Positions 1 to 64,000 of a DNA stretch of 64,000 bases are shown here, one piece after another. Within the stretch, counting starts at the first letter, position 1, and every line of letters begins with the position of its first letter. Location of the stretch: the IMG/VR virus record IMGVR_UViG_3300047318_000482, positions 26,526 to 90,525 of that record; one strand, 5' to 3'. The translations under genes and the position numbers were made by a program. The notes beneath the pieces are model-generated. The model was not told where the DNA came from. It saw only the letters and a list, made by a program, of their open reading frames with translations, and made no database searches. Source of the DNA: a virus.

Positions 1-18
1 GTCGCTAGGCCGAATCGC

Positions 19-47
19 TTGACAAAGCCAAGTCCCTAGGCCAAGCT
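19..47 (+). promoter_or_regulatory. Putative promoter of the leftmost rightward genes
   Basis: A perfect -35 hexamer TTGACA lies at 19-24, and a 17-bp spacer leads to a weaker -10 (CAAGCT, 42-47). Related CTAGG-containing words recur at 5-11, 35-42 and 48-54 and could be operator half-sites. It precedes the gene starting at 84. The -10 match is poor, so confidence is limited. Confidence 0.4.
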
Positions 48-83
48 CTAGGGCATAAGGGAATGGCGAGCAGGGGAGACGCA

Positions 84-506
84 ATGAACACCACCACCAG
101 GAAGACCAACCGCAAGTGCTGGAACTGCAACCAGCCCGCCTCGCACGTCATGACCCGCGAGGGCTCCAACACCCTGCACGCCTGCGACAACTGCACCCGC
201 ATCGACCGCGCGGAGGCTGAGCGTCTGGGGTGGACCATCGAGACGATCATCAGACACCGCGCCAACCAGTCCGAGACGACAGTGCAAAAGATGGCCGCCA
301 AGCTGAGCGACGAGGCCCTGTGCCTCGCGTGGATGGCCACGGAGGGACAGCCCGTCACCCAGGAACTCGCCATCGTGCGCGGCTGGATCATGGACGAGCT
401 GAACCAGCGCCTCGGCGACGGCCTGTTCGACGAGTGGCTGATCGCCACCGACGACAACGGCAACGGCGTCAACCCGATTGCCTTCCTCGCAACCAAAGGA
501 AAGTGA
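84..506 (+). CDS. Small zinc-ribbon protein of unknown function
   Basis: This 140-residue protein starts at ATG 84, behind a GGGGAGA ribosome-binding site, rather than at ATG 63, which has none. The N-terminal 35 residues carry two CxxC pairs (CWNC and CDNC) around a short beta-type segment, as in treble-clef or zinc-ribbon folds. The rest is helical with many charged residues and no recognised catalytic motif. It is the first of three rightward genes that end at the terminator at 1473-1510. Such CxxC proteins are common in actinophage early regions; the role is unknown. Confidence 0.75.
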   Translation: MNTTTRKTNRKCWNCNQPASHVMTREGSNTLHACDNCTRIDRAEAERLGWTIETIIRHRANQSETTVQKMAAKLSDEALCLAWMATEGQPVTQELAIVRGWIMDELNQRLGDGLFDEWLIATDDNGNGVNPIAFLATKGK

Positions 507-585
507 CCGCCAGGCATGATGTGGTGCCCCGGCTGAAGCAAGCAGCCGGGGCACCACCCAGACGGTACCGAAGCAGGAGGCAATC

Positions 586-1053
586 ATGACGACTCAACCG
601 CAGCCCTCTGAGCAGGAGGCAGCAGCCACTTTCGCCCGCGAGTGCACCGATCTCGCGGAAGTCGTCCTTTGGTGCGCCGACCGAGTGCGGTGGGTTGATG
701 AGAGCCCGGCCGTACAGGACGCGGCCGACTACCTACACGACCTCTCCGTCAGGGCGCGGGCTGACATGACACCAATTACAGGCTGGCACGGGCCTGACAG
801 GCCGAACATCATTCGTTGGTGCGCGCAGGAGATCCACTCCATGGGCGGCGACCACAACGTAGAGAGGGCCGCCGAGTACCTGGACGACCTTGCCGTTGAA
901 GCACAGGAGGCACGGGACGAGGTGGAGGCTCAGGCGCACCTGGACGCTCTCGTGCCGCTTGCCGAGAGCCTGACCGCTTGCGGGTGCACCACGGGTTCGC
1001 CAGGCATGTACGAAGGCCCGGCCCGGGATTGCCACCTCCACGGCGAGAAGTGA
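586..1053 (+). CDS. Hypothetical acidic helical protein
   Basis: The 155-residue product starts at an ATG behind an AGGAGG box. It is acidic and mostly helical, and two similar segments (about residues 15-50 and 70-105, each containing a WCA-type turn) suggest an internal duplication. The C-terminus has a Cys-rich CGCTTGSPG stretch. It is not recognised. It lies 79 bp after the previous gene and 11 bp before the next, probably as one rightward transcript. Confidence 0.7.
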   Translation: MTTQPQPSEQEAAATFARECTDLAEVVLWCADRVRWVDESPAVQDAADYLHDLSVRARADMTPITGWHGPDRPNIIRWCAQEIHSMGGDHNVERAAEYLDDLAVEAQEARDEVEAQAHLDALVPLAESLTACGCTTGSPGMYEGPARDCHLHGEK

Positions 1054-1064
1054 GGACACCGACC

Positions 1065-1463
1065 ATGGCAGACGCTGGAACCGACCTCTGGAACGTGCAG
1101 AAGTTCGACCAGATCCTGCGTGTGTACACCACCCTTGAAGCGGCCAAAGACCATGGCGAACACATCATCCGCCACCACTACCAAGACGCCATGGACCGCC
1201 GCCGCGTGCCCGAGTCCCACCGTGCCATCGACTGGCGCATCTACTGCTGCGGCCACCTCTACGGCCCCGGCCAGTTCAACCACACCGCCTACCCCGAGAC
1301 GCATGCGGAAGGATGCTGGCGGACAGAGCCCACGACGCTCTGCCTGCGCCCGTTCTGGGTCGTCAGCGGTAAGTCGGCAGGCACTGGACACACGAGTACC
1401 GACTGGGAGATCTGGCAGGGCGTGGCTTACGACCGGTTCGACCCGAGCTCAGTACTCGTATAG
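1065..1463 (+). CDS. Hypothetical protein
   Basis: The 132-residue product starts at ATG 1065, behind GTGAGGAC, not at the upstream GTG at 978. It is rich in His, Trp and Cys with no recognised motif. It is the last gene before the strong terminator at 1473-1510 that separates this rightward group from the leftward late operon. Function is unknown. Confidence 0.7.
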   Translation: MADAGTDLWNVQKFDQILRVYTTLEAAKDHGEHIIRHHYQDAMDRRRVPESHRAIDWRIYCCGHLYGPGQFNHTAYPETHAEGCWRTEPTTLCLRPFWVVSGKSAGTGHTSTDWEIWQGVAYDRFDPSSVLV

Positions 1464-1472
1464 ATCCGCCAC

Positions 1473-1510
1473 CGACGGCGCCCGGCCAGGGAATTGGCCG
1501 GGCGCCGTCG
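1473..1510. terminator. Strong bidirectional intrinsic terminator
   Basis: A perfect 16-bp stem (1473-1488 with 1495-1510) and a six-base loop are followed by TTTCT on the plus strand. It sits between the convergent rightward genes and the end of the leftward late operon, so it probably stops both. Confidence 0.9.
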
Positions 1511-1520
1511 TTTCTGCACC

Positions 1521-1679
1521 CTACTTCTTGGCCTGTAGCGCGAGGACGGGGGCGTGGCAGACGACGCAGAGCGGGCAGCCGCCGTACCCGTACCGGTGCG
1601 TGGGATGCCCGCAGCCCGCGCACGGGCCGACCTGCGCTGGCGCGCAGACGGGGGCGGGTGGCTTCACGGGTGTGGTCAT
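1521..1679 (-). CDS. 52-aa zinc-ribbon protein
   Basis: A 52-residue ORF runs from ATG 1679 to TAG at 1521. The C-terminal half has four cysteines arranged CAGC and CPLCVVC with nearby His, a likely zinc knuckle. The N-terminus is Pro/Ala rich. The ribosome-binding site is weak. It ends 11 bp before the bidirectional terminator, as expected for the last cistron of the leftward late operon. Function is unknown. Confidence 0.6.
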   Translation of the reverse strand: MTTPVKPPAPVCAPAQVGPCAGCGHPTHRYGYGGCPLCVVCHAPVLALQAKK

Positions 1680-1738
1680 GGGGCCATCGTACGTTCCACT
1701 TGGGAAACCCTGTCCGTGTCACTCCAGCCCATATGCCT

Positions 1739-2029
1739 TCAGCGATCCTGAATCTGCAGGTAGATCGTCCGCTCGTCGATCAGGCCGCTGACCGTGGTGA
1801 TCTGGCAGGCGAGCATGCCCAGGTCGCCAACGGTTCCACCTTCCGCTCGTTGGGTCACGAAGGCGCCGTTCACGACTGGCTCCCCGACGACAGTGACTCC
1901 CGTAGGGGTGATCACGACCGAATCGATGGTGTCGCCCACCTGCGTCAGCCAGTCGGTCCAGTCCCAGGTGTAGTCGAGCCGTGCGGCAGGGTCCTTGATG
2001 AGGGTGAAGGAGGTGGTCGTGGCGGCCAT
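1739..2029 (-). CDS. Phage fibre-tail adaptor-like protein
   Basis: The 96-residue beta-rich protein opens with a KDP..LDYTWDW segment and ends with an alternating pattern finishing ERTIYLQIQDR. This is the layout of the small 'phage fibre-tail adaptor' proteins next to fibre genes in actinophages: a single Ig-like domain that trimerises or docks fibres (family knowledge). The start follows GAGGTAG. It lies 4 bp downstream of the repeat-containing fibre gene, so the two are cotranscribed. Confidence 0.65.
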   Translation of the reverse strand: MAATTTSFTLIKDPAARLDYTWDWTDWLTQVGDTIDSVVITPTGVTVVGEPVVNGAFVTQRAEGGTVGDLGMLACQITTVSGLIDERTIYLQIQDR

Positions 2030-2033
2030 GGGT

Positions 2034-3269
2034 CTACCTCACTGTCAGGGTGCGGTTCTCGGCGGCTACGACGAGAACCCGCTGTTCGGCGGCGACCACG
2101 TGGCGCCGGTTCTCGGCGGGGATCTTGAAGGTTCGTTCCGGGCTGGGTACGACGGTGGACGCCTCGGTGAGCGGGCGCGCTGCGTCGATCTCCAGGGCGG
2201 GGATCAGCGTTGCGGTCTTGGCCCCGGTGAGCGGGAGTGCCGTCTCCGAACTGGCGGCGGTGGGCAGCGTGGTGGCCGCGTTCAGTTGCTGGGCCTCCTC
2301 GCCAGCACCGGCGGCGAGGAGGGTGGCCGTCTTCATGCCGGTGAGGGCCTGCGCTGTGTCCTGCGCGATGGCCGGCGTGAGAGTGGCGGTCTTGGCCCCG
2401 GTGAGCGGCAGTGCCGATTCCGTCGCGCCCGCGGATGCAATGGCGGCGGACTTCGCTCCGGACAGGGCCTGCGCCCCATCCTGTTGAGCAGCCGGGGTAA
2501 GCACTCCCGCCTTGGCTCCGGTGATGGCCTGTGCTGCGTCGGCTGCGCCGGCCGGGGTGAGCGTCGCCGTCTTGCCGCCGATGAGAGTCTGGGCGGTGCC
2601 CTGCTGTGCGGCCAGAACGAGTGTCGCGGCCTTCGTCCCGGCAAGGGTCTGTGCGGTGCCTGCTTCTGTGGCGGGGGTGAGCGTGGCCGCCTTCGTTCCC
2701 GTGAGCGGCTGTGCGGTCTCGGCGCTGCTGGAGGTACTGAGGGTGGCGCCAGCGGTGATATCGGCGGCGGTGAAGTCGTCGAACCTCAGCGCGGACACGG
2801 ACTCGGCGCGCAGGCCGACGCTCGTGCCCGTGGGCACGTTGGTGTCGGTGACCGAGATCCGTTCGACCCCGTTGACGAATGCTTTGATGGTGCTGCCGAC
2901 GGCTTGGACCTTGGCGACGTCTCCGGCGACGGCGGCGACGGCGTAGGTGCCGATGACGGTGAAAGAGCCGCCGACGACATGGAAGAGGTTCCAGGAAGAT
3001 CCGTCGTTCCTGAACAGGTAGCCCGAGGTGATGTTGCTGTTGCCGCGGATCCACAGCCCGTGGCTGGCCGCCGTGGTGGCGGCCATGGTGACCTGCGCGT
3101 AGTGATCGTTGGACGCCATCGCCCCGGCGGCACGCAGGATGATCGTGCCGCCTGCGCTGCCCGATGAGAGCCGGTTGGAGATGATCGACCAGTCGCCGGA
3201 CACCTCGACCCAGCCGACCCCCAAGGAGGTGGAGTCGGCGCGATCAAAGTTGTCGCTGAAGCTGGTCAC
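2034..3269 (-). CDS. Putative tail fibre: lectin-like N-terminus plus 20-residue repeats
   Basis: The 411-residue protein has three parts. Residues 1-172 look like a LamG/concanavalin-type beta-sandwich, beginning SFSDNFDRADSTSLG and ending with an F-DDF strand. Residues 183-362 hold about nine imperfect 20-residue repeats with the core LTGxKxATLxPA. The C-terminus (378-411) has short AEN/AEQ-R strand repeats. This suggests an elongated fibre with a carbohydrate-binding head, perhaps for host receptor recognition. It lies between two other fibre-associated genes in the late operon. The receptor role is inferred. Confidence 0.7.
   Translation of the reverse strand: MTSFSDNFDRADSTSLGVGWVEVSGDWSIISNRLSSGSAGGTIILRAAGAMASNDHYAQVTMAATTAASHGLWIRGNSNITSGYLFRNDGSSWNLFHVVGGSFTVIGTYAVAAVAGDVAKVQAVGSTIKAFVNGVERISVTDTNVPTGTSVGLRAESVSALRFDDFTAADITAGATLSTSSSAETAQPLTGTKAATLTPATEAGTAQTLAGTKAATLVLAAQQGTAQTLIGGKTATLTPAGAADAAQAITGAKAGVLTPAAQQDGAQALSGAKSAAIASAGATESALPLTGAKTATLTPAIAQDTAQALTGMKTATLLAAGAGEEAQQLNAATTLPTAASSETALPLTGAKTATLIPALEIDAARPLTEASTVVPSPERTFKIPAENRRHVVAAEQRVLVVAAENRTLTVR
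2184..2723 (-). repeat. Tandem 60-bp repeats inside the fibre gene
   Basis: About nine imperfect tandem copies of a 60-bp unit each encode a 20-residue segment with the core LTGAKTATLTPA. The copies differ mostly at wobble positions and in the linker between cores. Such arrays can change copy number by slippage or recombination and alter fibre length. Confidence 0.8.
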
Positions 3270-3271
3270 GG

Positions 3272-3718
3272 CTACGCGGTGGAGCTGGCCCGGAAGAAGT
3301 CGGCGCCTGACAGGGTGAAGGCGTTCCCGTCGGGCGACCAGGTCAGGTCGTGCTTGGTGAGCGGGATCAGGTCGGAGTCGGTGCCCGTGGTGGTGTCCGG
3401 GTCGTAGCAGATGACGACCGCGCCGATGGCGTTCCCGGTCGGCGAGGACCAGACGACGCTTGCCATGGCCAGGGCGACGCGGTCGTTGGTGTCATCGACC
3501 GTGACGGTGACACCGGTCAAGGGCTTGCGGCCGACGGTGGACTGTTCGTTCGTGGTTCCGGCGACGACGGCGGCGAAGTCGTCCTTGTCGCGCAGGACGG
3601 CATCGCTCTCCAGACCGCTGGATTCCAGGGGGATCAGGACGAGGCCGTCGTTCGCGGCGGGGAGCCCTGCGTAGTAGGCGAGCTTGGCGAGGGCGGTGTT
3701 GAAGACGATGCTGGCCAT
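3272..3718 (-). CDS. Phage structural protein near the fibres, unknown
   Basis: The 148-residue product starts at ATG 3718, five bases after GGAG, rather than at GTG 3724. It begins ASIVFNTALAKLAYYAGLPA, followed by a beta-rich body with VTVTVDDTNDRVALAM. This resembles small proteins found beside fibre genes in Streptomyces phages and prophages. It probably belongs to the baseplate or fibre assembly, but no catalytic motif or named domain is evident. Confidence 0.6.
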   Translation of the reverse strand: MASIVFNTALAKLAYYAGLPAANDGLVLIPLESSGLESDAVLRDKDDFAAVVAGTTNEQSTVGRKPLTGVTVTVDDTNDRVALAMASVVWSSPTGNAIGAVVICYDPDTTTGTDSDLIPLTKHDLTWSPDGNAFTLSGADFFRASSTA

Positions 3719-3749
3719 GGTCACTCCAGTTCTTGCGGTCGATGCGGCG

Positions 3750-4064
3750 TTACGGGGTCGAGGAGGGGGACGGGGTGGGGGTGGGCACGGTGGAGCAGAT
3801 CTTGTCGGCGGCCGTACGGACGGCGTCGGACACCTTCGCCGCAGCGTCGGCGCGGAGGATTGCCCACAAGGCGCAGGTGAGTTGCTGCTGGTCGGTGCGC
3901 TGGGCCAGGCCGGTGGTCTGCCCGGAGCGGAGGGTGGCGAGACGGTCTTGGGCCTTGGTGTTCTGCCAGACGAGCAGGCCGGCCAGGCACAGCATCACGA
4001 CCACCACGACAGCGATGACGGGGGTGGTGTCATGCCGGGGGCGGCGCAGGGAGGGGATGGCCAT
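3750..4064 (-). CDS. Small single-span membrane protein of the lysis region
   Basis: The 104-residue protein has a short basic N-terminus, one membrane helix at about residues 15-33, a Gln-rich helix, two cysteines and a Pro/Thr/Ser-rich C-terminus. It follows the collagen-like membrane protein and the holin in the same leftward transcript, so a lysis-accessory role (antiholin or spanin-like) is possible. That is inference from position only. Confidence 0.55.
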   Translation of the reverse strand: MAIPSLRRPRHDTTPVIAVVVVVMLCLAGLLVWQNTKAQDRLATLRSGQTTGLAQRTDQQQLTCALWAILRADAAAKVSDAVRTAADKICSTVPTPTPSPSSTP

Positions 4065-4079
4065 GGTGGCCTCCTTTCG

Positions 4080-4709
4080 TCAGTGGGCTACCAGGCGCAG
4101 AAGGCCGCCTAGCAGGGAGGTGTCGGAGGGGGACGGGGATGCGGTCGGGGTGGGGCTGGTCGTGGTGGTGCGGCGGCAGACGAGGGTTTCGGGATCGTCC
4201 GGGGAGGGTTGGAGGGTGTAGCCGTCGGGGCAGGTCTGGCCGTCCTTGCCGTCGGCGCCGTCCGTCCCGTCCTGTCCACTGGTGCCGTCGCTGCCGTTCA
4301 CGCCGTCCTGTCCTGCCGCTCCGGACGGGCCGGCGGCGCCAGGCTGACCGGTCGGGCCGGGTGAGCCGTCCGGTCCCGGGGCCCCAGCGGGTCCAGGCGG
4401 GCCGGGCACGGTGGACGTCGGCCCGGGTGAACCGGTGTCGCCCTGCTCGCCCTTCTCCCCCGGACTGCCCGGGGATCCGGTGGCGTTCTGACCGGGCTTC
4501 CCGGCCGGGCCGGTAACGGGGGTGCCGCCGAGGCGGCGGACCTGTGCGGCCAGAGCGTCGCGGGCCTCGAGTGCGTCGTGGAGGGATGCGGACAGGTCCC
4601 GCATCGTGACGACGATCCACCCCAGTACGGAGATCAGTAAGGCGACGCCGACCACCCAGACCACGTCGATGCGCCGTCTGCGCCGCCGGGACGCCGGACT
4701 CTCCCTCAC
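4080..4709 (-). CDS. Membrane-anchored collagen-like protein
   Basis: The 209-residue protein has an Arg-rich start, a membrane helix at about 15-35, a short coiled coil, and about 30 Gly-X-Y triplets (roughly residues 62-157) rich in Pro, Asp and Gln. A Cys-flanked tail (TCPDGYTLQP...VC) and a Thr/Ser/Pro stretch follow. Collagen-like triplets form trimeric rods and are common in phage fibres, but an N-terminal membrane anchor fits a host-envelope protein better. It lies among holin and lysis genes. Function is unknown. Confidence 0.7.
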   Translation of the reverse strand: MRESPASRRRRRRIDVVWVVGVALLISVLGWIVVTMRDLSASLHDALEARDALAAQVRRLGGTPVTGPAGKPGQNATGSPGSPGEKGEQGDTGSPGPTSTVPGPPGPAGAPGPDGSPGPTGQPGAAGPSGAAGQDGVNGSDGTSGQDGTDGADGKDGQTCPDGYTLQPSPDDPETLVCRRTTTTSPTPTASPSPSDTSLLGGLLRLVAH

Positions 4710-4719
4710 GATCTCTCCC

Positions 4720-5064
4720 TCACGATGACCCCTTACTGGCCAGGTAGACCTGCAGCAGCAAGAGCAGGAGGGGGGCGACGAGAGCGGTCAGCATCAGCCG
4801 TTTGTCGCCTGCTCTGCGGTTCTCCATTTCGCGCTGGTCCTGCTGCCGCTGCTGCGTTTCGCGTTCTCGGGCCTTCTCGATCTCGGTGATCCGGTTGACG
4901 GCTGCGGCATGCCGGTCGTCCTGGGCCTGCTGCTGCAGGGCCAGAAGGCTGGCGTCGACCTTGGTGTCCAGGCGCCCCGCGAGGGTGCGCATGTCGTCCT
5001 TGAGGTCCTCGAATCCGGCGTCGAGGCGACGAGCCAGCTCCCCGTTGGTCGGCTCGTCGCCCAC
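4720..5064 (-). CDS. Coiled-coil protein with C-terminal membrane anchor
   Basis: The start is taken as GTG 5064, seven bases after AGGAG, giving 114 residues. Residues 10-90 form a long charged coiled coil rich in Gln, Arg and Glu. A single hydrophobic helix at about 93-108 ends the protein, which points to a tail-anchored topology. It lies between the multi-span holin and the collagen-like gene. Its role may be lysis timing or an additional holin; no named family is recognised with confidence. Confidence 0.6.
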   Translation of the reverse strand: MGDEPTNGELARRLDAGFEDLKDDMRTLAGRLDTKVDASLLALQQQAQDDRHAAAVNRITEIEKARERETQQRQQDQREMENRRAGDKRLMLTALVAPLLLLLLQVYLASKGSS

Positions 5065-5078
5065 AGCGGCTCCTAAGT

Positions 5079-5441
5079 TCAGGCCTGCACCGACCGCACG
5101 GCGGCGGCCGGGACGGGGGCGGTGACCTGGGTCCGGTCCCACATGCCGACGACGATGGTGACCGCGGTCAGGACCACGGCCTGCCGCTCCGAGGACCAGT
5201 CCAGGCCCAGGCCGACGGCCAGAGCGAGAGCGGCCTGCGCGAAGCCGACCACCGCGGCGCCGACCGCGTCGTGGGCAATGATGGCGACGAGGACGCCGAC
5301 GGCGGCCGCGGCCGCACCGTTGACCCAGGCCTGGGTGTCGGCGGAGGCGTTCCAGCCGAACGCGGCCGTCAGCTTCACGCAGATCGCGATGAGCGCGAGG
5401 ACCGTGGCGGGCTCACGCCCGAGAATCTTTACCGGGGACAC
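5079..5441 (-). CDS. Holin
   Basis: The start is GTG 5441, behind AAGGAG, giving 120 residues. Three to four hydrophobic helices (about 10-30, 37-60, 65-80 and 86-105) and little else match the small multi-span holins found next to endolysins in actinophages. It would form the membrane lesion that frees the endolysin encoded just upstream. Sequence family is not certain, but size, topology and position agree. Confidence 0.75.
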   Translation of the reverse strand: MSPVKILGREPATVLALIAICVKLTAAFGWNASADTQAWVNGAAAAAVGVLVAIIAHDAVGAAVVGFAQAALALAVGLGLDWSSERQAVVLTAVTIVVGMWDRTQVTAPVPAAAVRSVQA

Positions 5442-5476
5442 TGCGGTCTCCTTCTGAGGGATGGGGCGGGGGGTGG

Positions 5477-6766
5477 TCAAACCTTGGGAATCTTCAGGAG
5501 TGCCCAGGTCTTGGGGCCCGGGTAGCCGTCGGCGTCGTCGCCGGTCCAGCCCTGCGCCTGCTGGAACGCCTGGACGCAGCGGCGGTCCGCGTTGGTCCAG
5601 TCAGGGCCGGGTCCGGTCGTGTAGTACCGGCCGAAGCCGAGGGCGACCAGGCGCCGTCCCAGCGCGGTGATGATCGGGCTGTGGCGGCCGCCGTGAAAGA
5701 AGGCCTTGCCGGGGAACGGCTCGTACACGGGGGCGGGCTTCGGGGCGGGCTTGGGTGCGGGCTTCTTGGGCAGGGAGCCGAGGAGTTTGACGAGGCTGGT
5801 CGCGCCGGGGACGCCGTCTGCGTCCTGGCCTGCGTTGGTGCCCTTGTAGCCGAGGGACTTCTGGAAGTCGGAGAAGTTCTTGGTGTCGGCGTCCGCCCAT
5901 GCCTCGCCCTCGCCGGCCGTGGCGTTCTTCGCGAACCCGGCCTTCGACAGGGCCTTGCGAACCGCGGTGACCTGGGTGCCCTTGGCGCCGTATCCGTACT
6001 CCAGGCCGTTGATGGTGACCTTGTATCGGGCCGGGGTGGAGGCGGTGACGCCGGTGACGGCCGGGTACTTGGGGCGTCCGTAGCCGGCGATGTCGTGGAC
6101 GACGCGCACGCGGCGTGCGCAGACGTTCGCGGAGTTGCCCTCGATCGTGTACACGTACTTGCCGTCGCTGGAGACGCTGGTGACGACACCGACGTGGTCG
6201 ATCGCGCCGATCTCGGAGGAGGCGTCCCAGTCGAAGAAGATGATGTCGCCGCGGCGGATCCCGGACTTGAGGATGCCGTCGGTCATCGGCGTCCACTGCT
6301 TGGCCGCGTTGAACGCGGCGGCGTGGGCGACGGTGTACGCGTAGTCCTTGCCGAGGCAGACCGCCCCGTAGTTGTCGGAGGCGTACGCGCTGACGGTGAC
6401 GGTGGCGTCGCACCAGGCGAAGTTCCCGGCATACGCGGGGCCGTTGCGTTCGCGGTACCAGTCCTGGATGGCGTTGGGCTCGCCGGTGCCGAGCCAGGCT
6501 TCCATCGCCCGGATCATCTTCTCCAGGCCGCCCGTGTTGCCGCCGAGACTGCGCGGGCTGTCACTGTCCGCGGAATCGGGCGACTGGCGCTGGCCGATCG
6601 CCTCGAGCCACGGGGCGCCGTAGACGCCGCGGTCGTCGGCGGGGCCGAACTCGGCCGCCAGGAGTTCTTCTTCGGTCGAGACGGTCGGGCCGTTGCCGGA
6701 CTGCGTGAGCAGCGCGGCCTGCCGGTCCTGACTGATGTCGTCCTCGAGGGGGCGGGTTTCGCCCAT
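5477..6766 (-). CDS. Endolysin: CHAP amidase/peptidase with two peptidoglycan-binding domains
   Basis: The 429-residue protein starts at ATG 6766. After an acidic N-terminal extension (1-75) comes a CHAP cysteine peptidase domain (about 80-235) with likely catalytic Cys119 (FAWCDATV), His191 (IDHVGVV) and Glu209. Two PG_binding_1-type repeats follow (about 250-330 and 355-429), each ending DGxPGxxT near the C-terminus. A Lys-Pro-Ala linker separates them. CHAP enzymes cut the cell-wall peptide or amide bond. No signal peptide is seen, so export depends on the neighbouring holin. Confidence 0.9.
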   Translation of the reverse strand: MGETRPLEDDISQDRQAALLTQSGNGPTVSTEEELLAAEFGPADDRGVYGAPWLEAIGQRQSPDSADSDSPRSLGGNTGGLEKMIRAMEAWLGTGEPNAIQDWYRERNGPAYAGNFAWCDATVTVSAYASDNYGAVCLGKDYAYTVAHAAAFNAAKQWTPMTDGILKSGIRRGDIIFFDWDASSEIGAIDHVGVVTSVSSDGKYVYTIEGNSANVCARRVRVVHDIAGYGRPKYPAVTGVTASTPARYKVTINGLEYGYGAKGTQVTAVRKALSKAGFAKNATAGEGEAWADADTKNFSDFQKSLGYKGTNAGQDADGVPGATSLVKLLGSLPKKPAPKPAPKPAPVYEPFPGKAFFHGGRHSPIITALGRRLVALGFGRYYTTGPGPDWTNADRRCVQAFQQAQGWTGDDADGYPGPKTWALLKIPKV

Positions 6767-6800
6767 GGCCGGTTCTCCTTTTCAGGGGGCGGGGAGGGGG

Positions 6801-7628
6801 TTATCGGGAGGCGTCGAGCCTGGGTTGGACCAAGTCGGTCTGGTCGCGGAGAGCCCGGTAGACGTCCAGGGACATGCGGAAGCAGCCCTGGTCCGCCCAA
6901 GTCGCTGACCAGGAGTTTTGGACGCGGAGGATGGTGCGGGCGTAGTCGAGGCCGGTGCCGGTGTCGTCGCGGACGACGTCCTCGAGGGCGGTGATGCAGA
7001 CTTCGTGGCCGCCGGCGACGGGCGAGTCCTGCCAGCCGTCGCAGTCGTCGAGCAGGGCGTTCGGGCCGGACGGCTCGAAGAACGCTTCGTGCCAGGGCAG
7101 GCCCATGAGGACCGGGCCGGTCTGCAGGAGCTGGCAGAGCTCCTCGGCGGTGGTGGCGTGCCCGTACTGGTCAATCAGGGTGCGGGAGCGCAGTGCTTTG
7201 GCGACGCCGAGGCCGGAGGAGCCGCAGTCGTCGTTGGGCCACTGCTGGTCGTGCCACTGGTCGGCGCGGGTGGCTTCCGCGTACAGGCCGATCGCCCAGC
7301 GTTCGGCGGCCGCGCCGTCGTTGACGTCCAGGCCGGCCGCGGCGAGGGTGTCGGCGTCGTGGAGGACGGAGACCAGCGCGGTCGCCGCGTTGGCGGTGCA
7401 CGATCCGAGCGCGTCGACGTCGTCGACCCCGTCGGACAGGGTGCTGGTGCGGATGCCCTGGGCGATCAGGTCCTGCTGGTCCAGGACCGGAATCTTGGGC
7501 TGCCAGGCGGTGGGGCGCAGCGAGCCGCCGTCGTAGCGGCGCCGGTAGGCGAGGCTGCGCGGGTCGAGCACGAGGTGCCGGCCGAGCTGGCCGGTGACGT
7601 CGTACTGCTTGATGTCGAGGTCGGGCAC
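6801..7628 (-). CDS. Papain-like (C1 family) cysteine protease
   Basis: The start is taken as GTG 7628, eight bases after AGGAG; the upstream extension to 7850 looks like untranslated frame. The 275-residue protein has the C1 papain order of motifs: Cys77 in GSCTANA, His208 in GGHEV and Asn238 in QNSWSATWADQG. No signal peptide or propeptide is evident. It lies between endolysin and fibre genes, so it may process virion proteins or act on the host surface. It is not a usual part of siphovirus lysis cassettes. Confidence 0.8.
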   Translation of the reverse strand: MPDLDIKQYDVTGQLGRHLVLDPRSLAYRRRYDGGSLRPTAWQPKIPVLDQQDLIAQGIRTSTLSDGVDDVDALGSCTANAATALVSVLHDADTLAAAGLDVNDGAAAERWAIGLYAEATRADQWHDQQWPNDDCGSSGLGVAKALRSRTLIDQYGHATTAEELCQLLQTGPVLMGLPWHEAFFEPSGPNALLDDCDGWQDSPVAGGHEVCITALEDVVRDDTGTGLDYARTILRVQNSWSATWADQGCFRMSLDVYRALRDQTDLVQPRLDASR

Positions 7629-7647
7629 CCGCCCGTGCTCCTGCACT

Positions 7648-7757
7648 CCCCGCGCCTGAGCTGATGTTCGTGGCGGACCGCTGTGGTGCGATCGTCCCTC
7701 GGGGGGCGGTGCGGTGGCGGGCGGAGGGTCGCCCGGTGATCTCAGGCTACGGCCTGA
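7648..7757. repeat. Pair of late-region hairpin elements
   Basis: CCCCGCGCCTGAG (7648-7660) matches the half-element seen at 27956, 29907 and 32517. A second copy, in the opposite orientation, forms a perfect 6-bp stem with loop TACG at 7742-7757 and is preceded by GATC. Both lie in the 157-bp gap upstream of the protease start, where no other gene is seen. Confidence 0.5.
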
Positions 7758-7785
7758 CGGGGCGTGTATTGCCCCCGCTGCTCGT

Positions 7786-8004
7786 TCAGGGCAGGGGGAT
7801 CGGGGTGATGGGGAAGATCTGCTCGTGCCGCTCGGCGATGATGGACGCAAAGTCCGGCCCGTTGTCGATGAGCCACTGCTGGATGACGTGGGCCAGGGCG
7901 GTCTCGTCCACGCGGCCGTTGTCGGACTGCACGTGCACGCTGACGATGGTCGGGTTCTCGTCGTGCACGCTGGGGCAGGTGAACACGTTGCTCGGGAATT
8001 CCAT
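7786..8004 (-). CDS. Small phage protein, unknown
   Basis: The 72-residue product starts at ATG 8004, two bases after the stop of the large fibre gene, so translation is probably coupled. It has a beta-type start (SVHVQSDNGRVDE) and a C-terminal amphipathic helix. There is no recognised motif. It is perhaps a fibre chaperone by position, which is inference only. Confidence 0.6.
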   Translation of the reverse strand: MEFPSNVFTCPSVHDENPTIVSVHVQSDNGRVDETALAHVIQQWLIDNGPDFASIIAERHEQIFPITPIPLP

Positions 8005-8006
8005 GA

Positions 8007-11000
8007 TCAGGCCACTTTCTCGATGCGGATGTGGGAGTCGGTGTAGAGGGTGGTCACGGTGGCGCCGGAGGTCCCTTGTGCCCACTGGAGGGCGAGCGTT
8101 CCGGCGGTGGATCCGATGCTGATGAGCCCGCGGACCTGGATGCCGAACGGGGTGGTGCTGATGCCGCCGTAGGTGCGTGTGTTGGCGATGTCGGTCGACT
8201 CGGTGCGGACGGTGTAGCCCCAGACCGATGAGACGTCTTGCTGGGTGGCGTTGGTATTGGTGCCGGAGACCACGGTGGTTCCGTTGCCGAGACCTTGCCA
8301 TTCCCCGAGGCTGCCGGTGGGGAAGGTCCACCCCATGAGGAAGTCGTTGGTGCCGGAGTACTTGATGTAGCCGTCGATCACGTAGACAGCGTTGGCGTCG
8401 ACAGCGAAAGTGATCTGGGTGTCGGTGGTGGGGGTGACGCTGCTGGCCCGGGTGGCGTCGGTAGTTCGGCGTTTGGTTTGCCGGTTGCCGACGCCGGTGA
8501 CGGCAAGGTCGCCGGTGATGGTGGCGCTGCCTGCGATGGTTGCTCCGCCGGCGGCCGTGATGTTGCCGGTCGTGTCGACCTTGAATTTGTCGACCGCGTT
8601 GAGCTGGGCGCGCAGGAGGCTGCCGGTGTGGCCCGTGTCGGCGTTGACGTACAGGGCGGTGCTCGAGGACGCGGGGGCGGATACTTCGAGGCGTGCTTTG
8701 GTGAGCTGTCCGATGCCTTGCTGGAGGTAGAGGTAGGCGTCCTGGGTGGGGTCGGCGGAGTTGCGGAACCCGATGCTTGCGTGGGCGCTGTCCAGGAAGG
8801 TGCGTCCGCCGAGGTAGACGGTGGTATCCGAGTCGCGGACCCGTTCCGCGCACCAGAAGTCGGTGCCGGACTCGTATCCGAGGATGGTCCGCCACTTCAT
8901 GTCGGTGAAGGATCCGGCGGTGAACTGGCCGGAGTTCATGCCGAGGACGGCGGCGGCGCCGCTGACGTTGATGACGGCGCTGTTGGTGCCGCCCACGTTG
9001 GTCAGTTTCAGATTCGGGAACGCGTTGCTCGGGTCCAGTTGGAGTACGGAGCCGTTGGTGCCTTTGACGGTCAGGCCCGATGCGGACAGTTCACCGATCA
9101 CGGTGCCGGAGGAGTTGTAGACAAGGATCTTGTTGGCGGAGGACTCGTTCAGGGTGATGCGCTGCCCGCTGCTCGCGGTCTGGACGAGGGCGCCGGTGAC
9201 GGTTCCGCCGGTGATGGTCTTTCCGGTGATGGCGGTTGCGGACAGTGCGGTCGCGTCGACGGCCCCGGCCGTGATCTTCGCGGCGGTGATCGCACCGTCG
9301 GCGATGTTGACGGTGTTGACCACGCCGGTCGGCAGGGTCTCCACGGTGACCTGGTCGACCTGCATGGTGCCGCCGGTGGCACTGGTCAGGAGGCGGACCG
9401 CGGGACGGACGTAGCGGACGTTGGTGTGGAGGCTGCCCGGGGCTTTGGGGTCGGGGCAGGCGGTCGTGGTGCCGGTGGCGGCGGTGCCCTGGACATATCC
9501 GGTAAACGTCGTCCACGTCGTCCCCACGCTGACGGTGACGGCGTTCGCGGCGATGAAGTGCTGCCCGGTGGTGACGGCATTCGCGCCGGTGGAGGACACC
9601 CGGGTGGTGCCGTCGGCGGCGACACCGATCAGGCCCATGGACACGTTCGCGGTGCCCGCGGAGGGCGCCACGGTGGTCCGGACGCGGGCGGTGACCCGGT
9701 ACATCGTGTCTGGGTCGTAGGGCGTGTTGACGTTGCGTTCGATGGTGACCGGGCCGGCGGCCTGGGCGACGGTTCCGCCGGCGGCGGCGTCGCTCACGCC
9801 GGTGAGCCAGGTGAGGGTGCCGGAGTCCGCGGTCTGCGTCCACAGGGTGGAGTCCCCCATGGCGTCGACCATTTTCGAGGCGATGGCCTGGGAGAGGCCG
9901 ACGGTCAGCGCGGTCGCGGTGACCGCACCTGCGTCGATCTTGCCTGCGATGACGGAGTTCGCGGCCAGTTCGGCAGAGGTCACGGCCAGGGCGACGATCT
10001 CGCGTGCCGTCACCGCGTCCGCCGCGATCTTCCCGGCCGCCACTGCGTCCGCGGCGATCGAAGCGGCCAGGACGGAGTTCGCGGCGAGGTGGGTTGCTGT
10101 GACCTGTGATGCGGCGATCTTCCCGGCCGTGACGGCGTTCGCCGCGATCTCCGTTGCCGTGACCGCACCTGCGGCGAGCTCCGCGGTGTTGACCGACCCG
10201 GCCGTGATCTCCCGTGCCGTGACCGCATCCGCGGCGATCTTCCCGGCCGTGACAGCGTCCGTCGCGATGGCGCCGGCCGTGACGGATCCGGTGATCAGGT
10301 TGGTGGAGCCGACCACCCCGGTGCGGATGGCTTCCACCGTGACGGCCTCGACCTCCATCACCGCGGAAGTGGCCTTGCCGAAGTTCAGCCAGATCATGGG
10401 GCGCAGGTAGCGGACGTCGGCGTGCGTGACCTCGGGGACGCGTGGGTCGGTCGCCGGACCGGCCGGGGCCGTCACCCCCGTCCCGGAGTGGCCCTGGATC
10501 CAGCCGACGTACGTCGTCCAGCCGCTCGCGGTGCCCAGCGTCGATCCGGCGGCGCAGCAGTAGTGCTGGGTGGTGTTGGAGGCGGCGCCGGCCCGGTTGA
10601 CGAGGGTGGTGCCGTCCTGGGCGACACCGACCGCACCGATGTAGACGGTCGCCGCTCCCGAGGGGTCTTGCGCAGTCGCGCGGACGCGGACCATGACCCG
10701 GTACAGGGTGTCCGAGTCCTGCGGGATCAAAGCCGTGGAGGCGACCTGGACGTCTCCGGTGGCGATCAGGCGGCCGCCGCCGGACGGGGTCCCGGCGGGG
10801 GTGGTGTTGACGGTGAAGGATCCGCCGGATGAGGAGGACAGTTGCTGCCAGGCGGTCGCGTCACGGAACAGGTCGGCGTAGCGCTGGCTGGCGGTGTCGG
10901 CGAGGGGCCCGGTGAGGGTGTTCAGGTCGACGGCACCGGAGGCGATCTTTCCCAGGACGACAGCGTTCGCGCCGATCTTCGCTGCGGTGACGGCGGCCGC

Positions 11001-11603
11001 CGCAATGGCGTCCGATTCGATGGCCCCTGTCGCGACTTTCGCTGCGGTGACCGCGTCGTCGGCCAGTTTCAGCGTGGTGACGGCGCCGTCGATGATGTCG
11101 TCCGCGACGACCGGCGCCGGCCCGTACGGGCCGACCGTCCCGGAGGCCGGGGAGGCGCTGCCGGAGGTGTTGCGGGCCACCAGGCGGACGTAGACGGGGG
11201 TGTCGCAGGCGTGGACGACGGTGGCGCCCTGCGCGGTCTCGATGGTGGTGACCAGCGTGGCGGGGACCGGGGTGTAGACGGGGGTGATGGAGGCGTGGAC
11301 CTCGACGCGCTGCCAGTCCATCGGGATGACCGCCCCGCCCGCGAACAGGCCGTTCCAGGAGACGGTGACGCCGCCGATGACGGACGCGACGATCGGATCC
11401 GACGGCGCCGGCGGGGGCGGTCCGTTGACCGCTTGGACGCCGACGGTGCCGTCGCCCTGAACGCCGAGAACGGCGCGGACCGTGCCGGCGCTGTCGTTGA
11501 CGGTGAGCGCGGTGCCTTCCAGTGAGGAGTGGTTGAGGCGTGGGGCGCGCTCCACCACCTCCAGGCGCTTTTGGAGGTGGTGGAGTTCGCGGCCGATGTC
11601 CAT
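8007..11603 (-). CDS. Large tail fibre / minor tail protein with duplicated sugar-binding-like domains
   Basis: The 1198-residue protein starts at ATG 11603, overlapping the preceding stop as TGATG. Order: N-terminal coiled coil (1-25), a fibronectin-like domain (about 65-150), decapeptide repeats of the type DAVTAxKIAA (165-230 and 430-570), and two homologous beta-sandwich domains (about 235-425 and 575-765) each with YRVxxRVR, WTTxxGxxQG and VRYxRP strands. Further decapeptides and a C-terminal head (about 1040-1198) follow. It lies immediately after the Gp37-like baseplate gene, so it is probably the main receptor-binding fibre. Confidence 0.75.
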   Translation of the reverse strand: MDIGRELHHLQKRLEVVERAPRLNHSSLEGTALTVNDSAGTVRAVLGVQGDGTVGVQAVNGPPPPAPSDPIVASVIGGVTVSWNGLFAGGAVIPMDWQRVEVHASITPVYTPVPATLVTTIETAQGATVVHACDTPVYVRLVARNTSGSASPASGTVGPYGPAPVVADDIIDGAVTTLKLADDAVTAAKVATGAIESDAIAAAAVTAAKIGANAVVLGKIASGAVDLNTLTGPLADTASQRYADLFRDATAWQQLSSSSGGSFTVNTTPAGTPSGGGRLIATGDVQVASTALIPQDSDTLYRVMVRVRATAQDPSGAATVYIGAVGVAQDGTTLVNRAGAASNTTQHYCCAAGSTLGTASGWTTYVGWIQGHSGTGVTAPAGPATDPRVPEVTHADVRYLRPMIWLNFGKATSAVMEVEAVTVEAIRTGVVGSTNLITGSVTAGAIATDAVTAGKIAADAVTAREITAGSVNTAELAAGAVTATEIAANAVTAGKIAASQVTATHLAANSVLAASIAADAVAAGKIAADAVTAREIVALAVTSAELAANSVIAGKIDAGAVTATALTVGLSQAIASKMVDAMGDSTLWTQTADSGTLTWLTGVSDAAAGGTVAQAAGPVTIERNVNTPYDPDTMYRVTARVRTTVAPSAGTANVSMGLIGVAADGTTRVSSTGANAVTTGQHFIAANAVTVSVGTTWTTFTGYVQGTAATGTTTACPDPKAPGSLHTNVRYVRPAVRLLTSATGGTMQVDQVTVETLPTGVVNTVNIADGAITAAKITAGAVDATALSATAITGKTITGGTVTGALVQTASSGQRITLNESSANKILVYNSSGTVIGELSASGLTVKGTNGSVLQLDPSNAFPNLKLTNVGGTNSAVINVSGAAAVLGMNSGQFTAGSFTDMKWRTILGYESGTDFWCAERVRDSDTTVYLGGRTFLDSAHASIGFRNSADPTQDAYLYLQQGIGQLTKARLEVSAPASSSTALYVNADTGHTGSLLRAQLNAVDKFKVDTTGNITAAGGATIAGSATITGDLAVTGVGNRQTKRRTTDATRASSVTPTTDTQITFAVDANAVYVIDGYIKYSGTNDFLMGWTFPTGSLGEWQGLGNGTTVVSGTNTNATQQDVSSVWGYTVRTESTDIANTRTYGGISTTPFGIQVRGLISIGSTAGTLALQWAQGTSGATVTTLYTDSHIRIEKVA

Positions 11604-12706
11604 CACACGCCCCCGTACTGGTAGCTGTCGGCGGGCTTGAGGCCGATGACGGTCTGGGGGCCGCCCTGGGCCTGCGGTTTGCGGGTCCAGCCGGTGATCC
11701 GGCACCAGCCCGCGTATGCGGTCCACGGGTTGTTCACGCGGACGAAGACGTCGTCGCCGGCTTGGTAGGAGCCGAACGGGGCGGCCGCCGTGTCGCGGAC
11801 GATGACCTGGTCGACGCTGCCGCGCACAGTGGTCTGCCGCCAGGTCCGTTCCTCGCTGGCACGGGTCTTGAGGATGTCGTTGCCGTTGACGTCCGGGAGG
11901 TCCAGGACGTGCTCGTGGCGCAGCCGCCCGTTGCGGACGGCGGAGAACTGACGAAGGCGGGAGCGGCCCTCTCCGGCACCGGCCGCACCGACGACCTGGG
12001 CATATTCGTCGCCGGACAGGCCGTCCTCGGGCTCGTCGACGATGTTCACGCCGGAGGAGAAACTGATGTCCGTACGGCGTGCGCCAAGGCGCGGCCAGCC
12101 GAGCCGGATGCGTTTGACGACGTCGGTCTTTGCGGTGTTCCAGGAGGTGGCGCACGTGTAGTCGGGGGTGGCGTCGCCCGAGACGAGGTCGTCGACCTGG
12201 TCGCCGAGGCGGGGCATCTCCCACCAATTGGAGTGGTAGACGTCCTCGGGGGTGCCGATCGTGGCCGTGGAGGTGGTGGAGTCGACGACGACGCCGAGGT
12301 CGCCGTCGTCGATGGACTGCGCGTAGGTCCAGATGTTCCGCAGGACCTGGCAGCGGTCCGCGTACGTGTAGGGGCCGCGGCCCCCGTGCTCCCCGTCGAA
12401 GTCGTAGCGTTTTTGCAGGTAGGACGACCACGACGCGGCTTCGATGGCGTAGTCGTTGCCCTGGGCGCGGACGTCCCAGATCAGGCCGCCCCATTGGAGC
12501 TGTCCGCCGGATTCGACGTAGATGAGGGTGTTGCCGGGGTCGACGACCGCCGGGTCGGAGGCAACCAGGCGGGGCGACAGGCGCCCGCTGAACGATCCGG
12601 GTCCGTTGAGTTCGTCGCCGTACTCGAGATCGACGACGGGCAGCGCGGTGGCCAGCCACGTCCCGGTGAGCGCGTTCTGGGTAAGGATCCGGTCTGGAAC
12701 GGTCAT
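11603..12706 (-). CDS. Gp37-like minor tail / baseplate protein
   Basis: The 367-residue protein matches the siphovirus ReqiPepy6 Gp37-like family of tail proteins: an N-terminal domain with VxLEYGDELNGPGSFSG and LxYVESGGQLQWGGLIW, then a Trp-rich middle and a C-terminal hub-like beta domain. Such proteins form the hub that holds fibres and contacts the distal tail. It overlaps its neighbours by 4 nt (start) and 1 nt (stop) in the tail-tip cluster. Confidence 0.8.
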   Translation of the reverse strand: MTVPDRILTQNALTGTWLATALPVVDLEYGDELNGPGSFSGRLSPRLVASDPAVVDPGNTLIYVESGGQLQWGGLIWDVRAQGNDYAIEAASWSSYLQKRYDFDGEHGGRGPYTYADRCQVLRNIWTYAQSIDDGDLGVVVDSTTSTATIGTPEDVYHSNWWEMPRLGDQVDDLVSGDATPDYTCATSWNTAKTDVVKRIRLGWPRLGARRTDISFSSGVNIVDEPEDGLSGDEYAQVVGAAGAGEGRSRLRQFSAVRNGRLRHEHVLDLPDVNGNDILKTRASEERTWRQTTVRGSVDQVIVRDTAAAPFGSYQAGDDVFVRVNNPWTAYAGWCRITGWTRKPQAQGGPQTVIGLKPADSYQYGGV

Positions 12707-13638
12707 CGTGGCGCCTCAACGAACTCGATGTCCGCGATCAGGGTGGTGGATCCGTCGACGCCCACCTTGCCCGCGTTGCCGGCGAATCCGGCTGCCTGGA
12801 AGCGCAGGGTCTGGGTGGAGCCGCGGTAGCCGATCGGCAGGGTGATGGTGTCACCGAGGACAACGGTGCCGCGCCGGGTGCCGGAGGCGTTGTCGTCGAG
12901 GTTGACGGCCTGAATGGTGGCCAGCAGTCCGAAGGTGGCGCGCAGGCCGCCGAAGAAGGCGGCGGTGTTGTAGCGGATCTGTCCGACGGCCAGAGAGAGG
13001 ACGGCGGTGGTCGCCCAGTCGGGGATGTCGATGGGCCAGCCTGCGGCGGTGGAGAAGGTCGTCCAGGTGCTGCTGGTGCCGCTGATGTCGGTGGACAGGG
13101 AGGACGGGGACTGGATTTTCAGGGCGCGTTCGCGGCGCGGGTTGGCCACCTTCCGCAGGTCCGTGATCATCCCGCTGGTGATCGTGGACGTGCTCGAGGG
13201 GATGTCGATCCGGGCCAGCGGGATGCCGGTGCGTCCGTCCGGGATCGTCGTCGCGGATGAGGACACGCCGGAGATGACCTGGAAGTAGGCCACGTTCCCG
13301 GTGACCGGGTTCACGCTGCCCTCGTACTCGGGGTCCTCGATCCGCAGGATGACCATGTCGGACCGGGCGCTGCCGCCGGTGGCGCTGATGGGCACGTCGG
13401 TGGTGCCGATGTTGCAGGCCGAGTAGTGGCCCTGGAAGGTGTTGACGCGGCCGCGGATCACGCCGGAGCCGTCCCCGACGGTGACGCCGGCACCCGGGGT
13501 GGTCCGCTGAAGGACTTTCAGGTCGTCGCCCTGGGTGATGCCTTCGGCGCCGGAGGCCAGGTCGCGTACGAGCATGCGGAACTGCTGGGCGGGGTGGGTG
13601 GCCCCGTTGGTGAGGATGGGCCGGGCGAACAGGGTCAT
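12703..13638 (-). CDS. Tail-tip structural protein
   Basis: The 311-residue product starts at ATG 13638, seven bases after GAGGAG. It has a beta-rich N-terminus with an NTFQGHYSACN motif, a central DGRTGIPLARIDIP segment and a C-terminal jelly-roll-like half (from about 165) ending IADIEFVEAPR. Proteins of this shape sit between distal-tail and Gp37-like genes in Streptomyces phages, so a baseplate or fibre role is likely. No enzymatic motif is visible. Confidence 0.65.
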   Translation of the reverse strand: MTLFARPILTNGATHPAQQFRMLVRDLASGAEGITQGDDLKVLQRTTPGAGVTVGDGSGVIRGRVNTFQGHYSACNIGTTDVPISATGGSARSDMVILRIEDPEYEGSVNPVTGNVAYFQVISGVSSSATTIPDGRTGIPLARIDIPSSTSTITSGMITDLRKVANPRRERALKIQSPSSLSTDISGTSSTWTTFSTAAGWPIDIPDWATTAVLSLAVGQIRYNTAAFFGGLRATFGLLATIQAVNLDDNASGTRRGTVVLGDTITLPIGYRGSTQTLRFQAAGFAGNAGKVGVDGSTTLIADIEFVEAPR

Positions 13639-13649
13639 GTCGGCTCTCC

Positions 13650-14552
13650 TCAGAGGGCGATGTAGGCGGCGCGCCAGGTCACGCGCATGTGAGAGGTGTT
13701 CGTGTTGTCGAACGCGGTGAACCGGAGCTCGGACTGGCCGGGGGGCAGGGAGAACAAGTCGATGCGGGAGGCCGGGGAAAGGGTGGAGGAGGCGTTGCCG
13801 CCGTTCTCCCGGGTGACGGTGCGGTAACCGGGCCGGGTGTCGATCTCCACCCACTGGCCGGCCGCGAGAGAGAGGGTGGGCATGGCCAGGGAGCGCCCGG
13901 ACTCGGCGTGGATGACGGTGACGGTCGCGCACGGCCCGTAGATCCGCAGGATGGGCCAGGCGTCGGCGTCGCCGTCGTTGACGGCCCAGCCGGGCCGGTC
14001 CGCGGCCACCGTGCCGTCCTGCACGTAGATCGGGGCGACCACGGGAGCGGCGAATCCTCCGCCGGTGAGCCAGCCGATCGGCACGTCGGTGACGCTGTCG
14101 CTGTCCGCGTAAAAGACCGGGTCGTGAGCCAGGAACTCCATGTCCAGGGGCACGTAGCCGTGGACGACCTGCTTGTACTCGGGGTCGAGCTTGCGGGCGC
14201 GGACCGTGAGCTGCTTGACCGCCCGGCCGGGCCGCTTCATCCGCAGCGTCAGGCCCTGCCCGCCGACCAGACGGACCGCGGCCGGGTCGGTAGCAGCCTG
14301 GAGCGCTGCGACCAGGTCGTGGCAGGCTTCCGGATTGCCCGGGACACGGATCGCGGCATCGAACTGGATCTGCCTCGCTGCCCAGTAGTCGGGGCCGGCG
14401 AACGAGCCGTCCATGGACGGCTGGTCGATGTCGTTGTCCCGAACCGGGGGTCGGCCCAGGCCGGTGGTCTCGATGACCTGCACGTTGGTGCCGGCGCCGA
14501 TGACGACGCCTCCGATGTCGTACTGCCAGTCAGACAGCTCAGCCAGCGGCAC
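13650..14552 (-). CDS. Distal tail protein (siphovirus tail component)
   Basis: The 300-residue protein starts at GTG 14552, inside the end of the tape measure gene. The layout fits the Sipho_tail/Dit family: a short N-terminal beta segment, a middle containing PEYKQVVHGYVPLDMEFLAHDPVFYA, then a C-terminal galectin-like half with LxAGQWVEIDTRPGYRTV. Dit forms the ring that joins the tube to the baseplate. The position immediately after the tape measure is the canonical one. Confidence 0.8.
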   Translation of the reverse strand: MPLAELSDWQYDIGGVVIGAGTNVQVIETTGLGRPPVRDNDIDQPSMDGSFAGPDYWAARQIQFDAAIRVPGNPEACHDLVAALQAATDPAAVRLVGGQGLTLRMKRPGRAVKQLTVRARKLDPEYKQVVHGYVPLDMEFLAHDPVFYADSDSVTDVPIGWLTGGGFAAPVVAPIYVQDGTVAADRPGWAVNDGDADAWPILRIYGPCATVTVIHAESGRSLAMPTLSLAAGQWVEIDTRPGYRTVTRENGGNASSTLSPASRIDLFSLPPGQSELRFTAFDNTNTSHMRVTWRAAYIAL

Positions 14553-17500
14553 GGGCGGCCACCCCTCCCCTGCGGGCGCGGCGGACGCTGCGTCCGACCT
14601 GCGCTCCGATGTCCGATGCGGTGGCGCCGGTGCGGACCGCGGTCACGTTGACGTGGGTGTCGCCGCCCTGGCGGATGATGACGACGGCCCGGGACGCGGC
14701 GACGTCGGTGATGCCCAGGCCGAAGCGGTGCGCGATGTCGGCGAGCACAGGCAGGGCGGTGCGCCGCTTGGACGGGCTGAGGGGTACGTAGCCCTCCCCG
14801 TGCGTCTCCGGCTCCGCAAAACGCACGACGCCGCCCTGGGTGGCGTAGATCCCGGCCCGAATGCCGCCGTCGGCGTAGGAGAGGTGCTTGTTCGCGCGGC
14901 CCAGGTCGGCCAGGAACTGGGTGGCCCGGGTTCCGAGGCTCTTGCCGATCTGCCCCTTGGCTTTGTTGGCCACGGCAATGATCTCGTCCTCGCCGAGCGC
15001 GGTGGTGGCGGCGACGTCGTGGATGCCGGTCTTACTCGTCTTGATCGCGGCGATGATGGAGACGAGTTCGGACACCTCGTCGGCGGTGAGCGCGTTGTTC
15101 GCGGTCTTCGCCGCAGCGTTCGCCTTGGACGCCTTCGATTTGTCCTTGACCGCGGCGGCCGCGAGGTCCTGGGCGGCCTGGTCGTTCTCCGCGGCAAGCT
15201 GGGAGGCCAGATCCCCGAAACCTTCGGCGGCCAGCTTGGCCAGGTTGTCGGAGAACGTCTTGTTCAGGGTGTTGGCCTTGCCGAGCTGGCGGGTGTAGTC
15301 CTCGAGCGTGGCCTTGGCGGTCTTCTGGAGGTCGCGGAGGGCCTTGGACATGTCGTTGATGTACTTGGTGGAGCCGGTGGCCATCTTGTGGGCCAGCTTC
15401 ATGCCGTCCTCGCCCATCGCGGCGAGTGCGTCGGCGACGTCCCCGCCGGCGCGCCGGGCGACGGCCTCCAGGTCCTTGTTCCAGGCGGTGGTGGCCTTCG
15501 CGGCGGACCTCAGCTTCTTCTCGACCGCGGTGATGTCGAAATACTCGACTTCCTTGGTCGTCCACTTGCCCTTGCCCTTGGTCTTGACCTTCTTCGTCTT
15601 GTGACCGGACTGCCCTGCGTCGGAGGCGGAGTACAGGGAGCCGGTGGTGGGGTCGTAGCGCCAGTCGGTGACGGAGCCGTCGGCGTTCCACTCGATGCTG
15701 TTCGCGTCACCGCCGAGGCGGCGCACGATCTCCTCGGTGATGGCGCGGGAGCGAGGCCGCTTGGAGGGGGCGAAGGGGACGTAGCCCTCGCCCTGCGTCT
15801 CCGGCTCCCCCCACACGCGCCACGATCCGCCGGGGGCGATCTGCGCGACGTGGTTCTCGGACCCGCCCGCGAATCGGCGTACGCCACCGCGCTGAATGCC
15901 GCCGCGCGCGTAGTAGTCGACGACGCCGCCGTCCGCGTAGTCCCGCTTGGCGACCGCGATGCCGCCGCTGCCGGGGGCGCCGACGGTGGAGAACTTGGTG
16001 ACCTTGTTGGTCGTGATCGTGATGGCTCGGTCCCGCAGCGAGGCGATGGCGCGGGCCAGGGCGGCCACGTTGGCCTGCTGGCTGCCGGTGGGGACGGATA
16101 CAACGACCTTCTTGCCCTTGGTGCTCTTGATCTTGAATCCGAGGGCTTCCAACTGGGCGCGGGCCTGCGCGGTCGGGGCGTTGACGGTGATGGTCTTGCC
16201 CTTGGTGGACGCGACCTTCTTCTTCACACCCTCAAGTTCGACGATGGCCGCGGCCGTCCTGGCATCGACCGTGATGTCCTTGTCGTCCGGCGTCTCGGCC
16301 ATCTTCCCGATCAGCAGGTTGAGCTGTTCCCGGGCTGCCGCAGTCGGAGCGGTGATCTTGTATTCGCGGGTGCCGGGAATCAGCTCGATCTTGTAGCCGA
16401 GATCTTCCAGTTCCCGCTTCGCGTCCTCGCCCAGCGCGTCGACCTTGATGGTCTTCGCATTCGGCACCGCCTTGAACTCCGCCTGCACCGCCATCAGCTC
16501 GGCGAGGGTGGAGTCGACGCCGTGAGCGGACAGCAGGATGGACACCTGGCCGGGGATCAGGCCCATCGAGTCGGCGACCGTGGCCGCCTGCTCCGCGGTC
16601 AGCCCGTAGCTGCCCATCAGGTCGATCGCGGCCTTGCGGGACTTCTCCATCTCGCCGCTGGCTGCGGCCATCGACTCCTTGAGGCCCTTGCCCTGCGAGT
16701 CGGCGAATTCGTAGGCGGCCACCGCGGCGTTCGCGGAGCCGTCGGCGACGGTGTTGAGGGTGTTGAAGAGGTTCTGGCCGTTCTTGCTGGCGGTGTCGAG
16801 CTGGCCGTTCTGCTTCAGCAGCGCCTTGCCGTAGCCGTCGGCGTGGTCGACGCCGTTGGCCAGTGACTCGTTGGCGTTGGTGAGCGCTTCGTTCACCCGG
16901 GCCTGTGCGGCCTGGAGAGAGACGCTGCCGCCGGACAGCAAATCAAGGGCCTCGCGCAGGGCCCGGGTGCGGGAGTCAGCGTCCGCGGTCTTGTCGGCGA
17001 GCGCGCCGACAGCACCCTTGAGCCGGTCGTAGGCGCTGACCCCGTCGCTGGCGCCCTTGACGCCCTCGTTGTAGTCGCGGGCGTCGGCGGCCGCCTTCTT
17101 GAAGTCGCCGGACAGACCGGACAGCCCCTTGCGCAGGTCGTCGGCGGCCTGGCCCTGTTTGTTCAGGGCGTCGCCCCCGACACCGGACTCGGGGTCAAGG
17201 ACCCAGTCATGGTTGGCTGCGGCGACGTCCTCGAGGTGCTTTTGCAGCTTGCCGAGGCTGGTGCCCTGGTTGGTGTAGGCGTCGACGAGTTCCGACATCG
17301 GGACCTTCGCGGTCCGCGCGAGGTCGACGAGACGCTTCTGCCCGTCCAGCGTCGTCTTGATCTTCTGCTGCATCAGGTTCTCGGTGGCGATGGAGCGCAC
17401 CGAATCGTCCACGGCGCCGTTGGAGTCGCGCAGTGCCTGGGAGAGGCTGCTGATCTGCTGCTGGTGCTCGGCGGCGGCTTGGGCGGCCTGCTGTTGCTTG

Positions 17501-19809
17501 GTGGCGAGGAAGCCGAGCCCGATGGTGGCTGCGGTGATGGCCAGGCCCCAGGGGCCGCCGAGGGCGCCCATGAGGCCGGATCCGAGTCCGCGGGCGGCGG
17601 TCCCGGCTGCGGCGCCGATTCCGCGGAGGGTTCCGGTGAAGCCGGTGCCTGTGGTGGAGGCGGTGCGGAACGCGGCACCCATCCGGCCGATGATCGGGAC
17701 TCGGGTCTGGAGAACGGCGAACGCTGCGCCGTACCGGGTCAGGGATACGCCGGCCGCGGCGGCCAGTGACCGCTGTACGGCCATCTGCCCGCTCAACGAT
17801 CGGAAGGCGCCGGTGACGCTGCCGCGGACGGTGGTGGCGAGCGATGTCAGACGCGGCTGGATCCGGGAGGTCAGCATCGCGGCGAGGACGAACTGCTGGA
17901 TCGGGCCGGGCAGCGCCCCGAACGCGGAGACGAGTGTGCCGACGAGGTGGCCGATCGGGCCGAGGACGACGGAGACCGCGGATACGGCGGTCATGAGGAG
18001 GTCGAGGGCTCCGACGACGATGTCCAGGCTGGAGGCCACGGTGCTGCCCTCGCCGGTGAGGTCGCCGAAGGCGGACACGACGGGCTGGACGCCGTCGGCC
18101 AGGTTGCCGAGGACGTCCATGACCATCTGACCGGCGTTGATGATGAGGTGGAAGAAGTCGGCGATGCCTTCGCTTGCGAGGTCCTTGAACGGTTCGGCCA
18201 GGCCCTTGGCTTCGGACTTGATGCCGGCGAACTCGGCGCGGGCGGCGGAGAGCAGGTCCGGTCCGAAGACCGAGCCCAAGTCGTTCATGTGCTGGAAGAA
18301 CTGTTCGATCTTCGGGGTGGCGGTGGAGAGGCCCTTGGTGATGCCGCGGGTCAGGAACTCCAGGCCGGGCGCCATGCCCTGGTAGATCGTCAGGCCGGTC
18401 TGTTTGGCCTGGGTCTTGAGCTGGAGCATGGCGCCGGCGAGGCCCTTGCCCTTGGCGGCGGCGATCTCGGCGGCGGCGCCGGTGTCGGACACGGCGGCCA
18501 TGAGGTTGTCGAAGGAGTCGACGCCCTGGTGGGCGAGGGCGATGGCGCCGGACATGGCGGGCTTGCCCATGGACTGCTTGACGGCGGCCGCGAAGTCCTT
18601 CTGCGACATCTTGTGCTGGGCTTTGGACAGGCCGTCGATGACGTAGCGCAGGCCCTTGAAGCCGCCCTGGGCGTCCCACGCTTCGATGCCCATGGCCTTC
18701 AGGCCCTTGATCATCTGGGGGGTGGGGGCGGCCAGGTTGGCCATCATGCCGCGCAACGTCGTACCGGCGGTCTGGCCGAGGATGCCCGCCTTGCCGAGCA
18801 TGCCGACCGCGGCGGCGGTCTCGCGCATGCTGACGCCGAGCCCGTGGGCGACCGGACCCGCATATTTCATTGCGAAATAAATGTCAATAATGTCACCACT
18901 TGCGGCATTTGCCGTAGCGGCGAGGGTGTCGGCGGCCTGTCCTGCCTGGTCGGCGCCCATCCCGAACTGGTCCATCATGTCGCCGAGATACTTCGCGCTG
19001 TCGGCCGCGTTCACCTGGGCTGCGGAGGCGAGGATCAGGCTGGCCCGGGTGGAGGAGATGGCCTGGTCGGTACGGAAGCCGGCCTTGGCGAGCTCCACCA
19101 TGGCCTCGGCGGCATCCGCTGCGGTGGCGCCAGGGATGGAGAGGTCGTTGCCGAGCTGGTTCGCGGTCGCCGACGCGCGCTTCATCTGCATGGCGGTCGC
19201 GCCGGTCGTCGCCCCGAACGCGTTCATCGACTGCTGGAGCTCGCCGCCCATCTTCAGCAGCTCGGCGCCGCCGATGACGAACGCCCCGCCGGTAAGGAGG
19301 GTGGCCAGGGACATGAGCTGGCGCCGGGCGCGCCCGGACTCGTCGCCGATGCGGCGCAGGCCGCGGACGCTTCCGCCGCCGACCCGGGTCAGGCGGGAGT
19401 CGGCGCGGCGGGCCGCGTCGGCCAGGCGCAGCAGGTCCCGGACGGCGGTGTTGATCTGCCCGGACATGCTGGCGAGTTGCCGGGCGGTGGTGCGGGAGTG
19501 GTCGCCGAGGGTGTTGACGTGCCGCTGGGCGCGCTGCGCCGCGTCCCCGTAGCGGCCGAGATGGCGGGCCGCGGTCTGGGCGCCTGCTCCCAGCCGGGTC
19601 AGGTTGCGGCCTGCCGTACGGGCTTCGCGGCCCAGGGTCCGCAGGTGCCGGGTGGCCGACTCGGACGCCTGCCCGAGCTCCTTGACCTCGGTCTTGGCGG
19701 TACGGGCGGCGTTTGCGAGGGTCCGGGCGTGCTTCGCCGAGGACTTCAGGGACTGGGCGAGGTCGTTGCCGTGCCCGCGGATGTCCACGGACAGGTTCCA
19801 GTTGGCCAC
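14539..19809 (-). CDS. Tail tape measure protein
   Basis: The 1756-residue protein is the largest in the window. A helical N-terminus with heptads of the type HARTLANAAR is followed by a TP901-type tape measure domain (about 170-480), hydrophobic helices around 580-660, and long Ala/Lys-rich helices. Short repeats containing ITVNAPTAxARAxLEALG and GRVRFAGG-type elements occur near 1150-1330. Tape measures set tail length (about 1.5 angstrom per residue, so roughly 260 nm as an estimate) and help DNA entry. The order chaperone, tape measure, Dit is canonical. Confidence 0.92.
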   Translation of the reverse strand: MANWNLSVDIRGHGNDLAQSLKSSAKHARTLANAARTAKTEVKELGQASESATRHLRTLGREARTAGRNLTRLGAGAQTAARHLGRYGDAAQRAQRHVNTLGDHSRTTARQLASMSGQINTAVRDLLRLADAARRADSRLTRVGGGSVRGLRRIGDESGRARRQLMSLATLLTGGAFVIGGAELLKMGGELQQSMNAFGATTGATAMQMKRASATANQLGNDLSIPGATAADAAEAMVELAKAGFRTDQAISSTRASLILASAAQVNAADSAKYLGDMMDQFGMGADQAGQAADTLAATANAASGDIIDIYFAMKYAGPVAHGLGVSMRETAAAVGMLGKAGILGQTAGTTLRGMMANLAAPTPQMIKGLKAMGIEAWDAQGGFKGLRYVIDGLSKAQHKMSQKDFAAAVKQSMGKPAMSGAIALAHQGVDSFDNLMAAVSDTGAAAEIAAAKGKGLAGAMLQLKTQAKQTGLTIYQGMAPGLEFLTRGITKGLSTATPKIEQFFQHMNDLGSVFGPDLLSAARAEFAGIKSEAKGLAEPFKDLASEGIADFFHLIINAGQMVMDVLGNLADGVQPVVSAFGDLTGEGSTVASSLDIVVGALDLLMTAVSAVSVVLGPIGHLVGTLVSAFGALPGPIQQFVLAAMLTSRIQPRLTSLATTVRGSVTGAFRSLSGQMAVQRSLAAAAGVSLTRYGAAFAVLQTRVPIIGRMGAAFRTASTTGTGFTGTLRGIGAAAGTAARGLGSGLMGALGGPWGLAITAATIGLGFLATKQQQAAQAAAEHQQQISSLSQALRDSNGAVDDSVRSIATENLMQQKIKTTLDGQKRLVDLARTAKVPMSELVDAYTNQGTSLGKLQKHLEDVAAANHDWVLDPESGVGGDALNKQGQAADDLRKGLSGLSGDFKKAAADARDYNEGVKGASDGVSAYDRLKGAVGALADKTADADSRTRALREALDLLSGGSVSLQAAQARVNEALTNANESLANGVDHADGYGKALLKQNGQLDTASKNGQNLFNTLNTVADGSANAAVAAYEFADSQGKGLKESMAAASGEMEKSRKAAIDLMGSYGLTAEQAATVADSMGLIPGQVSILLSAHGVDSTLAELMAVQAEFKAVPNAKTIKVDALGEDAKRELEDLGYKIELIPGTREYKITAPTAAAREQLNLLIGKMAETPDDKDITVDARTAAAIVELEGVKKKVASTKGKTITVNAPTAQARAQLEALGFKIKSTKGKKVVVSVPTGSQQANVAALARAIASLRDRAITITTNKVTKFSTVGAPGSGGIAVAKRDYADGGVVDYYARGGIQRGGVRRFAGGSENHVAQIAPGGSWRVWGEPETQGEGYVPFAPSKRPRSRAITEEIVRRLGGDANSIEWNADGSVTDWRYDPTTGSLYSASDAGQSGHKTKKVKTKGKGKWTTKEVEYFDITAVEKKLRSAAKATTAWNKDLEAVARRAGGDVADALAAMGEDGMKLAHKMATGSTKYINDMSKALRDLQKTAKATLEDYTRQLGKANTLNKTFSDNLAKLAAEGFGDLASQLAAENDQAAQDLAAAAVKDKSKASKANAAAKTANNALTADEVSELVSIIAAIKTSKTGIHDVAATTALGEDEIIAVANKAKGQIGKSLGTRATQFLADLGRANKHLSYADGGIRAGIYATQGGVVRFAEPETHGEGYVPLSPSKRRTALPVLADIAHRFGLGITDVAASRAVVIIRQGGDTHVNVTAVRTGATASDIGAQVGRSVRRARRGGVAARAAG

Positions 19810-19851
19810 CGGTACGCTCCTCCCTCGCTGCTCGACTCGTGCGGTGTGCGG

Positions 19852-20786
19852 TTACTGGGCGCCGAGTTCGGCGGCCAGTTGCTGCGCGGCGTGGATGTAC
19901 GCCGGCAGCAGCAAGACCTTCAGGCCGGCCCCGGCCTGCCCCTCGGGGATCTCCTTCTGCTTCATGGCGAGCTCCTCGCAGCCGAAGCAGTTGTGCGTGA
20001 TCGCGACGTAGGCGTCCACGTATTCGCCCTGCTCGTCGACCCACTCCGACTCGCGGGTGCCGCACTGCGGGCAGGTCCCGCGCAGGTAGTCGGAGTAGGC
20101 GAGGGCCTTGGCCCGGTCGCCGGCCGACCAGGTGCCGTCGCCAAGGCCCCGGAAAAGCGAGTACGGGATGCGGTACTCGTGGCACAGGGCCATCTCGGCG
20201 CGGAACCGTGGGTCATCGGTCAGCCTTTTCCCAGGTCGGCCCGGGTGGTGTGCTGCACCCCGAGGGCGGCGTTGAACATGGCGTTCGCCTCGGCGAGGGA
20301 CCAGGAGTCCAGGAGTTCACGCGCCTCGGCTTCGGTCATGCCGTCCACGGACGATGCGGCGATCAGCGCGGCCGGGTAGCCCTCGCCCCACTCCTTGCCC
20401 TCTTCGGTCTCCGCCTCGGACGCCGGGTGCGCCTTGAACAGGACTTCGAAGGCTGGGCGGGGCAGCGCGCGGAACCGGATGGCGATAGACGTCTCGTCGT
20501 AGGCGGCCTTGGCCGCGTCTCGCTCTGCGGTTGCGGTGGCCAGGTCGGCGGCTGCCTCGGCGTCCTCGGGGTGGGCCTTGGCGTACGCCTCGGCCATGTC
20601 GAAGGCCCGGCTGGCCCGGTTGTGGCGGTCGCGGACGGCCTGGTCGTCGCAGATGACGAACGTCGTCTCGGCGAGTGCCCGGTTGCGGAGCCGGTTCATC
20701 TTGTCGGACCAGTGCGCGTCGGCGGCCACAGCCTGCGCGGGCGGAGGCTGGGGGGTGGTGGTCTGGCGGGTCCGGGTGGTGGTCAT
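19852..20786 (-). CDS. Tail assembly chaperone GT fusion made by -1 frameshift
   Basis: Slipping one base back at GGGAAAA (20226-20232) joins the 187-codon upstream frame to a 124-codon downstream frame, giving 311 residues. Across the junction the peptide reads LGK|RLTDDPRFRAEMA with no stop. The downstream part has a CxxC...CxxC metal-binding pattern (TCPQCG and NCFGC). In lambda-like siphophages the G and G-T products in fixed ratio load the tape measure with tail tube subunits. The location between tail tube and tape measure genes agrees. A separate start at ATG 20193 is a weaker alternative. Confidence 0.85.
20220..20786 (-). CDS. Tail assembly chaperone G (unshifted product)
   Basis: This 188-residue zero-frame product ends two codons after the slippery site. 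It is helical, acidic and Ala-rich, with a Pro/Gln/Thr-rich N-terminus. It represents the abundant G-type chaperone that coats the tape measure during tail assembly. An RBS-like region lies upstream in the GC-rich gap after the tail tube gene. Confidence 0.8.
   Translation of the reverse strand: MTTTRTRQTTTPQPPPAQAVAADAHWSDKMNRLRNRALAETTFVICDDQAVRDRHNRASRAFDMAEAYAKAHPEDAEAAADLATATAERDAAKAAYDETSIAIRFRALPRPAFEVLFKAHPASEAETEEGKEWGEGYPAALIAASSVDGMTEAEARELLDSWSLAEANAMFNAALGVQHTTRADLGKG
20226..20232 (-). other. Slippery heptamer for -1 ribosomal frameshift
   Basis: On the minus strand the codons CTG GGA AAA contain the canonical X XXY YYZ heptamer G GGA AAA, seven bases before the zero-frame stop. 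The -1 frame is open through to 19852. Confidence 0.88.
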
Positions 20787-20804
20787 GACGGGTGGGTCCT
20801 CCGG

Positions 20805-20850
20805 TTCGGGAAGGGGACCCGGCCGGGCGCCACAGGCGCCCCTTCCCGAA
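20805..20850 (-). terminator. Intra-operon hairpin after the tail tube gene
   Basis: A perfect 12-bp stem (20805-20816 with 20839-20850) encloses a further GGCGCC palindrome. It lies between the tail tube and chaperone genes in the leftward operon and could act as a partial terminator or mRNA stabiliser. There is no clear U tract. Confidence 0.55.
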
Positions 20851-20898
20851 CGTCGGGGCCCGGCCGGGCGTAGAGGGGGTGTTGCGGTCCGGCTGGGG

Positions 20899-21702
20899 TC
20901 AGCCGCCCGGCGTGGTCGTGGTCACCGTGACGGCGGGGCTGGTGCCGCCGGTCAGGGTCGCGGTCGCGGTCATCTGCGGGACGTCGGCGCCGTCGTAGGC
21001 TCCGCCGAACGTGACCGTGATCGGGGTCCCCGGGTGCGGGCCGCCCGCGCAGACGACGTCGCCGGACGCGAGGTTCGACAGCGCCTCGAGCGCGGACTGC
21101 ACCGCGGCCGCGGCAGCGTTGTACGGGATGGCCGAAGTGGTCTGCCCGGACCAGGTGAGCGTGTACGTACCGCCGGTGGGGGTGCCGGTGATGGTGATGG
21201 TCTGGACTTCGTCCGTGCCGGCCGCGGGCACCGGTGCGCCCTGGAGCGGGCGGGAGGTGATGGAGCAGGTGGCCATGAACTTCGCGGCCTCATTGTCGGC
21301 GGTGTACTGCGGCGACTGGGAGGCGACCCGGATCGGAAAGACGTCCATCGAGTTGTTCGCGGGGACGTCGCCCTTACGCATGATCACGATGTGGGCGTTG
21401 GTGCCCTTCGCGAACAGCTGCTCCAGGTCGGCGTCTTCCTCGTCCTCGTAGAACGTGAAGCTGCTGGAGTCGGCCTTGTCGCTGCCGGGGATGGTGGAGT
21501 CGTAGGTGTCCGCCATGTCCGGCGTGTCGATCTCCTGGTTGGCGACCGTCCACCCGTCCATCGCGGCGATGTACGCGGAGAACTCGGTGCCGGCAGAGAT
21601 CTCGCTGCGCGTGGGCAGCATGTCGTCGGCGACGACGTTCGGCACGAAGAAAAACTTCGACGTGCCGCGCCTCATGTATTTCTTCGGCTTCGGAAGCAGC
21701 AT
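20899..21702 (-). CDS. Major tail tube protein with C-terminal Ig-like domain
   Basis: The 267-residue protein starts at ATG 21702. Residues 1-165 look like a siphovirus tail tube protein, with SEISAGTEFSAYIAAMDGW and a ...YEDEEDADLEQLF segment. Residues 166-267 form an added Ig-like domain with strands around VQTITITGTPTGGTYTLTW and PGTPITVTFGG. The same domain occurs in the head decoration protein (26316-27065). Such C-terminal domains usually project from the tube surface. The position between tail terminator and chaperone is canonical. Confidence 0.85.
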   Translation of the reverse strand: MLLPKPKKYMRRGTSKFFFVPNVVADDMLPTRSEISAGTEFSAYIAAMDGWTVANQEIDTPDMADTYDSTIPGSDKADSSSFTFYEDEEDADLEQLFAKGTNAHIVIMRKGDVPANNSMDVFPIRVASQSPQYTADNEAAKFMATCSITSRPLQGAPVPAAGTDEVQTITITGTPTGGTYTLTWSGQTTSAIPYNAAAAAVQSALEALSNLASGDVVCAGGPHPGTPITVTFGGAYDGADVPQMTATATLTGGTSPAVTVTTTTPGG

Positions 21703-21842
21703 TTCGTGGGCCCCTTGGTCCCGGGGCCTTCGCGGTCGCTGGGACCCGGCCCCTTACACGGTGTGTATGGGTGGCGGCCACCTGTGGTGGTGGCGTCCGC
21801 GTGGGGTCCCGCCGCGGTGCGGTTGTACGTGCCTGAATCGGG

Positions 21843-22292
21843 TCAGGCGCTGGTCAGGTCGAACCTGTACCGGCTTGCACTGCTCATGATTCCATCGGCG
21901 GCGTCGGGTGTTCCCCCCGCTTCCGCGTCGGGAGCGCGGGCGATGACGCGGGCGTCGGGCACGGTCAGGTCGTGGAGCCAGCGCCGGGTGCCCGGGTCGC
22001 GGCCGATGAGGACTTCGCGGGCCTTGTCGCCGAGCCACTCCATCTGGTCCTGGGTGCCGTAGGAGTCGGGGTCGGTCAGGTCGCGGGCGGAGATGCAGTC
22101 GACCTGGTAGACGATGCTGCAGTCCTCGTGCAGATCGGAGAACGGGGCTCCGGAGGTCTGCCGGTCGATGAAGTGCAGGATGTAGTACTCGGTCGGGTCG
22201 CCGTCCGGGACCTTCCCCTCTCCCACCGGCTTTCCCGATGCCTGAGCCAGGAGCTCCTTGATGGCGTTGGTGACCAGCCTGGTTTTGATCAT
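21843..22292 (-). CDS. Probable tail terminator / tail completion protein
   Basis: The 149-residue protein starts at ATG 22292. It has an N-terminal helix (TRLVTNAIKELLAQ), a beta region with YYILHFIDRQTSGAPFSDLHED, and a WLGDKAREVL helix. This pattern and the place immediately before the tail tube gene suit tail terminators, which cap the tube at the head end. The sequence match is by layout rather than by a named motif. Confidence 0.6.
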   Translation of the reverse strand: MIKTRLVTNAIKELLAQASGKPVGEGKVPDGDPTEYYILHFIDRQTSGAPFSDLHEDCSIVYQVDCISARDLTDPDSYGTQDQMEWLGDKAREVLIGRDPGTRRWLHDLTVPDARVIARAPDAEAGGTPDAADGIMSSASRYRFDLTSA

Positions 22293-22465
22293 GCTGGTTC
22301 CTCGTGCTTCTCCCGGCCGTCCAGCGAGTGGTGGGTGATGACCCAGCCGACGGATCCGTCGTCGCACTTCACCGGCCGCATGCCGGGCCCGCAGACGCAG
22401 TCGTCGGACTCCGTGTCGTGCTCGATCAGATCGTTGACCGGGTAGGCGTGGACGCGGTTGCTCAC
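22289..22465 (-). CDS. 58-aa small protein in head-tail cluster
   Basis: The start is GTG 22465, overlapping the previous stop by GTGA, and it ends overlapping the next start by ATGA, so translational coupling is likely. It contains CVCG and VKC cysteines and ends GREKHEEPA. Such short Cys-containing proteins occur at this place in Streptomyces phages; the role is unknown. Confidence 0.65.
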   Translation of the reverse strand: MSNRVHAYPVNDLIEHDTESDDCVCGPGMRPVKCDDGSVGWVITHHSLDGREKHEEPA

Positions 22466-22848
22466 AGCAGGACCTCCGCGAGGGCGAGCCGCATCGACGC
22501 CATCAGTGTCGCCTCGATGAACGGGAGCGCCGGCTGGACGTGCGGGAACGGCGGCTGGTTGTAGGAGCGGCCGATACTGTCCGTGCCGGTGAACCCCCAC
22601 TCCAGGCGCCGCCCCTGCGGCCGGTCGGTGCCCAGAGTGCAGATCGCGCCGTACGGCAGGCGCCGGGTCTCGGTCCGCCAGGAGCCGCGGTAGTCACCGG
22701 TGATGACGTTCGGGCCGGGCCGGCCGGACGCGTTTCCGGCGATGCGGGCCTTGCCGAGGGTGCCGGTGTGCTCGACACCGTGCGCGATGGCCGGGCCGAT
22801 CTTCTTCGCCGCCAGTTCCAGCTTCTCGGCGAGCTCGTCCGGGGTCAC
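22462..22848 (-). CDS. HK97 gp10-like head-tail joining protein
   Basis: The start is GTG 22848 (GTGA overlap), giving 128 residues. An N-terminal amphipathic helix with LAEKLELAAKKIGPAIA, a central RTETRRLPYGAI strand region and a hydrophobic C-terminal helix resemble the HK97-gp10-like family of head-tail connector proteins. The neighbours on both sides are also connector genes. Confidence 0.65.
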   Translation of the reverse strand: MTPDELAEKLELAAKKIGPAIAHGVEHTGTLGKARIAGNASGRPGPNVITGDYRGSWRTETRRLPYGAICTLGTDRPQGRRLEWGFTGTDSIGRSYNQPPFPHVQPALPFIEATLMASMRLALAEVLL

Positions 22849-23294
22849 GACGTGGCTCCCGGTGCCTGGTTCTGATCGAGGGGGGTGATCCGTACGACTT
22901 CGGTGGTCGCGGCCCGGGAGGGGTCCTGGCACACCCAGGACCGGCCGATCAGCGCGGTGTTGGACGGGTCGTGGACCTGGACGACGGTGACGATGGCATC
23001 CTTCGGCACGATCGGCGCGGTCAGCGGAGTCATCATCCGGTAGCGGGACTTCGTCTCCTGCACCCACGGCTGCAGGACGGCCGGGGTGGCGGAGATCTCC
23101 GACTGGGCGGTGCCGCCCTGCACGGCGCCCGGCCCCTCGTAGAGGACCACACGCTCCGGCCGGGTGAGCTTGCCGGTGGTCTCGTCGAGGACGGGCTTGC
23201 CGGTGGCGGGCAGTTCGACCCGCACCACGTCAAGGAGAAGGTTCTTCTCCACCCATCCGCGTACGCCGGCGAGCGCCGCATCCAGTCCGGGCAT
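22845..23294 (-). CDS. DUF6093-like head-tail connector protein
   Basis: The start is taken as ATG 23294, which overlaps the preceding stop (TGATG) and follows GGGAGG, giving 149 residues. The N-terminus PGLDAALAGVRGWVEKNLL followed by a beta barrel with VLYEGPGAV and a RIDP-like end is the layout I associate with the DUF6093 family in actinophage head-tail clusters. It probably acts as a stopper or adaptor protein. Confidence 0.65.
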   Translation of the reverse strand: MPGLDAALAGVRGWVEKNLLLDVVRVELPATGKPVLDETTGKLTRPERVVLYEGPGAVQGGTAQSEISATPAVLQPWVQETKSRYRMMTPLTAPIVPKDAIVTVVQVHDPSNTALIGRSWVCQDPSRAATTEVVRITPLDQNQAPGATS

Positions 23295-23674
23295 CAGTCC
23301 CTCCCCTGCGCCCACTCGGCAAGCTGCCGAAGGATTGCTTCGGTGACGCCCGTCTTCCCGTCGTCCAGGTCGGTGCGGTCCAGCGCGGCCCGCTCCACGG
23401 CGGCCGGGTCGAGACCGAGGACGAAGTCGGCGATGGCTTTCCCGACGTCCTGCTGGCTGGCGACGGCGACCCGGGCCAGGCCCTCGAAGGCGACGCTGTC
23501 GGCCTGCCGGGTGTGCAGGATCAGCATGGGCAGCGCGTCCGCGATGGAGTGCTCGAGCTGGTAGCCGACGACCTGCCCGGCCGGCAGGGCAGTGCCGTCG
23601 AGGCGGATGGTGGCGCTGCCGGGCTGCGCGTCGATCCGGACGCCGTGCGCGGTGGGCTCGGCTTCTGTGGTCAT
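23294..23674 (-). CDS. Unknown protein of head-tail cluster
   Basis: The 126-residue product starts at ATG 23674 behind AGGAGAC. A beta-rich N-terminus with IRLDGTALPAGQVVGYQLEH is followed by a helical half ending LRQLAEWAQGRD. It overlaps its neighbours by 4 and 1 nt. By position it could be a connector or a completion protein. No motif is recognised. Confidence 0.6.
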   Translation of the reverse strand: MTTEAEPTAHGVRIDAQPGSATIRLDGTALPAGQVVGYQLEHSIADALPMLILHTRQADSVAFEGLARVAVASQQDVGKAIADFVLGLDPAAVERAALDRTDLDDGKTGVTEAILRQLAEWAQGRD

Positions 23675-24516
23675 GCGGGGTCTCCTGAGACGAGTCCGCG
23701 GCGGCCGTTGAGGTCGGGTCGGGGCACCCATTCCCTTATGCACCCATGGTGAGCGGCAGGGAACTCGGTGGCGTCGTCTGCGGAGCGGATCGTGCCGTCG
23801 GCGTGGTCAGTGTCCGGATGATCACGAAATCCACACTCGGGCCCGTCCACGCATTCGAACCAGACTGCGTCCAACTCCTGCCGGCCGGTGTTGATGGCAC
23901 CGTGGTTGGCGGTGACGACGGCCTGCCAGGTCAGAGCGGAGTGGGCCCACGACTGGACGGGATGCTTGGAGTTGTTGGAGTAGACGATCGTCGACAGGGG
24001 GTGGTCGGCGACGAGTTGGGCGGAGTCGATGCCGGAGTGGTTGCGGCGCAGGGTGACCTCGCGGGTGGCTGCCTGTGCGGCGCGGGCGAAGGCTTGGGCG
24101 CGGCGGACGGTCTCCTGGATGCGCTGGATCAGGTCGACGTAGAAGGTGCCGGTCAGTCCGGTGAGCGCGGCCTGGTGGTCGGCGGTCCACTGGAAGAGGG
24201 TGATGTCCCGGCCGGCTTTGCGCAGGGCGCGCAGGGCGCCGTCGCGGTAGGCGATGGGCAGGTCGGTGGCGGCCCATCGGGTGGCGAGCGCGCGGGCAAG
24301 GCGGTCGAACTCGCCGACCTCGTCGTTGAAGCCGCTGATGATGCTGCGGATGCGGGTGGTGGCGCCGAGGGTGGGCTGGAGGCGTTCCAGGACGCGCAGC
24401 AGGTTGTCCTGGGCCGTGGTCAGGCGCTGCCAGCGTCGTACGAGTTGGGCGGTCATCAGGGCGATGAGGAGGGTCAGTTCGGTGCGGTCGTCGGTCTCCT
24501 GCACCGGGGTGGTCAT
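23671..24516 (-). CDS. MuF-like minor head protein
   Basis: The 281-residue protein has long helices (1-190) and a C-terminal segment with FECVDGPECGF, a D-HADGTIRSxDDATEFPAAHHGCIREWVPRPD stretch (spread over residues 220-270) and conserved Cys/His spacing. This resembles the C-terminal domain of Mu gpF/SPP1 gp7-type minor head proteins, where the pattern ends HxxCxC. Such proteins are packed near the portal. The upstream gene overlaps by 4 nt. Confidence 0.7.
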   Translation of the reverse strand: MTTPVQETDDRTELTLLIALMTAQLVRRWQRLTTAQDNLLRVLERLQPTLGATTRIRSIISGFNDEVGEFDRLARALATRWAATDLPIAYRDGALRALRKAGRDITLFQWTADHQAALTGLTGTFYVDLIQRIQETVRRAQAFARAAQAATREVTLRRNHSGIDSAQLVADHPLSTIVYSNNSKHPVQSWAHSALTWQAVVTANHGAINTGRQELDAVWFECVDGPECGFRDHPDTDHADGTIRSADDATEFPAAHHGCIREWVPRPDLNGRRGLVSGDPA

Positions 24517-24851
24517 CGGCGGGGCCGTTCACGCAGGAAGAACACGCCGAGGGTGTCGCTGTCGGCGCTGTCAGCGGGGTTGGCCGGATCGTCGGGTGCG
24601 GGGGGCTGGCCGCTCTCGAGGTAGGTGATCTGGCGTTCGTAGGCCTTGATGTTCTCGGTGTAGGAGACGCCGACGACGGAGGTGACGGTGACGGTGGCCG
24701 GCTGGGAGCGCAGGGCGGACAGGCGCTCGCGGACGACTTCGAGGGCGACGGCGCGGCCGGTGCGAAGGCGGGTGTAGCGGGTGATGAGGTCGGCGAGGTC
24801 GGTGTCGGTGCCGAGTTCGGCGAACAGCCAGGCGCGTACGGCGGCATCCAT
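24513..24851 (-). CDS. Small head-associated protein, unknown
   Basis: The 112-residue product starts at ATG 24851 behind a GGAGGTAG box. It has an N-terminal helix AAVRAWLFAELGTDTDLADLI, a middle with VTVTSVVGVSYTENI and a charged C-terminus. It is not recognised. Overlap with the MuF-like gene suggests a shared head-assembly function. Confidence 0.6.
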   Translation of the reverse strand: MDAAVRAWLFAELGTDTDLADLITRYTRLRTGRAVALEVVRERLSALRSQPATVTVTSVVGVSYTENIKAYERQITYLESGQPPAPDDPANPADSADSDTLGVFFLRERPRR

Positions 24852-24894
24852 GGCAGCTACCTCCAGGCGGATGGGTGGGGTGGGAAGGGTGCGG

Positions 24895-24940
24895 GTGCGG
24901 GCCCGCCGGTGGCGCCCCCACCACGGGGGCGGGCCCGCAC
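24895..24940 (-). terminator. Strong hairpin between head genes
   Basis: A perfect 13-bp GC-only-type stem (24895-24907 with 24928-24940) occupies the gap between the Lys-rich protein and the next downstream gene. It could reduce transcription of connector genes relative to the capsid gene. No U tract is present. Confidence 0.6.
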
Positions 24941-24945
24941 GCGCT

Positions 24946-25245
24946 TCAGTCGCCGCTGGTGCCCTCGTCAGCGGCGGCCCGGCCCCGAGACCGGCTGGAC
25001 GCCGCGGTCTTCTTCGCGGCCGTCTTCTTGGCCGCAGATGCGGCCGGCTTGGTGTCGCTCTTGTCGTCCCCGTCGTAGGCGCCGTCGGTCTTGGCGTCGG
25101 TGTCGGGGAGTTCACCGTCCTCCCAGGCGTCCGGGTTGGTGACCAGGGCCGCAAGGCGCGGCTCGGGCTCCTCTCCGGGCAGCAGGAGGACGGTGCGGTG
25201 GCGTTCGGGATCCCTTACGTGCACGGCCTTGCGGAGCTTGGCCAT
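24946..25245 (-). CDS. Small Lys/Ala-tailed head protein
   Basis: The 99-residue product starts at ATG 25245, six bases after the capsid gene stop. The first 50 residues contain VHVRDPERHRTVLLLPGEE, and the last 45 are Asp/Lys/Ala rich with AAKKTAAKKTA, like bacterial histone-like tails. Small proteins of this layout follow capsid genes in many actinophages. The role is unknown. Confidence 0.65.
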   Translation of the reverse strand: MAKLRKAVHVRDPERHRTVLLLPGEEPEPRLAALVTNPDAWEDGELPDTDAKTDGAYDGDDKSDTKPAASAAKKTAAKKTAASSRSRGRAAADEGTSGD

Positions 25246-25250
25246 GGCGA

Positions 25251-26300
25251 TCAGGCCCCGAGGACGGTCGCCGAGATGTGGATGTCCGGTACGTAGAGCA
25301 CCGGCATGCCGATCGCGGCGCCGCGGGTGTAGATCTGGACGGGGTTGTCGTCGACGTGGGTGACGACGACGATTCCGGGGGCCTCTTCGCGGGTGAGGGC
25401 CGGGTTGGTGCCGGAGGTGAACTGGGCTGCCTCGCGGGTGACTCCGAACTGGGTCTGCGCCCATTCGGAGGCGGGAACGTCCGGGATCATGATCCACTTG
25501 TTGTCGGGGATGACCCGCTGGTAGACGTCGTCGTTCCAGACTTGGACGTCGTAGATGACGATCGGCGGGAGGCCGTAGCGGGCGCGGACGGCGTCGACCT
25601 CGAGCGGGGACAGCGTGGTGCCCGGGTTGTTCGCGGCGTTCTGCCCGTAGAACGCGATCTGGTACTCCGCGTTCGCCGCGAGCATCGAGCGGGCGCGGCG
25701 GGAGGTGACGACCTCGCGCGGCGCGGGGGCGCCGGAGTCGATGAGGTAGTCGATCCAGGCCCGCTCGTCCGACAGGGGGGTGGCGGTGGGCTGGTCCCAC
25801 AGAACGGCCGCGGTCGGCATGTTCAGGGCGGGGACGTTCCAGTTGACGTCCAGGCCCAGGCCCGGCAGGGTCACGCTGCCGGTGGCCAGGAGCTGGCCGG
25901 CGGCGAGTTCCTGCGCGGTCTGGATGGACTCCACGTGCCGCTCGACGTCCGAGTACAGGAGGTCGATGTAGGCCTGGGTGTCGGCGCCGCGGCCGACGTC
26001 GAGGAGGATCTGGTCCATTTCGGAGACGGCGAGGGTCTGGCCGAGGGCGGGCAGCATGCCCTCGTTGACGACGCGCTCGGCCTGGCGCTTGGCCATGGCG
26101 GTCGGCGCGTCGTAGGCCCGGAACTTGGCGGCGTTGACGCGGCGCTTCGCGGACGTGGTGCGGAACTTGACGCCCTGGATCTGCGTCTCGGGCAGGACCT
26201 CGCGGGTCAGGCGGTAGTTCGCCGGGGTGTCCATCTGCCGGGCGAAGACCGTCAGGTCGGCGGCGTTGGTGTCGCGCAGAAGGAGCTCAAGGGCTTCCAT
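25251..26300 (-). CDS. Major capsid protein
   Basis: The 349-residue protein follows an AGGAGGAG box. It fits the phage capsid protein E family: an N-terminal arm, YRLTREVLPETQIQGVKFRTTSAKRR, then PTAVLWD- and PLSDERAWIDYLIDSG-type segments, and a C-terminal VVTHVDDNPVQIYTRGAA stretch. It would form the HK97-fold icosahedral shell. It lies directly after the decoration protein gene, which fits the E/D order seen in lambda-like phages. Confidence 0.88.
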   Translation of the reverse strand: MEALELLLRDTNAADLTVFARQMDTPANYRLTREVLPETQIQGVKFRTTSAKRRVNAAKFRAYDAPTAMAKRQAERVVNEGMLPALGQTLAVSEMDQILLDVGRGADTQAYIDLLYSDVERHVESIQTAQELAAGQLLATGSVTLPGLGLDVNWNVPALNMPTAAVLWDQPTATPLSDERAWIDYLIDSGAPAPREVVTSRRARSMLAANAEYQIAFYGQNAANNPGTTLSPLEVDAVRARYGLPPIVIYDVQVWNDDVYQRVIPDNKWIMIPDVPASEWAQTQFGVTREAAQFTSGTNPALTREEAPGIVVVTHVDDNPVQIYTRGAAIGMPVLYVPDIHISATVLGA

Positions 26301-26315
26301 CGTCTGCTCCTCCTA

Positions 26316-27065
26316 CTAGCGGTAGTGGATGTTGACGCCGGGCGCGGTGGCGGCGACGTCGGTGGGGTCGAACGGGACCGGGCACTGGTCGGCGAAGACC
26401 TCGCCGTGCCAGAGCAGTGCGCCGCCGGCCTTGGTGCTGCCGGGGTTGAAGCTGATCTCGGAGACGAGGAACCCGGCGAGGGTCTCGGTGCCGTCGGTCG
26501 CGGATGCTCCGCCGCCCGCGGTGGTGGTGGCGATGGCCACGGCGGGGCTGGATCCGCCGGTCAGGGAGGCGGTGCCGGTCATCGCGGGCTGGTCGTCGCC
26601 CAGGTACTGGCCGCCGAACGTGACCACGATCGCCGTGCCGGGGTGCGGGCCGCCGGAGACGGCGACGTCACCGACGTTGATGTTGGACAGCGCCTCGAGG
26701 GCTGCCTTCACCTGCGCCGCTGTCGCGTTGTAGGGGATCGCGGCGGTGGTCTGACCGGACCAGGTCAGCGTGTAGGTGCCGCCGGTGGGGGTGCCGGTGA
26801 CGGTGACGGTCTGCACCTCGGACCGGGGACCCGAGTACGGGGCGTACAGCCCGGACGCGGTGACCTTGCCCAGCGGGATGCCGGACTTCATGACGTTGCG
26901 GCCCTGAAGGACCGGGTTCGCGGAGACCGCGTAGTGCGTGCCCTGCGTGAACTTGCTCAGGTCGAGCGCGATGGTGTTGGTGTCCTGGACTCCTACCAGG
27001 GACGCGAGCCACGGCCGGTCGGCGGTGACGCTGTCCGTGTAGGAGTAGGGCTGGAAGTCGTTCAC
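26316..27065 (-). CDS. Head decoration protein with inserted Ig-like domain
   Basis: The start is taken as GTG 27065, behind AGGAGAAGG, giving 249 residues. N-terminal (1-80) and C-terminal (about 200-249, with TLAGFLVSEISF and PxxPTDV) parts look like a lambda-D-type decoration protein that stabilises the capsid. Between them lies an Ig-like domain of about 100 residues closely matching the C-terminal domain of the tail tube protein. The inserted domain would sit exposed on the head surface. Confidence 0.75.
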   Translation of the reverse strand: MNDFQPYSYTDSVTADRPWLASLVGVQDTNTIALDLSKFTQGTHYAVSANPVLQGRNVMKSGIPLGKVTASGLYAPYSGPRSEVQTVTVTGTPTGGTYTLTWSGQTTAAIPYNATAAQVKAALEALSNINVGDVAVSGGPHPGTAIVVTFGGQYLGDDQPAMTGTASLTGGSSPAVAIATTTAGGGASATDGTETLAGFLVSEISFNPGSTKAGGALLWHGEVFADQCPVPFDPTDVAATAPGVNIHYR

Positions 27066-27150
27066 GGCCTTCTCCTGGTGTAAAGCGGCGTGCGGTGACA
27101 GCAGCACCGTGCGGTGCGCGTCCACGAGGAGAGGGCGTGGTCCCGTTGTC

Positions 27151-27174
27151 CCGGCCCCCGGTGAAGGGGGCCGG
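27151..27174 (-). terminator. Hairpin between scaffold and decoration genes
   Basis: A perfect 9-bp stem CCGGCCCCC/GGGGGCCGG with a 6-base loop lies just past the scaffold gene stop on the leftward strand. It may separate scaffold from capsid transcript levels. Confidence 0.55.
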
Positions 27175-27178
27175 CGGT

Positions 27179-27925
27179 CTATGCGGTGGCGCGTTGGTGG
27201 CCGCGCAGGCGGGCCATTTCGCGTCCTCGGTCGCCGGGCTTGCCGGTGGCCGTCTGTCGGGAGGGCGGGCCGCCCGCGGGTGCGCCGCCGGGCGCCGGGG
27301 GAAGCTGGGTGGCGGGCGGGACGTTGGTGGGTGCGACGCCGAACAGTTCGGGGCGGCGTTCCCTCAGCTTCGTGGCCGCCTCAGTGACGGCGGCGTCGTC
27401 CGCGTCGTCGGGGACCCGCAGGAGGGCTGCGGCGTCCTCGAGGTCGTCGCCGGTGGCGCCGAGCCCGACGAGGGTGGCGCGCCGGTTGGCGTTCCGCTCC
27501 CGGGCGATGGCCGCCTTCTCGCGGGCGTCGGCTGCCGCTTCGCGGTCGGCAAGCGCCTTCTCCCGCTTCTGCTGCTCGGAGAGCTGGGCTTCCTCCGCCT
27601 TGCGGGCGGCGACGATGAACGCCTCGGCGTCCTCGATGCTGCTGAAGCCGTACTTCTCGGCGAACTCCCGGGCGGCCGCGCGCTTGCCCTGGGACTTCTC
27701 GCGGGCGGCGAGCGCATCGACTTCGGCCTGGGTGAAGGTGCGGGAGGCGGGCGGGCCCGGCTTGGGAGGATCGGCGGCCGGCGGTTCTGTGGCGGGCGGT
27801 TCGCCGCCGCCGTCGTTGTAGAAGACGGCGAGGCCAGCAACGCCGGTGTACGGGTGGGCCCAGCCGGTGCGGGCGCGAGGTCCGCGGGCGACCGGTCCGA
27901 AGCTGTTCTGCGCGGGGCGACGCAT
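27179..27925 (-). CDS. Capsid scaffolding protein
   Basis: The 248-residue product starts at ATG 27925 behind GGAGGAC. Features are a basic N-terminus, a Pro-rich linker, a long highly charged coiled coil (about 70-165, with AREKSQGKRAAAREFAEKYG and KALADREAAADAREKAA) and a Gly/Pro-rich Arg-ending tail. This is the composition of phage scaffolding proteins (DUF4355-like). The place between portal and decoration/capsid genes is canonical. Confidence 0.78.
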   Translation of the reverse strand: MRRPAQNSFGPVARGPRARTGWAHPYTGVAGLAVFYNDGGGEPPATEPPAADPPKPGPPASRTFTQAEVDALAAREKSQGKRAAAREFAEKYGFSSIEDAEAFIVAARKAEEAQLSEQQKREKALADREAAADAREKAAIARERNANRRATLVGLGATGDDLEDAAALLRVPDDADDAAVTEAATKLRERRPELFGVAPTNVPPATQLPPAPGGAPAGGPPSRQTATGKPGDRGREMARLRGHQRATA

Positions 27926-27951
27926 GTGTACAAGTCCTCCCAGACTCGTTC

Positions 27952-27968
27952 CAGGCCCCGCGCCTGAG
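27952..27968. repeat. Late-region hairpin element
   Basis: A 5-bp inverted repeat CAGGC/GCCTG around CCCGC is followed by AGATCA, in the gap before the scaffold gene. The same unit is found at 29903-29919 and, in part, at 32514, 7648 and 7742. Confidence 0.6.
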
Positions 27969-27987
27969 ATCAAGGACACCACAGATG

Positions 27988-29883
27988 TCACTCGGTGTTC
28001 CCCCCGCTCCCCTGCTGCCCCTGCGGGTCCTCCTCCAGGGCCGGGTCCGTGTCGTCCGCGGGGAGGCCGGGCAGGGTGGGTGCGGGCGGTGTCGGGTCGG
28101 GGTTCAGGTCGATGCCGAGGAAGTCCCCGACCGCACCGGTGTCCCCGGTGGCGTCGGCCAGCGCGCGGGCTTTCTCGAACTGCCGGGACTGGATCCGCTC
28201 GATTTCCTCGCCCACGTCTTCGATGGGGAACCCTGCCTCGACCAGCATCTTCATCGCGGTCTCCAGGGAGATGACCTTGTCGACGCTGTTGGTGACCTGC
28301 TCGAGGATGGCGGCCTTGTCGGTGGGCGTGTACGGGCCGAACACCAGCTTCGCGGGCAGCACCTGGACGCCTGCCCAGTCGGGGTGCTGCCCGGCCAGGT
28401 TCAGGCGCTGCACCATCTTCAGGAGCAGCGCGTACTTGTGGTCGCGGGCCAGGCGCATCCCGCCGATGAGGGAGTCGAGTGGGCCGAGGCTGACCTGCAT
28501 CGCGAATCCGGAGGGGACCTTGGACGGGTCGAGGGTGCCCAGGGCGACGGCGGGAAGGCGGGCGACGTTCGCGGCGCGGTCGGCGAGGTCGTGGCGGTGG
28601 TCGCGGAGTTCGCGCAGGGCGGGGCTGGTGTCGACGGTGAACAGCTTGCCGTCCTGGCCGAGTTTGAGGACGGCGCCGGGGCCGATCTGGTACTCGCTGC
28701 GGTCGGTGCCCGCGCCGGCGATGCCGACCATGGGCAGGCCGGTGGTGGCCGATGCGCGCGCGGAGTCGGTGTCCGAGCCCTGGAGTTCGTCGAAGACCTG
28801 CAAGACCTTCGCCAGGGACGACTGGCCCCAGTGCTCCTCGGCCGGCGGCACCGTGTTGGGGACGTGGAGGACCGGAATGAAGTCGAGCATCAGGTCGAGG
28901 TGGTCGAGGACCTCGCCGTCGCCGCGGGTCGCGAACGTTGCCGACCCGAGCGGCAGGGTGTCGACGTCGATGTCGCCCTTGAGGTCGCCGATGTTCCAGG
29001 TGGCGTCGGTGAGGTAGCAGGTGATGCCGGACGGGGCGTCGTTCCACGCGTACTGGCGGGTGATGCCGCCGGTGGCGGGGTCGATGACGTCGCCGCGGCC
29101 GATTGCTGGCACCAGTTCCCCGTCCGGGCCCTCCGCGGTGACAGGAGCGCGGACGGCCCTCTTTCCGGATTCGTCGATGCCGGTGGCGGTGGCCGGGCCG
29201 ATCGGTCCGAGCTCGTAGGTGATGCGCCGCAGCCGGGGCTTCAGGCCGCGCTTGGTGTCCTCGGGTAGCTCCCACGCGAAGTGGATCCGGTCGGGGTACT
29301 CGCCGCCGTCGTCGTCCTCCCCGATGATCGGGAAATAGAAGCCGGGGTCGGTGACCCGGAGGGTGACGCGCTGCTTGCCCGGGTCCCAGGCCAGCCGGTA
29401 CACGCCGTCGCCGAGGGAGACGGCCTTGCGTTCGGCCTGCTGCATCCGCATCGGCAGGAGTTCGGCCTCTGCCCACTCACGCAGCAGGTCCTGGACCTTT
29501 TCGGCGGCCGCAGTCTCCGGATCGGGTTCGCCGTCGCCGTCGCCGTCGTGTTCGGCGCCGGGGACGGCGATGTGCTGCTCGCGGCCCAGGACGTGGGCCA
29601 GGAGCGTGTCGATGAACATGGACGGGTCGCCGAACTCGCGCCGGTCCGCGGCCTCGGGTCCGTCGACAACGGAGGCGATCTCGGCGGCCTGGTTGTTGTC
29701 GTAGGCCGCGAGGAGTTTGTAGGCGGCGAGGCGGCGGGCGTCCTGGTCCGGGACCCACATGGCCTGGGCTTCGGGGAACACGCGCCGGTTCGGCATCCCC
29801 TGGGGGTCGCTGAAGACGGGCTTGTAGTTCAGCCACGACCAGCCGTCAATGATGAGCGCCCTGGTGGTCGCGATGAGGCCCAC
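27988..29883 (-). CDS. Portal protein
   Basis: The 631-residue protein starts at GTG 29883 behind GGAGGG. It has the shape of large siphovirus portals of actinophages: an N-terminal helix, a central wing region with YFPIIGEDDDGGEYPDRIHFAWELP, a helical stem and crown (about 440-560), and an acidic, Pro-rich C-terminus. The dodecameric portal would be the DNA gate for the terminase encoded upstream. Position between terminase and scaffold genes is as expected. Confidence 0.85.
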   Translation of the reverse strand: MGLIATTRALIIDGWSWLNYKPVFSDPQGMPNRRVFPEAQAMWVPDQDARRLAAYKLLAAYDNNQAAEIASVVDGPEAADRREFGDPSMFIDTLLAHVLGREQHIAVPGAEHDGDGDGEPDPETAAAEKVQDLLREWAEAELLPMRMQQAERKAVSLGDGVYRLAWDPGKQRVTLRVTDPGFYFPIIGEDDDGGEYPDRIHFAWELPEDTKRGLKPRLRRITYELGPIGPATATGIDESGKRAVRAPVTAEGPDGELVPAIGRGDVIDPATGGITRQYAWNDAPSGITCYLTDATWNIGDLKGDIDVDTLPLGSATFATRGDGEVLDHLDLMLDFIPVLHVPNTVPPAEEHWGQSSLAKVLQVFDELQGSDTDSARASATTGLPMVGIAGAGTDRSEYQIGPGAVLKLGQDGKLFTVDTSPALRELRDHRHDLADRAANVARLPAVALGTLDPSKVPSGFAMQVSLGPLDSLIGGMRLARDHKYALLLKMVQRLNLAGQHPDWAGVQVLPAKLVFGPYTPTDKAAILEQVTNSVDKVISLETAMKMLVEAGFPIEDVGEEIERIQSRQFEKARALADATGDTGAVGDFLGIDLNPDPTPPAPTLPGLPADDTDPALEEDPQGQQGSGGNTE

Positions 29884-29902
29884 GAAGAGTTCCCTCCGTC
29901 TT

Positions 29903-29919
29903 CAGGCCCCGCGCCTGTG
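29903..29919. repeat. Late-region hairpin element
   Basis: CAGGC/GCCTG inverted repeat around CCCGC followed by TGATCA. It lies in the 37-bp gap between the nuclease-like gene and the portal start and is nearly identical to the copy at 27952-27968. Confidence 0.6.
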
Positions 29920-29920
29920 A

Positions 29921-30307
29921 TCAGCGTACGGGCAGGGTGGAGTCGGGTTCCCCCGGCTGTTCGGGCAGCGGCACCGTGCGGCGGCCGCCGTCGTAGCCGA
30001 CGGCGTGCCCTGCGGTGACGAGGTCGCTGTTGAGGACGTGGGAGTCGGCGACGATCGTGGCGAGCAGCCGACCGAATTTCTCGCGCCGGTCCTTGACCGT
30101 GCGGATCAGCAGGTCGGGGCCGTGCTCGGCGATCCATGCGGTGGTGTAGGCGGTGGCGTCGGTTCCACCGACAGTTCCGTGCTCGGGGCAGTTGATGCCG
30201 AGGAGACGGATCCGCTGCCGAGTGTGGATATCGAAGCCGACGTCCACGAGAACGTCCAGGGTGTCGCCGTCCACGATCTTCACGAGGCGGGCGGTGTATT
30301 CGTACAC
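29921..30307 (-). CDS. Staphylococcal nuclease-like protein
   Basis: The 128-residue protein starts at GTG 30307 behind GGGAGA. It has the thermonuclease (SNase) core: VDGDTLDVLVDVGF at about residues 12-25, then RIRLLGINCPE at 32-42, and a helix with YTTAWIAEHG. SNase domains cleave DNA or RNA with calcium; here the Arg35/Glu42-type positions of the motif appear kept, but the C-terminal half is degenerate. It lies between the terminase and portal genes, so it may take part in packaging or in degrading host DNA. Confidence 0.8.
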   Translation of the reverse strand: MYEYTARLVKIVDGDTLDVLVDVGFDIHTRQRIRLLGINCPEHGTVGGTDATAYTTAWIAEHGPDLLIRTVKDRREKFGRLLATIVADSHVLNSDLVTAGHAVGYDGGRRTVPLPEQPGEPDSTLPVR

Positions 30308-30325
30308 GGGGTGTCTCCCAGGGGG

Positions 30326-31942
30326 TTAGCGGCGGCCGCGGAGGCGCTGGTCGGTGTAGTGCCGGGTGCCGAGGCCTTCCTGGGCGGGGTCGGCGAGCTC
30401 GGTCATCGCATGGACGGCGGCGTCCATGCGGTCGGGTGAGTCCATGCCGGGGATCCAGGTGACCATCTGGCCCTCCAGGCGGGGGAACTCGCCGAGGTGG
30501 TGGACGAGGCCTTGGGCGTAGAGCTGGGCAATCGGCTCGGCGCGCAGGCGTTTGCCCTGCTTGGCGTGCACCTCGATGATCGACGGCATGAGCAGGCCCT
30601 TGGTCTCCCCCTGCTGGGCAAGGGTCTTCCACGCCTGCCGGATGATCTGCTGGGCCATGTCGCCGCCGAAGTTGGCCTCGACGACGATGGCATCGGCCTG
30701 GTACTCGATGGCCAGGCGGCAGGCTTCGATGCCCCAGGTGTCAGCGCCCATGCGGCCGGATGCATCGGCCAGCAGGTACAGGTGTCCTTCGCTGTTGCGT
30801 CCTGCCGCGCACAGGCCGGCTTCGTCGTTGCCGTCGCCTTCACCGCCGGCGTGGTCCACGGCCACGATGGTCCGGGTGAGGTCGATGCCGCGGAATGCCA
30901 TGGGGGTGATGCGGTTATCGGTGATCCACGGCCATTTCCACACGCCGCCCTCAAGCGGGCGCGGTTTCTGCATGTAGAGGGACCACCAGACGCGTTCCCC
31001 AACCGCGCGGCGGATCTTCTCGAGGGCTTTGCTGCCGTAGCGGATGGGCCACAGGGGGCGGCCGATCTCGCGTCCCAGGGCGTCGTCGTCGCTGTCGGCG
31101 ATGGCGGGCAGGTCGAGGATGGTCCAGTCGTCGGCGTCCTCGCCCGCGAGGATGCGTCCGGCGAGGTCCTGTTCGTGCCAGCGGGTCTGGATGACCAGGA
31201 TGCTGCCGCCGGGTTCGATGCGGGTGTTGAGGACGGACGTCCACCAGTCCCACAGGCGGCGCCGCATGGTCGGGGACTCGGCGTCCGCGGCGTCCTTAAT
31301 TGGATCATCGACAACTGCCAGGTGGGCGCCCTTGCCGGTGAGGCCTCCGCCGACGCCGGCGGTGACGAGGCCACCTTCGAGGCGTTCCCCGGTGTCGGGG
31401 TCGGCGAGGTCGAACCGGTTCGCAGCCTTGGAGCCGGAGTGCAGGGCGAGGCCGAGCTGGGGGCCGTAGGAGACGATCGCGTCGCGGATCCACCGGCCGT
31501 GGTCGTCGGCCAGGTCCGCAGAGTATGAGGCGATCATGACGCGGTGGTCGGGGTGTTTCGACAGGTACCACAGGGGCGCCCACCGGGCGGCACGCCGGCT
31601 CTTCCCGTGCCGTGGGGGCATGGTGATGAGGACCTTGCGGGGCCGGCCGCGGGCGATGTCGCGGAACACCTGGTCGATCAGGTCCAGGTGGCGGGCCTGC
31701 TTCTCCTTGCCGTCGGTGAGGATCGCCGACATGGAGCCCGGGGACCGCTTCAGCGCCATGTCCCGTTCGACTCCGGCCAGGACGGTGCGGAGTTCGGGGC
31801 TGGCGTACAGGGCGATGCGGCGGCGCTGGGCACGGTTCAAGCGCCGGTACTGGGCGACGGTCTGGAGGAGTTCCTCCGCCTCGCGGACGATGTCGCTGTC
31901 GTCCTGCCGCGGGTGAGACTCAGGTGTCGCCGCGGTCGTCAT
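30326..31942 (-). CDS. terL: Terminase large subunit
   Basis: The 538-residue protein has an ATPase domain with Walker A PPRHGKS at 109-115 and Walker B HLAVVDDP at 207-214, and a RNase H-type nuclease domain from about 355 with acidic residues AVDHA (363) and VVEAN (422) and a C-terminal PDRMDAAVHA motif. TerL cuts the concatemer and pumps DNA into the prohead. The start ATG overlaps the small-subunit gene by 23 nt. Confidence 0.93.
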   Translation of the reverse strand: MTTAATPESHPRQDDSDIVREAEELLQTVAQYRRLNRAQRRRIALYASPELRTVLAGVERDMALKRSPGSMSAILTDGKEKQARHLDLIDQVFRDIARGRPRKVLITMPPRHGKSRRAARWAPLWYLSKHPDHRVMIASYSADLADDHGRWIRDAIVSYGPQLGLALHSGSKAANRFDLADPDTGERLEGGLVTAGVGGGLTGKGAHLAVVDDPIKDAADAESPTMRRRLWDWWTSVLNTRIEPGGSILVIQTRWHEQDLAGRILAGEDADDWTILDLPAIADSDDDALGREIGRPLWPIRYGSKALEKIRRAVGERVWWSLYMQKPRPLEGGVWKWPWITDNRITPMAFRGIDLTRTIVAVDHAGGEGDGNDEAGLCAAGRNSEGHLYLLADASGRMGADTWGIEACRLAIEYQADAIVVEANFGGDMAQQIIRQAWKTLAQQGETKGLLMPSIIEVHAKQGKRLRAEPIAQLYAQGLVHHLGEFPRLEGQMVTWIPGMDSPDRMDAAVHAMTELADPAQEGLGTRHYTDQRLRGRR

Positions 31943-32471
31943 CCGGGTCGTCTTCGTCGGCGTCGGTGTCTTCCCCTGCGTCGTCGGGGTCGTCGTCTCC
32001 CACCGTGTTGATGAGTCTGCGGAGTTCGGCGGCGCTGACGTCCGTGATCGCTACGGGGCCGCCGCCGGGCCCGGCGAGCTCGTTCTTCACTGGCATGTCC
32101 AGGCCGTTGAGCTTGGCGCGCCGGTCCAGGAGCCGCAGCACGGTGTCGACGGCCCGAACGTCCAGGACGTGGTCGACGACGTCGCCGTCCTTGTCAAAGA
32201 CCGGGCTGGGTTTAGTGGCGCGCGGCCATGCGGCCTCGAGGAGGGCGTCCAAGCGTTCGTTCTCCTGCTGCCGGTAGATGCTGGCCTCGGCTGCTTCCTC
32301 GTCTCGGTGGACCTGGAGGGCGCGTACGAGGTCTTTGCGGGCGGCGCTGTCGCTGGCGTAGCCGAGGGAGAGGATGCGTTCGTCGTCGTAGCGAACGCCT
32401 TCTCGGCGGAGCTTGAGGAGCTTGGTGCGGCGGACGGTGGTCTCGTCTTGTTTCAGCTTGGACGCTGCCAT
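31920..32471 (-). CDS. Terminase small subunit-like DNA-binding protein
   Basis: The 183-residue product starts at ATG 32471 behind GGGAGCC. A helix-turn-helix-like N-terminal region (about 10-50, with LLKLRREGVRYDDERILSLG) is followed by a helical oligomerisation region and a very acidic C-terminal tail that ends in repeated DD/ED. Proteins with this layout overlapping TerL normally recognise the packaging site. The long upstream extension of the frame to 35051 is non-coding. Confidence 0.65.
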   Translation of the reverse strand: MAASKLKQDETTVRRTKLLKLRREGVRYDDERILSLGYASDSAARKDLVRALQVHRDEEAAEASIYRQQENERLDALLEAAWPRATKPSPVFDKDGDVVDHVLDVRAVDTVLRLLDRRAKLNGLDMPVKNELAGPGGGPVAITDVSAAELRRLINTVGDDDPDDAGEDTDADEDDPDDDRGDT

Positions 32472-32513
32472 GGCGGTGGGGCTCCCGCTCGGTCGCTCGG
32501 TTGTGTGATTGTT

Positions 32514-32530
32514 CGGCCCCGCGCCTGTGT
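32514..32530. repeat. Late-region hairpin element (variant)
   Basis: GGCCCCGCGCCTGTG matches the elements at 27952 and 29903 but with a weaker stem. It lies in the region upstream of the terminase genes, where the late promoter is expected, 43-59 bp before the small-subunit start. Confidence 0.5.
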
Positions 32531-32582
32531 CGAATGATCGCCGATTTTGGGGATTGTGTTCCCCCGGGGGTGGGTTGGCGGG

Positions 32583-33293
32583 ATGCTGCCCGGCATGAGT
32601 GAGATGCGCAGGGGGTGGGCGGCTGCTGCTGGTGCGGTGGCCGTGGTGGTGTTGGCGGGTTGCGGGGGCGGCTCGGGTTCGGATGTGAAGGCGAGTTCGC
32701 CGACGCCGTCGGTGACGGTGTCGGAGGATCCGGCGACGGAGGTGCCGGAGGAGACGGAGCCGGAGTATCCGCCGGGGCCGGAGGGGGAGATCGACAAGAA
32801 GGCGGATGAGGAAGGCTGGACGTACGACGAGATCTATGACTCGGCGTCGGCGTTCGTGTCGGACATCTGTGAGTCGCTGCCGGATCAGTCGAAGGACTAT
32901 TCGGGGGCGCAGTGGCTGGCTGAGGGCGGCTACCTGAAGGATGACGGCGCATCGATCCTGGATGTGGGGGTGCCGAAGCTGTGCCCGAAGTGGTCGAAGA
33001 CGTTGAAGTCGGCGGAGGCTGGCACGTACGTCCGGTACATCGGGTCTGGAGAGTACGAGGTGAAGGCGCATCCGAAGCCGTACGACCCGGAGTCGGATTC
33101 TGATGTGCAGGAGATCAAGCCCGGTACGTATGTGGCGCGGGGTGAGATCTCGGACTGCTACTGGGAGCGGACGGCGCCGGACGGGACGATCCTCGCGAAC
33201 AATTTTGTGACGCAGGCGCGGGTGATCACGGTGACGCTGCGGGTGGGCGAGTTGTTCAAGAACGACTGCGGGATGTTCAAGCCGGTGGGCTGA
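32583..33293 (+). CDS. Putative secreted lipoprotein (moron candidate)
   Basis: The product has a basic start, a hydrophobic helix and a lipobox LAGC, so it is predicted to be anchored in the membrane after Cys cleavage. An acidic, Pro/Glu-rich linker follows, then a globular C-terminal domain with four Cys including SDCYWERTAPDG and KNDCGMF, a type also seen in host Streptomyces lipoproteins. ATG 32583 has the best upstream GGGGGTGG; ATG 32595 and 32604 are alternatives. It is transcribed against the late genes and has its own terminator. Phage lipoproteins often block superinfection; this is inference. Confidence 0.75.
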   Translation: MLPGMSEMRRGWAAAAGAVAVVVLAGCGGGSGSDVKASSPTPSVTVSEDPATEVPEETEPEYPPGPEGEIDKKADEEGWTYDEIYDSASAFVSDICESLPDQSKDYSGAQWLAEGGYLKDDGASILDVGVPKLCPKWSKTLKSAEAGTYVRYIGSGEYEVKAHPKPYDPESDSDVQEIKPGTYVARGEISDCYWERTAPDGTILANNFVTQARVITVTLRVGELFKNDCGMFKPVG

Positions 33294-33316
33294 CGTAGCG
33301 CCCCGGGATGTGGGAA

Positions 33317-33360
33317 GGCCCCGCTCCGCTCTCCGGGGGACTGGAGTGCGGAGCGGGGCC
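33317..33360 (+). terminator. Terminator of the lipoprotein gene
   Basis: Perfect 13-bp stem GGCCCCGCTCCGC / GCGGAGCGGGGCC (33317-33329 with 33348-33360), 24 bp after the lipoprotein stop codon. No U tract, as is usual in Streptomyces. Confidence 0.75.
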
Positions 33361-33419
33361 GGGTGCTCGTGGCTGCCGGGGGGGGGGTGGCCTCGAGCGG
33401 TGGGGGTGTGGGGTTCACG

Positions 33420-33461
33420 GCCGGCCTCGCCTTGGCGCGGGGACACTAAGACGAGGCCGGC
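33420..33461 (-). terminator. Terminator of the transfer operon
   Basis: A 10-bp inverted repeat GCCGGCCTCG / CGAGGCCGGC (33420-33429 with 33452-33461) lies 60 bp beyond the stop of the leftward TraB-like gene and faces the lipoprotein terminator. Confidence 0.65.
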
Positions 33462-33520
33462 TGTGCACTTCTGATGGTGGTACAGGATCGCGGGTTTGTC
33501 CGAGGCGCCTTCCCCCTCGG

Positions 33521-35788
33521 CTACTCCCCCGTGAGTACGGTGCCCAGCCCGTACTTGCCGCGGACGGCCTGGCCGCTGCCGGGCATGCGGTGGATGCGCT
33601 GGTCCTTGACGAGGCGCGAGAGCCGGTTCTCCAGGGTGGAGTCGGTGAGCTTGGTGAGGGCCTGGATGTCGTCCTTGTGGAGGTAGGTGGTCTCCTCGCC
33701 GAGGGGGTCGGCTGCGTCCTGGAGGGCGGTGAGGATCTTTTCGTCCGCGGTGGGTTCCTTCGGCGGGGCGGGCAGGGCCGTGCCTCCGCCGCCACTCTGG
33801 CCGGCTTCGTCTTCGTCGTCGGGGAGGATCGACGTGCGGCCGATCTCGTGGCGGTTCTCCCATCCGGGCCAGTCCGCCGGGTGCTGGACGGCGTCTTCGT
33901 CGATGTAGGGGGCGGCGGACTCGAGGATGAAGTCGCGCATCATTTCCGCTGCTCCCCCGGGTCCGAGGGTGTAGCCGAGTCCGTAGGTGGATTCGGGGTC
34001 CTGGAGGGCGACGGTCTCGTTGTAGATGAGGGGCCGGCTGACGTCCCAGGCCGGGGGGATCTGGCCGGGGTCGACGCCTTCGAAGCCGGTGGTGACGAGG
34101 TTGGACTGGTCGGAGTCGGTGCGGAGCATGACCAGGGAGCCACCCTGGATGACGTTGGTGCGCAGGGCGGTGGATCCGCCGAGCTTGTCGGCGTTCACGG
34201 CCTGGTTGACGACGGTGAGGATGATGCCGAGAGAGCGGGCCTTCGCGGCCAGCGCCTCCACAATGATCTTTGCTTCCTTGCGGTGCTCGACGAGCTCGGA
34301 CAGGGGGACGTGGGCTTCGTCGAGGATTACGCGCACCCACGGCCGGCCCGGGGTGGGGGTGAAGTTCTTCATCTTCAGCCGGGCGGACTCCTCGATCCGC
34401 CACTGCAGGAGGGCGTAGGCGACGCGCAGGGCGCGCATGCAGCCGTCTTCTCCGAGGCCGGAGTAGCAGGCCATGGTCTCGACGTCGGGGTTGGAGGAGC
34501 CCTTGGGGTCGGCGTAGATGATGGCGTGGCCGTTGACGTGGTCGGCTAGGGCGACGATCTGGATGAGTCCGCCCTTGCCGGATCCGGTGACGCCGGCAAT
34601 GAAGAGGTGCTTGGCGCCCAGCTTGGGGTCGACGAACTGGATGCGGGCGGGGAAGCCGGAGACGTGCTGGCCGATCTGGACGTAGCCGCCGTCGGAGATT
34701 TTCAGGACGTGGGTGCCGGGGAAGGGCACGCCTTGCTTGAGGGGGTTGTGCTTCATGAGGCGGACGGTGCCGCGGCGGGGGTCTCCGGGGACGGGGCTGT
34801 AGGAGCAGAGGAGGGTGTTGGTGCGCAGCGCGCCGGCGAGGGCGGCGCGGTCGGGGACGGGGAGTTTGTCGAGGTTCTCGCCGGCGACGACGTAGGCGAC
34901 TTCGCCTCCGGTGTTGGGGTCGGTCTGGGCGTCTTCGAGGTGGGTGCCGGCCATGACGCCGCCGCTGCGGGCGGCCCACTTGCGCCAGGCGCCCTGGAGG
35001 GTGCTGGTGTCGAGTTCGAGAGGCGGGACCAGGTTGACCGTGAGGTGGCATTCCCCGGCGTGGGCACCGGTTTTGAGGGTGATCCAGTCGGCGGGGATGC
35101 CGTAGAGGCTGGAAATGTTGTCGCGGTTGACGGAGACGGACGCTCCGGTGGGGGCGGTGATGGTGCCTTTCCAGAGGTGGCTTCCGTATCCGGTGACCTG
35201 GAGTTCTTGGCCCTTGTGGCTGCCGGTGTCGCGGTTGGAGACGTACGTGTACCAGCGGTGGGCGATCTGGTCGGCGGGGGTGAGGGGTTCGGGCACGGTC
35301 GGGGCGGCTGCGGGGGCGGTGGGCGCGGTGTGCTTGGGGGCGCGGACCCGGCCGAGGACCTTGCGGAGTTTGATGGGGACGAATCCGACGGCGGCAAACC
35401 AGCCGAGGGAGACGATGCCGGGGATCGGCTTGGCGGCGATGTCGGCCCAGCCGAGCATCAGCGCGTCGGATCCCTCGCCGCCCAGGAGGGCGCCCATGGC
35501 GAGGGCGACGCCGCTGGTGAGGGTGGAGATGGCGAGGGGCACGCTGTGTGCGCGGAGGATGTCCCCGGGCAGGTGCCGCTGTAGGCCCGGTGGGAGCCGG
35601 TTCATGTAGTTCGCGGTGGTGAGGGCGGCGGCGCCGCCGTAGGCGATGGTGGCGAGGAAGGTGGCGCTGGCGTCGAGGAAGGGGATTCCGGCGCCCATGG
35701 CGAGGGGGGCGACGCTGGTGGCGATGGCGATGCCGCGTTCGGTGCTGTGGGCGGCCAGCCGGCTGGTGGTGTTGGTGTTGCTGGTCAT
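33521..35788 (-). CDS. Membrane-anchored FtsK/TraB-like DNA translocase
   Basis: The 755-residue protein has four hydrophobic helices in its first 140 residues, an ATPase domain with Walker A GVTGSGKG (399-406) and Walker B RVILDEAH (486-493), and a winged-helix-like C-terminus (about 690-755). This is the FtsK/SpoIIIE/TraB organisation. In Streptomyces, TraB alone pumps double-stranded plasmid DNA between hyphae after binding a cis-acting repeat locus (family knowledge). FtsK-type segregation functions are possible but the Spd-like neighbours point to transfer. Confidence 0.85.
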   Translation of the reverse strand: MTSNTNTTSRLAAHSTERGIAIATSVAPLAMGAGIPFLDASATFLATIAYGGAAALTTANYMNRLPPGLQRHLPGDILRAHSVPLAISTLTSGVALAMGALLGGEGSDALMLGWADIAAKPIPGIVSLGWFAAVGFVPIKLRKVLGRVRAPKHTAPTAPAAAPTVPEPLTPADQIAHRWYTYVSNRDTGSHKGQELQVTGYGSHLWKGTITAPTGASVSVNRDNISSLYGIPADWITLKTGAHAGECHLTVNLVPPLELDTSTLQGAWRKWAARSGGVMAGTHLEDAQTDPNTGGEVAYVVAGENLDKLPVPDRAALAGALRTNTLLCSYSPVPGDPRRGTVRLMKHNPLKQGVPFPGTHVLKISDGGYVQIGQHVSGFPARIQFVDPKLGAKHLFIAGVTGSGKGGLIQIVALADHVNGHAIIYADPKGSSNPDVETMACYSGLGEDGCMRALRVAYALLQWRIEESARLKMKNFTPTPGRPWVRVILDEAHVPLSELVEHRKEAKIIVEALAAKARSLGIILTVVNQAVNADKLGGSTALRTNVIQGGSLVMLRTDSDQSNLVTTGFEGVDPGQIPPAWDVSRPLIYNETVALQDPESTYGLGYTLGPGGAAEMMRDFILESAAPYIDEDAVQHPADWPGWENRHEIGRTSILPDDEDEAGQSGGGGTALPAPPKEPTADEKILTALQDAADPLGEETTYLHKDDIQALTKLTDSTLENRLSRLVKDQRIHRMPGSGQAVRGKYGLGTVLTGE

Positions 35789-35834
35789 GGCGATCTCCTT
35801 CGCGGGAAAGCAGGTACGGGCGGGCCGGGGTGGG

Positions 35835-36224
35835 TTATTCCTGGGTGAGCCAGTCGTTGTCGACGTCGTGGATGCCGGAGGCCGGGGAGGCGTTCACCTG
35901 TTCGTGGATGCCCTGGTGGGTGGCGACGGTCTCGTCGTGGCCGGCGCGGGCGAGGCGGGTGGTGGTGTCCCCGGCGGACGCGTACTTGATGGCTTGCTCG
36001 GACACCCCGGTCATCAGCTTGGCGAGGTGCTGGCATTCGGCGACGGTCTCGGGGTCGACGCGCTTTGCGCCGATCCCGTCGGCGACCCGGGCGGTGTCGG
36101 TGGCCTCCTGGTCGATGAACTGGGACCAGCCGCGGAGGTTTTCGGCGTCGGAGCCGATCTCCTTGGCGAAGTCGGTGACGTCGCGGACGAACTGCTCGTA
36201 GCGGAGGTCGGCCACCGCAATCAC
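35835..36224 (-). CDS. Small helical protein of the transfer operon
   Basis: The start is GTG 36224 (GTGA overlap with the previous gene), giving 129 residues. It is a mostly helical, Ala/Asp-rich chain with no hydrophobic segment; its length and all-helical prediction resemble small partner proteins that precede TraB-type genes in actinomycete integrative elements. Function is unknown. Confidence 0.65.
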   Translation of the reverse strand: MIAVADLRYEQFVRDVTDFAKEIGSDAENLRGWSQFIDQEATDTARVADGIGAKRVDPETVAECQHLAKLMTGVSEQAIKYASAGDTTTRLARAGHDETVATHQGIHEQVNASPASGIHDVDNDWLTQE

Positions 36225-38050
36225 TTCCTGTACCAGTTGAGTTCGGCGGGCTTGGTCAGGGGGCTGTCGCAGACGGCTTTGTAGATGCCGTCGTAGCGGA
36301 TGCTCACGTTGGTGAGGACGACCTGGGTGCCTTCGGCGGCGCGGACGACCCGCTTGTGGAGTTCCTGCGCTTCGCGGATCTGGATGGTCGCGGCCTCGTG
36401 GAGGCGGGTGAGGACGCCGATGAAGCGGTCGCCGCCTTCGGTCTTGAGGCTCTTGGCCATCTCGACGAACGTGAGGGCCTTCGCGGCCTGCTCCTCGGCG
36501 TGGGCCTGGAGCTGGCGGGTGCCTTCGGCGGCCTTGCCCATGCTGACGGCTTTCTCGCCCATGCGGCGCTCGTACTGCTTGAGGTTGCGGACCTCGCCGC
36601 GGGAGTACATCTGGCCGCCGTCAAGGACCACGTCCTTGTCGGTGACCTCCTTGACGTCGATGGGATGCGGGCCGGACGTCTGCTGGTCGTCGCTGGAGGC
36701 GGTCACGGGCTGGTCCTCCGGGTCTTGGGCGCGCTGCTGCTTGCGGGTGGCGTGGGCCTGGTCGAGGCGGGCCTTTTCACGGTCGGCGGCGTCGTTGATG
36801 TCGCGGTGGCCGTCTTTGAATCCGTCGCGGTAGGCGCGGACGTGGGCGGTGACGTGGGCGGTGCGGGCGCCGTCGCGGTAACCGGCTTCGCGGGAGGGCT
36901 GGGTGCGGATCGGGGTGCCGTCCGCCTTCTTGGGTGCGGTCTTGTCCGGGGTGGTCTTGTCCGGGGTGGTCTTGCCGAGCTTGCCGGGTCCGGTGCTGCC
37001 CTTGGGGGTCTTCTTCAGGCTGGCCTTCGTCCCGCCCACGTTCTCCTTGGGGGCGGTGGCGCTCGCCTGGCCGCCGCCGGTGCTCTTGGCATCGGGCTTC
37101 CGGGGGGTGTCCTTGCCTGCGGGCGCGGCCGCAGCGTCGGTCTTCGCTGCCGGTGCCGGCGTCTTCTTCAGGGAGTGCTTCGGCGTGGCCCCGCTGCCAT
37201 GGGTCTTGCTCTTCTTGTCCTTGGTGAGGCTGATGCCGGAGGAGTCGCCGCAGGTGGCCGTCTCCGTACGCGCGCCCGCGCCGGTTCCGGAGTTGTGCTT
37301 GGCGGGCGTCTTCCCGCCCTTGCCGCTGCCGGAACTGTCGGTACGACCACTCTTGTCCTTCCTCAGCGTCTTCGAGTCGGACTGGTGTCCTCCCGCTCCG
37401 TGACCGGACGTGCCGCTGCCTCCGCGGCCGCCACCGGAGCCGCCAGATCCCGTACCACCGCTTCCCGTTCCGGCCCCTGACCTGGTGCTCTTCGGACCCG
37501 TGCTGCCCTTTCCGCTCCCGGACTTCGAAGAGTTGTTGCGGGAGGGGCCGCTGGAGACGCCGCCACCGGAGTTTTTCGACTTGGAGTCGGTGGATTTACC
37601 GGACGCTGATCCAGAATTCGTGGAGCCGCCCACAAACTTCTCAGACCTGTTGACGGTGCGTGATTCCTTCGTCTGATATGCCTGCGCTTTCGCCTTCTGT
37701 ATGTCGAGGCGCTTGTTGCGGGCCTCACCACCTTTCTTCCACCGTTCAATGGCGGCGAGAGCGAAGGAACGCATGACACCGTTCTGCTGCTTCCCGCCGG
37801 CCTTCGAGCCCGCGTCGCCCTTGCCGTGGATGTCGTCCTGGTAGGTGGCGCTGGATGCACTGGTCAGGGCCTGCCCGTCGGTGTCGGTGGTGGCGGACGG
37901 GTCCAGGTTGAAGGAGGCGGAGGTCGGCCGGGCGGGCTCCAGGGGGGCGAGCAGGCCCAGGATGCCCTTGCCGGTGGCGGTGTCGGGGGTGTCGCTGGAG
38001 GGCTGTCCCGCGGGTACCGGGACGGCTGCCGGAGTGGTGTCGCTGGCCAT
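36221..38050 (-). CDS. Large low-complexity Lys/Gly/Ser-rich transfer-region protein
   Basis: The 609-residue product starts at ATG 38050 behind AAGGAACG. Residues 1-140 are partly ordered; residues about 140-420 are almost wholly Gly, Ser, Lys, Thr and Pro, with KKTP and KTTPD repeats (15-bp direct repeats near 36948-36985); residues about 420-609 form a helical coiled coil. Proteins of this composition occur beside tra/spd genes in Streptomyces elements and are often labelled ATP/GTP-binding, for which I see no motif. A DNA- or wall-binding disordered region is plausible. Confidence 0.7.
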   Translation of the reverse strand: MASDTTPAAVPVPAGQPSSDTPDTATGKGILGLLAPLEPARPTSASFNLDPSATTDTDGQALTSASSATYQDDIHGKGDAGSKAGGKQQNGVMRSFALAAIERWKKGGEARNKRLDIQKAKAQAYQTKESRTVNRSEKFVGGSTNSGSASGKSTDSKSKNSGGGVSSGPSRNNSSKSGSGKGSTGPKSTRSGAGTGSGGTGSGGSGGGRGGSGTSGHGAGGHQSDSKTLRKDKSGRTDSSGSGKGGKTPAKHNSGTGAGARTETATCGDSSGISLTKDKKSKTHGSGATPKHSLKKTPAPAAKTDAAAAPAGKDTPRKPDAKSTGGGQASATAPKENVGGTKASLKKTPKGSTGPGKLGKTTPDKTTPDKTAPKKADGTPIRTQPSREAGYRDGARTAHVTAHVRAYRDGFKDGHRDINDAADREKARLDQAHATRKQQRAQDPEDQPVTASSDDQQTSGPHPIDVKEVTDKDVVLDGGQMYSRGEVRNLKQYERRMGEKAVSMGKAAEGTRQLQAHAEEQAAKALTFVEMAKSLKTEGGDRFIGVLTRLHEAATIQIREAQELHKRVVRAAEGTQVVLTNVSIRYDGIYKAVCDSPLTKPAELNWYRK

Positions 38051-38067
38051 CTCGTTCCTTACTGTGA

Positions 38068-38172
38068 GTAGTTCCTCCCGGACTCCCCCACCCGGAAGAG
38101 TGCGGATCACGTCCGTCCTGGTGGGGGGGGATCTTGCTGTTTTCGCTGCGGAAGGCCTCCGGGAGTAACTAC
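38068..38172. promoter_or_regulatory. Long inverted repeat flanking the tra intergenic gap
   Basis: GTAGTTCCTCCCGG (38068-38081) and CCGGGAGTAACTAC (38159-38172) are inverted 14-mers with one mismatch. The right arm covers the stop codon of the upstream gene, and the left arm is just before the ribosome-binding site of the next. It may be an operator pair for a transfer repressor or a long RNA stem that reduces downstream translation. Confidence 0.45.
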
Positions 38173-38735
38173 GTTGCGTTACTACGGCGGCCGCGCTGGA
38201 CCAGGTAGATGAGGCCGATGACACCCAGGCCGCCGGCCAGGAAGACGCCGTTGTTGATGCCGCCGGAGTGGTCGCTGGACGCCGCTGCGGTCTGCAGGTT
38301 CAGGTCGTCGCCGCTCGTGTACTGGGCCTGGCAGGCCTCCACGATGTCCCGGTAGGACGAGTCCAGGGACTTCCCCACCAGGTCCTTGCTGTTCGCCACA
38401 CAGGCGTCGATCTGCTTCTGCCGGACACTGACCGTGCTCGCCTTGGTCTTGTTGACCTGGCTCTGCAGCTTCAGCTTCTCCAGCTCGAGGAGGTCCTTCT
38501 TGTAGGCGATTTCCTGCGACTTCGCGGCGCTCTCTGCGGCGTCCGCCGAATACGCCTGGTAGCCGACCAGGCCACTCGTGGCGATAGCGGCCGCGCTCAG
38601 GGCCAGAGCGACCTTTCCGCGCGGTGTCAGACCGGCTTTGGTATTTGCCGGGCGGGCGCCGTAGGGCTGGGGGTCGATGGATTCCTGCGGGAATTGCGGG
38701 GCGACGATGCGGTCGAATTCGTCGGGGGCGTTCAC
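38169..38735 (-). CDS. Two-span membrane protein, Spd-like
   Basis: The 188-residue protein has an N-terminal hydrophobic helix at about 42-60, a coiled coil (about 70-110, with YKKDLLELEKLKLQSQ), two cysteines, and a C-terminal membrane helix at 165-180. The topology and the PDEFDRIV-like start are those of small membrane proteins in tra/spd clusters of Streptomyces elements, which are needed for plasmid spread within the mycelium. Identity as a Spd protein is inferred from context. Confidence 0.65.
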   Translation of the reverse strand: MNAPDEFDRIVAPQFPQESIDPQPYGARPANTKAGLTPRGKVALALSAAAIATSGLVGYQAYSADAAESAAKSQEIAYKKDLLELEKLKLQSQVNKTKASTVSVRQKQIDACVANSKDLVGKSLDSSYRDIVEACQAQYTSGDDLNLQTAAASSDHSGGINNGVFLAGGLGVIGLIYLVQRGRRSNAT

Positions 38736-38738
38736 GGG

Positions 38739-39254
38739 TTATTCTCCGTTCTTTCGGGCGGCGTGGGCGGATCGGGTGATGAGGTAGCTGACCTGCGGGA
38801 ATGTGCGGTCGGTGTGGTCGTTCCAGGCGTGGAAGGGTTCGTGGGCGCCGTGTTCGCGGAGCGTCTGCTGCATGTAGTCGACGGCGCGGGCGCGGCTGGT
38901 GGGGGTGACGTGTCCGGTGTGTTCGAGGAGGGTCTGGGCTCCGCGGATGCACATCCGGCCGGTCGGGGAGAAGTCCAGGGTGCGGGCCCAGCCGTAGCGC
39001 TGGAGGACGGCGAGGGTCTGGGCGAGGTGGTCGGAGGGGATGAGCGGGGTCGGGTTCTGCCACAGGCCCCAGGCTTCGGCCGTGTTGCGGATGCTGCGGG
39101 GCACGAGGAGGTGCCAGCGCGTCGGCCAGTCCGGGGCGACCGGCGCCGGCCGGGCCGGGACGGCGGCCGGCCGGGTGGGGGCGGTACGCGCGGGCGCCGC
39201 GGGCGGGGTGGCCGTCCGCGAGGCCTGCGGGCTGCGCGTGGGGGTGGCAGTCAT
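38739..39254 (-). CDS. DUF6197-like protein
   Basis: The 171-residue product has an Ala/Pro-rich N-terminus (1-45) and then a compact domain with GRMCIRGAQTLLEHTGHV and FHAWNDHTDRTFPQVSYLI. This spacing is what I associate with the DUF6197 family in actinobacteria and their mobile elements. Function is unknown. It overlaps the downstream Spd-like gene start by 4 nt. Confidence 0.65.
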   Translation of the reverse strand: MTATPTRSPQASRTATPPAAPARTAPTRPAAVPARPAPVAPDWPTRWHLLVPRSIRNTAEAWGLWQNPTPLIPSDHLAQTLAVLQRYGWARTLDFSPTGRMCIRGAQTLLEHTGHVTPTSRARAVDYMQQTLREHGAHEPFHAWNDHTDRTFPQVSYLITRSAHAARKNGE

Positions 39255-40456
39255 CGGTCCGTGTTTCCCTTCCGGGACTTCTCGAAGGCCTCGTGCATTT
39301 CGTTGTAGAGCTCGCGGAGTGTCTGGTCGGATTCGCCGTATCCGCGGTCACGCCAGGCCTTGATGAAGGACCGCTGGGAGGGCTGTCCGAGGTCGGCGTA
39401 GACGCGGAAGGCGCGGGCCTTGCGCTCGGCGTCGGTTGCTGCGGGGTTCGAACGCGGCTGCGGCTTGTCGTCGTGCGGCTCGTGCGTGTCTTCGGCTCGG
39501 CTGGTGGGTGCGGCTTCGATAGCCGCGCTGGTCAGGAAGCTGAGCGAATCCGGAGAGGCCGCGTCCGTTCCTGCCGTTCCGGTGTTCGACCGCACGCCTC
39601 GCATGAGGGCCACGTCGAAGTGGTCGCCGCCGATCTGCATGCCCTTCTCGTAGGCGATGCGGTCGACGAGGCGGGCTTCCGCCATCTGCCGCTCGAAGCC
39701 TTCGAGGCCGTGGAGGGCGGCGCGGCCGGCCTTTACGAGGGCCTTCTTGTATGTGCCCCGTGTCATGAGGAACGGCTTGCCGACGGAATTCAGGCTGACG
39801 AATTTGTCGGCGGCGTTGCTGCGGGAGATGGCTTCGACGTCGGCGCCGCGGGATCCGATTCCGAGGCGGCTTTCGATCCGGTTCTTCTGGTCGCGCCACA
39901 GTCGGGCGAGGATGCCGTCGGACGTGATCTGGATCTTTCCGAGCTTGGCTTCGAGGCCGAGGAGCTTATGCAGGCCGTAGGCGAGCATCACGGGGCCGAC
40001 GATCCGGACGAGTGCGGTGCCGAGGTCCTCGTGCTCCTGGCGGACGACTTCGATGGCGCCGATCGCCTGGGCGAGGACGAGGACGTAGGCGGTGCGGGTG
40101 GCGCCCTTGTCGTTGAATGCCCAGGCGTACAGGGTCAGTCCGAGGACGATGCCCTCGAGCGTGAGGCCGACGGTGAGGGTCCAGGGGGCTTGCATGTGGA
40201 GTCGCTTCTCGGCGAAGCGGATCGAGGTGTTGGCGGAGAGGCCGAAGCCGAGGAGGACGACGAGGCCCATGCCGGCGAAGCCGGTGATGGTGCGGCGGTT
40301 CTTGCTGGCGTCCGGGGTGCGGTCGGTGGGGTGGGGGCTGCGCTTCTGGGCGATCCGGTAGCCGAGAGTGAGGGTGGTCAGAGCGAGCAGGGGGAGCAGG
40401 ACGGCCCATGCCTGTACGGGCATCTGCTCGACCGCGTTCTGCACTTGGGAAAGCAT
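39251..40456 (-). CDS. Multi-span membrane protein, SpdB/DUF2637-like
   Basis: The 401-residue protein has four to five membrane helices (about 12-33, 58-78, 88-110, 120-140 and 150-165), followed by a soluble helical C-terminal part with a terminal AWRDRGYGESDQTLRELYNEM helix-turn-helix-like segment. This is the organisation of SpdB/DUF2637 proteins that travel with TraB-type genes in Streptomyces plasmids and integrative elements. It is likely a partner in intra-mycelial DNA spread. Confidence 0.65.
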   Translation of the reverse strand: MLSQVQNAVEQMPVQAWAVLLPLLALTTLTLGYRIAQKRSPHPTDRTPDASKNRRTITGFAGMGLVVLLGFGLSANTSIRFAEKRLHMQAPWTLTVGLTLEGIVLGLTLYAWAFNDKGATRTAYVLVLAQAIGAIEVVRQEHEDLGTALVRIVGPVMLAYGLHKLLGLEAKLGKIQITSDGILARLWRDQKNRIESRLGIGSRGADVEAISRSNAADKFVSLNSVGKPFLMTRGTYKKALVKAGRAALHGLEGFERQMAEARLVDRIAYEKGMQIGGDHFDVALMRGVRSNTGTAGTDAASPDSLSFLTSAAIEAAPTSRAEDTHEPHDDKPQPRSNPAATDAERKARAFRVYADLGQPSQRSFIKAWRDRGYGESDQTLRELYNEMHEAFEKSRKGNTDR

Positions 40457-40492
40457 GGGCGGGTCCTTCCTGGGTGGGCCGGTGACGGGAGG

Positions 40493-40684
40493 TCAGGCGG
40501 CAGGGGTGGTGGTCATGTTGGCGGCGATCTGTTCGAGGGCGGCGCCGATGCGGTCGAGGGCGGTGGCAATGGCGAGCTGAGAGTGGATACCAGCGATGTC
40601 GGTCTGCTTGGTGGTGGGGCGGTGGAAGCCGGTCTCGGGGACGAGGGCGTTGAGGGCGGTGGCGACGTGGTTGGCGGTGGCCAT
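40493..40684 (-). CDS. 63-aa helical protein
   Basis: A short Ala/Thr-rich helical protein. The ATG overlaps the preceding stop (TGATG), so it is translationally coupled. There is no recognised motif. It belongs to the string of small ORFs at the start of the transfer operon. Confidence 0.6.
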   Translation of the reverse strand: MATANHVATALNALVPETGFHRPTTKQTDIAGIHSQLAIATALDRIGAALEQIAANMTTTPAA

Positions 40685-40866
40685 CAGGCGGAGGCCTTCT
40701 GTTCGGTGGTGGGCTGCTGGGTCCAGCGGTCGGCGGTGGTCTTGAGGGCTTTGTGCCAGTCGCCGGTGTAGGCGGCGGTGCCGGGCGGGATGTCGGAGCC
40801 GATGATTTGGAAGACCCGCATGCGGGCTTCGTCGTCTGTCACGGTCGTCAGGTCGGTGGTGGCCAT
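40684..40866 (-). CDS. 60-aa protein
   Basis: It starts at ATG 40866 behind GGAAGGACCCGCC and ends overlapping the next start. It contains MRVFQIIGSDIPPGTAAYTG and a WHKALKTTADRW helix. Not recognised. Confidence 0.6.
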   Translation of the reverse strand: MATTDLTTVTDDEARMRVFQIIGSDIPPGTAAYTGDWHKALKTTADRWTQQPTTEQKASA

Positions 40867-40910
40867 GGCGGGTCCTTCCGGTGCGGGTGCGGGCGGGTGG
40901 TTGGGGTGGG

Positions 40911-41024
40911 TCAGCCGCAGGCGGCGCAGACGCCGCCGTTCCAGTCGTCGAACCAGTAGCCGCAGACGCTGCACTGGCCGGAGTTCGCGACCAGGTGCCA
41001 CAGGCGGATCAGTTGCTTCTTCAT
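40911..41024 (-). CDS. 37-aa zinc-ribbon protein
   Basis: The start is ATG 41024 behind AAGGAGAACC. A basic helix of 15 residues is followed by CSVCGYW and CAACG, a minimal zinc knuckle. It is one of several tiny CxxC proteins in this element. Confidence 0.65.
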   Translation of the reverse strand: MKKQLIRLWHLVANSGQCSVCGYWFDDWNGGVCAACG

Positions 41025-41125
41025 CGGGGTGGTTCTCCTTCCGGTGGTGCAGGGTGGGCGGGTGGTTGCTGGTCGGACTCGGCACCGCCCCACCGTGGTC
41101 GGGGCTGGGGCGGCACCGGGCTCGG

Positions 41126-41311
41126 TCAGCCGGGCTGAGTGGTGCGGAAGTCGTGCTCGGTCGCGCCCAGGGACCGGGCGGTGTCCGTCTTGTCGAGTGC
41201 GGTCTGAAGGGCAGTCCCGGCTTCTGTGGAGTCGGGGCCCCAGGTTTTGATGGCGGTGGTGGCGACGTGGATGGCGTTGACGGCGTTCTGAACGGCCTGT
41301 CCGCGCTTCAT
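41126..41311 (-). CDS. 61-aa helical protein
   Basis: ATG 41311 follows GGAAGGACC. Ala/Thr-rich, with HVATTAIKTWGPDSTEAG and no Cys. Not recognised; cotranscribed with the transfer operon. Confidence 0.55.
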   Translation of the reverse strand: MKRGQAVQNAVNAIHVATTAIKTWGPDSTEAGTALQTALDKTDTARSLGATEHDFRTTQPG

Positions 41312-41329
41312 ACGGCTGGTCCTTCCTGG

Positions 41330-41722
41330 TCAGAGCGGGTTGAGGTCGTAGCCGGCTTCGTAGATGAGGCCGGCGGCCTCGTTGGTGTAGTCGCGCGGCG
41401 CGAACTCGGCGACGGTGAACGCGTGCTGCTCGCCGAGGTGCTGGATGGCCTTGCGGGTCTGTTCGTCCAGCCCGTCCAGGGCCCGGTTGTCGGGCCCGGT
41501 CAGGGTCGTCACGGCGAGGGCGAACAGGTGGGTGATGTCGGGGGTGTCGGGGCTGGCGATGGTGGAGAGCAGGGTTTGGGTGGCGTCCGGACTGATCCGG
41601 CCCGCCCGGGCGGCGGCGTCGAGTTCGGTGAGGCCGTCGAGGATCTGGCTGATGCCGGGAATCCAGCGGAGGCCCTCGAAGTCGAGGAGCGCGTCACCGA
41701 GTTCGCTGTCGCGGCCGGCCAT
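41330..41722 (-). CDS. Hypothetical helical protein
   Basis: The 130-residue product is acidic and mostly helical, with an Asp/Glu-rich N-terminal half. The start overlaps the previous stop (TGATG). No motif is recognised. Confidence 0.65.
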   Translation of the reverse strand: MAGRDSELGDALLDFEGLRWIPGISQILDGLTELDAAARAGRISPDATQTLLSTIASPDTPDITHLFALAVTTLTGPDNRALDGLDEQTRKAIQHLGEQHAFTVAEFAPRDYTNEAAGLIYEAGYDLNPL

Positions 41723-41964
41723 CAGGAGTCGTCCTCATCCGCGTAAGGGTCGGCGATCTCGCCGAACCAGTCGTCCAGGGCCTGGATCACGTACAGCGCA
41801 TCCGTTTGTGCGTCATCCAGGACGACGCGGGTCATCTCCCGCGGGTCCAGGAGCATGAACACGTCGGTGACGTCTGCGTACAGCTGCCGGCTCCGGTGAG
41901 CGACGGCGGATGCCGTCCACTCTCCCGAGTCGATGTCTTCGAAGTGCGGGCCCTGGCCGATCAC
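41722..41964 (-). CDS. 80-aa acidic protein
   Basis: GTG 41964 overlaps the preceding stop by GTGA. It has a central FMLLDPREMTRVVLDDAQTD segment and an acidic C-terminus (ADPYADEDDS). Function is unknown; acidic small proteins of this type are sometimes DNA mimics, but there is no direct evidence here. Confidence 0.6.
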   Translation of the reverse strand: MIGQGPHFEDIDSGEWTASAVAHRSRQLYADVTDVFMLLDPREMTRVVLDDAQTDALYVIQALDDWFGEIADPYADEDDS

Positions 41965-42188
41965 GCCGTCACCGCCTTCACGATGACGAGGAAGGAGTCG
42001 GTGGAGAGGTCCATGACGACCTCGGCGGGCTGTCCGGCGACGCGGCGGTCGGCGGCGAAGTCCTCCGCCAGCCACGACCCGCGCGGGGCGCCAGCGGGGA
42101 AACGCTCGAGGACGGTGGGGGCGACCCGGTGGACGTTGTCACCCGGGTGCGGCGCCCTGGGAAGGGTTGCTGTGCGATCCTTCTTCAC
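41961..42188 (-). CDS. First gene of the leftward transfer operon, unknown
   Basis: The start is GTG 42188 behind GGAGGCTG, giving 75 residues. It begins with a basic KKDRTATLPRAPHPG segment followed by a beta-type region ending DSFLVIVKAVTA. It is the gene nearest the divergent promoter region, so its transcript probably leads the whole transfer module. Not recognised. Confidence 0.65.
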   Translation of the reverse strand: MKKDRTATLPRAPHPGDNVHRVAPTVLERFPAGAPRGSWLAEDFAADRRVAGQPAEVVMDLSTDSFLVIVKAVTA

Positions 42189-42341
42189 GGGATCAGCCTC
42201 CTGTTGTGGCAGGTAGGGCGGTTCCAAGTCCATTGCGGTGTTCCACCACCGCGCCGGACACGCGACCCCGGTCCGGCGAAAGCTGGCTCGGGGTCGTGCT
42301 GTATGTCCAGTAGACCACTGATATAGACTTGGGTCAACATC
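42189..42341. promoter_or_regulatory. Divergent promoter region between transfer and control modules
   Basis: An AT-richer stretch at 42296-42340 fits overlapping divergent promoters. On the minus strand TTGACC (42331-42336) lies 17 bp before TCTACT. On the plus strand TATAGACT (42322-42329) can serve as a -10 element. The MerR/excisionase-like HTH protein encoded at 42342 probably binds here, which is inference. Confidence 0.5.
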
Positions 42342-42635
42342 ATGGTGCAAGATGAGGGTGTGCCGAAGGAATCCGACGAAGGGAGGCCGCCAGAGATGGT
42401 GACGCTCGCCGAGATCGCGAGACGCGTTGATCTCAGCAAGCAACGGGTCCAGCAGCTCGCGCACAAAGACCCGGACTTCCCGATCCCGAAGGAGCAGTGG
42501 CAGAAGGTCGGCCGCTACTACTTCCTCCCTTGGGAGCCGGTGAAGGCGTACTTCGAGTCCAGGAATCCCGAACACGGGGTCCACTTCGCCAAGCGGGCAG
42601 AGCGCCGCAAGGCTGATGGGGACGACGCGTCGTGA
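42342..42635 (+). CDS. Small winged-HTH (excisionase/MerR-like) regulator
   Basis: The 97-residue protein has a helix-turn-helix at about 20-45 (TLAEIARRVDLSKQRVQQLA) followed by a wing-like KVGRYYFLPWEPVKAYFESR segment. This is the layout of AlpA/excisionase-type DNA-binding proteins. No integrase is encoded in the window, so it more likely acts as a transcriptional regulator of the divergent transfer operon than in excision. Start codons: ATG at 42342 with no strong RBS; GTG 42360 is an alternative. Confidence 0.75.
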   Translation: MVQDEGVPKESDEGRPPEMVTLAEIARRVDLSKQRVQQLAHKDPDFPIPKEQWQKVGRYYFLPWEPVKAYFESRNPEHGVHFAKRAERRKADGDDAS

Positions 42636-42718
42636 TGCCACGGCCGAGGCTCCTGGAGTCGGGGATCTGTTCTGACTCCATGCCAGCACCGGTCATAGGC
42701 CTCGGAGTTGAGGCGAGT

Positions 42719-42750
42719 GTTGGCAGTCGTGGCCAAAGGAATCTGCCAAC
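42719..42750. promoter_or_regulatory. Inverted repeat upstream of the XRE-TPR gene
   Basis: GTTGGCAG (42719-42726) and CTGCCAAC (42743-42750) form a perfect 8-bp inverted repeat 79 bp before the regulator start, a plausible autoregulatory operator. The rest of the 193-bp gap (42636-42828) shows an AGAGGAGGAA ribosome-binding site and nothing else. Confidence 0.5.
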
Positions 42751-42828
42751 AGGTCAGGTTCCGACATCACGTCGCATAAGCGGCATCACGCACTCCCGTT
42801 CGGATCGGAGAGGAGGAACACTCACCGC

Positions 42829-44034
42829 ATGACGACCTTCCCGGAGCTGCTTCGCGGACTGCGCATGGAAGCCCGCATGTCGCTGGCTTGCCTGGCGCGG
42901 CAGGTGCACTACGACCGCACGTCTCTGCACCACTTCGAGTCCGGCCGCAGACCAGCGCCACTCGAGGTCGCGGAGCTCGCCGACGAGGCGCTGGCCGCCA
43001 ATGGCCGGCTCGTCGCAGCGTGGACCCGGGAAGACGTAGAGCGGCGGGAGGCTGCCGCCACGCACAGGGTGCGGGCCGCAGCGTTGGCCATGTCGCGGGA
43101 TCTGACCGCCTTGGCGGACCTGGACATCGCGGAGCTGCAGGACGGGGTGGCCGTGACCGCGGTCGACTACCTGGCCTCTCCCCCGGGTCCGATGATGGAC
43201 CGTGCGCACGTGCTGCGCGGCGAGGCGTTCGAGCGGATCCGGTCCGGGCATCACCGGCCGGCTGACCGTTCGGACCTGTACGTCGCTGCCGGACGCCTGT
43301 CCGGGGTGTTGTCGTACGCGCTGCTCGACATGGGCGACTCAGATGAGGCGCTCGAGCACGCCACCGCGGCGGGCCGGTGCGCCGAGTTCGCCGGAGATGC
43401 GGAGCTGTCCGCGTGGGTGGCCGGCACGAAGTCCCTGATCGCCCGCTTCCAGGGCGACTACGGGCGCGCGCTGGACTACGTGCGAGACGGATACCAGTGG
43501 GTCGGGGCCGGGCACGGCACCGGCGAGGCACGCCTTCGGTGCGGTGAGGCCCAGTGCCTCGCCAACTTGGGCGACAGCCGGGCCGCGAACCACGCCCTGG
43601 ACGGCGCCGAAAACGCCCGGGAGCGCATCCGCCGACCGGACACCCTGGAGGGCCTGTTCGGGTTCTCGAGAGCGAAGCAGTCCTACTACGCCGGATCCTC
43701 GCTGATCTGGCTGCAAGGCGGCCACGACGCGGAACGCGCGGCGCGGGAAGCCCTCGAGGCGATCAGCCTGTGGCAGTCCGGTCCGGTGGAGGAGCGGTCG
43801 CTGGACGACGAGCGGCTGGCGTTCATCTACCTGGCCACGGCCCGGGTGCAACTCGACGACGTGGAGGGTGCGGCCGAAGCCCTGGCACCGGTGCTGTCGT
43901 TGCCAGTGGAAGACCAGATTTCGTGGATCGTGAAGCGGATGGACCGGGTGGCGGGAATGCTCAGCGCACCCCGGTACACGGGGAACCGGACTGCGTCCGA
44001 GACTGTCGAGAAGATCAACGCCATCGCGGCGTGA
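42829..44034 (+). CDS. XRE-family regulator with TPR-like sensor domain
   Basis: The 401-residue protein has an XRE helix-turn-helix at residues 4-60 (LRGLRMEARMSLACLARQV and a following RTSLHHFESGRR) and then about 330 residues of paired helices typical of tetratricopeptide repeats. XRE-TPR proteins in Streptomyces and other Gram-positives often read small peptides or partner proteins. Its place at the head of the replication region suggests a lysogeny or copy-number switch. AGAGGAGGAA precedes ATG 42829. Confidence 0.85.
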   Translation: MTTFPELLRGLRMEARMSLACLARQVHYDRTSLHHFESGRRPAPLEVAELADEALAANGRLVAAWTREDVERREAAATHRVRAAALAMSRDLTALADLDIAELQDGVAVTAVDYLASPPGPMMDRAHVLRGEAFERIRSGHHRPADRSDLYVAAGRLSGVLSYALLDMGDSDEALEHATAAGRCAEFAGDAELSAWVAGTKSLIARFQGDYGRALDYVRDGYQWVGAGHGTGEARLRCGEAQCLANLGDSRAANHALDGAENARERIRRPDTLEGLFGFSRAKQSYYAGSSLIWLQGGHDAERAAREALEAISLWQSGPVEERSLDDERLAFIYLATARVQLDDVEGAAEALAPVLSLPVEDQISWIVKRMDRVAGMLSAPRYTGNRTASETVEKINAIAA

Positions 44035-44180
44035 ACGAAGGGAGAAGTGCAGGTGCGTAGCCCGCCCTGAACAGCAGAGACGGCCGAGCCGAGTTGCCTC
44101 GGTCGACCGTCTCCGCGCCGGCGTACTGCGAATACGAACCGGCGTAGACCGACCAACCCATGCAAGGAAGGCAGTCACAG

Positions 44181-44249
44181 ATGACTCTACTTGTTGGCGA
44201 TCCTCTCGCGCTGCCACCGGTCCAGACCGATTTGGTGGAGGAACGTTGA
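44181..44249 (+). CDS. 22-aa leader peptide
   Basis: ATG 44181 follows GGAAGG and encodes MTLLVGDPLALPPVQTDLVEER, overlapping the next gene's TTG start by three bases (CGTTGA). The upstream gap (44035-44180) has two inverted repeats, one CGCCGG/CCGGCG. Translation of the small frame would bring ribosomes to the TTG start, so coupling is likely. Confidence 0.55.
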   Translation: MTLLVGDPLALPPVQTDLVEER

Positions 44250-44551
44250 GAGAGCCCGACCCGAGAACCCTCACGGGCACACCGCCCGTCGTCACCTTCT
44301 CCACCGGCGCTGACCTGCTGGTCCGGCTCGGCCTGGCGAAGAACATGACCCGCGAGGGCGTCCGCCGCCTCTCCAGACACCCCGACTGGCCGTTCGGCCC
44401 AGACCGCGAATACCCGTACTGGGACCTCGCGAACGCGGACGTCATGGAGACGAAACCGTTCCTCCGATTCTTCGAGGACCACCCCATTGTGGGGCGCGGT
44501 CCCGACAAGGAGCCAGGACGGCGTAGCAGCAAGGCGCCGGAAGACGAGTAA
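44246..44551 (+). CDS. Small winged-HTH DNA-binding protein
   Basis: The product, 101 residues, starts at TTG 44246 directly behind GGTGGAGGAACG. It contains LLVRLGLAKNMTREGVRRLS and YPYWDLANADVM, an arrangement similar to the HTH-wing of the 42342 protein. It is the last regulator before the initiator gene and may control replication. The rare TTG start fits low expression. Confidence 0.65.
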   Translation: MREPDPRTLTGTPPVVTFSTGADLLVRLGLAKNMTREGVRRLSRHPDWPFGPDREYPYWDLANADVMETKPFLRFFEDHPIVGRGPDKEPGRRSSKAPEDE

Positions 44552-44602
44552 CGGTCGCGTCTCCGACCAGCTCAGATCGCAGCCTGAGCCCGGAAACGCC
44601 GA

Positions 44603-44641
44603 ACGGCCGGCTAGAGGTCGCAGCGCCTCGTACCCGGCCGT
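44603..44641 (+). terminator. Hairpin after the small HTH gene
   Basis: Perfect 8-bp stem ACGGCCGG / CCGGCCGT (44603-44610 with 44634-44641), followed by a second palindrome AGCGGA/TCCGCT near 44660. It could terminate transcription or form the 5' leader of the initiator mRNA. There is no U tract. Confidence 0.45.
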
Positions 44642-44709
44642 CCAAAGCAGCACCAGCGGATTTGGCGTCCGCTAGCTGATTGAGTTCCACCCAACGAAAG
44701 GGAGCCTCG

Positions 44710-44790
44710 ATGCTGAGGGTACCCGTACCACCCAGTCTGTCGACAAGTAGCCCCCACATGATCCTCCGCACGGCGGAGGCCAGGGGATGA
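44710..44790 (+). CDS. 26-aa leader peptide with hairpin sequestering the initiator RBS
   Basis: ATG 44710 follows AAAGGGAGCC and encodes a 26-residue peptide that ends MILRTAEARG and overlaps the initiator start as ATGA. Within it CCTCCGC (44763-44769) pairs with GCGGAGG (44773-44779) over a 3-base loop. The GGAGG of the right arm (44775-44779) is the initiator's Shine-Dalgarno, seven bases before its ATG. Ribosomes on the leader would open the hairpin. This is a translational switch by sequence; its role in copy control is inferred. Confidence 0.7.
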   Translation: MLRVPVPPSLSTSSPHMILRTAEARG

Positions 44791-46049
44791 GCGTCTCCCG
44801 TATTCGCGGCATCGCGAAGCTGCTCGAGCAGGTGCGCCAGTTGGACGCTGCCGACGAGACGTTCGAGGTTGAAGCTGAGGACGACGTCCCGTTCGTTCAG
44901 CTCGGGCACTGGGTCGCCTTGTCTGGCGTCAGCGCCGGCGCTCTCGCGCTGTACTGGATGCTCGCCCTGCACCTGAACCGGACCCGCGGTGACCGCTACG
45001 TATGGCCGACGACTGCCGTCCTCGCCCACATGCTGGGCTACTCCCGCGGCGACAAGATCAAGAAGTTCGCCGACGAGCTGGCCGCGATCGGTGCTATCCG
45101 GGTGATCCCAGTGCCCGACGTCAAGGGACCGCAGAAGCGCAACGTCTACCGGCTACGGCGCACGCCTCCCGAGGGCTACACCGGCCCCCTGTCCCTGGGA
45201 GCGTTCTACGCGGAGCTCAGCGAGGCGTATGAACAGGAAACCGCAGGTGACGCCGTGTGCCCCGAAACGGGGGTACACGTGACCCCCGAAACGGGGGGTG
45301 ACGTAGCCCCTCAAACGGGGGGGCACGTGGCACCCCAAACGGGGGGAGGAACTACAAGAACCACTAACTACATGAAGGAGAAGGACGCGCCTACGGCGCG
45401 TAGCGCCGCTGACGGCCGTAGGCCTCCTACAGGTAGTAGGGGCTCGAGGGCTGGCGGCTCCGCCGCGTCCAGCAAGACGAAGCCCGATCAACTCACCCCG
45501 AGACAGCGCCAGCAGGCCACCGCGTTCTTCCAGTCGCTGCCCAAGCAGCTCGCCGACCTCGTACCGGCGAACCCGCCCGGCAACCTGAAGGCGGCAGTCC
45601 TCGAGGCCCTGGCCGTCGATCGGCCGGAAGCCCGGACCGCAGAGCAGCTCGTCACCTACCGGCTACTCCCGAAATGGAACGGGCACTACGCATCCAAGGA
45701 CCAGGCCGGACCCTTGGAGAAGCCCGTTGGCGTCCTCATCACGATGCTGCACCGGGATGCCGAGTGCGGGGACCCGCGCTGCGACGAGCGGACGAACGTC
45801 GACACCGGGCAGCCGTGCACTTCATGCGAGCAGCGGGCCGTCAACCAGCGTGCCGACCGCGTTCTGGAGGCTGCGGCAACAGCCCCACGGCCCCCGGCAG
45901 ACTCGAGGCCGTCGGCGCAGCAGCAAGCGAGCACGCCCCGTACCGTCGTCTTGCCGCCTCCTGGAGGCCCGGGGGGCGAGTGGGCGGCGCCCAACAGTGA
46001 ATACCGTGCCATCCGGGCCCTGACGTCCGGGCAGAAGCGACACCGATGA
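44787..46049 (+). CDS. Replication initiator-like protein with winged helix and intragenic iterons
   Basis: The 420-residue protein has an N-terminal winged-helix domain (about 35-130, with SAGALALYWMLALHL and a second helix in TTAVLAHMLGYSRGDKIKKFADELAAIG). A repeat linker (157-188) follows, then a basic Gly/Ser linker (190-225) and a helical C-terminal domain with CxxC-type Cys (ECGDPRCDE and CTSCEQRA, about 330-350). Winged-helix initiators with a flexible linker containing origin iterons resemble lambda O and DnaD-like phage initiators. The next gene is a DnaB-like ATPase. No relaxase or rolling-circle motif is present. Confidence 0.75.
   Translation: MSVSRIRGIAKLLEQVRQLDAADETFEVEAEDDVPFVQLGHWVALSGVSAGALALYWMLALHLNRTRGDRYVWPTTAVLAHMLGYSRGDKIKKFADELAAIGAIRVIPVPDVKGPQKRNVYRLRRTPPEGYTGPLSLGAFYAELSEAYEQETAGDAVCPETGVHVTPETGGDVAPQTGGHVAPQTGGGTTRTTNYMKEKDAPTARSAADGRRPPTGSRGSRAGGSAASSKTKPDQLTPRQRQQATAFFQSLPKQLADLVPANPPGNLKAAVLEALAVDRPEARTAEQLVTYRLLPKWNGHYASKDQAGPLEKPVGVLITMLHRDAECGDPRCDERTNVDTGQPCTSCEQRAVNQRADRVLEAAATAPRPPADSRPSAQQQASTPRTVVLPPPGGPGGEWAAPNSEYRAIRALTSGQKRHR
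45255..45350 (+). repeat. Four 24-bp iterons inside the initiator gene: likely replication origin
   Basis: Four tandem units at 45255-45278, 45279-45302, 45303-45326 and 45327-45350 each encode V-x-P-[EQ]-T-G-x-x and contain CCCCGAAACGGGG or a close variant, an inverted repeat around AAA. The following 40 bp (45351-45390) is less GC-rich than its surroundings, and palindromic stretches lie at 45388-45440. This matches the iterons-plus-unwinding-region plan of lambda-type origins. Confidence 0.7.
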
Positions 46050-46960
46050 GGGGGATCATGAGCGAGAGCGCAGCCCAGAGTGCGGGCTCCGGCCGCATCA
46101 GCGACCTGATCGAAGGGGTCCTGGACGACATCGAAGCCGCGGGCTCCCGGGAACCACGACAGAAGCCGAACCACCTCCGCGGGATCTCCACCGGGTTCAC
46201 CGAACTGGACTCCCTGACCGGCGGACACCTCGGCGGCCGGCTGATGGTCATCGCGTCCAGGCCGGGCCTTGGACGGACGACCCTGCTGACGGACATGTGC
46301 CGACAGGCGGCCATCCAGAACGACGTCCCCACGGCCGTCTACACGCTGGAGGAGAGCCGCGAGCACTTCATCACGCGCGTCAAGTCCGCGGAGGGCCGCA
46401 TCGCCCGGCACCACATCCACATGGGCAACATGACCGAAGACGACTGGGCCCGACTCGGCAGGATCATGCCGAAGGTGTCCGCCGCCCCACTGTGGATCAA
46501 GTCGCCCAGCAGCCTGACGATGCGGCAGCTGGCCTCCGAGGTCACCGAATTGGTCCAGGATCACGGGGTGCGCCTGGTGGCAGTCGACGGGATCCAGGAC
46601 ATCCGGCCCGAGAAGCGCAGCGACCTCCGGGAGCGCGAGGTCGGCGACGTCGTCCGCGACCTGAAGACCCTGGCCCGCGAGCTGGACGTACCGATCGTCG
46701 CGACCAGCCATCTCAACCGCAGCCCCGAGCAGCGCTGGGACAAGAAGCCGATGCTGGACGACCTGCGCGAGTCGGGGGCCATCACCTTTGCCGCAGACGT
46801 GCTCATCCTTCTCCACCGCGAGGACGCCTACGACCGCGAGAGCCCGCGCGCCGGCGAAGCCGACTTCATCGTGGCCAAGCACCGCAACGGTCCCACCGCC
46901 ACGATCACGACGGCCTTCCAGGGGCACTACGGACGGTTCGTCGACATGGCGGAGACCTGA
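46046..46960 (+). CDS. DnaB-like RecA-fold ATPase (helicase C-terminal domain only)
   Basis: The protein has 304 residues, or 300 if it starts at ATG 46058 behind GAGGGGG. It contains the DnaB helicase C-terminal core: GRLMVIASRPGLGRTTLL (Walker A), a YTLEES strand, and a Walker B of the type RLVAVDGIQDI, then TSHLNRSPE and ATTAFQGHYGRF-like ends. The DnaB N-terminal domain is missing. The Walker A lysine is replaced by Arg77 (GLGRTT). It overlaps the initiator stop by ATGA, so both are produced together, giving a replication pair. Confidence 0.8.
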   Translation: MRGIMSESAAQSAGSGRISDLIEGVLDDIEAAGSREPRQKPNHLRGISTGFTELDSLTGGHLGGRLMVIASRPGLGRTTLLTDMCRQAAIQNDVPTAVYTLEESREHFITRVKSAEGRIARHHIHMGNMTEDDWARLGRIMPKVSAAPLWIKSPSSLTMRQLASEVTELVQDHGVRLVAVDGIQDIRPEKRSDLREREVGDVVRDLKTLARELDVPIVATSHLNRSPEQRWDKKPMLDDLRESGAITFAADVLILLHREDAYDRESPRAGEADFIVAKHRNGPTATITTAFQGHYGRFVDMAET

Positions 46961-46968
46961 TCTAGCCC

Positions 46969-47004
46969 GACGGCGCCTCGGGCCTTCGGGTCTGGGGCGC
47001 CGTC
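46969..47004 (+). terminator. Terminator of the replication operon
   Basis: Stem GACGGCGCC / GGCGCCGTC (46969-46977 with 46996-47004), nine bases past the ATPase stop. It overlaps the stop codon of the convergent small gene at 47003. Confidence 0.75.
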
Positions 47005-47167
47005 AATCGTCGGGGGTCCAGGGTGGTGGCGGGGTCTCGTTAATGCGGCCGCACCACCAGCAGTCCCACTCGTCCGGGACGCGGTAGAGCTCCCGCCAGA
47101 AGCCGGCGGGCTTGCCGTAGACGGAGCAGTCGGCTTCGCACCACCAGCAGACGAACAGGAAGTTCAC
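47003..47167 (-). CDS. 54-aa double-CxxC zinc protein
   Basis: GTG 47167 follows GGAAGGAAGCCC. The product has CWWCEADC and CWWCG with a Trp-rich core and an acidic Pro-rich tail. It is convergent with the replication operon and divergent from the 47429 gene, with the palindromic operator at 47210 between. Function is unknown. Confidence 0.65.
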   Translation of the reverse strand: MNFLFVCWWCEADCSVYGKPAGFWRELYRVPDEWDCWWCGRINETPPPPWTPDD

Positions 47168-47208
47168 GGGCTTCCTTCCGGGCGTGGTGCGGACCACACC
47201 GCATGTTG

Positions 47209-47240
47209 TATTGCGTACGTAATAGATTCCGGGGTAGGGT
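47209..47240 (+). promoter_or_regulatory. Promoter with palindromic operator over the -35 box
   Basis: -35 TTGCGT (47211-47216), 18-bp spacer and -10 TAGGGT (47235-47240). The -35 lies in TATTGCGTACGTAATA, a near-palindrome that recurs as a perfect palindrome at 49727-49740. A repressor that binds it would shut off transcription toward 47429, and possibly the divergent gene at 47167. Confidence 0.7.
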
Positions 47241-47317
47241 CATACACGACAGCCCAACAATGCCCTCGCCCCCCACGATAGGAGACCGCACCCCACCCCC
47301 CAACCCCCCACCAACCA

Positions 47318-47346
47318 GGGCCCACCCGTCCCCCTCGGGTGGGCCC
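47318..47346 (+). terminator. Attenuator-like hairpin in the leader of the 47429 gene
   Basis: GGGCCCACCC / GGGTGGGCCC (10 bp; 47318-47327 with 47337-47346) is followed by TCCCTCTTTCC. It lies between the promoter at 47209-47240 and the second promoter at 47368, so it could stop readthrough from the first. CACGATAGGA-like words flank it. Confidence 0.6.
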
Positions 47347-47367
47347 TCCCTCTTTCCAGGGGGAACG

Positions 47368-47390
47368 CTGTCAGTGCCGCCCGGCACGAT
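47368..47390 (+). promoter_or_regulatory. RecA-NDp-type (PafBC) promoter, copy 1
   Basis: CTGTCAGTG, eight bases, then CACGAT. This is close to the LexA-independent DNA-damage promoter motif TTGTCRGTG-N8-TANNNT known from mycobacteria and Streptomyces. It precedes the GTG at 47429 by 38 bp. The preceding GGGGGAACG is shared with copy 3. Confidence 0.6.
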
Positions 47391-47428
47391 AGGACCCAGA
47401 ACGCCCAACACCGGCTTGGAGGCCTGTA

Positions 47429-48154
47429 GTGGACGCAGCAGACGCAGCAGACTTCTCCACCCTCACCGACGACCAGTACTCCGATGTCCTCACCCGCCAG
47501 GTACACCCGCGGTTCCGCGACCCGGACGTCTGGAATGCGCTGACCAGCCCCGAGAACATCGAACGCACCCGCGCCGTCTTCGTGCAGATGCACCAGCGGA
47601 CCGGGAACGCGCTCGGGCGGAAGAAGTCCGAGCGGGAAGCGTTCGAGCAGGAATGCCGGGCCCGCGGCGCGGCCGGGAAGACCGCCTGGTTCGAGAGCCA
47701 GCCCGCGTACGAGAACGCACGGCGCAAGATCGCCGGGTTCCACCAGAGGCTTCAGCAGGCCATCTCGGACGTCGGGAAGATCCAGAAGGATCACAACCGT
47801 GCCGGTAGCCATATGGTCAGCAACGCGGCCCGCGAGACGCTCCGTCAGCTCGCCGTAGCAGTGCAGCGGCACCAGGCCCAGCACGCGAAAAGCGGATCGG
47901 TCGCGGAGCAGCAGGACTACGAGCTGTGGCAGCTCCTGGACCGGCTCACCGTGCCGTGCGGCCCCAACCACGAGCCGACGAGCCTGCGGACGATGCTCGA
48001 CTTCTACTGGACGGACGTAGAGCAGACCACGGCAGCCGGTGACGCCCGTGCGGCGGCGGAGAAGACCATGCGGCAGGCCCCGGCCGGCCGCTCCTCCCAG
48101 TACGCGGGCGTTCCCCGCGCCCGGCACGTCGGCAGTGAGAAGCCGCTCACCTGA
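47429..48154 (+). CDS. Hypothetical helical protein, DNA-damage promoter-linked
   Basis: The 241-residue protein starts at GTG 47429 behind GGAGG. It has an acidic N-terminus, long helices (about 65-150), a basic central part and a Ser/Arg-rich C-terminus. No motif is recognised. It has two upstream promoters, one with the palindromic operator and one PafBC-like, which suggests tight control. Confidence 0.7.
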   Translation: MDAADAADFSTLTDDQYSDVLTRQVHPRFRDPDVWNALTSPENIERTRAVFVQMHQRTGNALGRKKSEREAFEQECRARGAAGKTAWFESQPAYENARRKIAGFHQRLQQAISDVGKIQKDHNRAGSHMVSNAARETLRQLAVAVQRHQAQHAKSGSVAEQQDYELWQLLDRLTVPCGPNHEPTSLRTMLDFYWTDVEQTTAAGDARAAAEKTMRQAPAGRSSQYAGVPRARHVGSEKPLT

Positions 48155-48166
48155 CCGCGCGGCCCC

Positions 48167-48192
48167 GGGCCAGGCCGTCCGGGGCCTGGCCC
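48167..48192 (+). terminator. Terminator of the 47429 gene
   Basis: GGGCCAGGCC / GGCCTGGCCC (10 bp) with a 6-base loop followed by ATTTCC. Confidence 0.8.
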
Positions 48193-48205
48193 ATTTCCGT
48201 CCGCA

Positions 48206-48228
48206 CTGTCAGTAGCCGCTGCCAGACT
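48206..48228 (+). promoter_or_regulatory. RecA-NDp-type (PafBC) promoter, copy 2
   Basis: CTGTCAGTA, eight bases (GCCGCTGC), then CAGACT. It lies 40 bp before the GTG of the three-gene operon beginning at 48268. Confidence 0.6.
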
Positions 48229-48267
48229 GGCGGCGGCCGACAGCCCCTTCCCGAAAGGCTCCGCCAC

Positions 48268-48654
48268 GTGAACCTGACCCGCACACCGTCCGAACTCGCC
48301 GACGACGCGGCAGAAGCCGTCCGGTCCCTGAACCACGTAACGATGCACCGGGACGCCTACAAGGAGCCGGCCGACATCAATTCGACGGTCGCGAACATCG
48401 AGGCCATGGTCCACATGCTGCCGCAGTTCCTCACCCAGACCACACGGACGCTGCAGGCGATGGCGGAGTCCCCCGGGATCCGTATCGACTCGGGAACGGA
48501 CTCGTCGGAGAGGGTTGCGGAAACGGTCCACGCCCTGACCGCAGCACAGCGGGCCCTGCAGGCAGTTGGAGCCCAGCTCTACGAGGCCAACCAGCGGCTG
48601 TCCACGATGGGATGGCACTTCAGCCCTGACGACGCCACGAGGGAGGAAGCGTGA
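48268..48654 (+). CDS. Hypothetical helical protein
   Basis: GTG 48268 follows GAAAGG; 128 residues. It is all-alpha, with helical stretches containing MLPQFLTQTTRTLQAMAES and an acidic C-terminus. The layout could suit a small oligomeric regulator, but no motif is recognised. It overlaps the next gene by 4 nt. Confidence 0.65.
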   Translation: MNLTRTPSELADDAAEAVRSLNHVTMHRDAYKEPADINSTVANIEAMVHMLPQFLTQTTRTLQAMAESPGIRIDSGTDSSERVAETVHALTAAQRALQAVGAQLYEANQRLSTMGWHFSPDDATREEA

Positions 48655-48917
48655 CGCTCGGCGAGCTGCGCGCGGAGTTGGAGAAGCTGAAGCACCTCCC
48701 GGACGCTGCGGTCGTTGTACTGGCCGCGAATCCGGAGGGCCTGAACTTCTCGCCTGCAGGCCTGCTGCATGAGGGCTGGTACGTGGGCGACGAGATCGCC
48801 GGCCAGGTGTATCTGACGGAGGAACTCCGCCAGGGCATGGAGGACCCGGCAGAGTTCCCTGCGGTTCCGGTCGGGGAAGGCGCGGTGACAGCCGTCTGCC
48901 TGTATCCGAAGGGCTGA
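48651..48917 (+). CDS. Hypothetical protein
   Basis: The 88-residue product starts at GTG 48651 (GTGA overlap). It has an N-terminal helix LGELRAELEKLKHLPD, a VVVLAAN strand and a beta-type C-terminus ending AVCLYPKG. Similar small proteins with this helix-strand start occur in Streptomyces; function is unknown. Confidence 0.65.
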   Translation: MTLGELRAELEKLKHLPDAAVVVLAANPEGLNFSPAGLLHEGWYVGDEIAGQVYLTEELRQGMEDPAEFPAVPVGEGAVTAVCLYPKG

Positions 48918-48924
48918 CGCGACG

Positions 48925-49053
48925 ATGAGGCCGAGACGGCAGCAGCCGCGGGATGTCCGGGGCCGGTACACGCGGCGCCCTGCCAGTCCCCCGCCGTGGT
49001 GGTTCATTGTCCTGGTGGTCGGGCTCGTCTTCGTGGCCGCGTACCTGATCTGA
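48925..49053 (+). CDS. 42-aa single-span membrane peptide
   Basis: An Arg/Pro-rich N-terminus of 23 residues is followed by WWFIVLVVGLVFVAAYLI, one membrane helix. It starts eight bases after the previous stop with no strong RBS, so coupling is likely. Small membrane peptides in damage-induced operons can be toxins or lysis regulators; that is inference. Confidence 0.5.
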   Translation: MRPRRQQPRDVRGRYTRRPASPPPWWFIVLVVGLVFVAAYLI

Positions 49054-49087
49054 CCATCCCTCACTGGACTCGGACGGCCGGGGAACG

Positions 49088-49110
49088 TTGTCGGTGGCGG
49101 GTGTCAGACT
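49088..49110 (+). promoter_or_regulatory. RecA-NDp-type (PafBC) promoter, copy 3
   Basis: TTGTCGGTG, eight bases, then CAGACT: the best match among the four copies. Downstream there is no good ORF before the hairpin at 49180-49209, so the transcript may be a short RNA. Confidence 0.65.
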
Positions 49111-49116
49111 GGGCGC

Positions 49117-49209
49117 AGATTGCTCCAAAGCGCCCCCATGACCCGGTCACCTGTCCGGTAGGGGAAACGCTGGTCGACTGCCCCCAGACCCGTACGCCGG
49201 GCTGGGGGC
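49117..49209 (+). ncRNA. Candidate short structured RNA under a DNA-damage promoter
   Basis: After the promoter at 49088-49110 there is a GGGCGC/GCGCCC hairpin (49111-49136), a CCGG..CCGG repeat and a terminal stem GCCCCCAG/CTGGGGGC (49180-49187 with 49202-49209) followed by GTCTT. The only ORF is MTRSPVR. The transcript would be about 90-100 nt and overlaps nothing coding on the plus strand, but it is antisense to the region just past the minus-strand zinc-ribbon gene. Confidence 0.4.
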
Positions 49210-49213
49210 GTCT

Positions 49214-49462
49214 TCATGCCGTCTTCTTCGCCTTCGCGTGCCCGGGCCAGTCCTGGTCGTCCTCCGCAGTCGGCAGTTCGCCGTGTCCCTCGTACCAGGG
49301 GTTCGCCCACCCGCAAACGCCGCAGGCGTAACGGCCCTTCAGTCCGGACACCTCCGACCCGCACTGGGGGCAGCCCATGGCGGTGATTTCCTGCGACGCG
49401 AGGAACGCGGCCGCGGCGGCCGCCGTCTCTGTCGCCTGGCGGGTGGGCTGGTCCGTGGTCAC
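49214..49462 (-). CDS. Zinc-ribbon protein, 82 aa
   Basis: The start is GTG 49462, overlapping the previous stop (GTGA). An Ala-rich helical N-terminus precedes CPQCGSEVSGLKGRYACGVC, a standard zinc ribbon, and an acidic C-terminus. The two ribbon genes at 49459-49584 and here form a small leftward operon. Function is unknown. Confidence 0.65.
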   Translation of the reverse strand: MTTDQPTRQATETAAAAAAFLASQEITAMGCPQCGSEVSGLKGRYACGVCGWANPWYEGHGELPTAEDDQDWPGHAKAKKTA

Positions 49463-49584
49463 GGCGCTGACTTTACCTGCGGGGCCGGGGCCGGCGCGTT
49501 GCCGGATATTGGGCCGCACAGGATGCAGGACCAGGATCCGTCTGAGCCTTGCTGGGCTGTTCCCCCGCAGCGTGGGCAGTTCAC
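49459..49584 (-). CDS. Zinc-ribbon protein, 41 aa
   Basis: GTG 49584 has AGGGGA eight bases upstream; ATG 49593 is an alternative with the same frame. CPRCGG and CILCG make a zinc ribbon, and the tail is Ala/Pro-rich. Confidence 0.55.
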   Translation of the reverse strand: MNCPRCGGTAQQGSDGSWSCILCGPISGNAPAPAPQVKSAP

Positions 49585-49726
49585 GATGACCATCCCCTTT
49601 TCGTCGCCCGTACGCGACGTCGTGAGACCAGCGTGCCCGGGTTGGGGCCGGCTGAACAGGGGGCCGGTGGGCGGGGGTTCGGTGCCGGGTGGGTCGGGTG
49701 TCGGGGTACCCCACCCCGCATTTTCT

Positions 49727-49756
49727 ATTGCGTACGCAATGGTACATGGGTAGAGT
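49727..49756 (+). promoter_or_regulatory. Promoter with perfect palindromic operator
   Basis: ATTGCGTACGCAAT (49727-49740) is a perfect 14-bp palindrome containing the -35 TTGCGT. A 17-bp spacer leads to -10 TAGAGT (49751-49756). It drives the 49844 gene and lies divergent from the leftward zinc-ribbon pair. The rest of the 259-bp gap (49585-49843) has GC-rich inverted repeats but no gene. Confidence 0.75.
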
Positions 49757-49843
49757 GGACCCCACACCCCCCAAGCCGAGGCAACACCCGCCCCAAACCG
49801 GGCCACCCTCACCAATACGCACCCTGCAACAGCAAGGAACAAC

Positions 49844-50503
49844 ATGGCCAGCCGCATTACGTACCGAGGCCGCGTCTGCAAAGTCCTCGCCGCCCGAGGC
49901 AAGCCCTACCACCGCAAGATGGTCATCAACGGCTACACCATCAACAGCGCCTGGCAGGGCAACGACCAGCAGGCCCTGGACTGGTTCAAGCAGATCATCG
50001 ACCAGATGGACGCCGCCGGCGGACCCGGAAACAGCGCCGAACGCCTCCACTACACCGCCCCGCACTGGTGGGAACCCGGCACGTTCGACGTCAACCCCAA
50101 CGGATGCGCCACCCAGCCCGGAGGCGTCTGCCTCTGCACCCGCTGCGTCATCCCCGACATCGGCGGCGGCAAGGCCCGCTTCGCACCCCTCCACCCCGAC
50201 GCCTGCCAGCTCTGCCACCAGCGCGCCGACGGCCACGACGACGACGTCCACCTGGACTGGCACCGCTTCACCGAACCCACCGACGTCCAGCGCGCCGGCC
50301 GTCAGGCCACCGTCGACGAATTCCGACGGCTCACCGAGGACGACGACCCCAGCGAAGCGATGTGCGACGCGATCTACCCCCGCACGGTCCGCGACTACCT
50401 CAGCCCGCCCCGCTGCCTGTGCTTCGCCGACCACCGCGACGCCAACAACCCCGACTTCCACGAAGACGCCCGCGGCTTCCGCTGGCCCCGAACGGTCGCC
50501 TGA
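49844..50503 (+). CDS. Hypothetical Cys/His-rich protein
   Basis: The 219-residue product starts at ATG 49844 behind AAGGAACAAC. A basic N-terminus (residues 1-40) is followed by CLCTRCVIPD and CQLCHQRADGH, a likely metal site, and a final CLCFADH. No known family is recognised. It is the first gene of the accessory run driven by the palindromic-operator promoter. Confidence 0.65.
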   Translation: MASRITYRGRVCKVLAARGKPYHRKMVINGYTINSAWQGNDQQALDWFKQIIDQMDAAGGPGNSAERLHYTAPHWWEPGTFDVNPNGCATQPGGVCLCTRCVIPDIGGGKARFAPLHPDACQLCHQRADGHDDDVHLDWHRFTEPTDVQRAGRQATVDEFRRLTEDDDPSEAMCDAIYPRTVRDYLSPPRCLCFADHRDANNPDFHEDARGFRWPRTVA

Positions 50504-50513
50504 CCCCGCGCCC

Positions 50514-50537
50514 TGCCCCCGCCACCGAGCGGGGGCA
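50514..50537 (+). terminator. Terminator of the 49844 gene
   Basis: TGCCCCCGC / GCGGGGGCA (9 bp) with a 6-base loop, 11 bp past the stop codon. Confidence 0.7.
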
Positions 50538-50600
50538 ACGTGCGTTCCGATCCGCGACACCCTGAACCCGGACACGCCTCCCCGCCCCAGGAGCAGCCCC

Positions 50601-51086
50601 ATGACCGACACCAGCCCCCTCGCCGAGGACCAGATCGACGACATCGACGCCCTCGCCGCGCACCTCCACGAGTACGCGACCACGCTGGACAAAATCCACC
50701 AAGCGCAGCTCGACCAGCTCACCGGGACCGACGTGCCCGCGATGGCCGCCGAGATCCGACGACTCCGGGCCCGCACGCTCACCAAGAGCGAGCACAGCGC
50801 CGCCTGGCACGCCGTCGAAGGCGCCGCCAGCGAGGAAGGCGCGGACCCCGGCACGGTCCTGCACGCCGTCCTCGACAGGCTCGGCATCACCGTCCCCGGC
50901 GCCGAGGAGCAGCCGGCCGCCGAGGACACGCTGCCCGCCTGGCTGGCGCAGCGCTTCGACCCGCGGGGCCCCGAGTGGAACGCCCTGGCCGACGACGACC
51001 GGACGTACTGGGAGCACCACGCTGCCGCTGTCCGCCGCGCTGTCGCCCGGGGCGGGTTCAAGGCCGCCGAGGGGGCGCAGCGATGA
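50601..51086 (+). CDS. Hypothetical acidic helical protein
   Basis: The 161-residue product starts at ATG 50601 behind AGGAGC. Acidic helices occupy 8-60, and a C-terminal WLAQRFDPRGPEWNALADDD segment is followed by a helix. No recognised motif. It overlaps the next gene by 4 nt. Confidence 0.65.
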   Translation: MTDTSPLAEDQIDDIDALAAHLHEYATTLDKIHQAQLDQLTGTDVPAMAAEIRRLRARTLTKSEHSAAWHAVEGAASEEGADPGTVLHAVLDRLGITVPGAEEQPAAEDTLPAWLAQRFDPRGPEWNALADDDRTYWEHHAAAVRRAVARGGFKAAEGAQR

Positions 51087-51292
51087 CCGCCTACCCGATC
51101 GGCGTTGAGGTCTCCTGCGACGGACCCGACGAGCAGACCGACTGCCCCGACAGTGCCGCGGTCCGCGCCAGCTTCACATCTCGGACCGCCCCGCAGGTGC
51201 GGGCCGACGGCCACGCGGACGGCTGGACCACCCGCCGCGGGCCCGGACTCCGCGACGTGTGCCCCGCATGCCGGGCCAAGCCCACCCCGTGA
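51083..51292 (+). CDS. 69-aa Cys-containing protein
   Basis: Coupled by ATGA to the previous gene. Contains VSCDGPDEQTDCPDSAAVRA and CPACRAKPTP with four Cys in all, probably metal-binding. Not recognised. Confidence 0.6.
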   Translation: MTAYPIGVEVSCDGPDEQTDCPDSAAVRASFTSRTAPQVRADGHADGWTTRRGPGLRDVCPACRAKPTP

Positions 51293-51305
51293 TCTTCCGC
51301 GACAC

Positions 51306-51340
51306 GGGCCACCTGCCTGCCGGTAACAGGCGGGTGGCCC
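51306..51340 (+). terminator. Intrinsic hairpin after the 51083 gene
   Basis: GGGCCACC(T)GCCTG pairs with CAGGC(G)GGTGGCCC, a 13-bp stem with a one-base mismatch and an eight-base loop region. Confidence 0.65.
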
Positions 51341-51380
51341 GCACCCCGAACCCTACGCACCACCCGAGGAGCAACAGCCC

Positions 51381-52124
51381 ATGACCGAGACCACACCCCC
51401 GGACCGGCCGTTCGTCGTGACGGGCCAGACCATCCACGTGACCGTGTCCGGCCAGCCCGACATCGAGAACAGGTTCGGCCCCGGATGGGTCCGCCCCGAC
51501 AGCGTCCGGATCTCGTACCGGGGCCACCACATGGACGCCCGCATCGACGGACGCTGGGTGCGCGAGAACCGTGAGCTGACGACCGAACGCCTCGACCAGC
51601 ACTACTCGGTGCGGACTGCCACGGACATCGTCGCGTGGCCGGACTGGCTGTGCGCGCTGGCCACGCTGCTGCGCCCCGCCGCCGCCACGGTCCCGGCGTC
51701 CGCGCCCACCGACTGGATCGATGGCCACCCGCAGTTGGAGGCCGTGGCCGCCACGGTGTGGGAGCGGTGCGGGCGTCACGACAGCGGCCTGGTCCTCGAC
51801 GACCCGCGGAACATCGCCGTCGCCGCACTCGCCGCCGTGTCGCCTGCGCCCACCGCCCGCTGCCCGCACGGCTGTGACGTCAGCACCTGCCCCTGCCTCG
51901 CCTGCGAAGCCGACCAGACCGCGCTCCGCGACCGCATCGCCGAGGTGCTGGCCAACACCTCGACCACCAGCGGCTTCACCGGGATCAGCCTGGCAGGCCG
52001 GTGGGAATGCGGGAACTGCGGCGCCACCGGCGACGGCTGGTACGACGAGGACAACGGACTGACCCTGCACGACGAGAACGGACAGCCCTTCACTCCCGAC
52101 GAGCACGTATGCGGGGAGGGCTGA
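51381..52124 (+). CDS. Hypothetical protein with zinc-ribbon C-terminus
   Basis: The 247-residue product starts at ATG 51381 behind GAGGAGCAAC. The N-terminal part (1-115) is beta-rich with WVRPDSVRISYRGHHM and DIVAWPDWLCALATLLRP. Cys-rich parts follow (PHGCDVSTCPCLACEAD, and CGNCGATGDGWYDEDNG near the end). Function is unknown; the pattern suggests several metal sites. Confidence 0.65.
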   Translation: MTETTPPDRPFVVTGQTIHVTVSGQPDIENRFGPGWVRPDSVRISYRGHHMDARIDGRWVRENRELTTERLDQHYSVRTATDIVAWPDWLCALATLLRPAAATVPASAPTDWIDGHPQLEAVAATVWERCGRHDSGLVLDDPRNIAVAALAAVSPAPTARCPHGCDVSTCPCLACEADQTALRDRIAEVLANTSTTSGFTGISLAGRWECGNCGATGDGWYDEDNGLTLHDENGQPFTPDEHVCGEG

Positions 52125-52126
52125 CC

Positions 52127-52441
52127 GTGCTCTGGCTTCTCATCGCGGCCGGGGCCCTCGCCGGCTACAGCATCGGCCGATACCGGCCCGGTCACCGCGC
52201 CTCCAACTGGGCGAACCGGAAACAGTACGACCGGACCATCCGCCGCCACAGCGCCCGCTGGTGGGCCAGAGGGCTCGTCCTGTCCGCCGAGAACATCGGC
52301 TGGCTCATCGCCCACCCCGTGCAGGGCTGGCAGGCCTGGCAGCACCGAAACGACCCGCCACCGCCCCGCAGCCCCGCACCCCGATTCGACCCCGACTGGG
52401 CAGCCAAGCGCCGCGCAGCCGCAGAAGACCAGGCCCTGTGA
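52127..52441 (+). CDS. Single-span membrane protein
   Basis: GTG 52127, six bases after GGAGGG, is preferred to ATG 52109; 104 residues. It has an N-terminal membrane helix LWLLIAAGALAGYSIG, a basic amphipathic middle with NRKQYDRTIRRHSARWWARG, and a Pro-rich C-terminus. No known family. Confidence 0.6.
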   Translation: MLWLLIAAGALAGYSIGRYRPGHRASNWANRKQYDRTIRRHSARWWARGLVLSAENIGWLIAHPVQGWQAWQHRNDPPPPRSPAPRFDPDWAAKRRAAAEDQAL

Positions 52442-52644
52442 GCGATGTGAAGCGGTGTCGCCGCTGCCGCCGGCCCCTGCCCCGCAACAGCGGCGACATC
52501 GGCCCCGTCTGCGCACGACGCGAGACCGGCCCCACCCGACGCCGCTCCGCCCGCCCCGCACCCGTCCCCCACGCCTCCGACGCCCTCCCCGGCCAGGAGC
52601 AGATGCCCCTCTTCTTCTTCGAAGCGACCCTCTGGAGCCTTTGA
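52438..52644 (+). CDS. DUF6011-like zinc-finger protein
   Basis: GTG 52438 overlaps the previous stop by GTGA; 68 residues. KRCRRCRRPLPRNSGDIGPVC is the short metal-binding knuckle I associate with DUF6011-type proteins in actinobacterial phages. It has an Arg-rich linker and an aromatic end. Function is unknown. Confidence 0.65.
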   Translation: MSDVKRCRRCRRPLPRNSGDIGPVCARRETGPTRRRSARPAPVPHASDALPGQEQMPLFFFEATLWSL

Positions 52645-53087
52645 TGACCGCCCCCGGCTTCCGCCTCATCGACGAACCCGTCGCGGACCACCCCGACTAC
52701 GAAGAAGACGGCTGCCAGTGCCCTCCCGACGACAAGCAGTTCCTTCTCGAGATCGAAGAGGGCCAGGCCGTCCTCGTGCACGCCGCCTGCGGAAGGCAGC
52801 CCCCATCGTCGTGGGGTGACTGGCACGACCTCGTCTCCATGGCGCCAATTCCCGTCACCGTCACCTGGAAACGCGAATGCGACGGCTCCATGTGGCACGG
52901 CGACCGCCAGTGCGACGACGACTCTTACGTCGTCGTCGAACCAACCAGCGTCCCCCAGGCCGGCCGCGACCGGTGCATCCACGTCAAGGCCATCCACGAC
53001 GAGCATCACGCCGGGCCGGTTGCCGACTGCCCGTGGTGCACGCGCGACGCCGAGAAGGCCTCCCGAGCAGAGGAGGCCAGCCGATGA
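52644..53087 (+). CDS. Hypothetical protein, Trp/Cys/His-rich
   Basis: ATG 52644 is coupled to the previous gene; 147 residues. It has CQCPPDDKQFLLEIEEGQAVLVH, MWHGDRQCDDD and CPWC, with VTVTWKRECDG. The pattern suggests a small metal-binding beta protein; similar Cys-rich proteins with a C-terminal CPWC are found in Streptomyces phages. Role unknown. Confidence 0.65.
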   Translation: MTAPGFRLIDEPVADHPDYEEDGCQCPPDDKQFLLEIEEGQAVLVHAACGRQPPSSWGDWHDLVSMAPIPVTVTWKRECDGSMWHGDRQCDDDSYVVVEPTSVPQAGRDRCIHVKAIHDEHHAGPVADCPWCTRDAEKASRAEEASR

Positions 53088-53752
53088 CGGACCAGCAGGA
53101 GACCCCGCCCACACACTGCTTCATGTGCGGCCACCCCGTCACCTCCCACGACCCGAACGCCGACGGCGCCCGCCCCTGCCGTTCACCCGGCCACCCCAAC
53201 GGCGTCCCCTGCTCGGACTGCCGTGCCATGCTCACCAGCGAGTACCGGGAGCGCGTCCAGGAGGAACGCGACCGCGCCGGATTCGAGGCCGCTTGGAACG
53301 CCTACCAGCTCACCCTTCAGGACGCCCGCAACGCCTTCGGCGAGCACGCCCCGGTGTTCTTCACCGACATCCACCAGTCGGCGCTCGCGTCCGCGTTCAT
53401 CGCCTACCGCGAGCACCAAGAGCAGGCCGACCGGCTGATCTGCCCAGGCCCGAACTGCGGCGAGGACATCACCGACTACAGCGAAGACGACCACGTCACC
53501 CGCACCGGCGACGACCGCCCGTACTGCTCCGGCGAATGCGTCGTAGCCACCCACCGGACCGTCTCCGAGCGCGTGCCGCTGGCAGACCAGGCCGCGATCC
53601 TCCTCGACATGGCTGGCCAGCTCCGCCGCACCCCGCGCGACTCCAGAGACTTCACCGGCGCCCTGCGCGGGGCCCGACTGATCGAAGAAGAGGTCAAACG
53701 CAGGACCAGCCCGGCGACCGAAGCGACCGACACCGAAAGGACCAGCCCGTGA
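53084..53752 (+). CDS. Hypothetical protein with two zinc knuckles
   Basis: The 222-residue product starts at ATG 53084 (ATGA overlap). N-terminal THCFMCGHPVTSH and GVPCSDCRAM make one metal site. A middle LICPGPNCGEDITDY and RPYCSGECVVATH make a second. The C-terminal 50 residues are helical and basic. Function is unknown. Confidence 0.65.
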   Translation: MTDQQETPPTHCFMCGHPVTSHDPNADGARPCRSPGHPNGVPCSDCRAMLTSEYRERVQEERDRAGFEAAWNAYQLTLQDARNAFGEHAPVFFTDIHQSALASAFIAYREHQEQADRLICPGPNCGEDITDYSEDDHVTRTGDDRPYCSGECVVATHRTVSERVPLADQAAILLDMAGQLRRTPRDSRDFTGALRGARLIEEEVKRRTSPATEATDTERTSP

Positions 53753-54684
53753 CTGGCAAGACCGAAGCCCGGGGACTCCTCCTGGACCTGATCGGCGCAG
53801 CCGACGCGGCGAACCGGGGAACCACCCCCGAGCAGGCCGTCGACGACGCCATAAGCGAAGCGATCCTCAACCAGCCCGCGCTGCGTACCTGCCTCGTTCC
53901 CGGCTGCCTTCGCCAGTACGACGCCGTCACCACCATGACCGGGGAGACCCCGTCGCGGCCCGAATGGTCCGGGAAGGGATGGGCCACCCTCGGCTCCGGC
54001 AGCATCTTCCCGGCAGGCGGCCACATCTGCCCCGACCACAGGCAGCTCGTCACCGACCACTTCCCCCGCCGCCTGAAGCTGCCCAGCGACCGCTGGAGCG
54101 TCGACTGCGCGTGCGGCTGGACACCGGCGCCGCAGACCTGGCACGGCGTGCTCCGCGCCTTGTGGGAGCAGCATCTCCTCACCGTGGACGGGAAGCTGCC
54201 GCCAGCCCCGCCGGTCACCGACCCCGAGCACCGGATCCCCCTGGCCGAGCACACCGACGCCACCCTGGCCGAGCTGTACGACCGGCTGTGGGACGCCGAA
54301 GCCGACTACGAGGATCTTCGAGACTTCGCCCGGTCCTGCTTCCTCATCTACACGATCGCCGTCCCCGCCCTCCTGGGAGTGAAGACGTCCCTCGAGGCCC
54401 TCCGCACCCGCATCACCCTCGACTCCCGCGACTGGACCGACGACAAGGTCGACGCCCTGCTCTACGCCGTCCTCGTCGGAGTGAACTGCGAGATCGAAGC
54501 ACCCGAGCACGTCCACAACGACATCGACTGCGCCGGCGACCAAGGCCTGTGGGACCTCGCGAAGCAGCACAAGATCCCCACCGACCAGGCCATCCAGGCA
54601 GGCCACTACCGCTGGTGGATCGCCAACGCCATCAAGGCCGCCAAGCAGATCGAGGACGCCAACAAGCCGGAGGCCCAGCGATGA
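53749..54684 (+). CDS. Hypothetical protein with two Cys clusters
   Basis: The 311-residue product starts at GTG 53749 (GTGA overlap). It begins with a helix GKTEARGLLLDLIGAADAAN, then CLVPGCLRQYD and ICPDHRQL, a SVDCACGWTP, and a helical C-terminus with WWIANAIKAAKQIED. No catalytic motif is recognised. It belongs to the chain of GTGA/ATGA-coupled accessory genes (51381-55259). Confidence 0.65.
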   Translation: MTGKTEARGLLLDLIGAADAANRGTTPEQAVDDAISEAILNQPALRTCLVPGCLRQYDAVTTMTGETPSRPEWSGKGWATLGSGSIFPAGGHICPDHRQLVTDHFPRRLKLPSDRWSVDCACGWTPAPQTWHGVLRALWEQHLLTVDGKLPPAPPVTDPEHRIPLAEHTDATLAELYDRLWDAEADYEDLRDFARSCFLIYTIAVPALLGVKTSLEALRTRITLDSRDWTDDKVDALLYAVLVGVNCEIEAPEHVHNDIDCAGDQGLWDLAKQHKIPTDQAIQAGHYRWWIANAIKAAKQIEDANKPEAQR

Positions 54685-55259
54685 CCTACCCCGACGGTGT
54701 GATCAGCGCGCAGGACATGCAGAACGTCACGATCTCGGCAACCACCGTGCAGGCGTCCGGCATCAGCATCCCGGCATCGAACGGCCGGCCCCTCGTCACC
54801 ATCCGCCCGGACGGCACCCTGGAGTTCGGGAAGGACTACCAGCCCGACGAGGCAGCACGCGCCTTCTGGGAGGCCGTACAGCGCCTCGCGCCCACCGGGA
54901 TGGAGCAGGAGTACGGCAAGCCGCTCACCGCCCGTATCAACGCCGAGCTGGCCGCCGGGGAGAGGGCGCAGAAGCGGCTGGAGGCTGTGACGGAGGCGGT
55001 CGTCCTGTGGCGGGACCGCCCGGGCGGTGAAGTCGGCCTGGCCATCTCCCTCGCCAGCATCCTCGACACGACCGAGCCGGAGCCGCCGGCCGCGACAGCC
55101 CTCGTGCGGGTCCTCAAGGAGTGCGACCGCATCGAGCGCGCGGTGAAGGGCAACCCGACCGATCCGGACTTCGACAGCGCGTACCTGGCCTGCCTGCGCC
55201 ACATTCGCCAGGCCGCCGGTGTCCTGCCCGCCGACGGGGACGACCAGCCCGCCGGATAG
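54681..55259 (+). CDS. Hypothetical protein
   Basis: The 192-residue product starts at ATG 54681, coupled to the previous gene. A beta-type N-terminus with RPLVTIRPDGTLEFGKDY resembles short beta-hairpin domains in many Streptomyces phage proteins and may be a fibre- or DNA-related domain. The C-terminus is helical with RIERAVKGNPTDPDFDSAYLA. It is the last gene before the convergent regulator. Role unknown. Confidence 0.65.
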   Translation: MTYPDGVISAQDMQNVTISATTVQASGISIPASNGRPLVTIRPDGTLEFGKDYQPDEAARAFWEAVQRLAPTGMEQEYGKPLTARINAELAAGERAQKRLEAVTEAVVLWRDRPGGEVGLAISLASILDTTEPEPPAATALVRVLKECDRIERAVKGNPTDPDFDSAYLACLRHIRQAAGVLPADGDDQPAG

Positions 55260-55262
55260 CCG

Positions 55263-56336
55263 TCAGGCCGCCGACACTGCGCTCTTGTCCTGCCCGTCGA
55301 CGGGGGCGCTGTCGTCGAACCGGTAGTCCGGCGACAGGGCGAACTTGCAGCCCAACTGCGCCGGGGACACCGCCCCGAACTTCCCCTTCAGAGTTTCGAT
55401 GTGCTTCGTCAGTGTCCGCTGGCTGATCCCCAACCGGGCCGCGGTCGTACGCTGCTGGATGCCGTCGACCATGTCCCGCAGGATCGCCCGCTCCAACGGC
55501 GTCGTCCGTACCCGGGGACCCGAGCCCGCCACAGTGTCCACACACCAGTCCCCGGACCCGGACGGCATCTCCTGGACGTCGGACACGGTCCGCGGTTCTC
55601 CCGACCACGGCTGGGCGAGCTGCCAGGCGTTCATGAACGCGCCCACGATGAACCCGATCGCCGCCGGGTCCGTCACATGCCAGGCCGCGTGCGGCGGCGA
55701 CCCGGCCACCGCATAGTCGGAGACGAAGGCGTGCCGGCGGTCGATGACGATGGCCCGCTCGTAGGGGGCGACCAGCGTCCGGTACTCGGCGCCGTGCCCG
55801 GACATCGTCTTGATGTGGCCGGCCATCGCCGTCGACTGGCGGACGGAGTCCCGGTACAGGGTCCGCAGACACACTCCCCGCTCGAGGGCTGCCCGGTCGC
55901 GGTCCACGGACCGTTCCAACTGCGGCCGGGTACGGGGCCCGCCCGGCTGCGCGGCGAGGATCTCGGTACGCGCGGAGTTGAGCAGGTCATCGAGGCGGGT
56001 GTTCACCACGGCGGCGTCGTCGATGTACTCGCTGCTGCCGCCCGCGCGGAGCTGCGCACGGTCGTACTCGGACGACAGTTGCTCCGACATGGCGCGCAGA
56101 CCGCGCATTCTCGCGACGCGTTCCGCGGCCTCGGCCAGCAAAGCCTCGAGACTTCTCTGCGCGATGTCTTCCGGGTTCAACGCGACCGGTGTTCCACCCG
56201 TCGGGTCGATCTTCACGAATCCCCACTCGGCCAACTCGGCCAGGGACTCCACACACTCTTCCGGTATCGGCTCGCCGCCCGCTATCAGGCCAAACGCTCG
56301 CACCGCGTCCGCGGACAACAACTCTCCATCACCCAT
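55263..56336 (-). CDS. TrmB-like/LuxR-type regulator
   Basis: The start is taken as ATG 56336 (357 residues); the frame extends to TTG 56426 but without an RBS. The N-terminal third has a winged-helix-like domain with GEPIPEECVESLAELAEWGFVKI and a long helix with EALLAEAAERVARMRGLRAM. The middle contains beta segments with RAIVIDRRHAFVSDY and VTDPAAIGFI. The C-terminus carries a LuxR helix-turn-helix (VDGIQQRTTAARLGISQRTLTKHIETL). This is the layout of Streptomyces TrmB-LuxR regulators that respond to signals. It is divergent from the small secreted-peptide gene at 56626. Confidence 0.75.
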   Translation of the reverse strand: MGDGELLSADAVRAFGLIAGGEPIPEECVESLAELAEWGFVKIDPTGGTPVALNPEDIAQRSLEALLAEAAERVARMRGLRAMSEQLSSEYDRAQLRAGGSSEYIDDAAVVNTRLDDLLNSARTEILAAQPGGPRTRPQLERSVDRDRAALERGVCLRTLYRDSVRQSTAMAGHIKTMSGHGAEYRTLVAPYERAIVIDRRHAFVSDYAVAGSPPHAAWHVTDPAAIGFIVGAFMNAWQLAQPWSGEPRTVSDVQEMPSGSGDWCVDTVAGSGPRVRTTPLERAILRDMVDGIQQRTTAARLGISQRTLTKHIETLKGKFGAVSPAQLGCKFALSPDYRFDDSAPVDGQDKSAVSAA

Positions 56337-56390
56337 TTCGGAATGTGTGGCCAAAGGTTCAGGGACCCGGCCAGGACAAAACCAGACCCT

Positions 56391-56420
56391 GCGTATACGC
56401 GCAATGCGTAGAGACGCAAC
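56391..56420. promoter_or_regulatory. Palindromes near the regulator promoter
   Basis: GCGTATACGC (56391-56400) and TGCGT-AGAG-ACGCA (56405-56418) lie 55-82 bp before the chosen regulator start. The half-site TTGCGT/ACGCAA also forms the operators at 47209 and 49727. They may be binding sites of the regulator itself or of a shared repressor. No other element is seen in the 289-bp gap (56337-56625) except an RBS. Confidence 0.5.
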
Positions 56421-56625
56421 GCACAACAGTTGAGGGGGAAAATCCTGTACGGCAGTTTAGTAGCGGGGCGTCCCCCGGCGCCCGTACTCCACGTCCTCCC
56501 CGCACAAAACGCGTCTACTGCCAGGAACACGCGTCGCAGGCAACGGGATCGCAGCGGACCAGAGCACGGGAACACCGGGACGACGCCCCGCTAACGTCCC
56601 CCGAACACTGGACGAAGGGACCCGC

Positions 56626-56817
56626 GTGAACAACCTCCGCGGCATCGCCGCCAGCCTCGCCATCACCGCAACCATCATCACCGGAATCAGCCTCAACATC
56701 GACATCAGCCCCCAAATGGACACCACCTGGGGCGCACCCGACACCCGGGACGTCCCGGCCGTCGACCTTCCCGTCGACCTGCCGCCCGTCACCCCCCTCG
56801 ACACCACCTGGGGCTGA
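56626..56817 (+). CDS. Small secreted peptide with repeated DTTWG motif
   Basis: GTG 56626 follows AAGGGACC. The product, 63 residues, starts with a short basic-hydrophobic helix (about 1-26, signal-like), followed by SPQMDTTWGAPDTRDVP and a second LDTTWG at the very C-terminus. There is no Cys and no precursor-peptide motif known to me. It faces the regulator gene (55263-56336). A peptide signal for that regulator or the XRE-TPR protein is possible, which is inference. Confidence 0.6.
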   Translation: MNNLRGIAASLAITATIITGISLNIDISPQMDTTWGAPDTRDVPAVDLPVDLPPVTPLDTTWG

Positions 56818-56920
56818 CCGGCCCGCCCACCGAGCCGGCCCGGCAGCGCACCCCCAGTGCCTGCCGGGCCTCGCCCACACCCGGGGGAACATCCCGCCGA
56901 TTCTGCGGCAGCGTGGACCC

Positions 56921-57496
56921 ATGGCCCTTCCCGAACCGCCATCCGCTGATCCGCCCCCGGAAACGCTGCTCCTGTCCGGCAGTACGTGGCGCTACATCCT
57001 CGGCACGCCCCGCCATACCAAGCTGAACGCCTGGCTGACGGCCAACGGGATCGACCCGGCGGATACCCCGGTCGTCACCGACCTGAAGGTCGTACATGCT
57101 CCGGACGGACCCGTCATCGACCACCACGTCCTGCTCCGGAACGCTGCCGGCCACCTCTACTTCGACGCCAGCGCCGGTGAAGCGGCCATGGAACACCGGA
57201 TCACCCCGTGCACCGTCCTCCCTCCCCGCCCCAGGCGATCCGACATCCCCACCCGGGCTCTCCTCCAATGCATTGCCGACCGCACTGCCCTTCGCCGATC
57301 AGTCCCCCTCCTGGACAGTCTGAAGATCCCCAGAGCCTGGGACATCCTCTGCACCATCCACCCGGAGAAAGTCGTCGGCGCAGCATTCGACCGAGAGGAA
57401 GACCGCGGCTACCTGGACTGCGGCGTGAACATCACCTACGCCTTCCTCACCCCCGAAGGCGAAGCCCGACTCGCCGAGCTCGGAGGACAGCCGTGA
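56921..57496 (+). CDS. Hypothetical protein
   Basis: The 191-residue product starts at ATG 56921 with no strong RBS; the upstream GGGGGAACATCCC could include a promoter. It has TWRYILGTPRHTKLNAWL, a VVHAPDGPVIDHHVLLR strand, and RGYLDCGVNITYAFLTPEGEA at the C-terminus. Not recognised. Confidence 0.6.
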   Translation: MALPEPPSADPPPETLLLSGSTWRYILGTPRHTKLNAWLTANGIDPADTPVVTDLKVVHAPDGPVIDHHVLLRNAAGHLYFDASAGEAAMEHRITPCTVLPPRPRRSDIPTRALLQCIADRTALRRSVPLLDSLKIPRAWDILCTIHPEKVVGAAFDREEDRGYLDCGVNITYAFLTPEGEARLAELGGQP

Positions 57497-57500
57497 ACGG

Positions 57501-57827
57501 ATGGATCCCGGCGTGAGTGACGATCCCTGGGTCCCCGACCGCGGCCCCGTCGACGGAAGCCCCCACACCTGCATGTACCAGGCCAACCCCGAACCAGGCT
57601 GCGGCGCCCCCGGCACCTGGCACATCGCCTGGGACGAGGCCCGCCAGTCCATCACCTGCGATCCCCACATGACCGTCGTGCAGCAGCGGTGGTTGTACCT
57701 GGACCGGCACCCGCTCAGCCCCGACTGCGGCATGCCCGGCGCCGTATGGCTCCCCGACCGCTGCCAAGTCCCGGGAGCGGCACAGGAAGTCCTCGAGGCT
57801 GTCGAGCTGCCCACCGCAGTCGCCTGA
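57501..57827 (+). CDS. Hypothetical Cys-containing protein
   Basis: ATG 57501 or, more likely, GTG 57513, whose start overlaps the stop of a seven-codon frame (VNGWIPA, 57493-57516). The 108-residue form has HTCMYQANPEPGCGAPGTWH, CDPHMTVV and CGMPGAVWLPDRCQV, with six Cys in all. The function is not recognised. A tiny coupled frame before the GTG suggests translational control. Confidence 0.6.
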   Translation: MDPGVSDDPWVPDRGPVDGSPHTCMYQANPEPGCGAPGTWHIAWDEARQSITCDPHMTVVQQRWLYLDRHPLSPDCGMPGAVWLPDRCQVPGAAQEVLEAVELPTAVA

Positions 57828-57838
57828 ACCCGCCCCAA

Positions 57839-57861
57839 TTGTCGGTGGGGCGTGCCAGACT
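57839..57861 (+). promoter_or_regulatory. RecA-NDp-type (PafBC) promoter, copy 4
   Basis: TTGTCGGTG, eight bases, then CAGACT. It lies 12 bp after the stop of the preceding gene, with no convincing ORF downstream and two hairpins following. Confidence 0.65.
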
Positions 57862-57867
57862 CCGTGG

Positions 57868-57981
57868 AGCGCTGAGGCCGTGGACGTCCCCCGTGGCGGC
57901 ACCAGCCAGCACGCTCCGGGCCGGGTCAGCGATCCGGCCCGGACACTCTTGTGGCCCGGCTCTCTGGGGAGACCGGGCCAC
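57868..57981 (+). ncRNA. Candidate short structured RNA under a DNA-damage promoter
   Basis: Downstream of copy 4, TCCGGGCCGG/CCGGCCCGGA (57915-57924 with 57934-57943) forms a 10-bp stem, and GTGGCCCGG/CCGGGCCAC (57951-57959 with 57973-57981) a second. The only ORF (GTG 57880) runs through both hairpins and into the antisense of the next operon, so a short RNA of about 75-115 nt is the simpler reading. Confidence 0.4.
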
Positions 57982-57997
57982 AGGCATGCGGTGGCAC

Positions 57998-58037
57998 AAA
58001 AAAAGGGGGCCCGCCGCTCCGAAGAACGACGGGCCCC
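57998..58037 (-). terminator. Classical terminator of the leftward accessory operon
   Basis: On the minus strand GGGGCCCGTCG and CGGCGGGCCCC (58027-58037 with 58005-58016) form a near-perfect stem with a 10-base loop followed by TTTTTTT (57998-58004). Confidence 0.9.
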
Positions 58038-58076
58038 ACTTCCGGGCGCCCCCCATGTGGACGATCACCGTACGCC

Positions 58077-58727
58077 TCAATGCCGGTACGGCGGAAGTAC
58101 CTGATCCACCCGCCGGGCCAGCTCCCGCTTCGCCGCCCGGTTCCGGCCCGTCGGCGCCGCCTTCAGCACCGGGACCAGCGTCTCGGCCGCCAGGACGTGC
58201 ACCGGGCCCGACCGGCCCGCCACCCCCACCTGAAGCCGGCCACCCGCCACCGTCGAGCCGTGGATGACGAGGACCGGCCATACCGCGCCCTCCGGCAGCC
58301 CCAGCAGGCGGGCCACTGTCCCCGCGTACCGGGCGACCTTCTCCGCCTCCCCATGCCGGTCCTCCGACTCGCAGTACAACCGCCCCGACACCACCTGGGT
58401 CGGCCACGACCGCCGCCACGCCTTCGTGTCGAACAGGACGACGTTCTCTCCGTCCGGGGACACCCCCACATGGTCCGCGTTCGCGCGCCCGTGCCCAGGT
58501 AATCGCCGGTCGTGCAGGATCCGCCACCCCCGCCAGCGCAGCCCGCGCAGCAGCCGGGCCGTGTCCCGTTCCGCGGCCGCGCCACGCTCCCAGCGGGCCG
58601 CCACAGCGTCCGCGCGCACCGCGTCCGGGTTCATCCCCGCCCACGCGCTGACACGCCGCCACACACCCCGCCGGGCCCGCGCACGGATCGCCGCAGCCTC
58701 CCGCGCCGCCGACCTGCCCGCGCTCAC
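58077..58727 (-). CDS. NERD-domain nuclease-like protein
   Basis: The start is GTG 58727, overlapping the preceding stop (GTGA) behind GGAGGCG; 216 residues. The N-terminus is Arg/Ala-rich, followed by the nuclease-related NERD core (about 48-140): ERGAAAERDTARLLRGL, then DRRLPGHGRANADHVGVSPDG and VVLFDTKAW, the last being the acidic-lysine strand of the restriction-endonuclease-like fold. NERD proteins are thought to bind or cut nucleic acid; the role here is unknown. Confidence 0.8.
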   Translation of the reverse strand: MSAGRSAAREAAAIRARARRGVWRRVSAWAGMNPDAVRADAVAARWERGAAAERDTARLLRGLRWRGWRILHDRRLPGHGRANADHVGVSPDGENVVLFDTKAWRRSWPTQVVSGRLYCESEDRHGEAEKVARYAGTVARLLGLPEGAVWPVLVIHGSTVAGGRLQVGVAGRSGPVHVLAAETLVPVLKAAPTGRNRAAKRELARRVDQVLPPYRH

Positions 58728-59218
58728 CGGGACGCCTCCCGCCACCAGCGCAGCCCTTCCGGCTCCTCACGCTCGAGGTCCCCGTCACACGTGGCCAGGT
58801 ACCGGGAGTAGGCGGCCACACGGTCCGCGGCGTACTCCCGCTGCGGCGTCGTCATCTTCTTCGTCGTCCACCACCAGTTGCCCTCGAGCCAGACCGTGTG
58901 CCAGGCCCCGTTCTCCGGTGTGTCCCCGGCCTCGTCGCTGGCCTCAGAATCGTGCGCAAGGATCAGCTCGTACTTCGGCTGCCACTTCAGGCAGGCCGCG
59001 CACGTCACCTCCGTGCCCTCCGGCAGCGGACCCTGCTGCATCGACTCTCCGCAGATCCCCGGCCCGGTCGCCCACGCCTCGAACGTGGGCAGCCACGTGT
59101 ACAGGGCGAGGTGCACGCCGTCCGGGTCGTCGGAGATGACCGTGGCGCGCACCGGGCGCAGGTAGCGGCGGGACCGGTCCAGGCCCTGCTCGTCTCCGAG
59201 ATGCACGTCGACGCTCAC
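58724..59218 (-). CDS. Hypothetical protein
   Basis: The start is GTG 59218 behind GGAGGAGAGCCG; 164 residues. It has VRATVISDDPDGVHLALYTW, a VTCAACLKW knuckle and a Trp-rich LEGNWWWTTKKMT stretch. Not recognised. It is coupled to both neighbours (GTGA). Confidence 0.65.
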   Translation of the reverse strand: MSVDVHLGDEQGLDRSRRYLRPVRATVISDDPDGVHLALYTWLPTFEAWATGPGICGESMQQGPLPEGTEVTCAACLKWQPKYELILAHDSEASDEAGDTPENGAWHTVWLEGNWWWTTKKMTTPQREYAADRVAAYSRYLATCDGDLEREEPEGLRWWREASR

Positions 59219-59352
59219 CGGCTCTCCTCCAGTTCCTCGACTCGGGCGTCCGTCTCCAGGAGAGACGGCAGGCGAGCTGCGGCGCGCCGGCAGAGGATGC
59301 CGAACCGCACCACGGCGGCGACAGCTACGACAGCAAGGAAGATCCACAGCAT
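59215..59352 (-). CDS. 45-aa single-span membrane peptide
   Basis: ATG 59352 follows GAAGGAGCAGCAC. MLWIFLAVVAVAAVVRFGIL is a membrane helix at the N-terminus, followed by an Arg/Ala stretch and an acidic end. The stop overlaps the next start. Function unknown. Confidence 0.6.
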   Translation of the reverse strand: MLWIFLAVVAVAAVVRFGILCRRAAARLPSLLETDARVEELEESR

Positions 59353-59417
59353 GTGCTGCTCCTTCAGTGGGGTGGCCCATCCGGGCGGTGATCGGCGTTG
59401 CCCGCCGACGACGATGT

Positions 59418-59789
59418 CTAAGATGTCCAGTTTCTCGCGGGCCGTTCGGCCCGATCAGCAGACCGGCGAGGCGTCAGACCACCCCGCTCGTCCACGTACT
59501 GGCCTCGAGGAGCCCGCAGCTCCACCTCGTCCGGGCGGATCAGACCGCGAACCAGCGCGATGGCCACCGCGTTCGCCCGGTCCCTCGCCCCCAGACGCCG
59601 GTAGATCTCCCGCCAGTAGTCGTTCACCGTGTGCGGGCTGAGGAACAACGCCTCAGCAATCTCCGGCGTGCTGTGCCCGTTCGCTGCGAGCCGCAGGAGC
59701 TGCAGGTGCTGGGGGAAGAGGTGGAGCGCTGACGGGACGGGCCCGCCACCCGAAGGCGACGGACCCACCTGCTGCACGGGGGCGGTCAC
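59418..59789 (-). CDS. Small LuxR-type helix-turn-helix protein
   Basis: The start is GTG 59789 (GTGA overlap); 123 residues. HLQLLRLAANGHSTPEIAEALFLSPHTVNDYWREIYRRLGARD, spread over about residues 33-75, is a clear LuxR/GerE DNA-binding domain, with no sensor domain attached. It may regulate the operon or act as an antirepressor. It is transcribed with the accessory genes of unknown function. Confidence 0.78.
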   Translation of the reverse strand: MTAPVQQVGPSPSGGGPVPSALHLFPQHLQLLRLAANGHSTPEIAEALFLSPHTVNDYWREIYRRLGARDRANAVAIALVRGLIRPDEVELRAPRGQYVDERGGLTPRRSADRAERPARNWTS

Positions 59790-60298
59790 AGGTGGCCGCC
59801 GTGGGTGCCGTAGCCGTCGAGCAGCTCGTGCAGCCACTTGTACTCGTGGCTGGTCGCCCAGTCCCGCACGCTCTTCACCTGCTCCCGCAGCTTGGCAACT
59901 TCCTTGTCCTGGCGCTCCCTCTCCCAGGCCTCCGTGTTGGTCTTGGACTCCTCGGCCATCTGCTGGCCGTCGTCAACCCACTGCTGGAGTTCGGACAGAT
60001 CCTTGGCGACGTTCCGCTCGAGCCAGTCCGTGTGCTCCTCCGGGTCCGGGCCCTCCTCGAACGGCCCCTGGAACCAGTCGGTGACCTCCTGCGCCCGATC
60101 CGGGGCGACCTCGCCCAGGGCGTGCAGGGCGCGGGCGAACCCGGCGGCCATCGAGCCGGCGACGGCCTGCCAGCCCATGGCGGCCGGGTGCTTGGGGAGC
60201 GGGGAGACGCAGGTACGGGTGTGAAGTTCACCGAGGTCGTGAAGGAGTTGCTCGGTGGTCTGCGGCGTCTCGGTGACGGTTTCGGGTGTGGCGGTCAT
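59786..60298 (-). CDS. Hypothetical helical protein
   Basis: The 170-residue product starts at ATG 60298 behind GAGGAGG. Helices with FARALHALGEVAPDRAQEVTDWFQ and a coiled coil with ERERQDKEVAKLREQVKS, and a His/Trp-rich end. Function is unknown. Confidence 0.65.
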   Translation of the reverse strand: MTATPETVTETPQTTEQLLHDLGELHTRTCVSPLPKHPAAMGWQAVAGSMAAGFARALHALGEVAPDRAQEVTDWFQGPFEEGPDPEEHTDWLERNVAKDLSELQQWVDDGQQMAEESKTNTEAWERERQDKEVAKLREQVKSVRDWATSHEYKWLHELLDGYGTHGGHL

Positions 60299-60312
60299 GC
60301 GGTGGTACCTCC

Positions 60313-60867
60313 TCATGCGGTCGGCAGGTAGAAGACGTGCACGGCCTGGTCGTCGCCCTCGGCCGCGGGATTCATGAACCAGGTGGACTCGGCGTCCTCG
60401 GGCTGCCACTCGAAGACCACCCACTGGGCAGTCATGTCCTCGCGGTCGAAGTAGTCCGGGTCGAAGCCGAGCGTCGGTCCGTACCCGATGGCCGCCGCGT
60501 AGGCGGTCTCCTTGTCGTCGGTGATGACGACCAAGTCCTCCCCGTCCTCACCGATCGCGAGGACCAGGACGCCGGCATGCTCGTAGAAGCCGTTCATGTC
60601 GTTCGCAACGGGGGTGAACGGGCCCAGCGGCAGGTCAGGCACGGGGACGACCTCGTCCAGGTACGTCAGGCCCTCGTAGTTGGGGCGGACGTGCAGACTG
60701 CGGCGGGCCCCGTCAAGGCGGATCAGAAGCCAGGCGATGGACTCGCCAGGGTCGATGCCGGTGATGATTCCTTGGGCTTGGGGCCCGAAGGGGAGGTCGC
60801 CGTAGCGTGTGTACGACACTCGCCTGCCAGCGTGGGCCTTCGGGTATGCGGTCTGGGTGGTCGTCAT
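60313..60867 (-). CDS. Hypothetical protein
   Basis: The 184-residue product starts at ATG 60867 behind AAGGACACC. N-terminal basic stretch, then VSYTRYGDLPFGPQAQGIITG and an acidic beta-rich part with LVLAIGEDGEDLVVITDDK and FDREDMTAQWVVFEWQPED. It might be a beta-barrel or a Tudor/KOW-like protein; no firm match. Confidence 0.6.
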   Translation of the reverse strand: MTTTQTAYPKAHAGRRVSYTRYGDLPFGPQAQGIITGIDPGESIAWLLIRLDGARRSLHVRPNYEGLTYLDEVVPVPDLPLGPFTPVANDMNGFYEHAGVLVLAIGEDGEDLVVITDDKETAYAAAIGYGPTLGFDPDYFDREDMTAQWVVFEWQPEDAESTWFMNPAAEGDDQAVHVFYLPTA

Positions 60868-60962
60868 GCGGGGTGGTGTCCTTTCGTGAGGGCGGTGAGG
60901 TGGTGGAGGGCGCGGCCGCCGAGCTGCCAGACAGCCAGCGGCCACAACAGGAACGCGGTCAC
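60864..60962 (-). CDS. 32-aa peptide with hydrophobic N-terminus
   Basis: GTG 60962 overlaps the preceding stop (GTGA) and the stop overlaps the next start (ATGA). TAFLLWPLAVWQLGGRALH is a short hydrophobic helix; it may be a membrane peptide. Coupling at both ends supports translation. Confidence 0.5.
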   Translation of the reverse strand: MTAFLLWPLAVWQLGGRALHHLTALTKGHHPA

Positions 60963-61150
60963 CGATCTCGGTCCGCGTCGAAAACCGATCGGGAAGCGCG
61001 CAGGATCTCCAGCAGGCGCCGGCTCACGTCCCAGCCGAAGCCGTCCTCTCCCCGCTCCAGGTCCTCCAGGAGTTCCGGGATTTCAGACGCTTCGATCTCG
61101 ATGTGGATGCGGTGCTCGCCGACTCGGCGGTTGATGTAGATGCGGTCCAC
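60959..61150 (-). CDS. 63-aa protein
   Basis: GTG 61150 follows GAGGAGGC. VDRIYINRRVGEHRIHIEIEAS is a strand-rich part, followed by a helix with EIPELLEDLERGEDG and an Arg-rich end. Not recognised. Confidence 0.6.
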   Translation of the reverse strand: MDRIYINRRVGEHRIHIEIEASEIPELLEDLERGEDGFGWDVSRRLLEILRASRSVFDADRDR

Positions 61151-61161
61151 GAATTGCCTCC

Positions 61162-62583
61162 TCAGGCGGCTTCGTCGGTGGCGGGTTGCCCGGACCGGCA
61201 CGCGTACGGGGAGCAGCCGTCCGGGTCGCCTTCATCGGCGAGCTGGAGACGGGCCGCGTACACCTGGTCGTGGACGGTGCTGGCCTTCCACTCCCGGGCT
61301 TGCCGGGCATCGATCGGCGCTTCGTCCAGAGGCAGGCACGAGGCGTGCAGGAATCGCTGGTGGTTCATGCCGGCGCCGTTGCGGTACTCCTTGTCGAACG
61401 CCACGACTTCCGCCCACGCCTTCGGGTCGGTGTCGCGCAGGCGCCGCCATTCGGCGTTGTTCTTGAACGGGCAGCCCAGGCATGCAGATTTGGCGACGTC
61501 TCCCCAGCCCTTGGCCGTCAGGTAGTCGATGCACTGCTGCCGGGACATTTCCAGCTCGAGCAGCGGATACCGGGACTTGGAGTAGCGGGTGTCGCCGCGG
61601 TTGGAGACACGCCCGATCTCGTCGGTGGAGAACCCGATCCACTGCTCCGCCCACACGCCGGCCGGGGGCTGCCCGACCCGACTTATCGTGCCGGTGCCCT
61701 CACAGACCGAGCATTCGCCGACCACGGTCTCGCCGCGCTTGGCCCGCCACGGTGCGACACGCTCACCCTCGCCCTGGCAGTACCGGCACAGCTTCTCCTC
61801 GCCGACAGCACCGCCAAGGAGGAGACGCACCTGCTCCAGGATCGGCTGGAGCTTGTAGGTCTGGGTGCACTTGCGGTTGAGCATCCCGTAGTCGCGACGG
61901 ATCTCCGTATGCGAGGCGACCGCCACCAGCCCCATGGAACGGCAGCCGTCATGCGGCTCCGGCAGCCGGCCCAGGCCTGCGCGGCGCAGCGCCGCGGCGA
62001 CCTGAGCTGAGGCGAGGATGTCGTCAGGACCGTAGCCGTCTTCCCTCTCCTCCCCAATGCGGGTGAGGTCGTCGAGGGCCTCGAGCGTTGCTCGTCCCGG
62101 AACCATGATGACGGAGTCGAACAGGCCTCCCATGTCGCCCGCATCGAAGGCCAGCGTGGCTACATCGAAGAGGGAGAGCAGTTCGTCGTCTCCGTCAGAG
62201 GCCTTCTTGACCTGCCGGAGCTTCCGCCATCCGCACGCCTCGTCCGGGCAGAGCCCCCATTTGTCGACGATCTCCACCTCGTACGGCTTGGAGGCGGTGA
62301 AGCCGGGGATGCCGCGCATCTTGTCCGGGTTGAGGACGTCGTCCTGGATCACCCCGTTGTTGACGCGGTACAGGGGGATGCCGAGCGGCTTGAAGATCTC
62401 CTCTTCTACACGGTCCAACATCGCGTAGACGGCGGCCGGCTCCCACCCGGTGTCGGAGAAGATCGCCGCATCAGGCTTCTCCAACTTCCCCTCCTGGATC
62501 AGAAGGGCCTGCGTGACGGACTGGACGCCCGCCCCGAATGACATCAGCTTCAGGGCCGGCTTTTCTGCGGGTGGGGTAGCCAT
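61162..62583 (-). CDS. PAPS-reductase-like PP-loop enzyme with zinc-finger insertion
   Basis: The 473-residue product starts at ATG 62583 behind AAGGAGTG. The PP-loop MSFGAGVQSVTQ (14-25) and IFSDTGWEP (41-49) place it in the adenine nucleotide alpha-hydrolase/PAPS reductase family. Residues 266-298 hold two CxxCxGxG-type knuckles (CRYCQGEG and CSVCEGTG), as in DnaJ zinc fingers. C239, C351, C368 and C371 (KSACLGCPFK) could bind a metal or iron-sulfur cluster. Related phage enzymes are of unknown function; sulfur transfer to DNA, RNA or a nucleotide is the family theme. Confidence 0.8.
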   Translation of the reverse strand: MATPPAEKPALKLMSFGAGVQSVTQALLIQEGKLEKPDAAIFSDTGWEPAAVYAMLDRVEEEIFKPLGIPLYRVNNGVIQDDVLNPDKMRGIPGFTASKPYEVEIVDKWGLCPDEACGWRKLRQVKKASDGDDELLSLFDVATLAFDAGDMGGLFDSVIMVPGRATLEALDDLTRIGEEREDGYGPDDILASAQVAAALRRAGLGRLPEPHDGCRSMGLVAVASHTEIRRDYGMLNRKCTQTYKLQPILEQVRLLLGGAVGEEKLCRYCQGEGERVAPWRAKRGETVVGECSVCEGTGTISRVGQPPAGVWAEQWIGFSTDEIGRVSNRGDTRYSKSRYPLLELEMSRQQCIDYLTAKGWGDVAKSACLGCPFKNNAEWRRLRDTDPKAWAEVVAFDKEYRNGAGMNHQRFLHASCLPLDEAPIDARQAREWKASTVHDQVYAARLQLADEGDPDGCSPYACRSGQPATDEAA

Positions 62584-62591
62584 GACACTCC

Positions 62592-62789
62592 TTAGCGGGA
62601 TTCGGCGACGCGTCCGGCGACGGCCAGGAGGCGGGTGACAGTGGATTCGTCGATGCACAGCGCGCCAGCGATCTGGGCGGGGGTGCGGCCGTCGTTGGCG
62701 AGGCCTGCCGCCATCGCAGCCCACGCAGTCGCACGGTCAGCGGGCTGCACATACTCGGAACCGAGGCTGTCGCTCGGGATTGCGTTCAC
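62592..62789 (-). CDS. 65-aa HTH-like protein
   Basis: The start is GTG 62789. AAMAAGLANDGRTPAQIAGALCIDESTVTRLLAVAG has the spacing of a helix-turn-helix. It is the first gene after the 62811-63695 gene and 9 bp before the PP-loop gene. Perhaps an autoregulator of this operon. Confidence 0.6.
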   Translation of the reverse strand: MNAIPSDSLGSEYVQPADRATAWAAMAAGLANDGRTPAQIAGALCIDESTVTRLLAVAGRVAESR

Positions 62790-62810
62790 GGCAGGCGTCC
62801 TCTCGAAGGG

Positions 62811-63695
62811 TCAGCGGCTGTACTGCTCGGAGCCGTGGTTGACGTGGCCGGTCCCGCCGCAGGCGTTGCAGGCGGCCACGGAGGCGTTGCGGACAATGGA
62901 CAGCCAGAACTCGGTCTGCTGCTCCCACGCCTGCACCGCGGTCTCGTAGTTGTCGCCGGCCACGTCCGCAGGGACGGGAAGGTTGAGGCGGCGTTCGACC
63001 GTCACGGGCACGTTCCGCCCCGACTTGAGCGTCTTGCCTGTCTGACGGCTGATGTCGCGCTGCCAACTGGTCTGCGGCTGCTCGAAAGGGACCCGGATCA
63101 CGACGTGGAGCCCGGTGTAGTTCTCGTACTTGTCGAAGCAGTACTTCACCCGCGGCATCGCCGAGATCAGCTTGTGCAGGTGTTCGCGCAGGCCCGGGAT
63201 ACGGCCCGGGAACAGATGCCGGTACTCGGGGCGTCCGGCCAGCATCTGCGGCAGGTTGGCCACCCACTTCAGCTCATCCGGGCCGGGCGGCTCACGGCCC
63301 TCCAGCATCGTGACCGGGCCCTCGTACACGTGCTCAAGGGCCGGTACGTCTTCCTGGACGCTGGTGTACAGCTCCCACAACGTTTCGCTTTCCCGGTCGC
63401 TGCGCTCCTGCCATTGGGTGAGGCTGAGGGTGGCCGGGTAGCGCACGGACTCGGTGTCCGGGTCGTTGAGCCGGTATCCGACGGTCCGTGGGGAAGGCTG
63501 CGCGGTCGCGGTGAACGTGGTGGATTCACGGTCGGTGGCCCACCAGCTGCTGTGGAGGGCTTCCATGGGCTGGCCGTCGGCGTACACGCCCGTGACCTTC
63601 GCCCTGGAGGAGAAGCCGGGTGTCCCGAACTCGTCGGGTGTGGGCAGGTGGTAGAGGTAGCGGCCGTCGGGGTGGCGAAGCGCGTACACGGTCAC
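62811..63695 (-). CDS. Hypothetical protein, possible DNA- or sulfur-enzyme partner
   Basis: The start is GTG 63695, behind AAAGGC; the extension to 63743 has no RBS. The 294-residue product has a beta-rich N-terminus (VYALRHPDGRYLYHLPTPDEFG), a middle PRVKYCFDKYENYTGLHVVIRVPFEQP, and CNACGGTGHVNHG at the C-terminus, a single CxxCxGxG knuckle similar to the insertion in the PP-loop enzyme encoded downstream. It is the first gene seen of the leftward accessory operon. Function unknown. Confidence 0.65.
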   Translation of the reverse strand: MTVYALRHPDGRYLYHLPTPDEFGTPGFSSRAKVTGVYADGQPMEALHSSWWATDRESTTFTATAQPSPRTVGYRLNDPDTESVRYPATLSLTQWQERSDRESETLWELYTSVQEDVPALEHVYEGPVTMLEGREPPGPDELKWVANLPQMLAGRPEYRHLFPGRIPGLREHLHKLISAMPRVKYCFDKYENYTGLHVVIRVPFEQPQTSWQRDISRQTGKTLKSGRNVPVTVERRLNLPVPADVAGDNYETAVQAWEQQTEFWLSIVRNASVAACNACGGTGHVNHGSEQYSR

Positions 63696-63793
63696 AGGTA
63701 GTGCCTTTCGGGCGGGTGGTGAACAAGGGGAAGGGCCGCCCACCGCGGGCTGCGATGTCTGGGTGGGCGGCCCGTACGTGGTGGGGGGAAATG

Positions 63794-63893
63794 GGGTCCC
63801 GCCCCGGGGTTGGGGGCGTGGGGCGGGACCCGGGTGGCCTCCGGGGGGGGGCGGAGGCCAGGGGAGGGGCCTCCCGAGGGGGGTGGGAGGCCC
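63794..63893 (-). terminator. Cluster of three GC-rich hairpins
   Basis: Stems at 63794-63805/63820-63831 (12 bp, perfect), 63835-63842/63853-63860 (8 bp) and 63867-63875/63885-63893 (9 bp, perfect). They follow the stop of the gene that enters from the right edge (63902) and precede the next operon. The rest of the gap (63696-63793) shows no gene. Confidence 0.6.
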
Positions 63894-63899
63894 GAGGGT

Positions 63900-64000
63900 C
63901 TAGAAGGGGGTGACCTGGACGTGGTAGCCGCGCCACGTGTAGCCGAACTGGCGGGCGTACTCGGGTCCGTCCACGGTCATCAGTCGCGTCTTCGCACGGT
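63900..64000 (-). CDS. C-terminal part of a gene cut by the window edge
   Basis: The minus-strand frame is open from the right edge and ends at TAG 63900-63902. It encodes the last 30 or so residues, with MTVDGPEYARQFGYTWRGYH, so a start at ATG within the window (63982-63980) would give only 26 residues. It may be a small gene or the end of a larger one. Not recognised. Confidence 0.5.
   Translation of the reverse strand, partial: RAKTRLMTVDGPEYARQFGYTWRGYHVQVTPF

Follow-up and report, generated by a model that had tools for sequence, protein, structure and literature searches.

The region adjoining the terminase genes of a 90-kb Streptomyces-type virus genome probably serves a pZL12-like Streptomyces phage-plasmid as its transfer cassette, with a TraB-like motor that would pump double-stranded DNA without a relaxase and two probable exits for the element. 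Sequence comparison and the predicted fold of the motor give good support to the presence, in a phage-plasmid, of a TraB-type module for dsDNA transfer; from the sequence we infer transfer by this element. Comparison of sister phage-plasmids showed the whole cassette to be swapped, at the same place, for other predicted transfer cassettes, including canonical traA/traB.

The window, i.e., the whole stretch of DNA analyzed, covers 64 kb of a virus record of 90,525 bp. Judged by gene content, the element is a virus genome that probably also lives as a plasmid, in the manner of the pZL12-like Streptomyces phage-plasmids. It encodes a minor tail protein beside the terminase, portal, head, tape measure and endolysin proteins (Table 1), together with the plasmid-type replication and partition proteins ParA, ParB and DnaB, and its head-tail-terminase region is collinear with pZL12 at 66–76% DNA identity over 5.1–33.2 kb.

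All open reading frames listed in the first-pass annotation were found in place, with coding GC3. That annotation had described a complete siphovirus genome; the head, tail and lysis genes were present, but in a window that is only part of the record. It had also placed the cassette directly after the terminase and lipoprotein genes. The adjacency was correct, but the lipoprotein gene lies on the plus strand between the small-terminase candidate and the translocase gene, convergent with the latter. In several relatives, a GntR regulator occupies the position of the HTH_31/TPR regulator.

Table 1. Features located in the window (positions counted from its first nucleotide).
Feature	Position	Strand	Basis or remark
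Endolysin	5477..6766	-	identified by homology
Tail tape measure protein, 1756 aa	14539..19809	-	identified by homology
Major head protein	25251..26300	-	identified by homology
Portal protein	27988..29883	-	identified by homology
Terminase large subunit (TerL)	30326..31942	-	E 2.9e-102
Small terminase candidate, 183 aa	31920..32471	-	homologues upstream of TerL in relatives
Lipoprotein	32595..33293	+	homologue in pZL12, pCQ3 and others
Exchanged transfer cassette, interval without nucleotide similarity to pZL12	33236..39244		collinear flanks on either side
Conserved structured boundary element, about 100 nt, one copy	33417..33516	-	comparison of relatives
TraB-like FtsK-family translocase, 755 aa	33521..35788	-	motifs, profiles, predicted fold
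129-aa protein	35835..36224	-	immediately precedes translocase genes of this type, both on phage-plasmids and on linear plasmids
Long Lys/Gly/Ser protein of low complexity, about 609 aa, C-terminal part conserved	36221..38050	-	start corrected by homology
188-aa membrane protein, module gene	38169..38735	-	without Spd family match
DUF6197 protein, module gene	38739..39254	-	Pfam E 8e-18
401-aa membrane protein, right flank of exchanged cassette	39251..40456	-	pZL12.73c homologue (74%)
HTH_31/TPR regulator	42829..44034	+	divergent from transfer operon

The translocase combines N-terminal hydrophobic helices, a RecA-type motor and a predicted C-terminal winged helix. Walker A (GVTGSGKGG) occupies residues 399–407 and Walker B (VILDEAH) residues of about 487–493, and the core motif residues were invariant across 23 homologues, including those from non-phage plasmids. 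The predicted transmembrane part consists of hydrophobic segments at residues 20–38, 83–103 and 121–139. An AF2 model of residues 160–755, built with 43 diverse homologues, reached a pLDDT of 87 and resembled FtsK (Z 25) and TcpA (Z 24) more closely than VirB4 (Z 17.6) and TrwB (Z 14.4). At residues ~681–748, it contained a helix-helix-helix-strand-strand arrangement of good model confidence; relatives gave weak matches to HTH_Crp_2 and Z-alpha. A predicted winged helix at this place would be the part that reads the recognition site. Motifs, profiles and modeled fold thus identify the protein as a membrane-anchored FtsK/TraB-type motor with an FtsK-like fold, as had been annotated.

A Pfam search with the translocase gave no match even at E 1, so that a plain FtsK_SpoIIIE call was impossible from Pfam. 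A search of PDB sequences with the single sequence returned nothing meaningful, and the translocase profile found only a weak FtsK match there. The best NCBIfam family was plasmid_TraB (NF041214; E 7.4e-8, residues 280–586), which was matched by 20 of the 23 homologues, at best with E 2e-9; the translocase scored 31.3 bits, far below the equivalog cut-off of 800. In HMM-HMM comparisons (hhalign, local mode), TraB gave E 3.5e-6 over 256 columns and FtsK E 4e-5 over 162 columns. TraB therefore came out best in the suggested comparison of the two families, but by a small margin, the score of chromosomal FtsK being nearly as good. Being nearest to plasmid TraB yet far under its cut-off, the translocase is, by sequence, a separate TraB-like sister family and not TraB proper.

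On many relatives, the translocase bears the RefSeq name 'type IV secretory system conjugative DNA transfer family protein', which, with weak TraD matches, would suit a coupling protein of relaxase-dependent single-stranded DNA transfer. The TraD (coupling-protein) matches covered only ~40 residues at Walker A, TraG/TraD reached just E 7.5e-3 over 50 columns (5% probability) in the HMM-HMM comparison, and the modeled fold was much further from TrwB than from FtsK. No relaxase family was found among the 76 proteins of the element scanned with Pfam, in agreement with the first-pass annotation. Such a role is very improbable, the least probable of the readings considered.

Collinearity of the window with pZL12 ended at 33,236 and resumed at 39,244, and the ~6 kb between these points contain unrelated transfer cassettes. 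When terminase, translocase and slot data were combined, an FtsK/TraB-type ATPase was counted in 33 of 34 related replicons, usually adjoining the terminase. The types comprised the present one (19 replicons), the pZL12 type, canonical TraA/TraB (pCQ3 and pCQ4) and others; the single replicon without an ATPase in the slot was a Kitasatospora relative. As far as sequence comparison goes, this shows nearly the whole family to carry a transfer gene set at one fixed position, in interchangeable and mutually unrelated versions. MOB-suite calls most of these relatives non-mobilizable.

The position beside the terminase genes, the closeness of the motor to FtsK in score and fold, and the occurrence of FtsK-like genes in lytic phages of Bacillus and in phage Gilgamesh of Streptomyces, none of them known to conjugate, would also fit a translocase serving the phage or the replicon: moving the DNA of the phage at the membrane, freeing sporulation septa of plasmid DNA or resolving plasmid multimers as FtsK does. 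A separate TerL motor is present, however, the cassette is swapped as a whole, with canonical traA/traB in its place in pCQ3 and pCQ4, and the same cassette occurs on linear plasmids without phage genes nearby. The empty slot of the Kitasatospora relative indicates that the phage part can exist without the translocase. This role is unlikely, although it is the strongest of the competitors. Relatives were also examined for an FtsK orthologue lacking Tra-type neighbors, and this was not what they contained. A TraB-like conjugation module, as first proposed, is thus upheld by profiles, fold, occurrence on non-phage plasmids and the canonical TraA/TraB found in the slot, but not as full membership of the TraB family.

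Four neighboring genes travel with the translocase, also on the linear Streptomyces plasmids. Among them, the DUF6197-like protein had been named correctly. The very long disordered Lys/Gly/Ser protein was likewise present, but the listed frame extends to 38224; its residue 59 is where the pSAM1 homologue begins, which puts the probable start at 38050, for a protein of 609 aa. The label Spd-like, given earlier to the 188-aa and 401-aa proteins, reflected hydropathy and topology only and was abandoned, as Pfam and NCBIfam profile searches found no Spd family homology for the membrane proteins of the operon. A DUF2637-like assignment of the 401-aa protein was also rejected (hhalign 0.3%). On an 18-kb linear plasmid, a distant homologue of this protein adjoins a DUF87 ATPase.

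Noncoding DNA near the operon contained no clt-like recognition repeats in the form of a cluster of at least four 8-mers; the motif of this translocase family may differ. The boundary element, which follows the translocase stop, was considered as its clt and rejected because it is present with unrelated translocases of phage-plasmids and missing beside the same translocase on linear plasmids. Its pattern is GGGG..CTCRGACAAAC..CATCA, followed by a long stem with apical GYGUCCCCGCGC, and the pZL12 copy lies at about 57.6–57.8 kb. The stem was counted with a hand-named structure; RNAalifold on a MAFFT alignment missed it because loop lengths vary. Matches in Rfam were limited to microRNAs, weak and below threshold, and fell on the hairpin neighboring the element.

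A neutral or decaying passenger from conjugative plasmids would be compatible with the failure to find a clt near the operon and with a translocase dN/dS that climbs with distance, to 0.7–0.8 against distant relatives. Between close relatives, dN/dS was about 0.4, the Walker motifs were conserved in all homologues, the frames were open, and an ATPase of the FtsK/TraB superfamily was kept in all but one of the related replicons. A neutral or decaying passenger is thus very improbable, only slightly less so than the coupling-protein role.

For the preferred reading, a relaxase-free transfer cassette, the motor would sit at hypha-hypha contacts, use its predicted C-terminal winged helix to bind the circular plasmid, and pump double-stranded DNA into the recipient. 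The accompanying membrane proteins may aid contact or intramycelial spread, and the 401-aa protein could be an accessory factor shared by more than one motor type. A transfer cassette on a phage-plasmid therefore suggests two probable exits, namely hypha-to-hypha transfer as a plasmid and virions after induction.

Phage-plasmids are usually seen as horizontal movers by virion only, conjugally mobile only after phage gene loss (PMC10879196). Over 30 complete relatives were found, almost all of them encoding a relaxase-free ATPase of the transfer type in cassettes that can be swapped and also occur on ordinary plasmids, and relaxase-based typing labels most of these elements non-mobilizable. If the cassettes work, these would be Streptomyces DNA carriers able to choose between spread by mycelial contact and particle release. 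More tentatively, the family may be built round a fixed docking slot for interchangeable dsDNA conjugation cassettes, with the boundary element on its terminase side, either a pac site or the leader RNA of the late operon, deciding between packaging and transfer; two-way dispersal would then be the rule, invisible to relaxase-based mobility typing. The pZL12 paper reportedly describes a hot end in the DNA from virions. Whether the cassettes work would be testable with pSAM1 in its host S. ambofaciens ATCC 23877, a standard laboratory strain.

Spread by both routes has a precedent in pZL12; new are the different translocase family, the exchange of cassettes within a fixed slot and the conserved structured element at the cassette/terminase boundary. 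For pZL12, conjugation genes have been reported together with a plasmid/lytic phage cycle (PMC3583192), and the combination of conjugation and phage also appears in a title (PMC4487206). pZL12/phage ZL12 (GQ919031) has a genome of the same size and layout, with structural genes collinear to those of the window, and shares an FtsK-type gene in the same slot, the 401-aa protein, lipoprotein, terminase and boundary element. In contrast, its pZL12.70c-72c cassette could not be aligned with the translocase and its four companions (no tblastn match; hhalign 2%). pZL12.71c-73c would correspond to the experimentally required tra genes of pZL12.

pSAM1 and pSLE1 are circular phage-plasmids of 86–90 kb with the same cassette adjoining the terminase (translocase identity 66.5% and 46%, respectively), but without a detected homologue of the 401-aa protein. 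pSAM1 was expressed in HT medium, but virion reads from it were nearly absent in BM medium (PMC11302927). Among linear plasmids, translocase identity was 63% for S. zaomyceticus NBC_01228, 44% for S. vietnamensis pSVL1 and 46% for S. virginiae NBC_00131. All three carry the translocase, 129-aa and long disordered genes, and the first two also the 188-aa and DUF6197 genes; unlike the window, they have no TerL, portal, capsid or boundary element in the cassette flanks.

TcpA of the Clostridium plasmid pCW3 is a conjugation motor whose proposed substrate is dsDNA (PMC12857230). Its motor fold is nearly as close to the model as that of FtsK, but TcpA is part of a complete type IV system, and no sequence relation to the translocase was found. 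Canonical Streptomyces plasmid TraB (NF041214; pIJ101, pCQ3 and pCQ4, and pSVH1 in the literature) differs in its companion genes and in the profile score given above, and no counterpart of its clt was found near the operon studied here. It has in common with the translocase the membrane helices and the C-terminal winged helix (both predicted here), the FtsK-type motor, the plasmid operon context and the lack of a relaxase (none among the 76 proteins scanned).

The window covers bases 26,526-90,525 of a virus record 90,525 bp long and has a GC content of 69%. A nucleotide search with it retrieved the 90,435-bp Streptomyces phage ZL12, which is plasmid pZL12 in its phage form. Genes for terminase, portal, head, tape measure, minor tail and endolysin were found in the record, along with the plasmid-type genes ParA, ParB and DnaB and a tyrosine integrase. 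Since this virion gene set occurs together with ParA, ParB, DnaB and the integrase, the record is, judged by gene content, a phage-plasmid of the pZL12 kind and not merely a phage. Two WhiB-type regulators, a C5 cytosine methylase and a NERD-domain protein were also encoded by the whole 90-kb element.

Two repeat arrays were noted. Four CCCC-AAACGGGG repeats of ~24 bp each (45265-45345) lay within the ORF 44787-46049, directly upstream of the DnaB-type helicase gene, and are likely replication iterons inside an initiator gene. About ten 30-bp repeats were located in the tail region (9991-10283, ORF 8007-12719), and one of the element's proteins scanned with Pfam gave a collagen-repeat match; assuming that both concern the same gene, it possibly encodes a collagen-like tail fibre.

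The first-pass annotation had proposed a TraB-like module within a phage genome, and this was confirmed: the 755-aa motor was nearest to TraB by profiles, with head, tail and lysis genes on the same record. Its observation was right and its interpretation largely so, the kind of element being already known. Pfam gave no match to the translocase. The best NCBIfam family was plasmid TraB (E 7.4e-8, 307 residues covered), which also matched 20 of the 23 homologues scanned; the match to conjugal coupling proteins was confined to ~40 residues around Walker A. In HMM-HMM comparisons with family sets collected in this analysis, TraB (E 3.5e-6, 256 columns) was ahead of chromosomal FtsK (4e-5, 162 columns) and TraG/TraD-type coupling proteins (7.5e-3, 50 columns); the value between TraB and FtsK was 1.9e-5. 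In the proposed check against TraB and FtsK the protein came out nearer to TraB, but it scored only 31 bits, far under the TraB cut-off of 800, and was placed in its own family for this reason.

An AF2 model of residues 160-755 (43 homologues in the alignment, pLDDT 87) was compared with known folds, yielding Z scores of 25 for FtsK, 24 for TcpA of pCW3, 22 for EccC, 18 for HerA, 17.6 for VirB4 and 14.4 for TrwB. Three helices and two strands in winged-helix order were predicted for the last 70 C-terminal residues. By profile and predicted fold, the translocase is a dsDNA-type motor, with TraB nearest, yet a family of its own. The gene is under constraint: Nei-Gojobori dN/dS, a rough measure given the high GC, was 0.39-0.46 with close and 0.7-0.8 with distant relatives, and 0.15 for the terminase. 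FtsK/SpoIIIE-like genes with no known conjugation context are also carried by ~70 Bacillus phage records and Streptomyces phage Gilgamesh.

Coordinates of the translocase and the boundary element (window, unless a stretch of related DNA is named)
Feature	Coordinates	Strand	Remarks
Translocase, 755 aa	33521-35788	minus	Walker A and B conserved in 23 homologues
Boundary element	33417-33516	minus	noncoding, conserved, right after translocase stop
Boundary element, further copies	L002 17644-17760; L064 (pCQ3) 12542-12653; L172 13481-13591

The window was collinear with pZL12 at 66-76% DNA identity over the greater part of the region from 5.1 to 33.2 kb. All similarity was lost at 33,236 and reappeared at 39,244, where the 401-aa gene was 80% identical. 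In pZL12 the interval between these flanks was occupied by pZL12.70c-72c, whose FtsK-type protein was unrelated to the window translocase by BLAST and had relatives on other plasmids, e.g. linear pFRL3. Annotated canonical TraA and TraB occupied this slot in pCQ3 and pCQ4. A further type was common to CP109520 and CP109240, another, distantly related to that of the window, to S. seoulensis and S. pseudovenezuelae, and one more was present in CP042280. Among 34 Streptomyces or Kitasatospora replicons with terminase identity of about 59% or more, tallied by tblastn tables and annotated stretches rather than full re-annotation of each record, the window type was counted 19 times, the CP109520/CP109240 type 5, the pZL12 type 3, canonical TraB and the S. 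seoulensis type 2 each, and the CP042280 type once. CP054917 also carried the CP109520/CP109240 type, but ~13 kb away from the slot, and one Kitasatospora replicon had no translocase in it.

The annotation placed an HNH endonuclease within or spanning the terminase gene in pCQ3 (L064 14792-15679), S. seoulensis (stretch L173, 1042-1767) and S. janthinus (stretch H65), and a LAGLIDADG enzyme in S. anulatus CP109524, which points to probable inteins or introns in TerL of these relatives. In these phage-plasmids, genes for type III polyketide synthases (RppA or PhlD type) were recurrent (pZL12 79644-80987, pSLE1, and 4384-5433 of stretch L174).

In ~50 IMG/VR loci, the 129-aa and long disordered genes preceded the translocase as far as contigs extended, as did the 188-aa and DUF6197 genes in the majority; the terminase followed within about 1-5 kb in most. 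S. zaomyceticus NBC_01228 and S. vietnamensis (pSVL1) also had the full set, translocase included, on a linear plasmid, and S. virginiae NBC_00131 had its core on one. No terminase, portal or capsid genes were detected in the 12-15 kb flanks of these three. The existence of the set therefore does not depend on phages. The membrane proteins, earlier described as Spd-like, had no Spd family match, so the term refers to shape alone.

The reported lack of a relaxase held for the 76 predicted proteins of the whole 90-kb element, as determined by Pfam, and the relatives opened were labelled non-mobilizable by MOB-suite. The suggested search for recognition repeats returned no clt-like repeats near the transfer operon. 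TraB of Streptomyces plasmids moves unprocessed double-stranded DNA, and spd-type partners help spread in the mycelium (PMC12857230; PMC3583192). By analogy, the circular element would be bound by the motor at some site and driven into a recipient hypha; beyond the membrane-anchored motor of dsDNA type and its mobile cassette, all steps are those we infer from TraB.

The boundary element lay between the small terminase candidate and the transfer cassette and consisted of GGGG, CTCRGACAAAC, CATCA and then a long stem of variable sequence with an almost fixed apical GYGUCCCCGCGC; pairing of the upstream GGGG with the CCCC loop is conceivable. The counts of paired cells and the covariation score exceeded all 500 shuffles and all slid controls, which is suggestive and carries no probability, as the rows are related. 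The element was absent from Rfam. It was found in phage-plasmids of every transfer type opened (E 1e-7 to 1e-18), as a rule once per replicon and twice in a few loci, and in none of the linear plasmids sharing the window's translocase. Its affiliation is thus with the phage-plasmids rather than with this translocase, and possible roles are a packaging site, a late-operon leader or a switch. A link to transfer was kept as an option because the Kitasatospora replicon was without both the boundary element and a slot translocase.

The 2010 pZL12 paper, by its title as cited in PMC4487206, covered replication, transfer and the plasmid/lytic phage cycle, and a passage of PMC4487206 describes pSLE1 as syntenic with pZL12. 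pZL12 was listed as a singleton in PMC7157519. pSAM1 was noted to carry a predicted prophage and was expressed in HT medium; in BM medium it gave hardly any virion reads (PMC11302927). A literature search of partial coverage found no paper on cassette exchange at this slot or on the boundary element. To these known systems, the present analysis adds a distinct TraB-like family, the exchange of cassettes at one fixed slot, and the boundary element.

Follow-up and report, generated by a model that had tools for sequence, protein, structure and literature searches.

The stretch of DNA analysed here (the window, 64,000 nucleotides) belongs to an IMG/VR record of 90,525 bp, which is similar in size to the 90,435-bp Streptomyces plasmid-phage ZL12 and contains terminase, capsid, tape-measure, tail and endolysin genes. 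In the window, genes for tape measure, capsid E, terminase, tail fibre and endolysin occupy positions 1-40000 (e.g. 14542-19809, 25254-26300 and 30329-31942). Tailed-phage structural genes beside a plasmid-type replicon define a phage-plasmid, and the 90-kb tailed-phage record is related to ZL12. The replicon is built around an initiator gene, rep, with a HTH_31/TPR regulator gene upstream of it (42829-44034). Similar helix-turn-helix regulators stand ahead of rep in several relatives (L005, L006, L007, L015), and nuclease genes (HNH or GIY-YIG) directly adjoin it in several (L006, L010, L014, L021). The features of the locus are as follows.

44787-46049, plus strand: replication initiator gene (rep), 420 aa, an open reading frame with tblastn relatives
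44904-45242, plus strand: N-terminal winged-helix domain, residues ~40-152, presumed iteron binder (AlphaFold pLDDT ~80)
45255-45350, plus strand: four 24-bp iterons with CCCC..GGGG palindromes at 45260-45272, 45284-45296, 45307-45320 and 45333-45344
45348-45386, plus strand: A-rich spacer of low G+C (46%; 18 A of 41 bases), candidate unwinding element
45387-45407, plus strand: optional hairpin unit H1, GCGCC-TAC-GGCGC-GTA-GCGCC, two alternative stems (compensatory changes in alignments A1/A3)
45414-45424, plus strand: hairpin H2, GGCC-GTA-GGCC, a perfect 4-bp stem in 37/42 sequences
45432-45439, plus strand: near-invariant core GGTAGTAG (alignment A3), encoded by rare codons
45454-45466, plus strand: hairpin H3, GCGGC-TCC-GCCGC (C-GNA-G on the minus strand), perfect stems in 39/42
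45486-45881, plus strand: C-terminal domain with four invariant cysteines (AlphaFold pLDDT 85, helical)
46046-46960, plus strand: ATPase with a DnaB_C domain and no DnaB N-domain, neighbour of rep (Pfam DnaB_C)

Relatives of the initiator were found by tblastn in 46 plasmids, including pFP1, pCQ3 and pCQ4. It is homologous to pFP1 Rep (29% over residues 56-357, E=4e-15), and the annotation of pZL12.82, the element-bearing gene of ZL12, records similarity to pFP1.15c. The best Foldseek matches of the N-domain are the DnaD N-domain 2v79 (E 4e-3) and the Rep-DNA complex 5kbj (E 1.4e-2), both with a Foldseek probability of 1.00 and E values above 0.001. AlphaFold predicts a disordered linker at residues 155-233, encoded by the iterons, the spacer and the hairpin element, and a sequence-only reading of this DNA, which had placed the repeats in a linker between a winged helix and the C-terminal part, fits that model of two domains and a linker. 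The C-domain, which presumably interacts with the hairpin element or the host replisome, had no match in Pfam, PHROG, PDB sequences or PDB folds (Foldseek). Searched as a whole, the initiator gave nothing in Pfam beyond a weak DUF match, and a sole, weak match in PHROG, to a family of unknown function. One relative, L053, has a different N-domain and does match O-like PHROGs (E 3e-9).

The next gene had been read as a DnaB-like ATPase, and its DnaB_C domain (Pfam E=5e-73) agrees with this. Its place in a conserved layout did not hold: among the element-bearing loci compared, the helicase gene is nearby only in the window and in L033, and we rejected it as part of the origin system because this neighbour is not kept. 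The closest plasmid relatives of the ATPase (L055, L056) adjoin other genes; the one on a linear plasmid (L055) sits near a DciA-family gene.

Iterons and codon choice

Tandem Repeats Finder (45260-45347, period 24, 3.7 copies, score 106) and the translation bear out the four tandem, in-frame 24-bp units with inverted repeats first noticed from the letters, and each unit encodes V-C/T/A-P-E/Q-T-G with the frame kept, as had been noted. The first two palindromes are exactly CCCCGAAACGGGG, and CCCCNAAACGGGG occurs in just these two copies, units 1 and 2, in the whole 90.5-kb record. The palindromes of unit 3 (CCCCTCAAACGGGG) and unit 4 (CCCCAAACGGGG) differ from CCCCGAAACGGGG and are thus variants, not copies. 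The stretch after the repeats is less GC-rich, as described before (46% G+C over ~40 bp, against 66% upstream).

A repetitive peptide linker whose coding DNA merely follows the protein would account for the unbroken frame, the V-x-P-E/Q-T-G repeat and the predicted disorder. However, only 2 of 200,000 synonymous recodings (same peptide, codon usage of the window) kept the CCCC..GGGG palindrome in all four units, periods of 22 bp, which are not a multiple of 3, occur among the iterons of relatives, and in four plasmids the origin module lies outside genes. This explanation is contradicted on all three counts and was discarded as having next to no probability. The iteron codons are not forced by the encoded peptide; the Gln codon is CAA both times, although CAA makes up 6% of Gln codons.

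Homologues carry palindromic iterons of 21-24 bp at the same place, with iteron sequences that vary along with the N-domain. Tandem arrays of this length stand just upstream of the hairpin element, in the same orientation, in 25 of 32 element-bearing loci, with palindromes that vary between loci, including GCCGCACCGATGCGGC, GGCGTCATGGGTGACGCC, GGTGACACAGATGTCACC, GGGACTGTCAGTCCC and TTCCAGGATTCTGGAA. Homologues lacking the repeats, named beforehand as evidence against an origin here, thus exist to the letter; in substance they do not speak against it, because they have other palindromes at that position.

A shared hairpin element downstream of the iterons

About 40 bp beyond the iterons lies a hairpin element of ~80 bp (45387-45467), missed in the earlier reading, with one occurrence in the record. 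H1 has the general form GCGCC-TNC-GGCGC-GTA-GCGCC and is missing from some replicons (e.g. L005, L050-L053). The loops of H2 are GTA, GGA or GCA in 37/37 perfect stems, while the stems vary (GCCC/GGGC, GTCC/GGAC), the pair at alignment columns 35/43 being C-G, G-C or T-A; four further sequences read GCC-GNNA-GGC. Between the core GGTAGTAG and H3 there are 15-24 variable bases. H3, generally GCGGC-TNC-GCCGC, has TNC loops in 36 of its 39 perfect stems, which is GNA on the opposite strand. In the alignment of 42 sequences, 91% of cells pair and 41 cells have changed on both sides, a covariation above all 500 shuffles. DNA folding energies are only mildly better than those of shuffles (z -1.1 to -2.1), so that it is covariation and loop grammar that carry the structural claim. 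Rfam gave no match for the element.

The motif CGNAG is common to all four hairpins, two per strand, and it is quite conceivable, if a little short of an even chance, that the element is a duplex binding site made of CGNAG inverted repeats, which a dimer of the C-domain or of a host factor would bind without the DNA ever becoming single-stranded. Inverted repeats that serve as dimer sites should covary just as much, and the weak folding scores agree with such a site. On the other hand, the loop length is fixed at 3 (or 4, as GNNA) and the middle base is free while the stems change, a pattern more in keeping with C-GNA-G mini-hairpins than with a fixed consensus in duplex DNA.

No DnaA-like boxes were found near the element in the window, and they are sporadic in relatives. 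A DnaA-trio reading of GGTAGTAG, prompted by TAGTAG, stayed an idea, with no boxes to support it. We found no description of the shared element in the papers searched; an earlier mention in the pFP1 and pZL12 papers is possible.

By blastn, the element is present in 59 Streptomyces plasmid records, circular and linear, of 28 kb to 1.26 Mb (the union of three queries at E<=0.1), and as a query on its own it matches Streptomyces plasmids with quite different iterons. It is also present in phage ZL12 and in at least 9 viral contigs (8 IMG/VR contigs by exact pattern). A covariance model run on 101 Streptomyces genomes reached E<=0.01 in 11, and the match was strong in about 7 of these. When the model was applied to 148 genomes of the class, the seed genome was joined only by two weak matches (E 7e-4); these look spurious, and occurrence outside Streptomyces was set aside. 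The element was not found in Amycolatopsis L061, which has a related N-domain. On the Streptomyces contig G071:C1, element and iterons lie at 25667-25767, ~25 kb from one contig end, with an inverted copy at 9593954-9594054 (L043, L044), an arrangement suggestive of a linear-plasmid origin within terminal inverted repeats.

Where it is in frame, the element appears frozen at the level of codons. For the same residue, codon identity is 0.78, where the codon usage of the adjoining C-domain predicts 0.38, whereas the C-domain itself has 0.55 against 0.51 expected; the rare codons AGT, AGG and GGT are among those kept. In pFP1 (L009), NBC_01310 (L020), pSLUN2 (L057) and NBC_00161 (L058), rep encodes both domains but not the element, which lies together with iterons and spacer 0.7-3.7 kb downstream of rep, outside long frames. 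Repeats and element outside rep in these four plasmids indicate that they act as DNA. A role in the rep mRNA, in translation control or message stability, would be in keeping with the presence of the element in the rep transcript in most loci, where it could fold as RNA, but the displaced, out-of-frame copies beside iterons and the lack of an Rfam match make it very improbable. In CP042280 (L015:2141-2562), the rep frame is broken across iterons and element with both domains still open, owing to either a sequencing error or a genuine split.

Exchange of initiator domains with origin parts

Across 23 non-redundant replicons, N-domain similarity follows iteron similarity (Mantel r=0.86, p=2e-4), whereas the C-domain follows neither iterons (r=0.04) nor N-domain (r=0.03). 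The N-domain and the iterons are mostly neighbouring sequences, and physical linkage could explain part of this coupling. L058 is the only clear break of that linkage: its origin lies 3.7 kb from rep, its N-domain is of the L022 type (E 1e-53), as are its iterons (GGTGACGCACACGTCACC, against GGTGACACAGATGTCACC in L022). An L022-type N-domain with L022-type iterons at that distance indicates that the pairing is not just linkage.

The element keeps company with the C-domain. Of 34 plasmids whose match includes the C-domain, 31 have the element by blastn and two more (L064, L065) by the model, against 1 of 12 plasmids matching the N-domain only (Fisher p=3e-7 on the BLAST counts, a value that overstates independence because the plasmids are related). 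In L066, whose linker contains palindromic 22-bp iterons, the C-domain is of another kind and the element is absent. The match of window DNA to L045 and L004 runs from the start of the gene to 45476-45478, and that to L050, L005, L051, L033 and L010 from 45401-45411 to ~45860; the two sets of matches overlap solely in the hairpin element. Such alignments show initiators to be chimeras jointed inside the hairpin element, and the comparisons as a whole show iterons that go with the N-domain and a hairpin element that goes with the C-domain. Plasmid partition, dimer-resolution or other maintenance sites are often near rep, and ParA genes lie near the origin in some relatives (L022, L058); an element of this kind, beside the iterons by chance, is nevertheless improbable, given its fixed order and orientation relative to the iterons and its co-occurrence with the initiator C-domain.

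A probable theta-type origin and its possible mechanism

The best overall explanation of the locus, and judging from sequence comparison a highly probable one, is that 45.25-45.47 kb is a theta-type origin inside the initiator gene of a Streptomyces phage-plasmid. The repeats can be read as origin iterons because the gene is related to the rep of pFP1, whose RepA binds iterons. The start of replication had been placed at about 45.25-45.45 kb with the repeats as the core of the origin; iterons in the initiator gene are retained from that proposal, but the conserved origin extends to ~45467, with the strongest conservation in the hairpin element rather than in the repeats. Cumulative GC skew, suggested as a check, does turn at 44-46 kb; the turn is a maximum, of unusual sign, at the place where genes change from mainly minus-strand to mainly plus-strand. 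Since it coincides with divergent gene orientation, it is not independent support, and skew was dropped as evidence for the origin.

Iterons inside an initiator gene are an arrangement already known. In lambda O, they lie in the gene between the DNA-binding and C-terminal parts, with a low-GC stretch adjoining. The window likewise has iterons within the initiator gene, between two predicted domains, but it lacks Pfam or PHROG membership of the O families, has an additional hairpin element, and is followed by a DnaB_C ATPase that is not conserved rather than by a P-type loader. The earlier term lambda-O-like therefore describes the way of working, and not the family or the neighbour. The location of ori-lambda inside the initiator gene is also cited in PMC7157519.

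The window is no closer to lambda O than to the origins of staphylococcal RepA_N replicons. According to PMC5703833, the winged-helix N-domain of pSK41 RepA_N binds Rep boxes inside rep, the C-domain is separate and binds DnaG, and the origin-encoded linker is dispensable; in the natural chimera pPR9, N-domain and origin were swapped and the C-domain was kept. As in the window, the origin in rep of these replicons (pSK41, pPR9) encodes the linker between domains. In contrast, the window initiator has no Pfam match to RepA_N (PF06970) at E<=1, its C-domain fold is not DnaD-like by Foldseek, and the passages of PMC5703833 consulted mention no shared hairpin element. Closer to home, the Streptomyces theta plasmid pFP1 (L009) and the plasmid-phage pZL12 (L027) have homologous initiators, and in both the hairpin element comes after iterons that are palindromic or tandem; the iteron sequences differ, and the origin of pFP1 is ~0.8 kb downstream of rep instead of inside it. 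pFP1 RepA binds its own iterons in vitro, as stated in PMC3583192. The N-domain/iteron part of the mechanism thus has direct precedent in pFP1 (PMC3583192) and pSK41 RepA_N (PMC5703833).

The coupling described above and the biochemistry of pFP1 suggest that the N-terminal winged-helix domain would bind the palindromic iterons as dimers. The adjoining low-GC spacer may then open, after which the hairpin element would serve the C-domain and/or the host primosome, its C-GNA-G mini-hairpins, once single-stranded, possibly marking the place for helicase or primase loading. Palindromes II and III of Streptomyces telomeres form hairpins with GCA loops and sheared G:A closure, bound by Tap (PMC4513846), and are of the same GNA loop type closed by C-G; the hairpin element differs from them in belonging to an internal origin, in circular as well as linear replicons, where no terminal protein was seen. 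It is tempting to propose, tentatively and as something we hold doubtful, that C-GNA-G mini-hairpins and GGTAGTAG constitute a common strand-specific single-stranded DNA signal with the hairpin grammar of telomeres, read by a probably zinc-binding C-domain or by the host primase/polymerase it recruits, and acting as a loading dock for recombining N-domain/iteron cassettes.

What this adds is a second, shared part of the origin, constant where iterons and DNA-binding domains have been swapped. Through it, hairpins of an origin are connected with the GNA-loop hairpins of Streptomyces telomeres, and it provides a covariance model for finding such origins, from 28 kb plasmids to 1.26 Mb megaplasmids, in phage-plasmids and at a chromosome end. 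Moreover, it offers a testable explanation for changes of specificity, and perhaps of incompatibility, in Streptomyces replicons that keep their link to the replication machinery.
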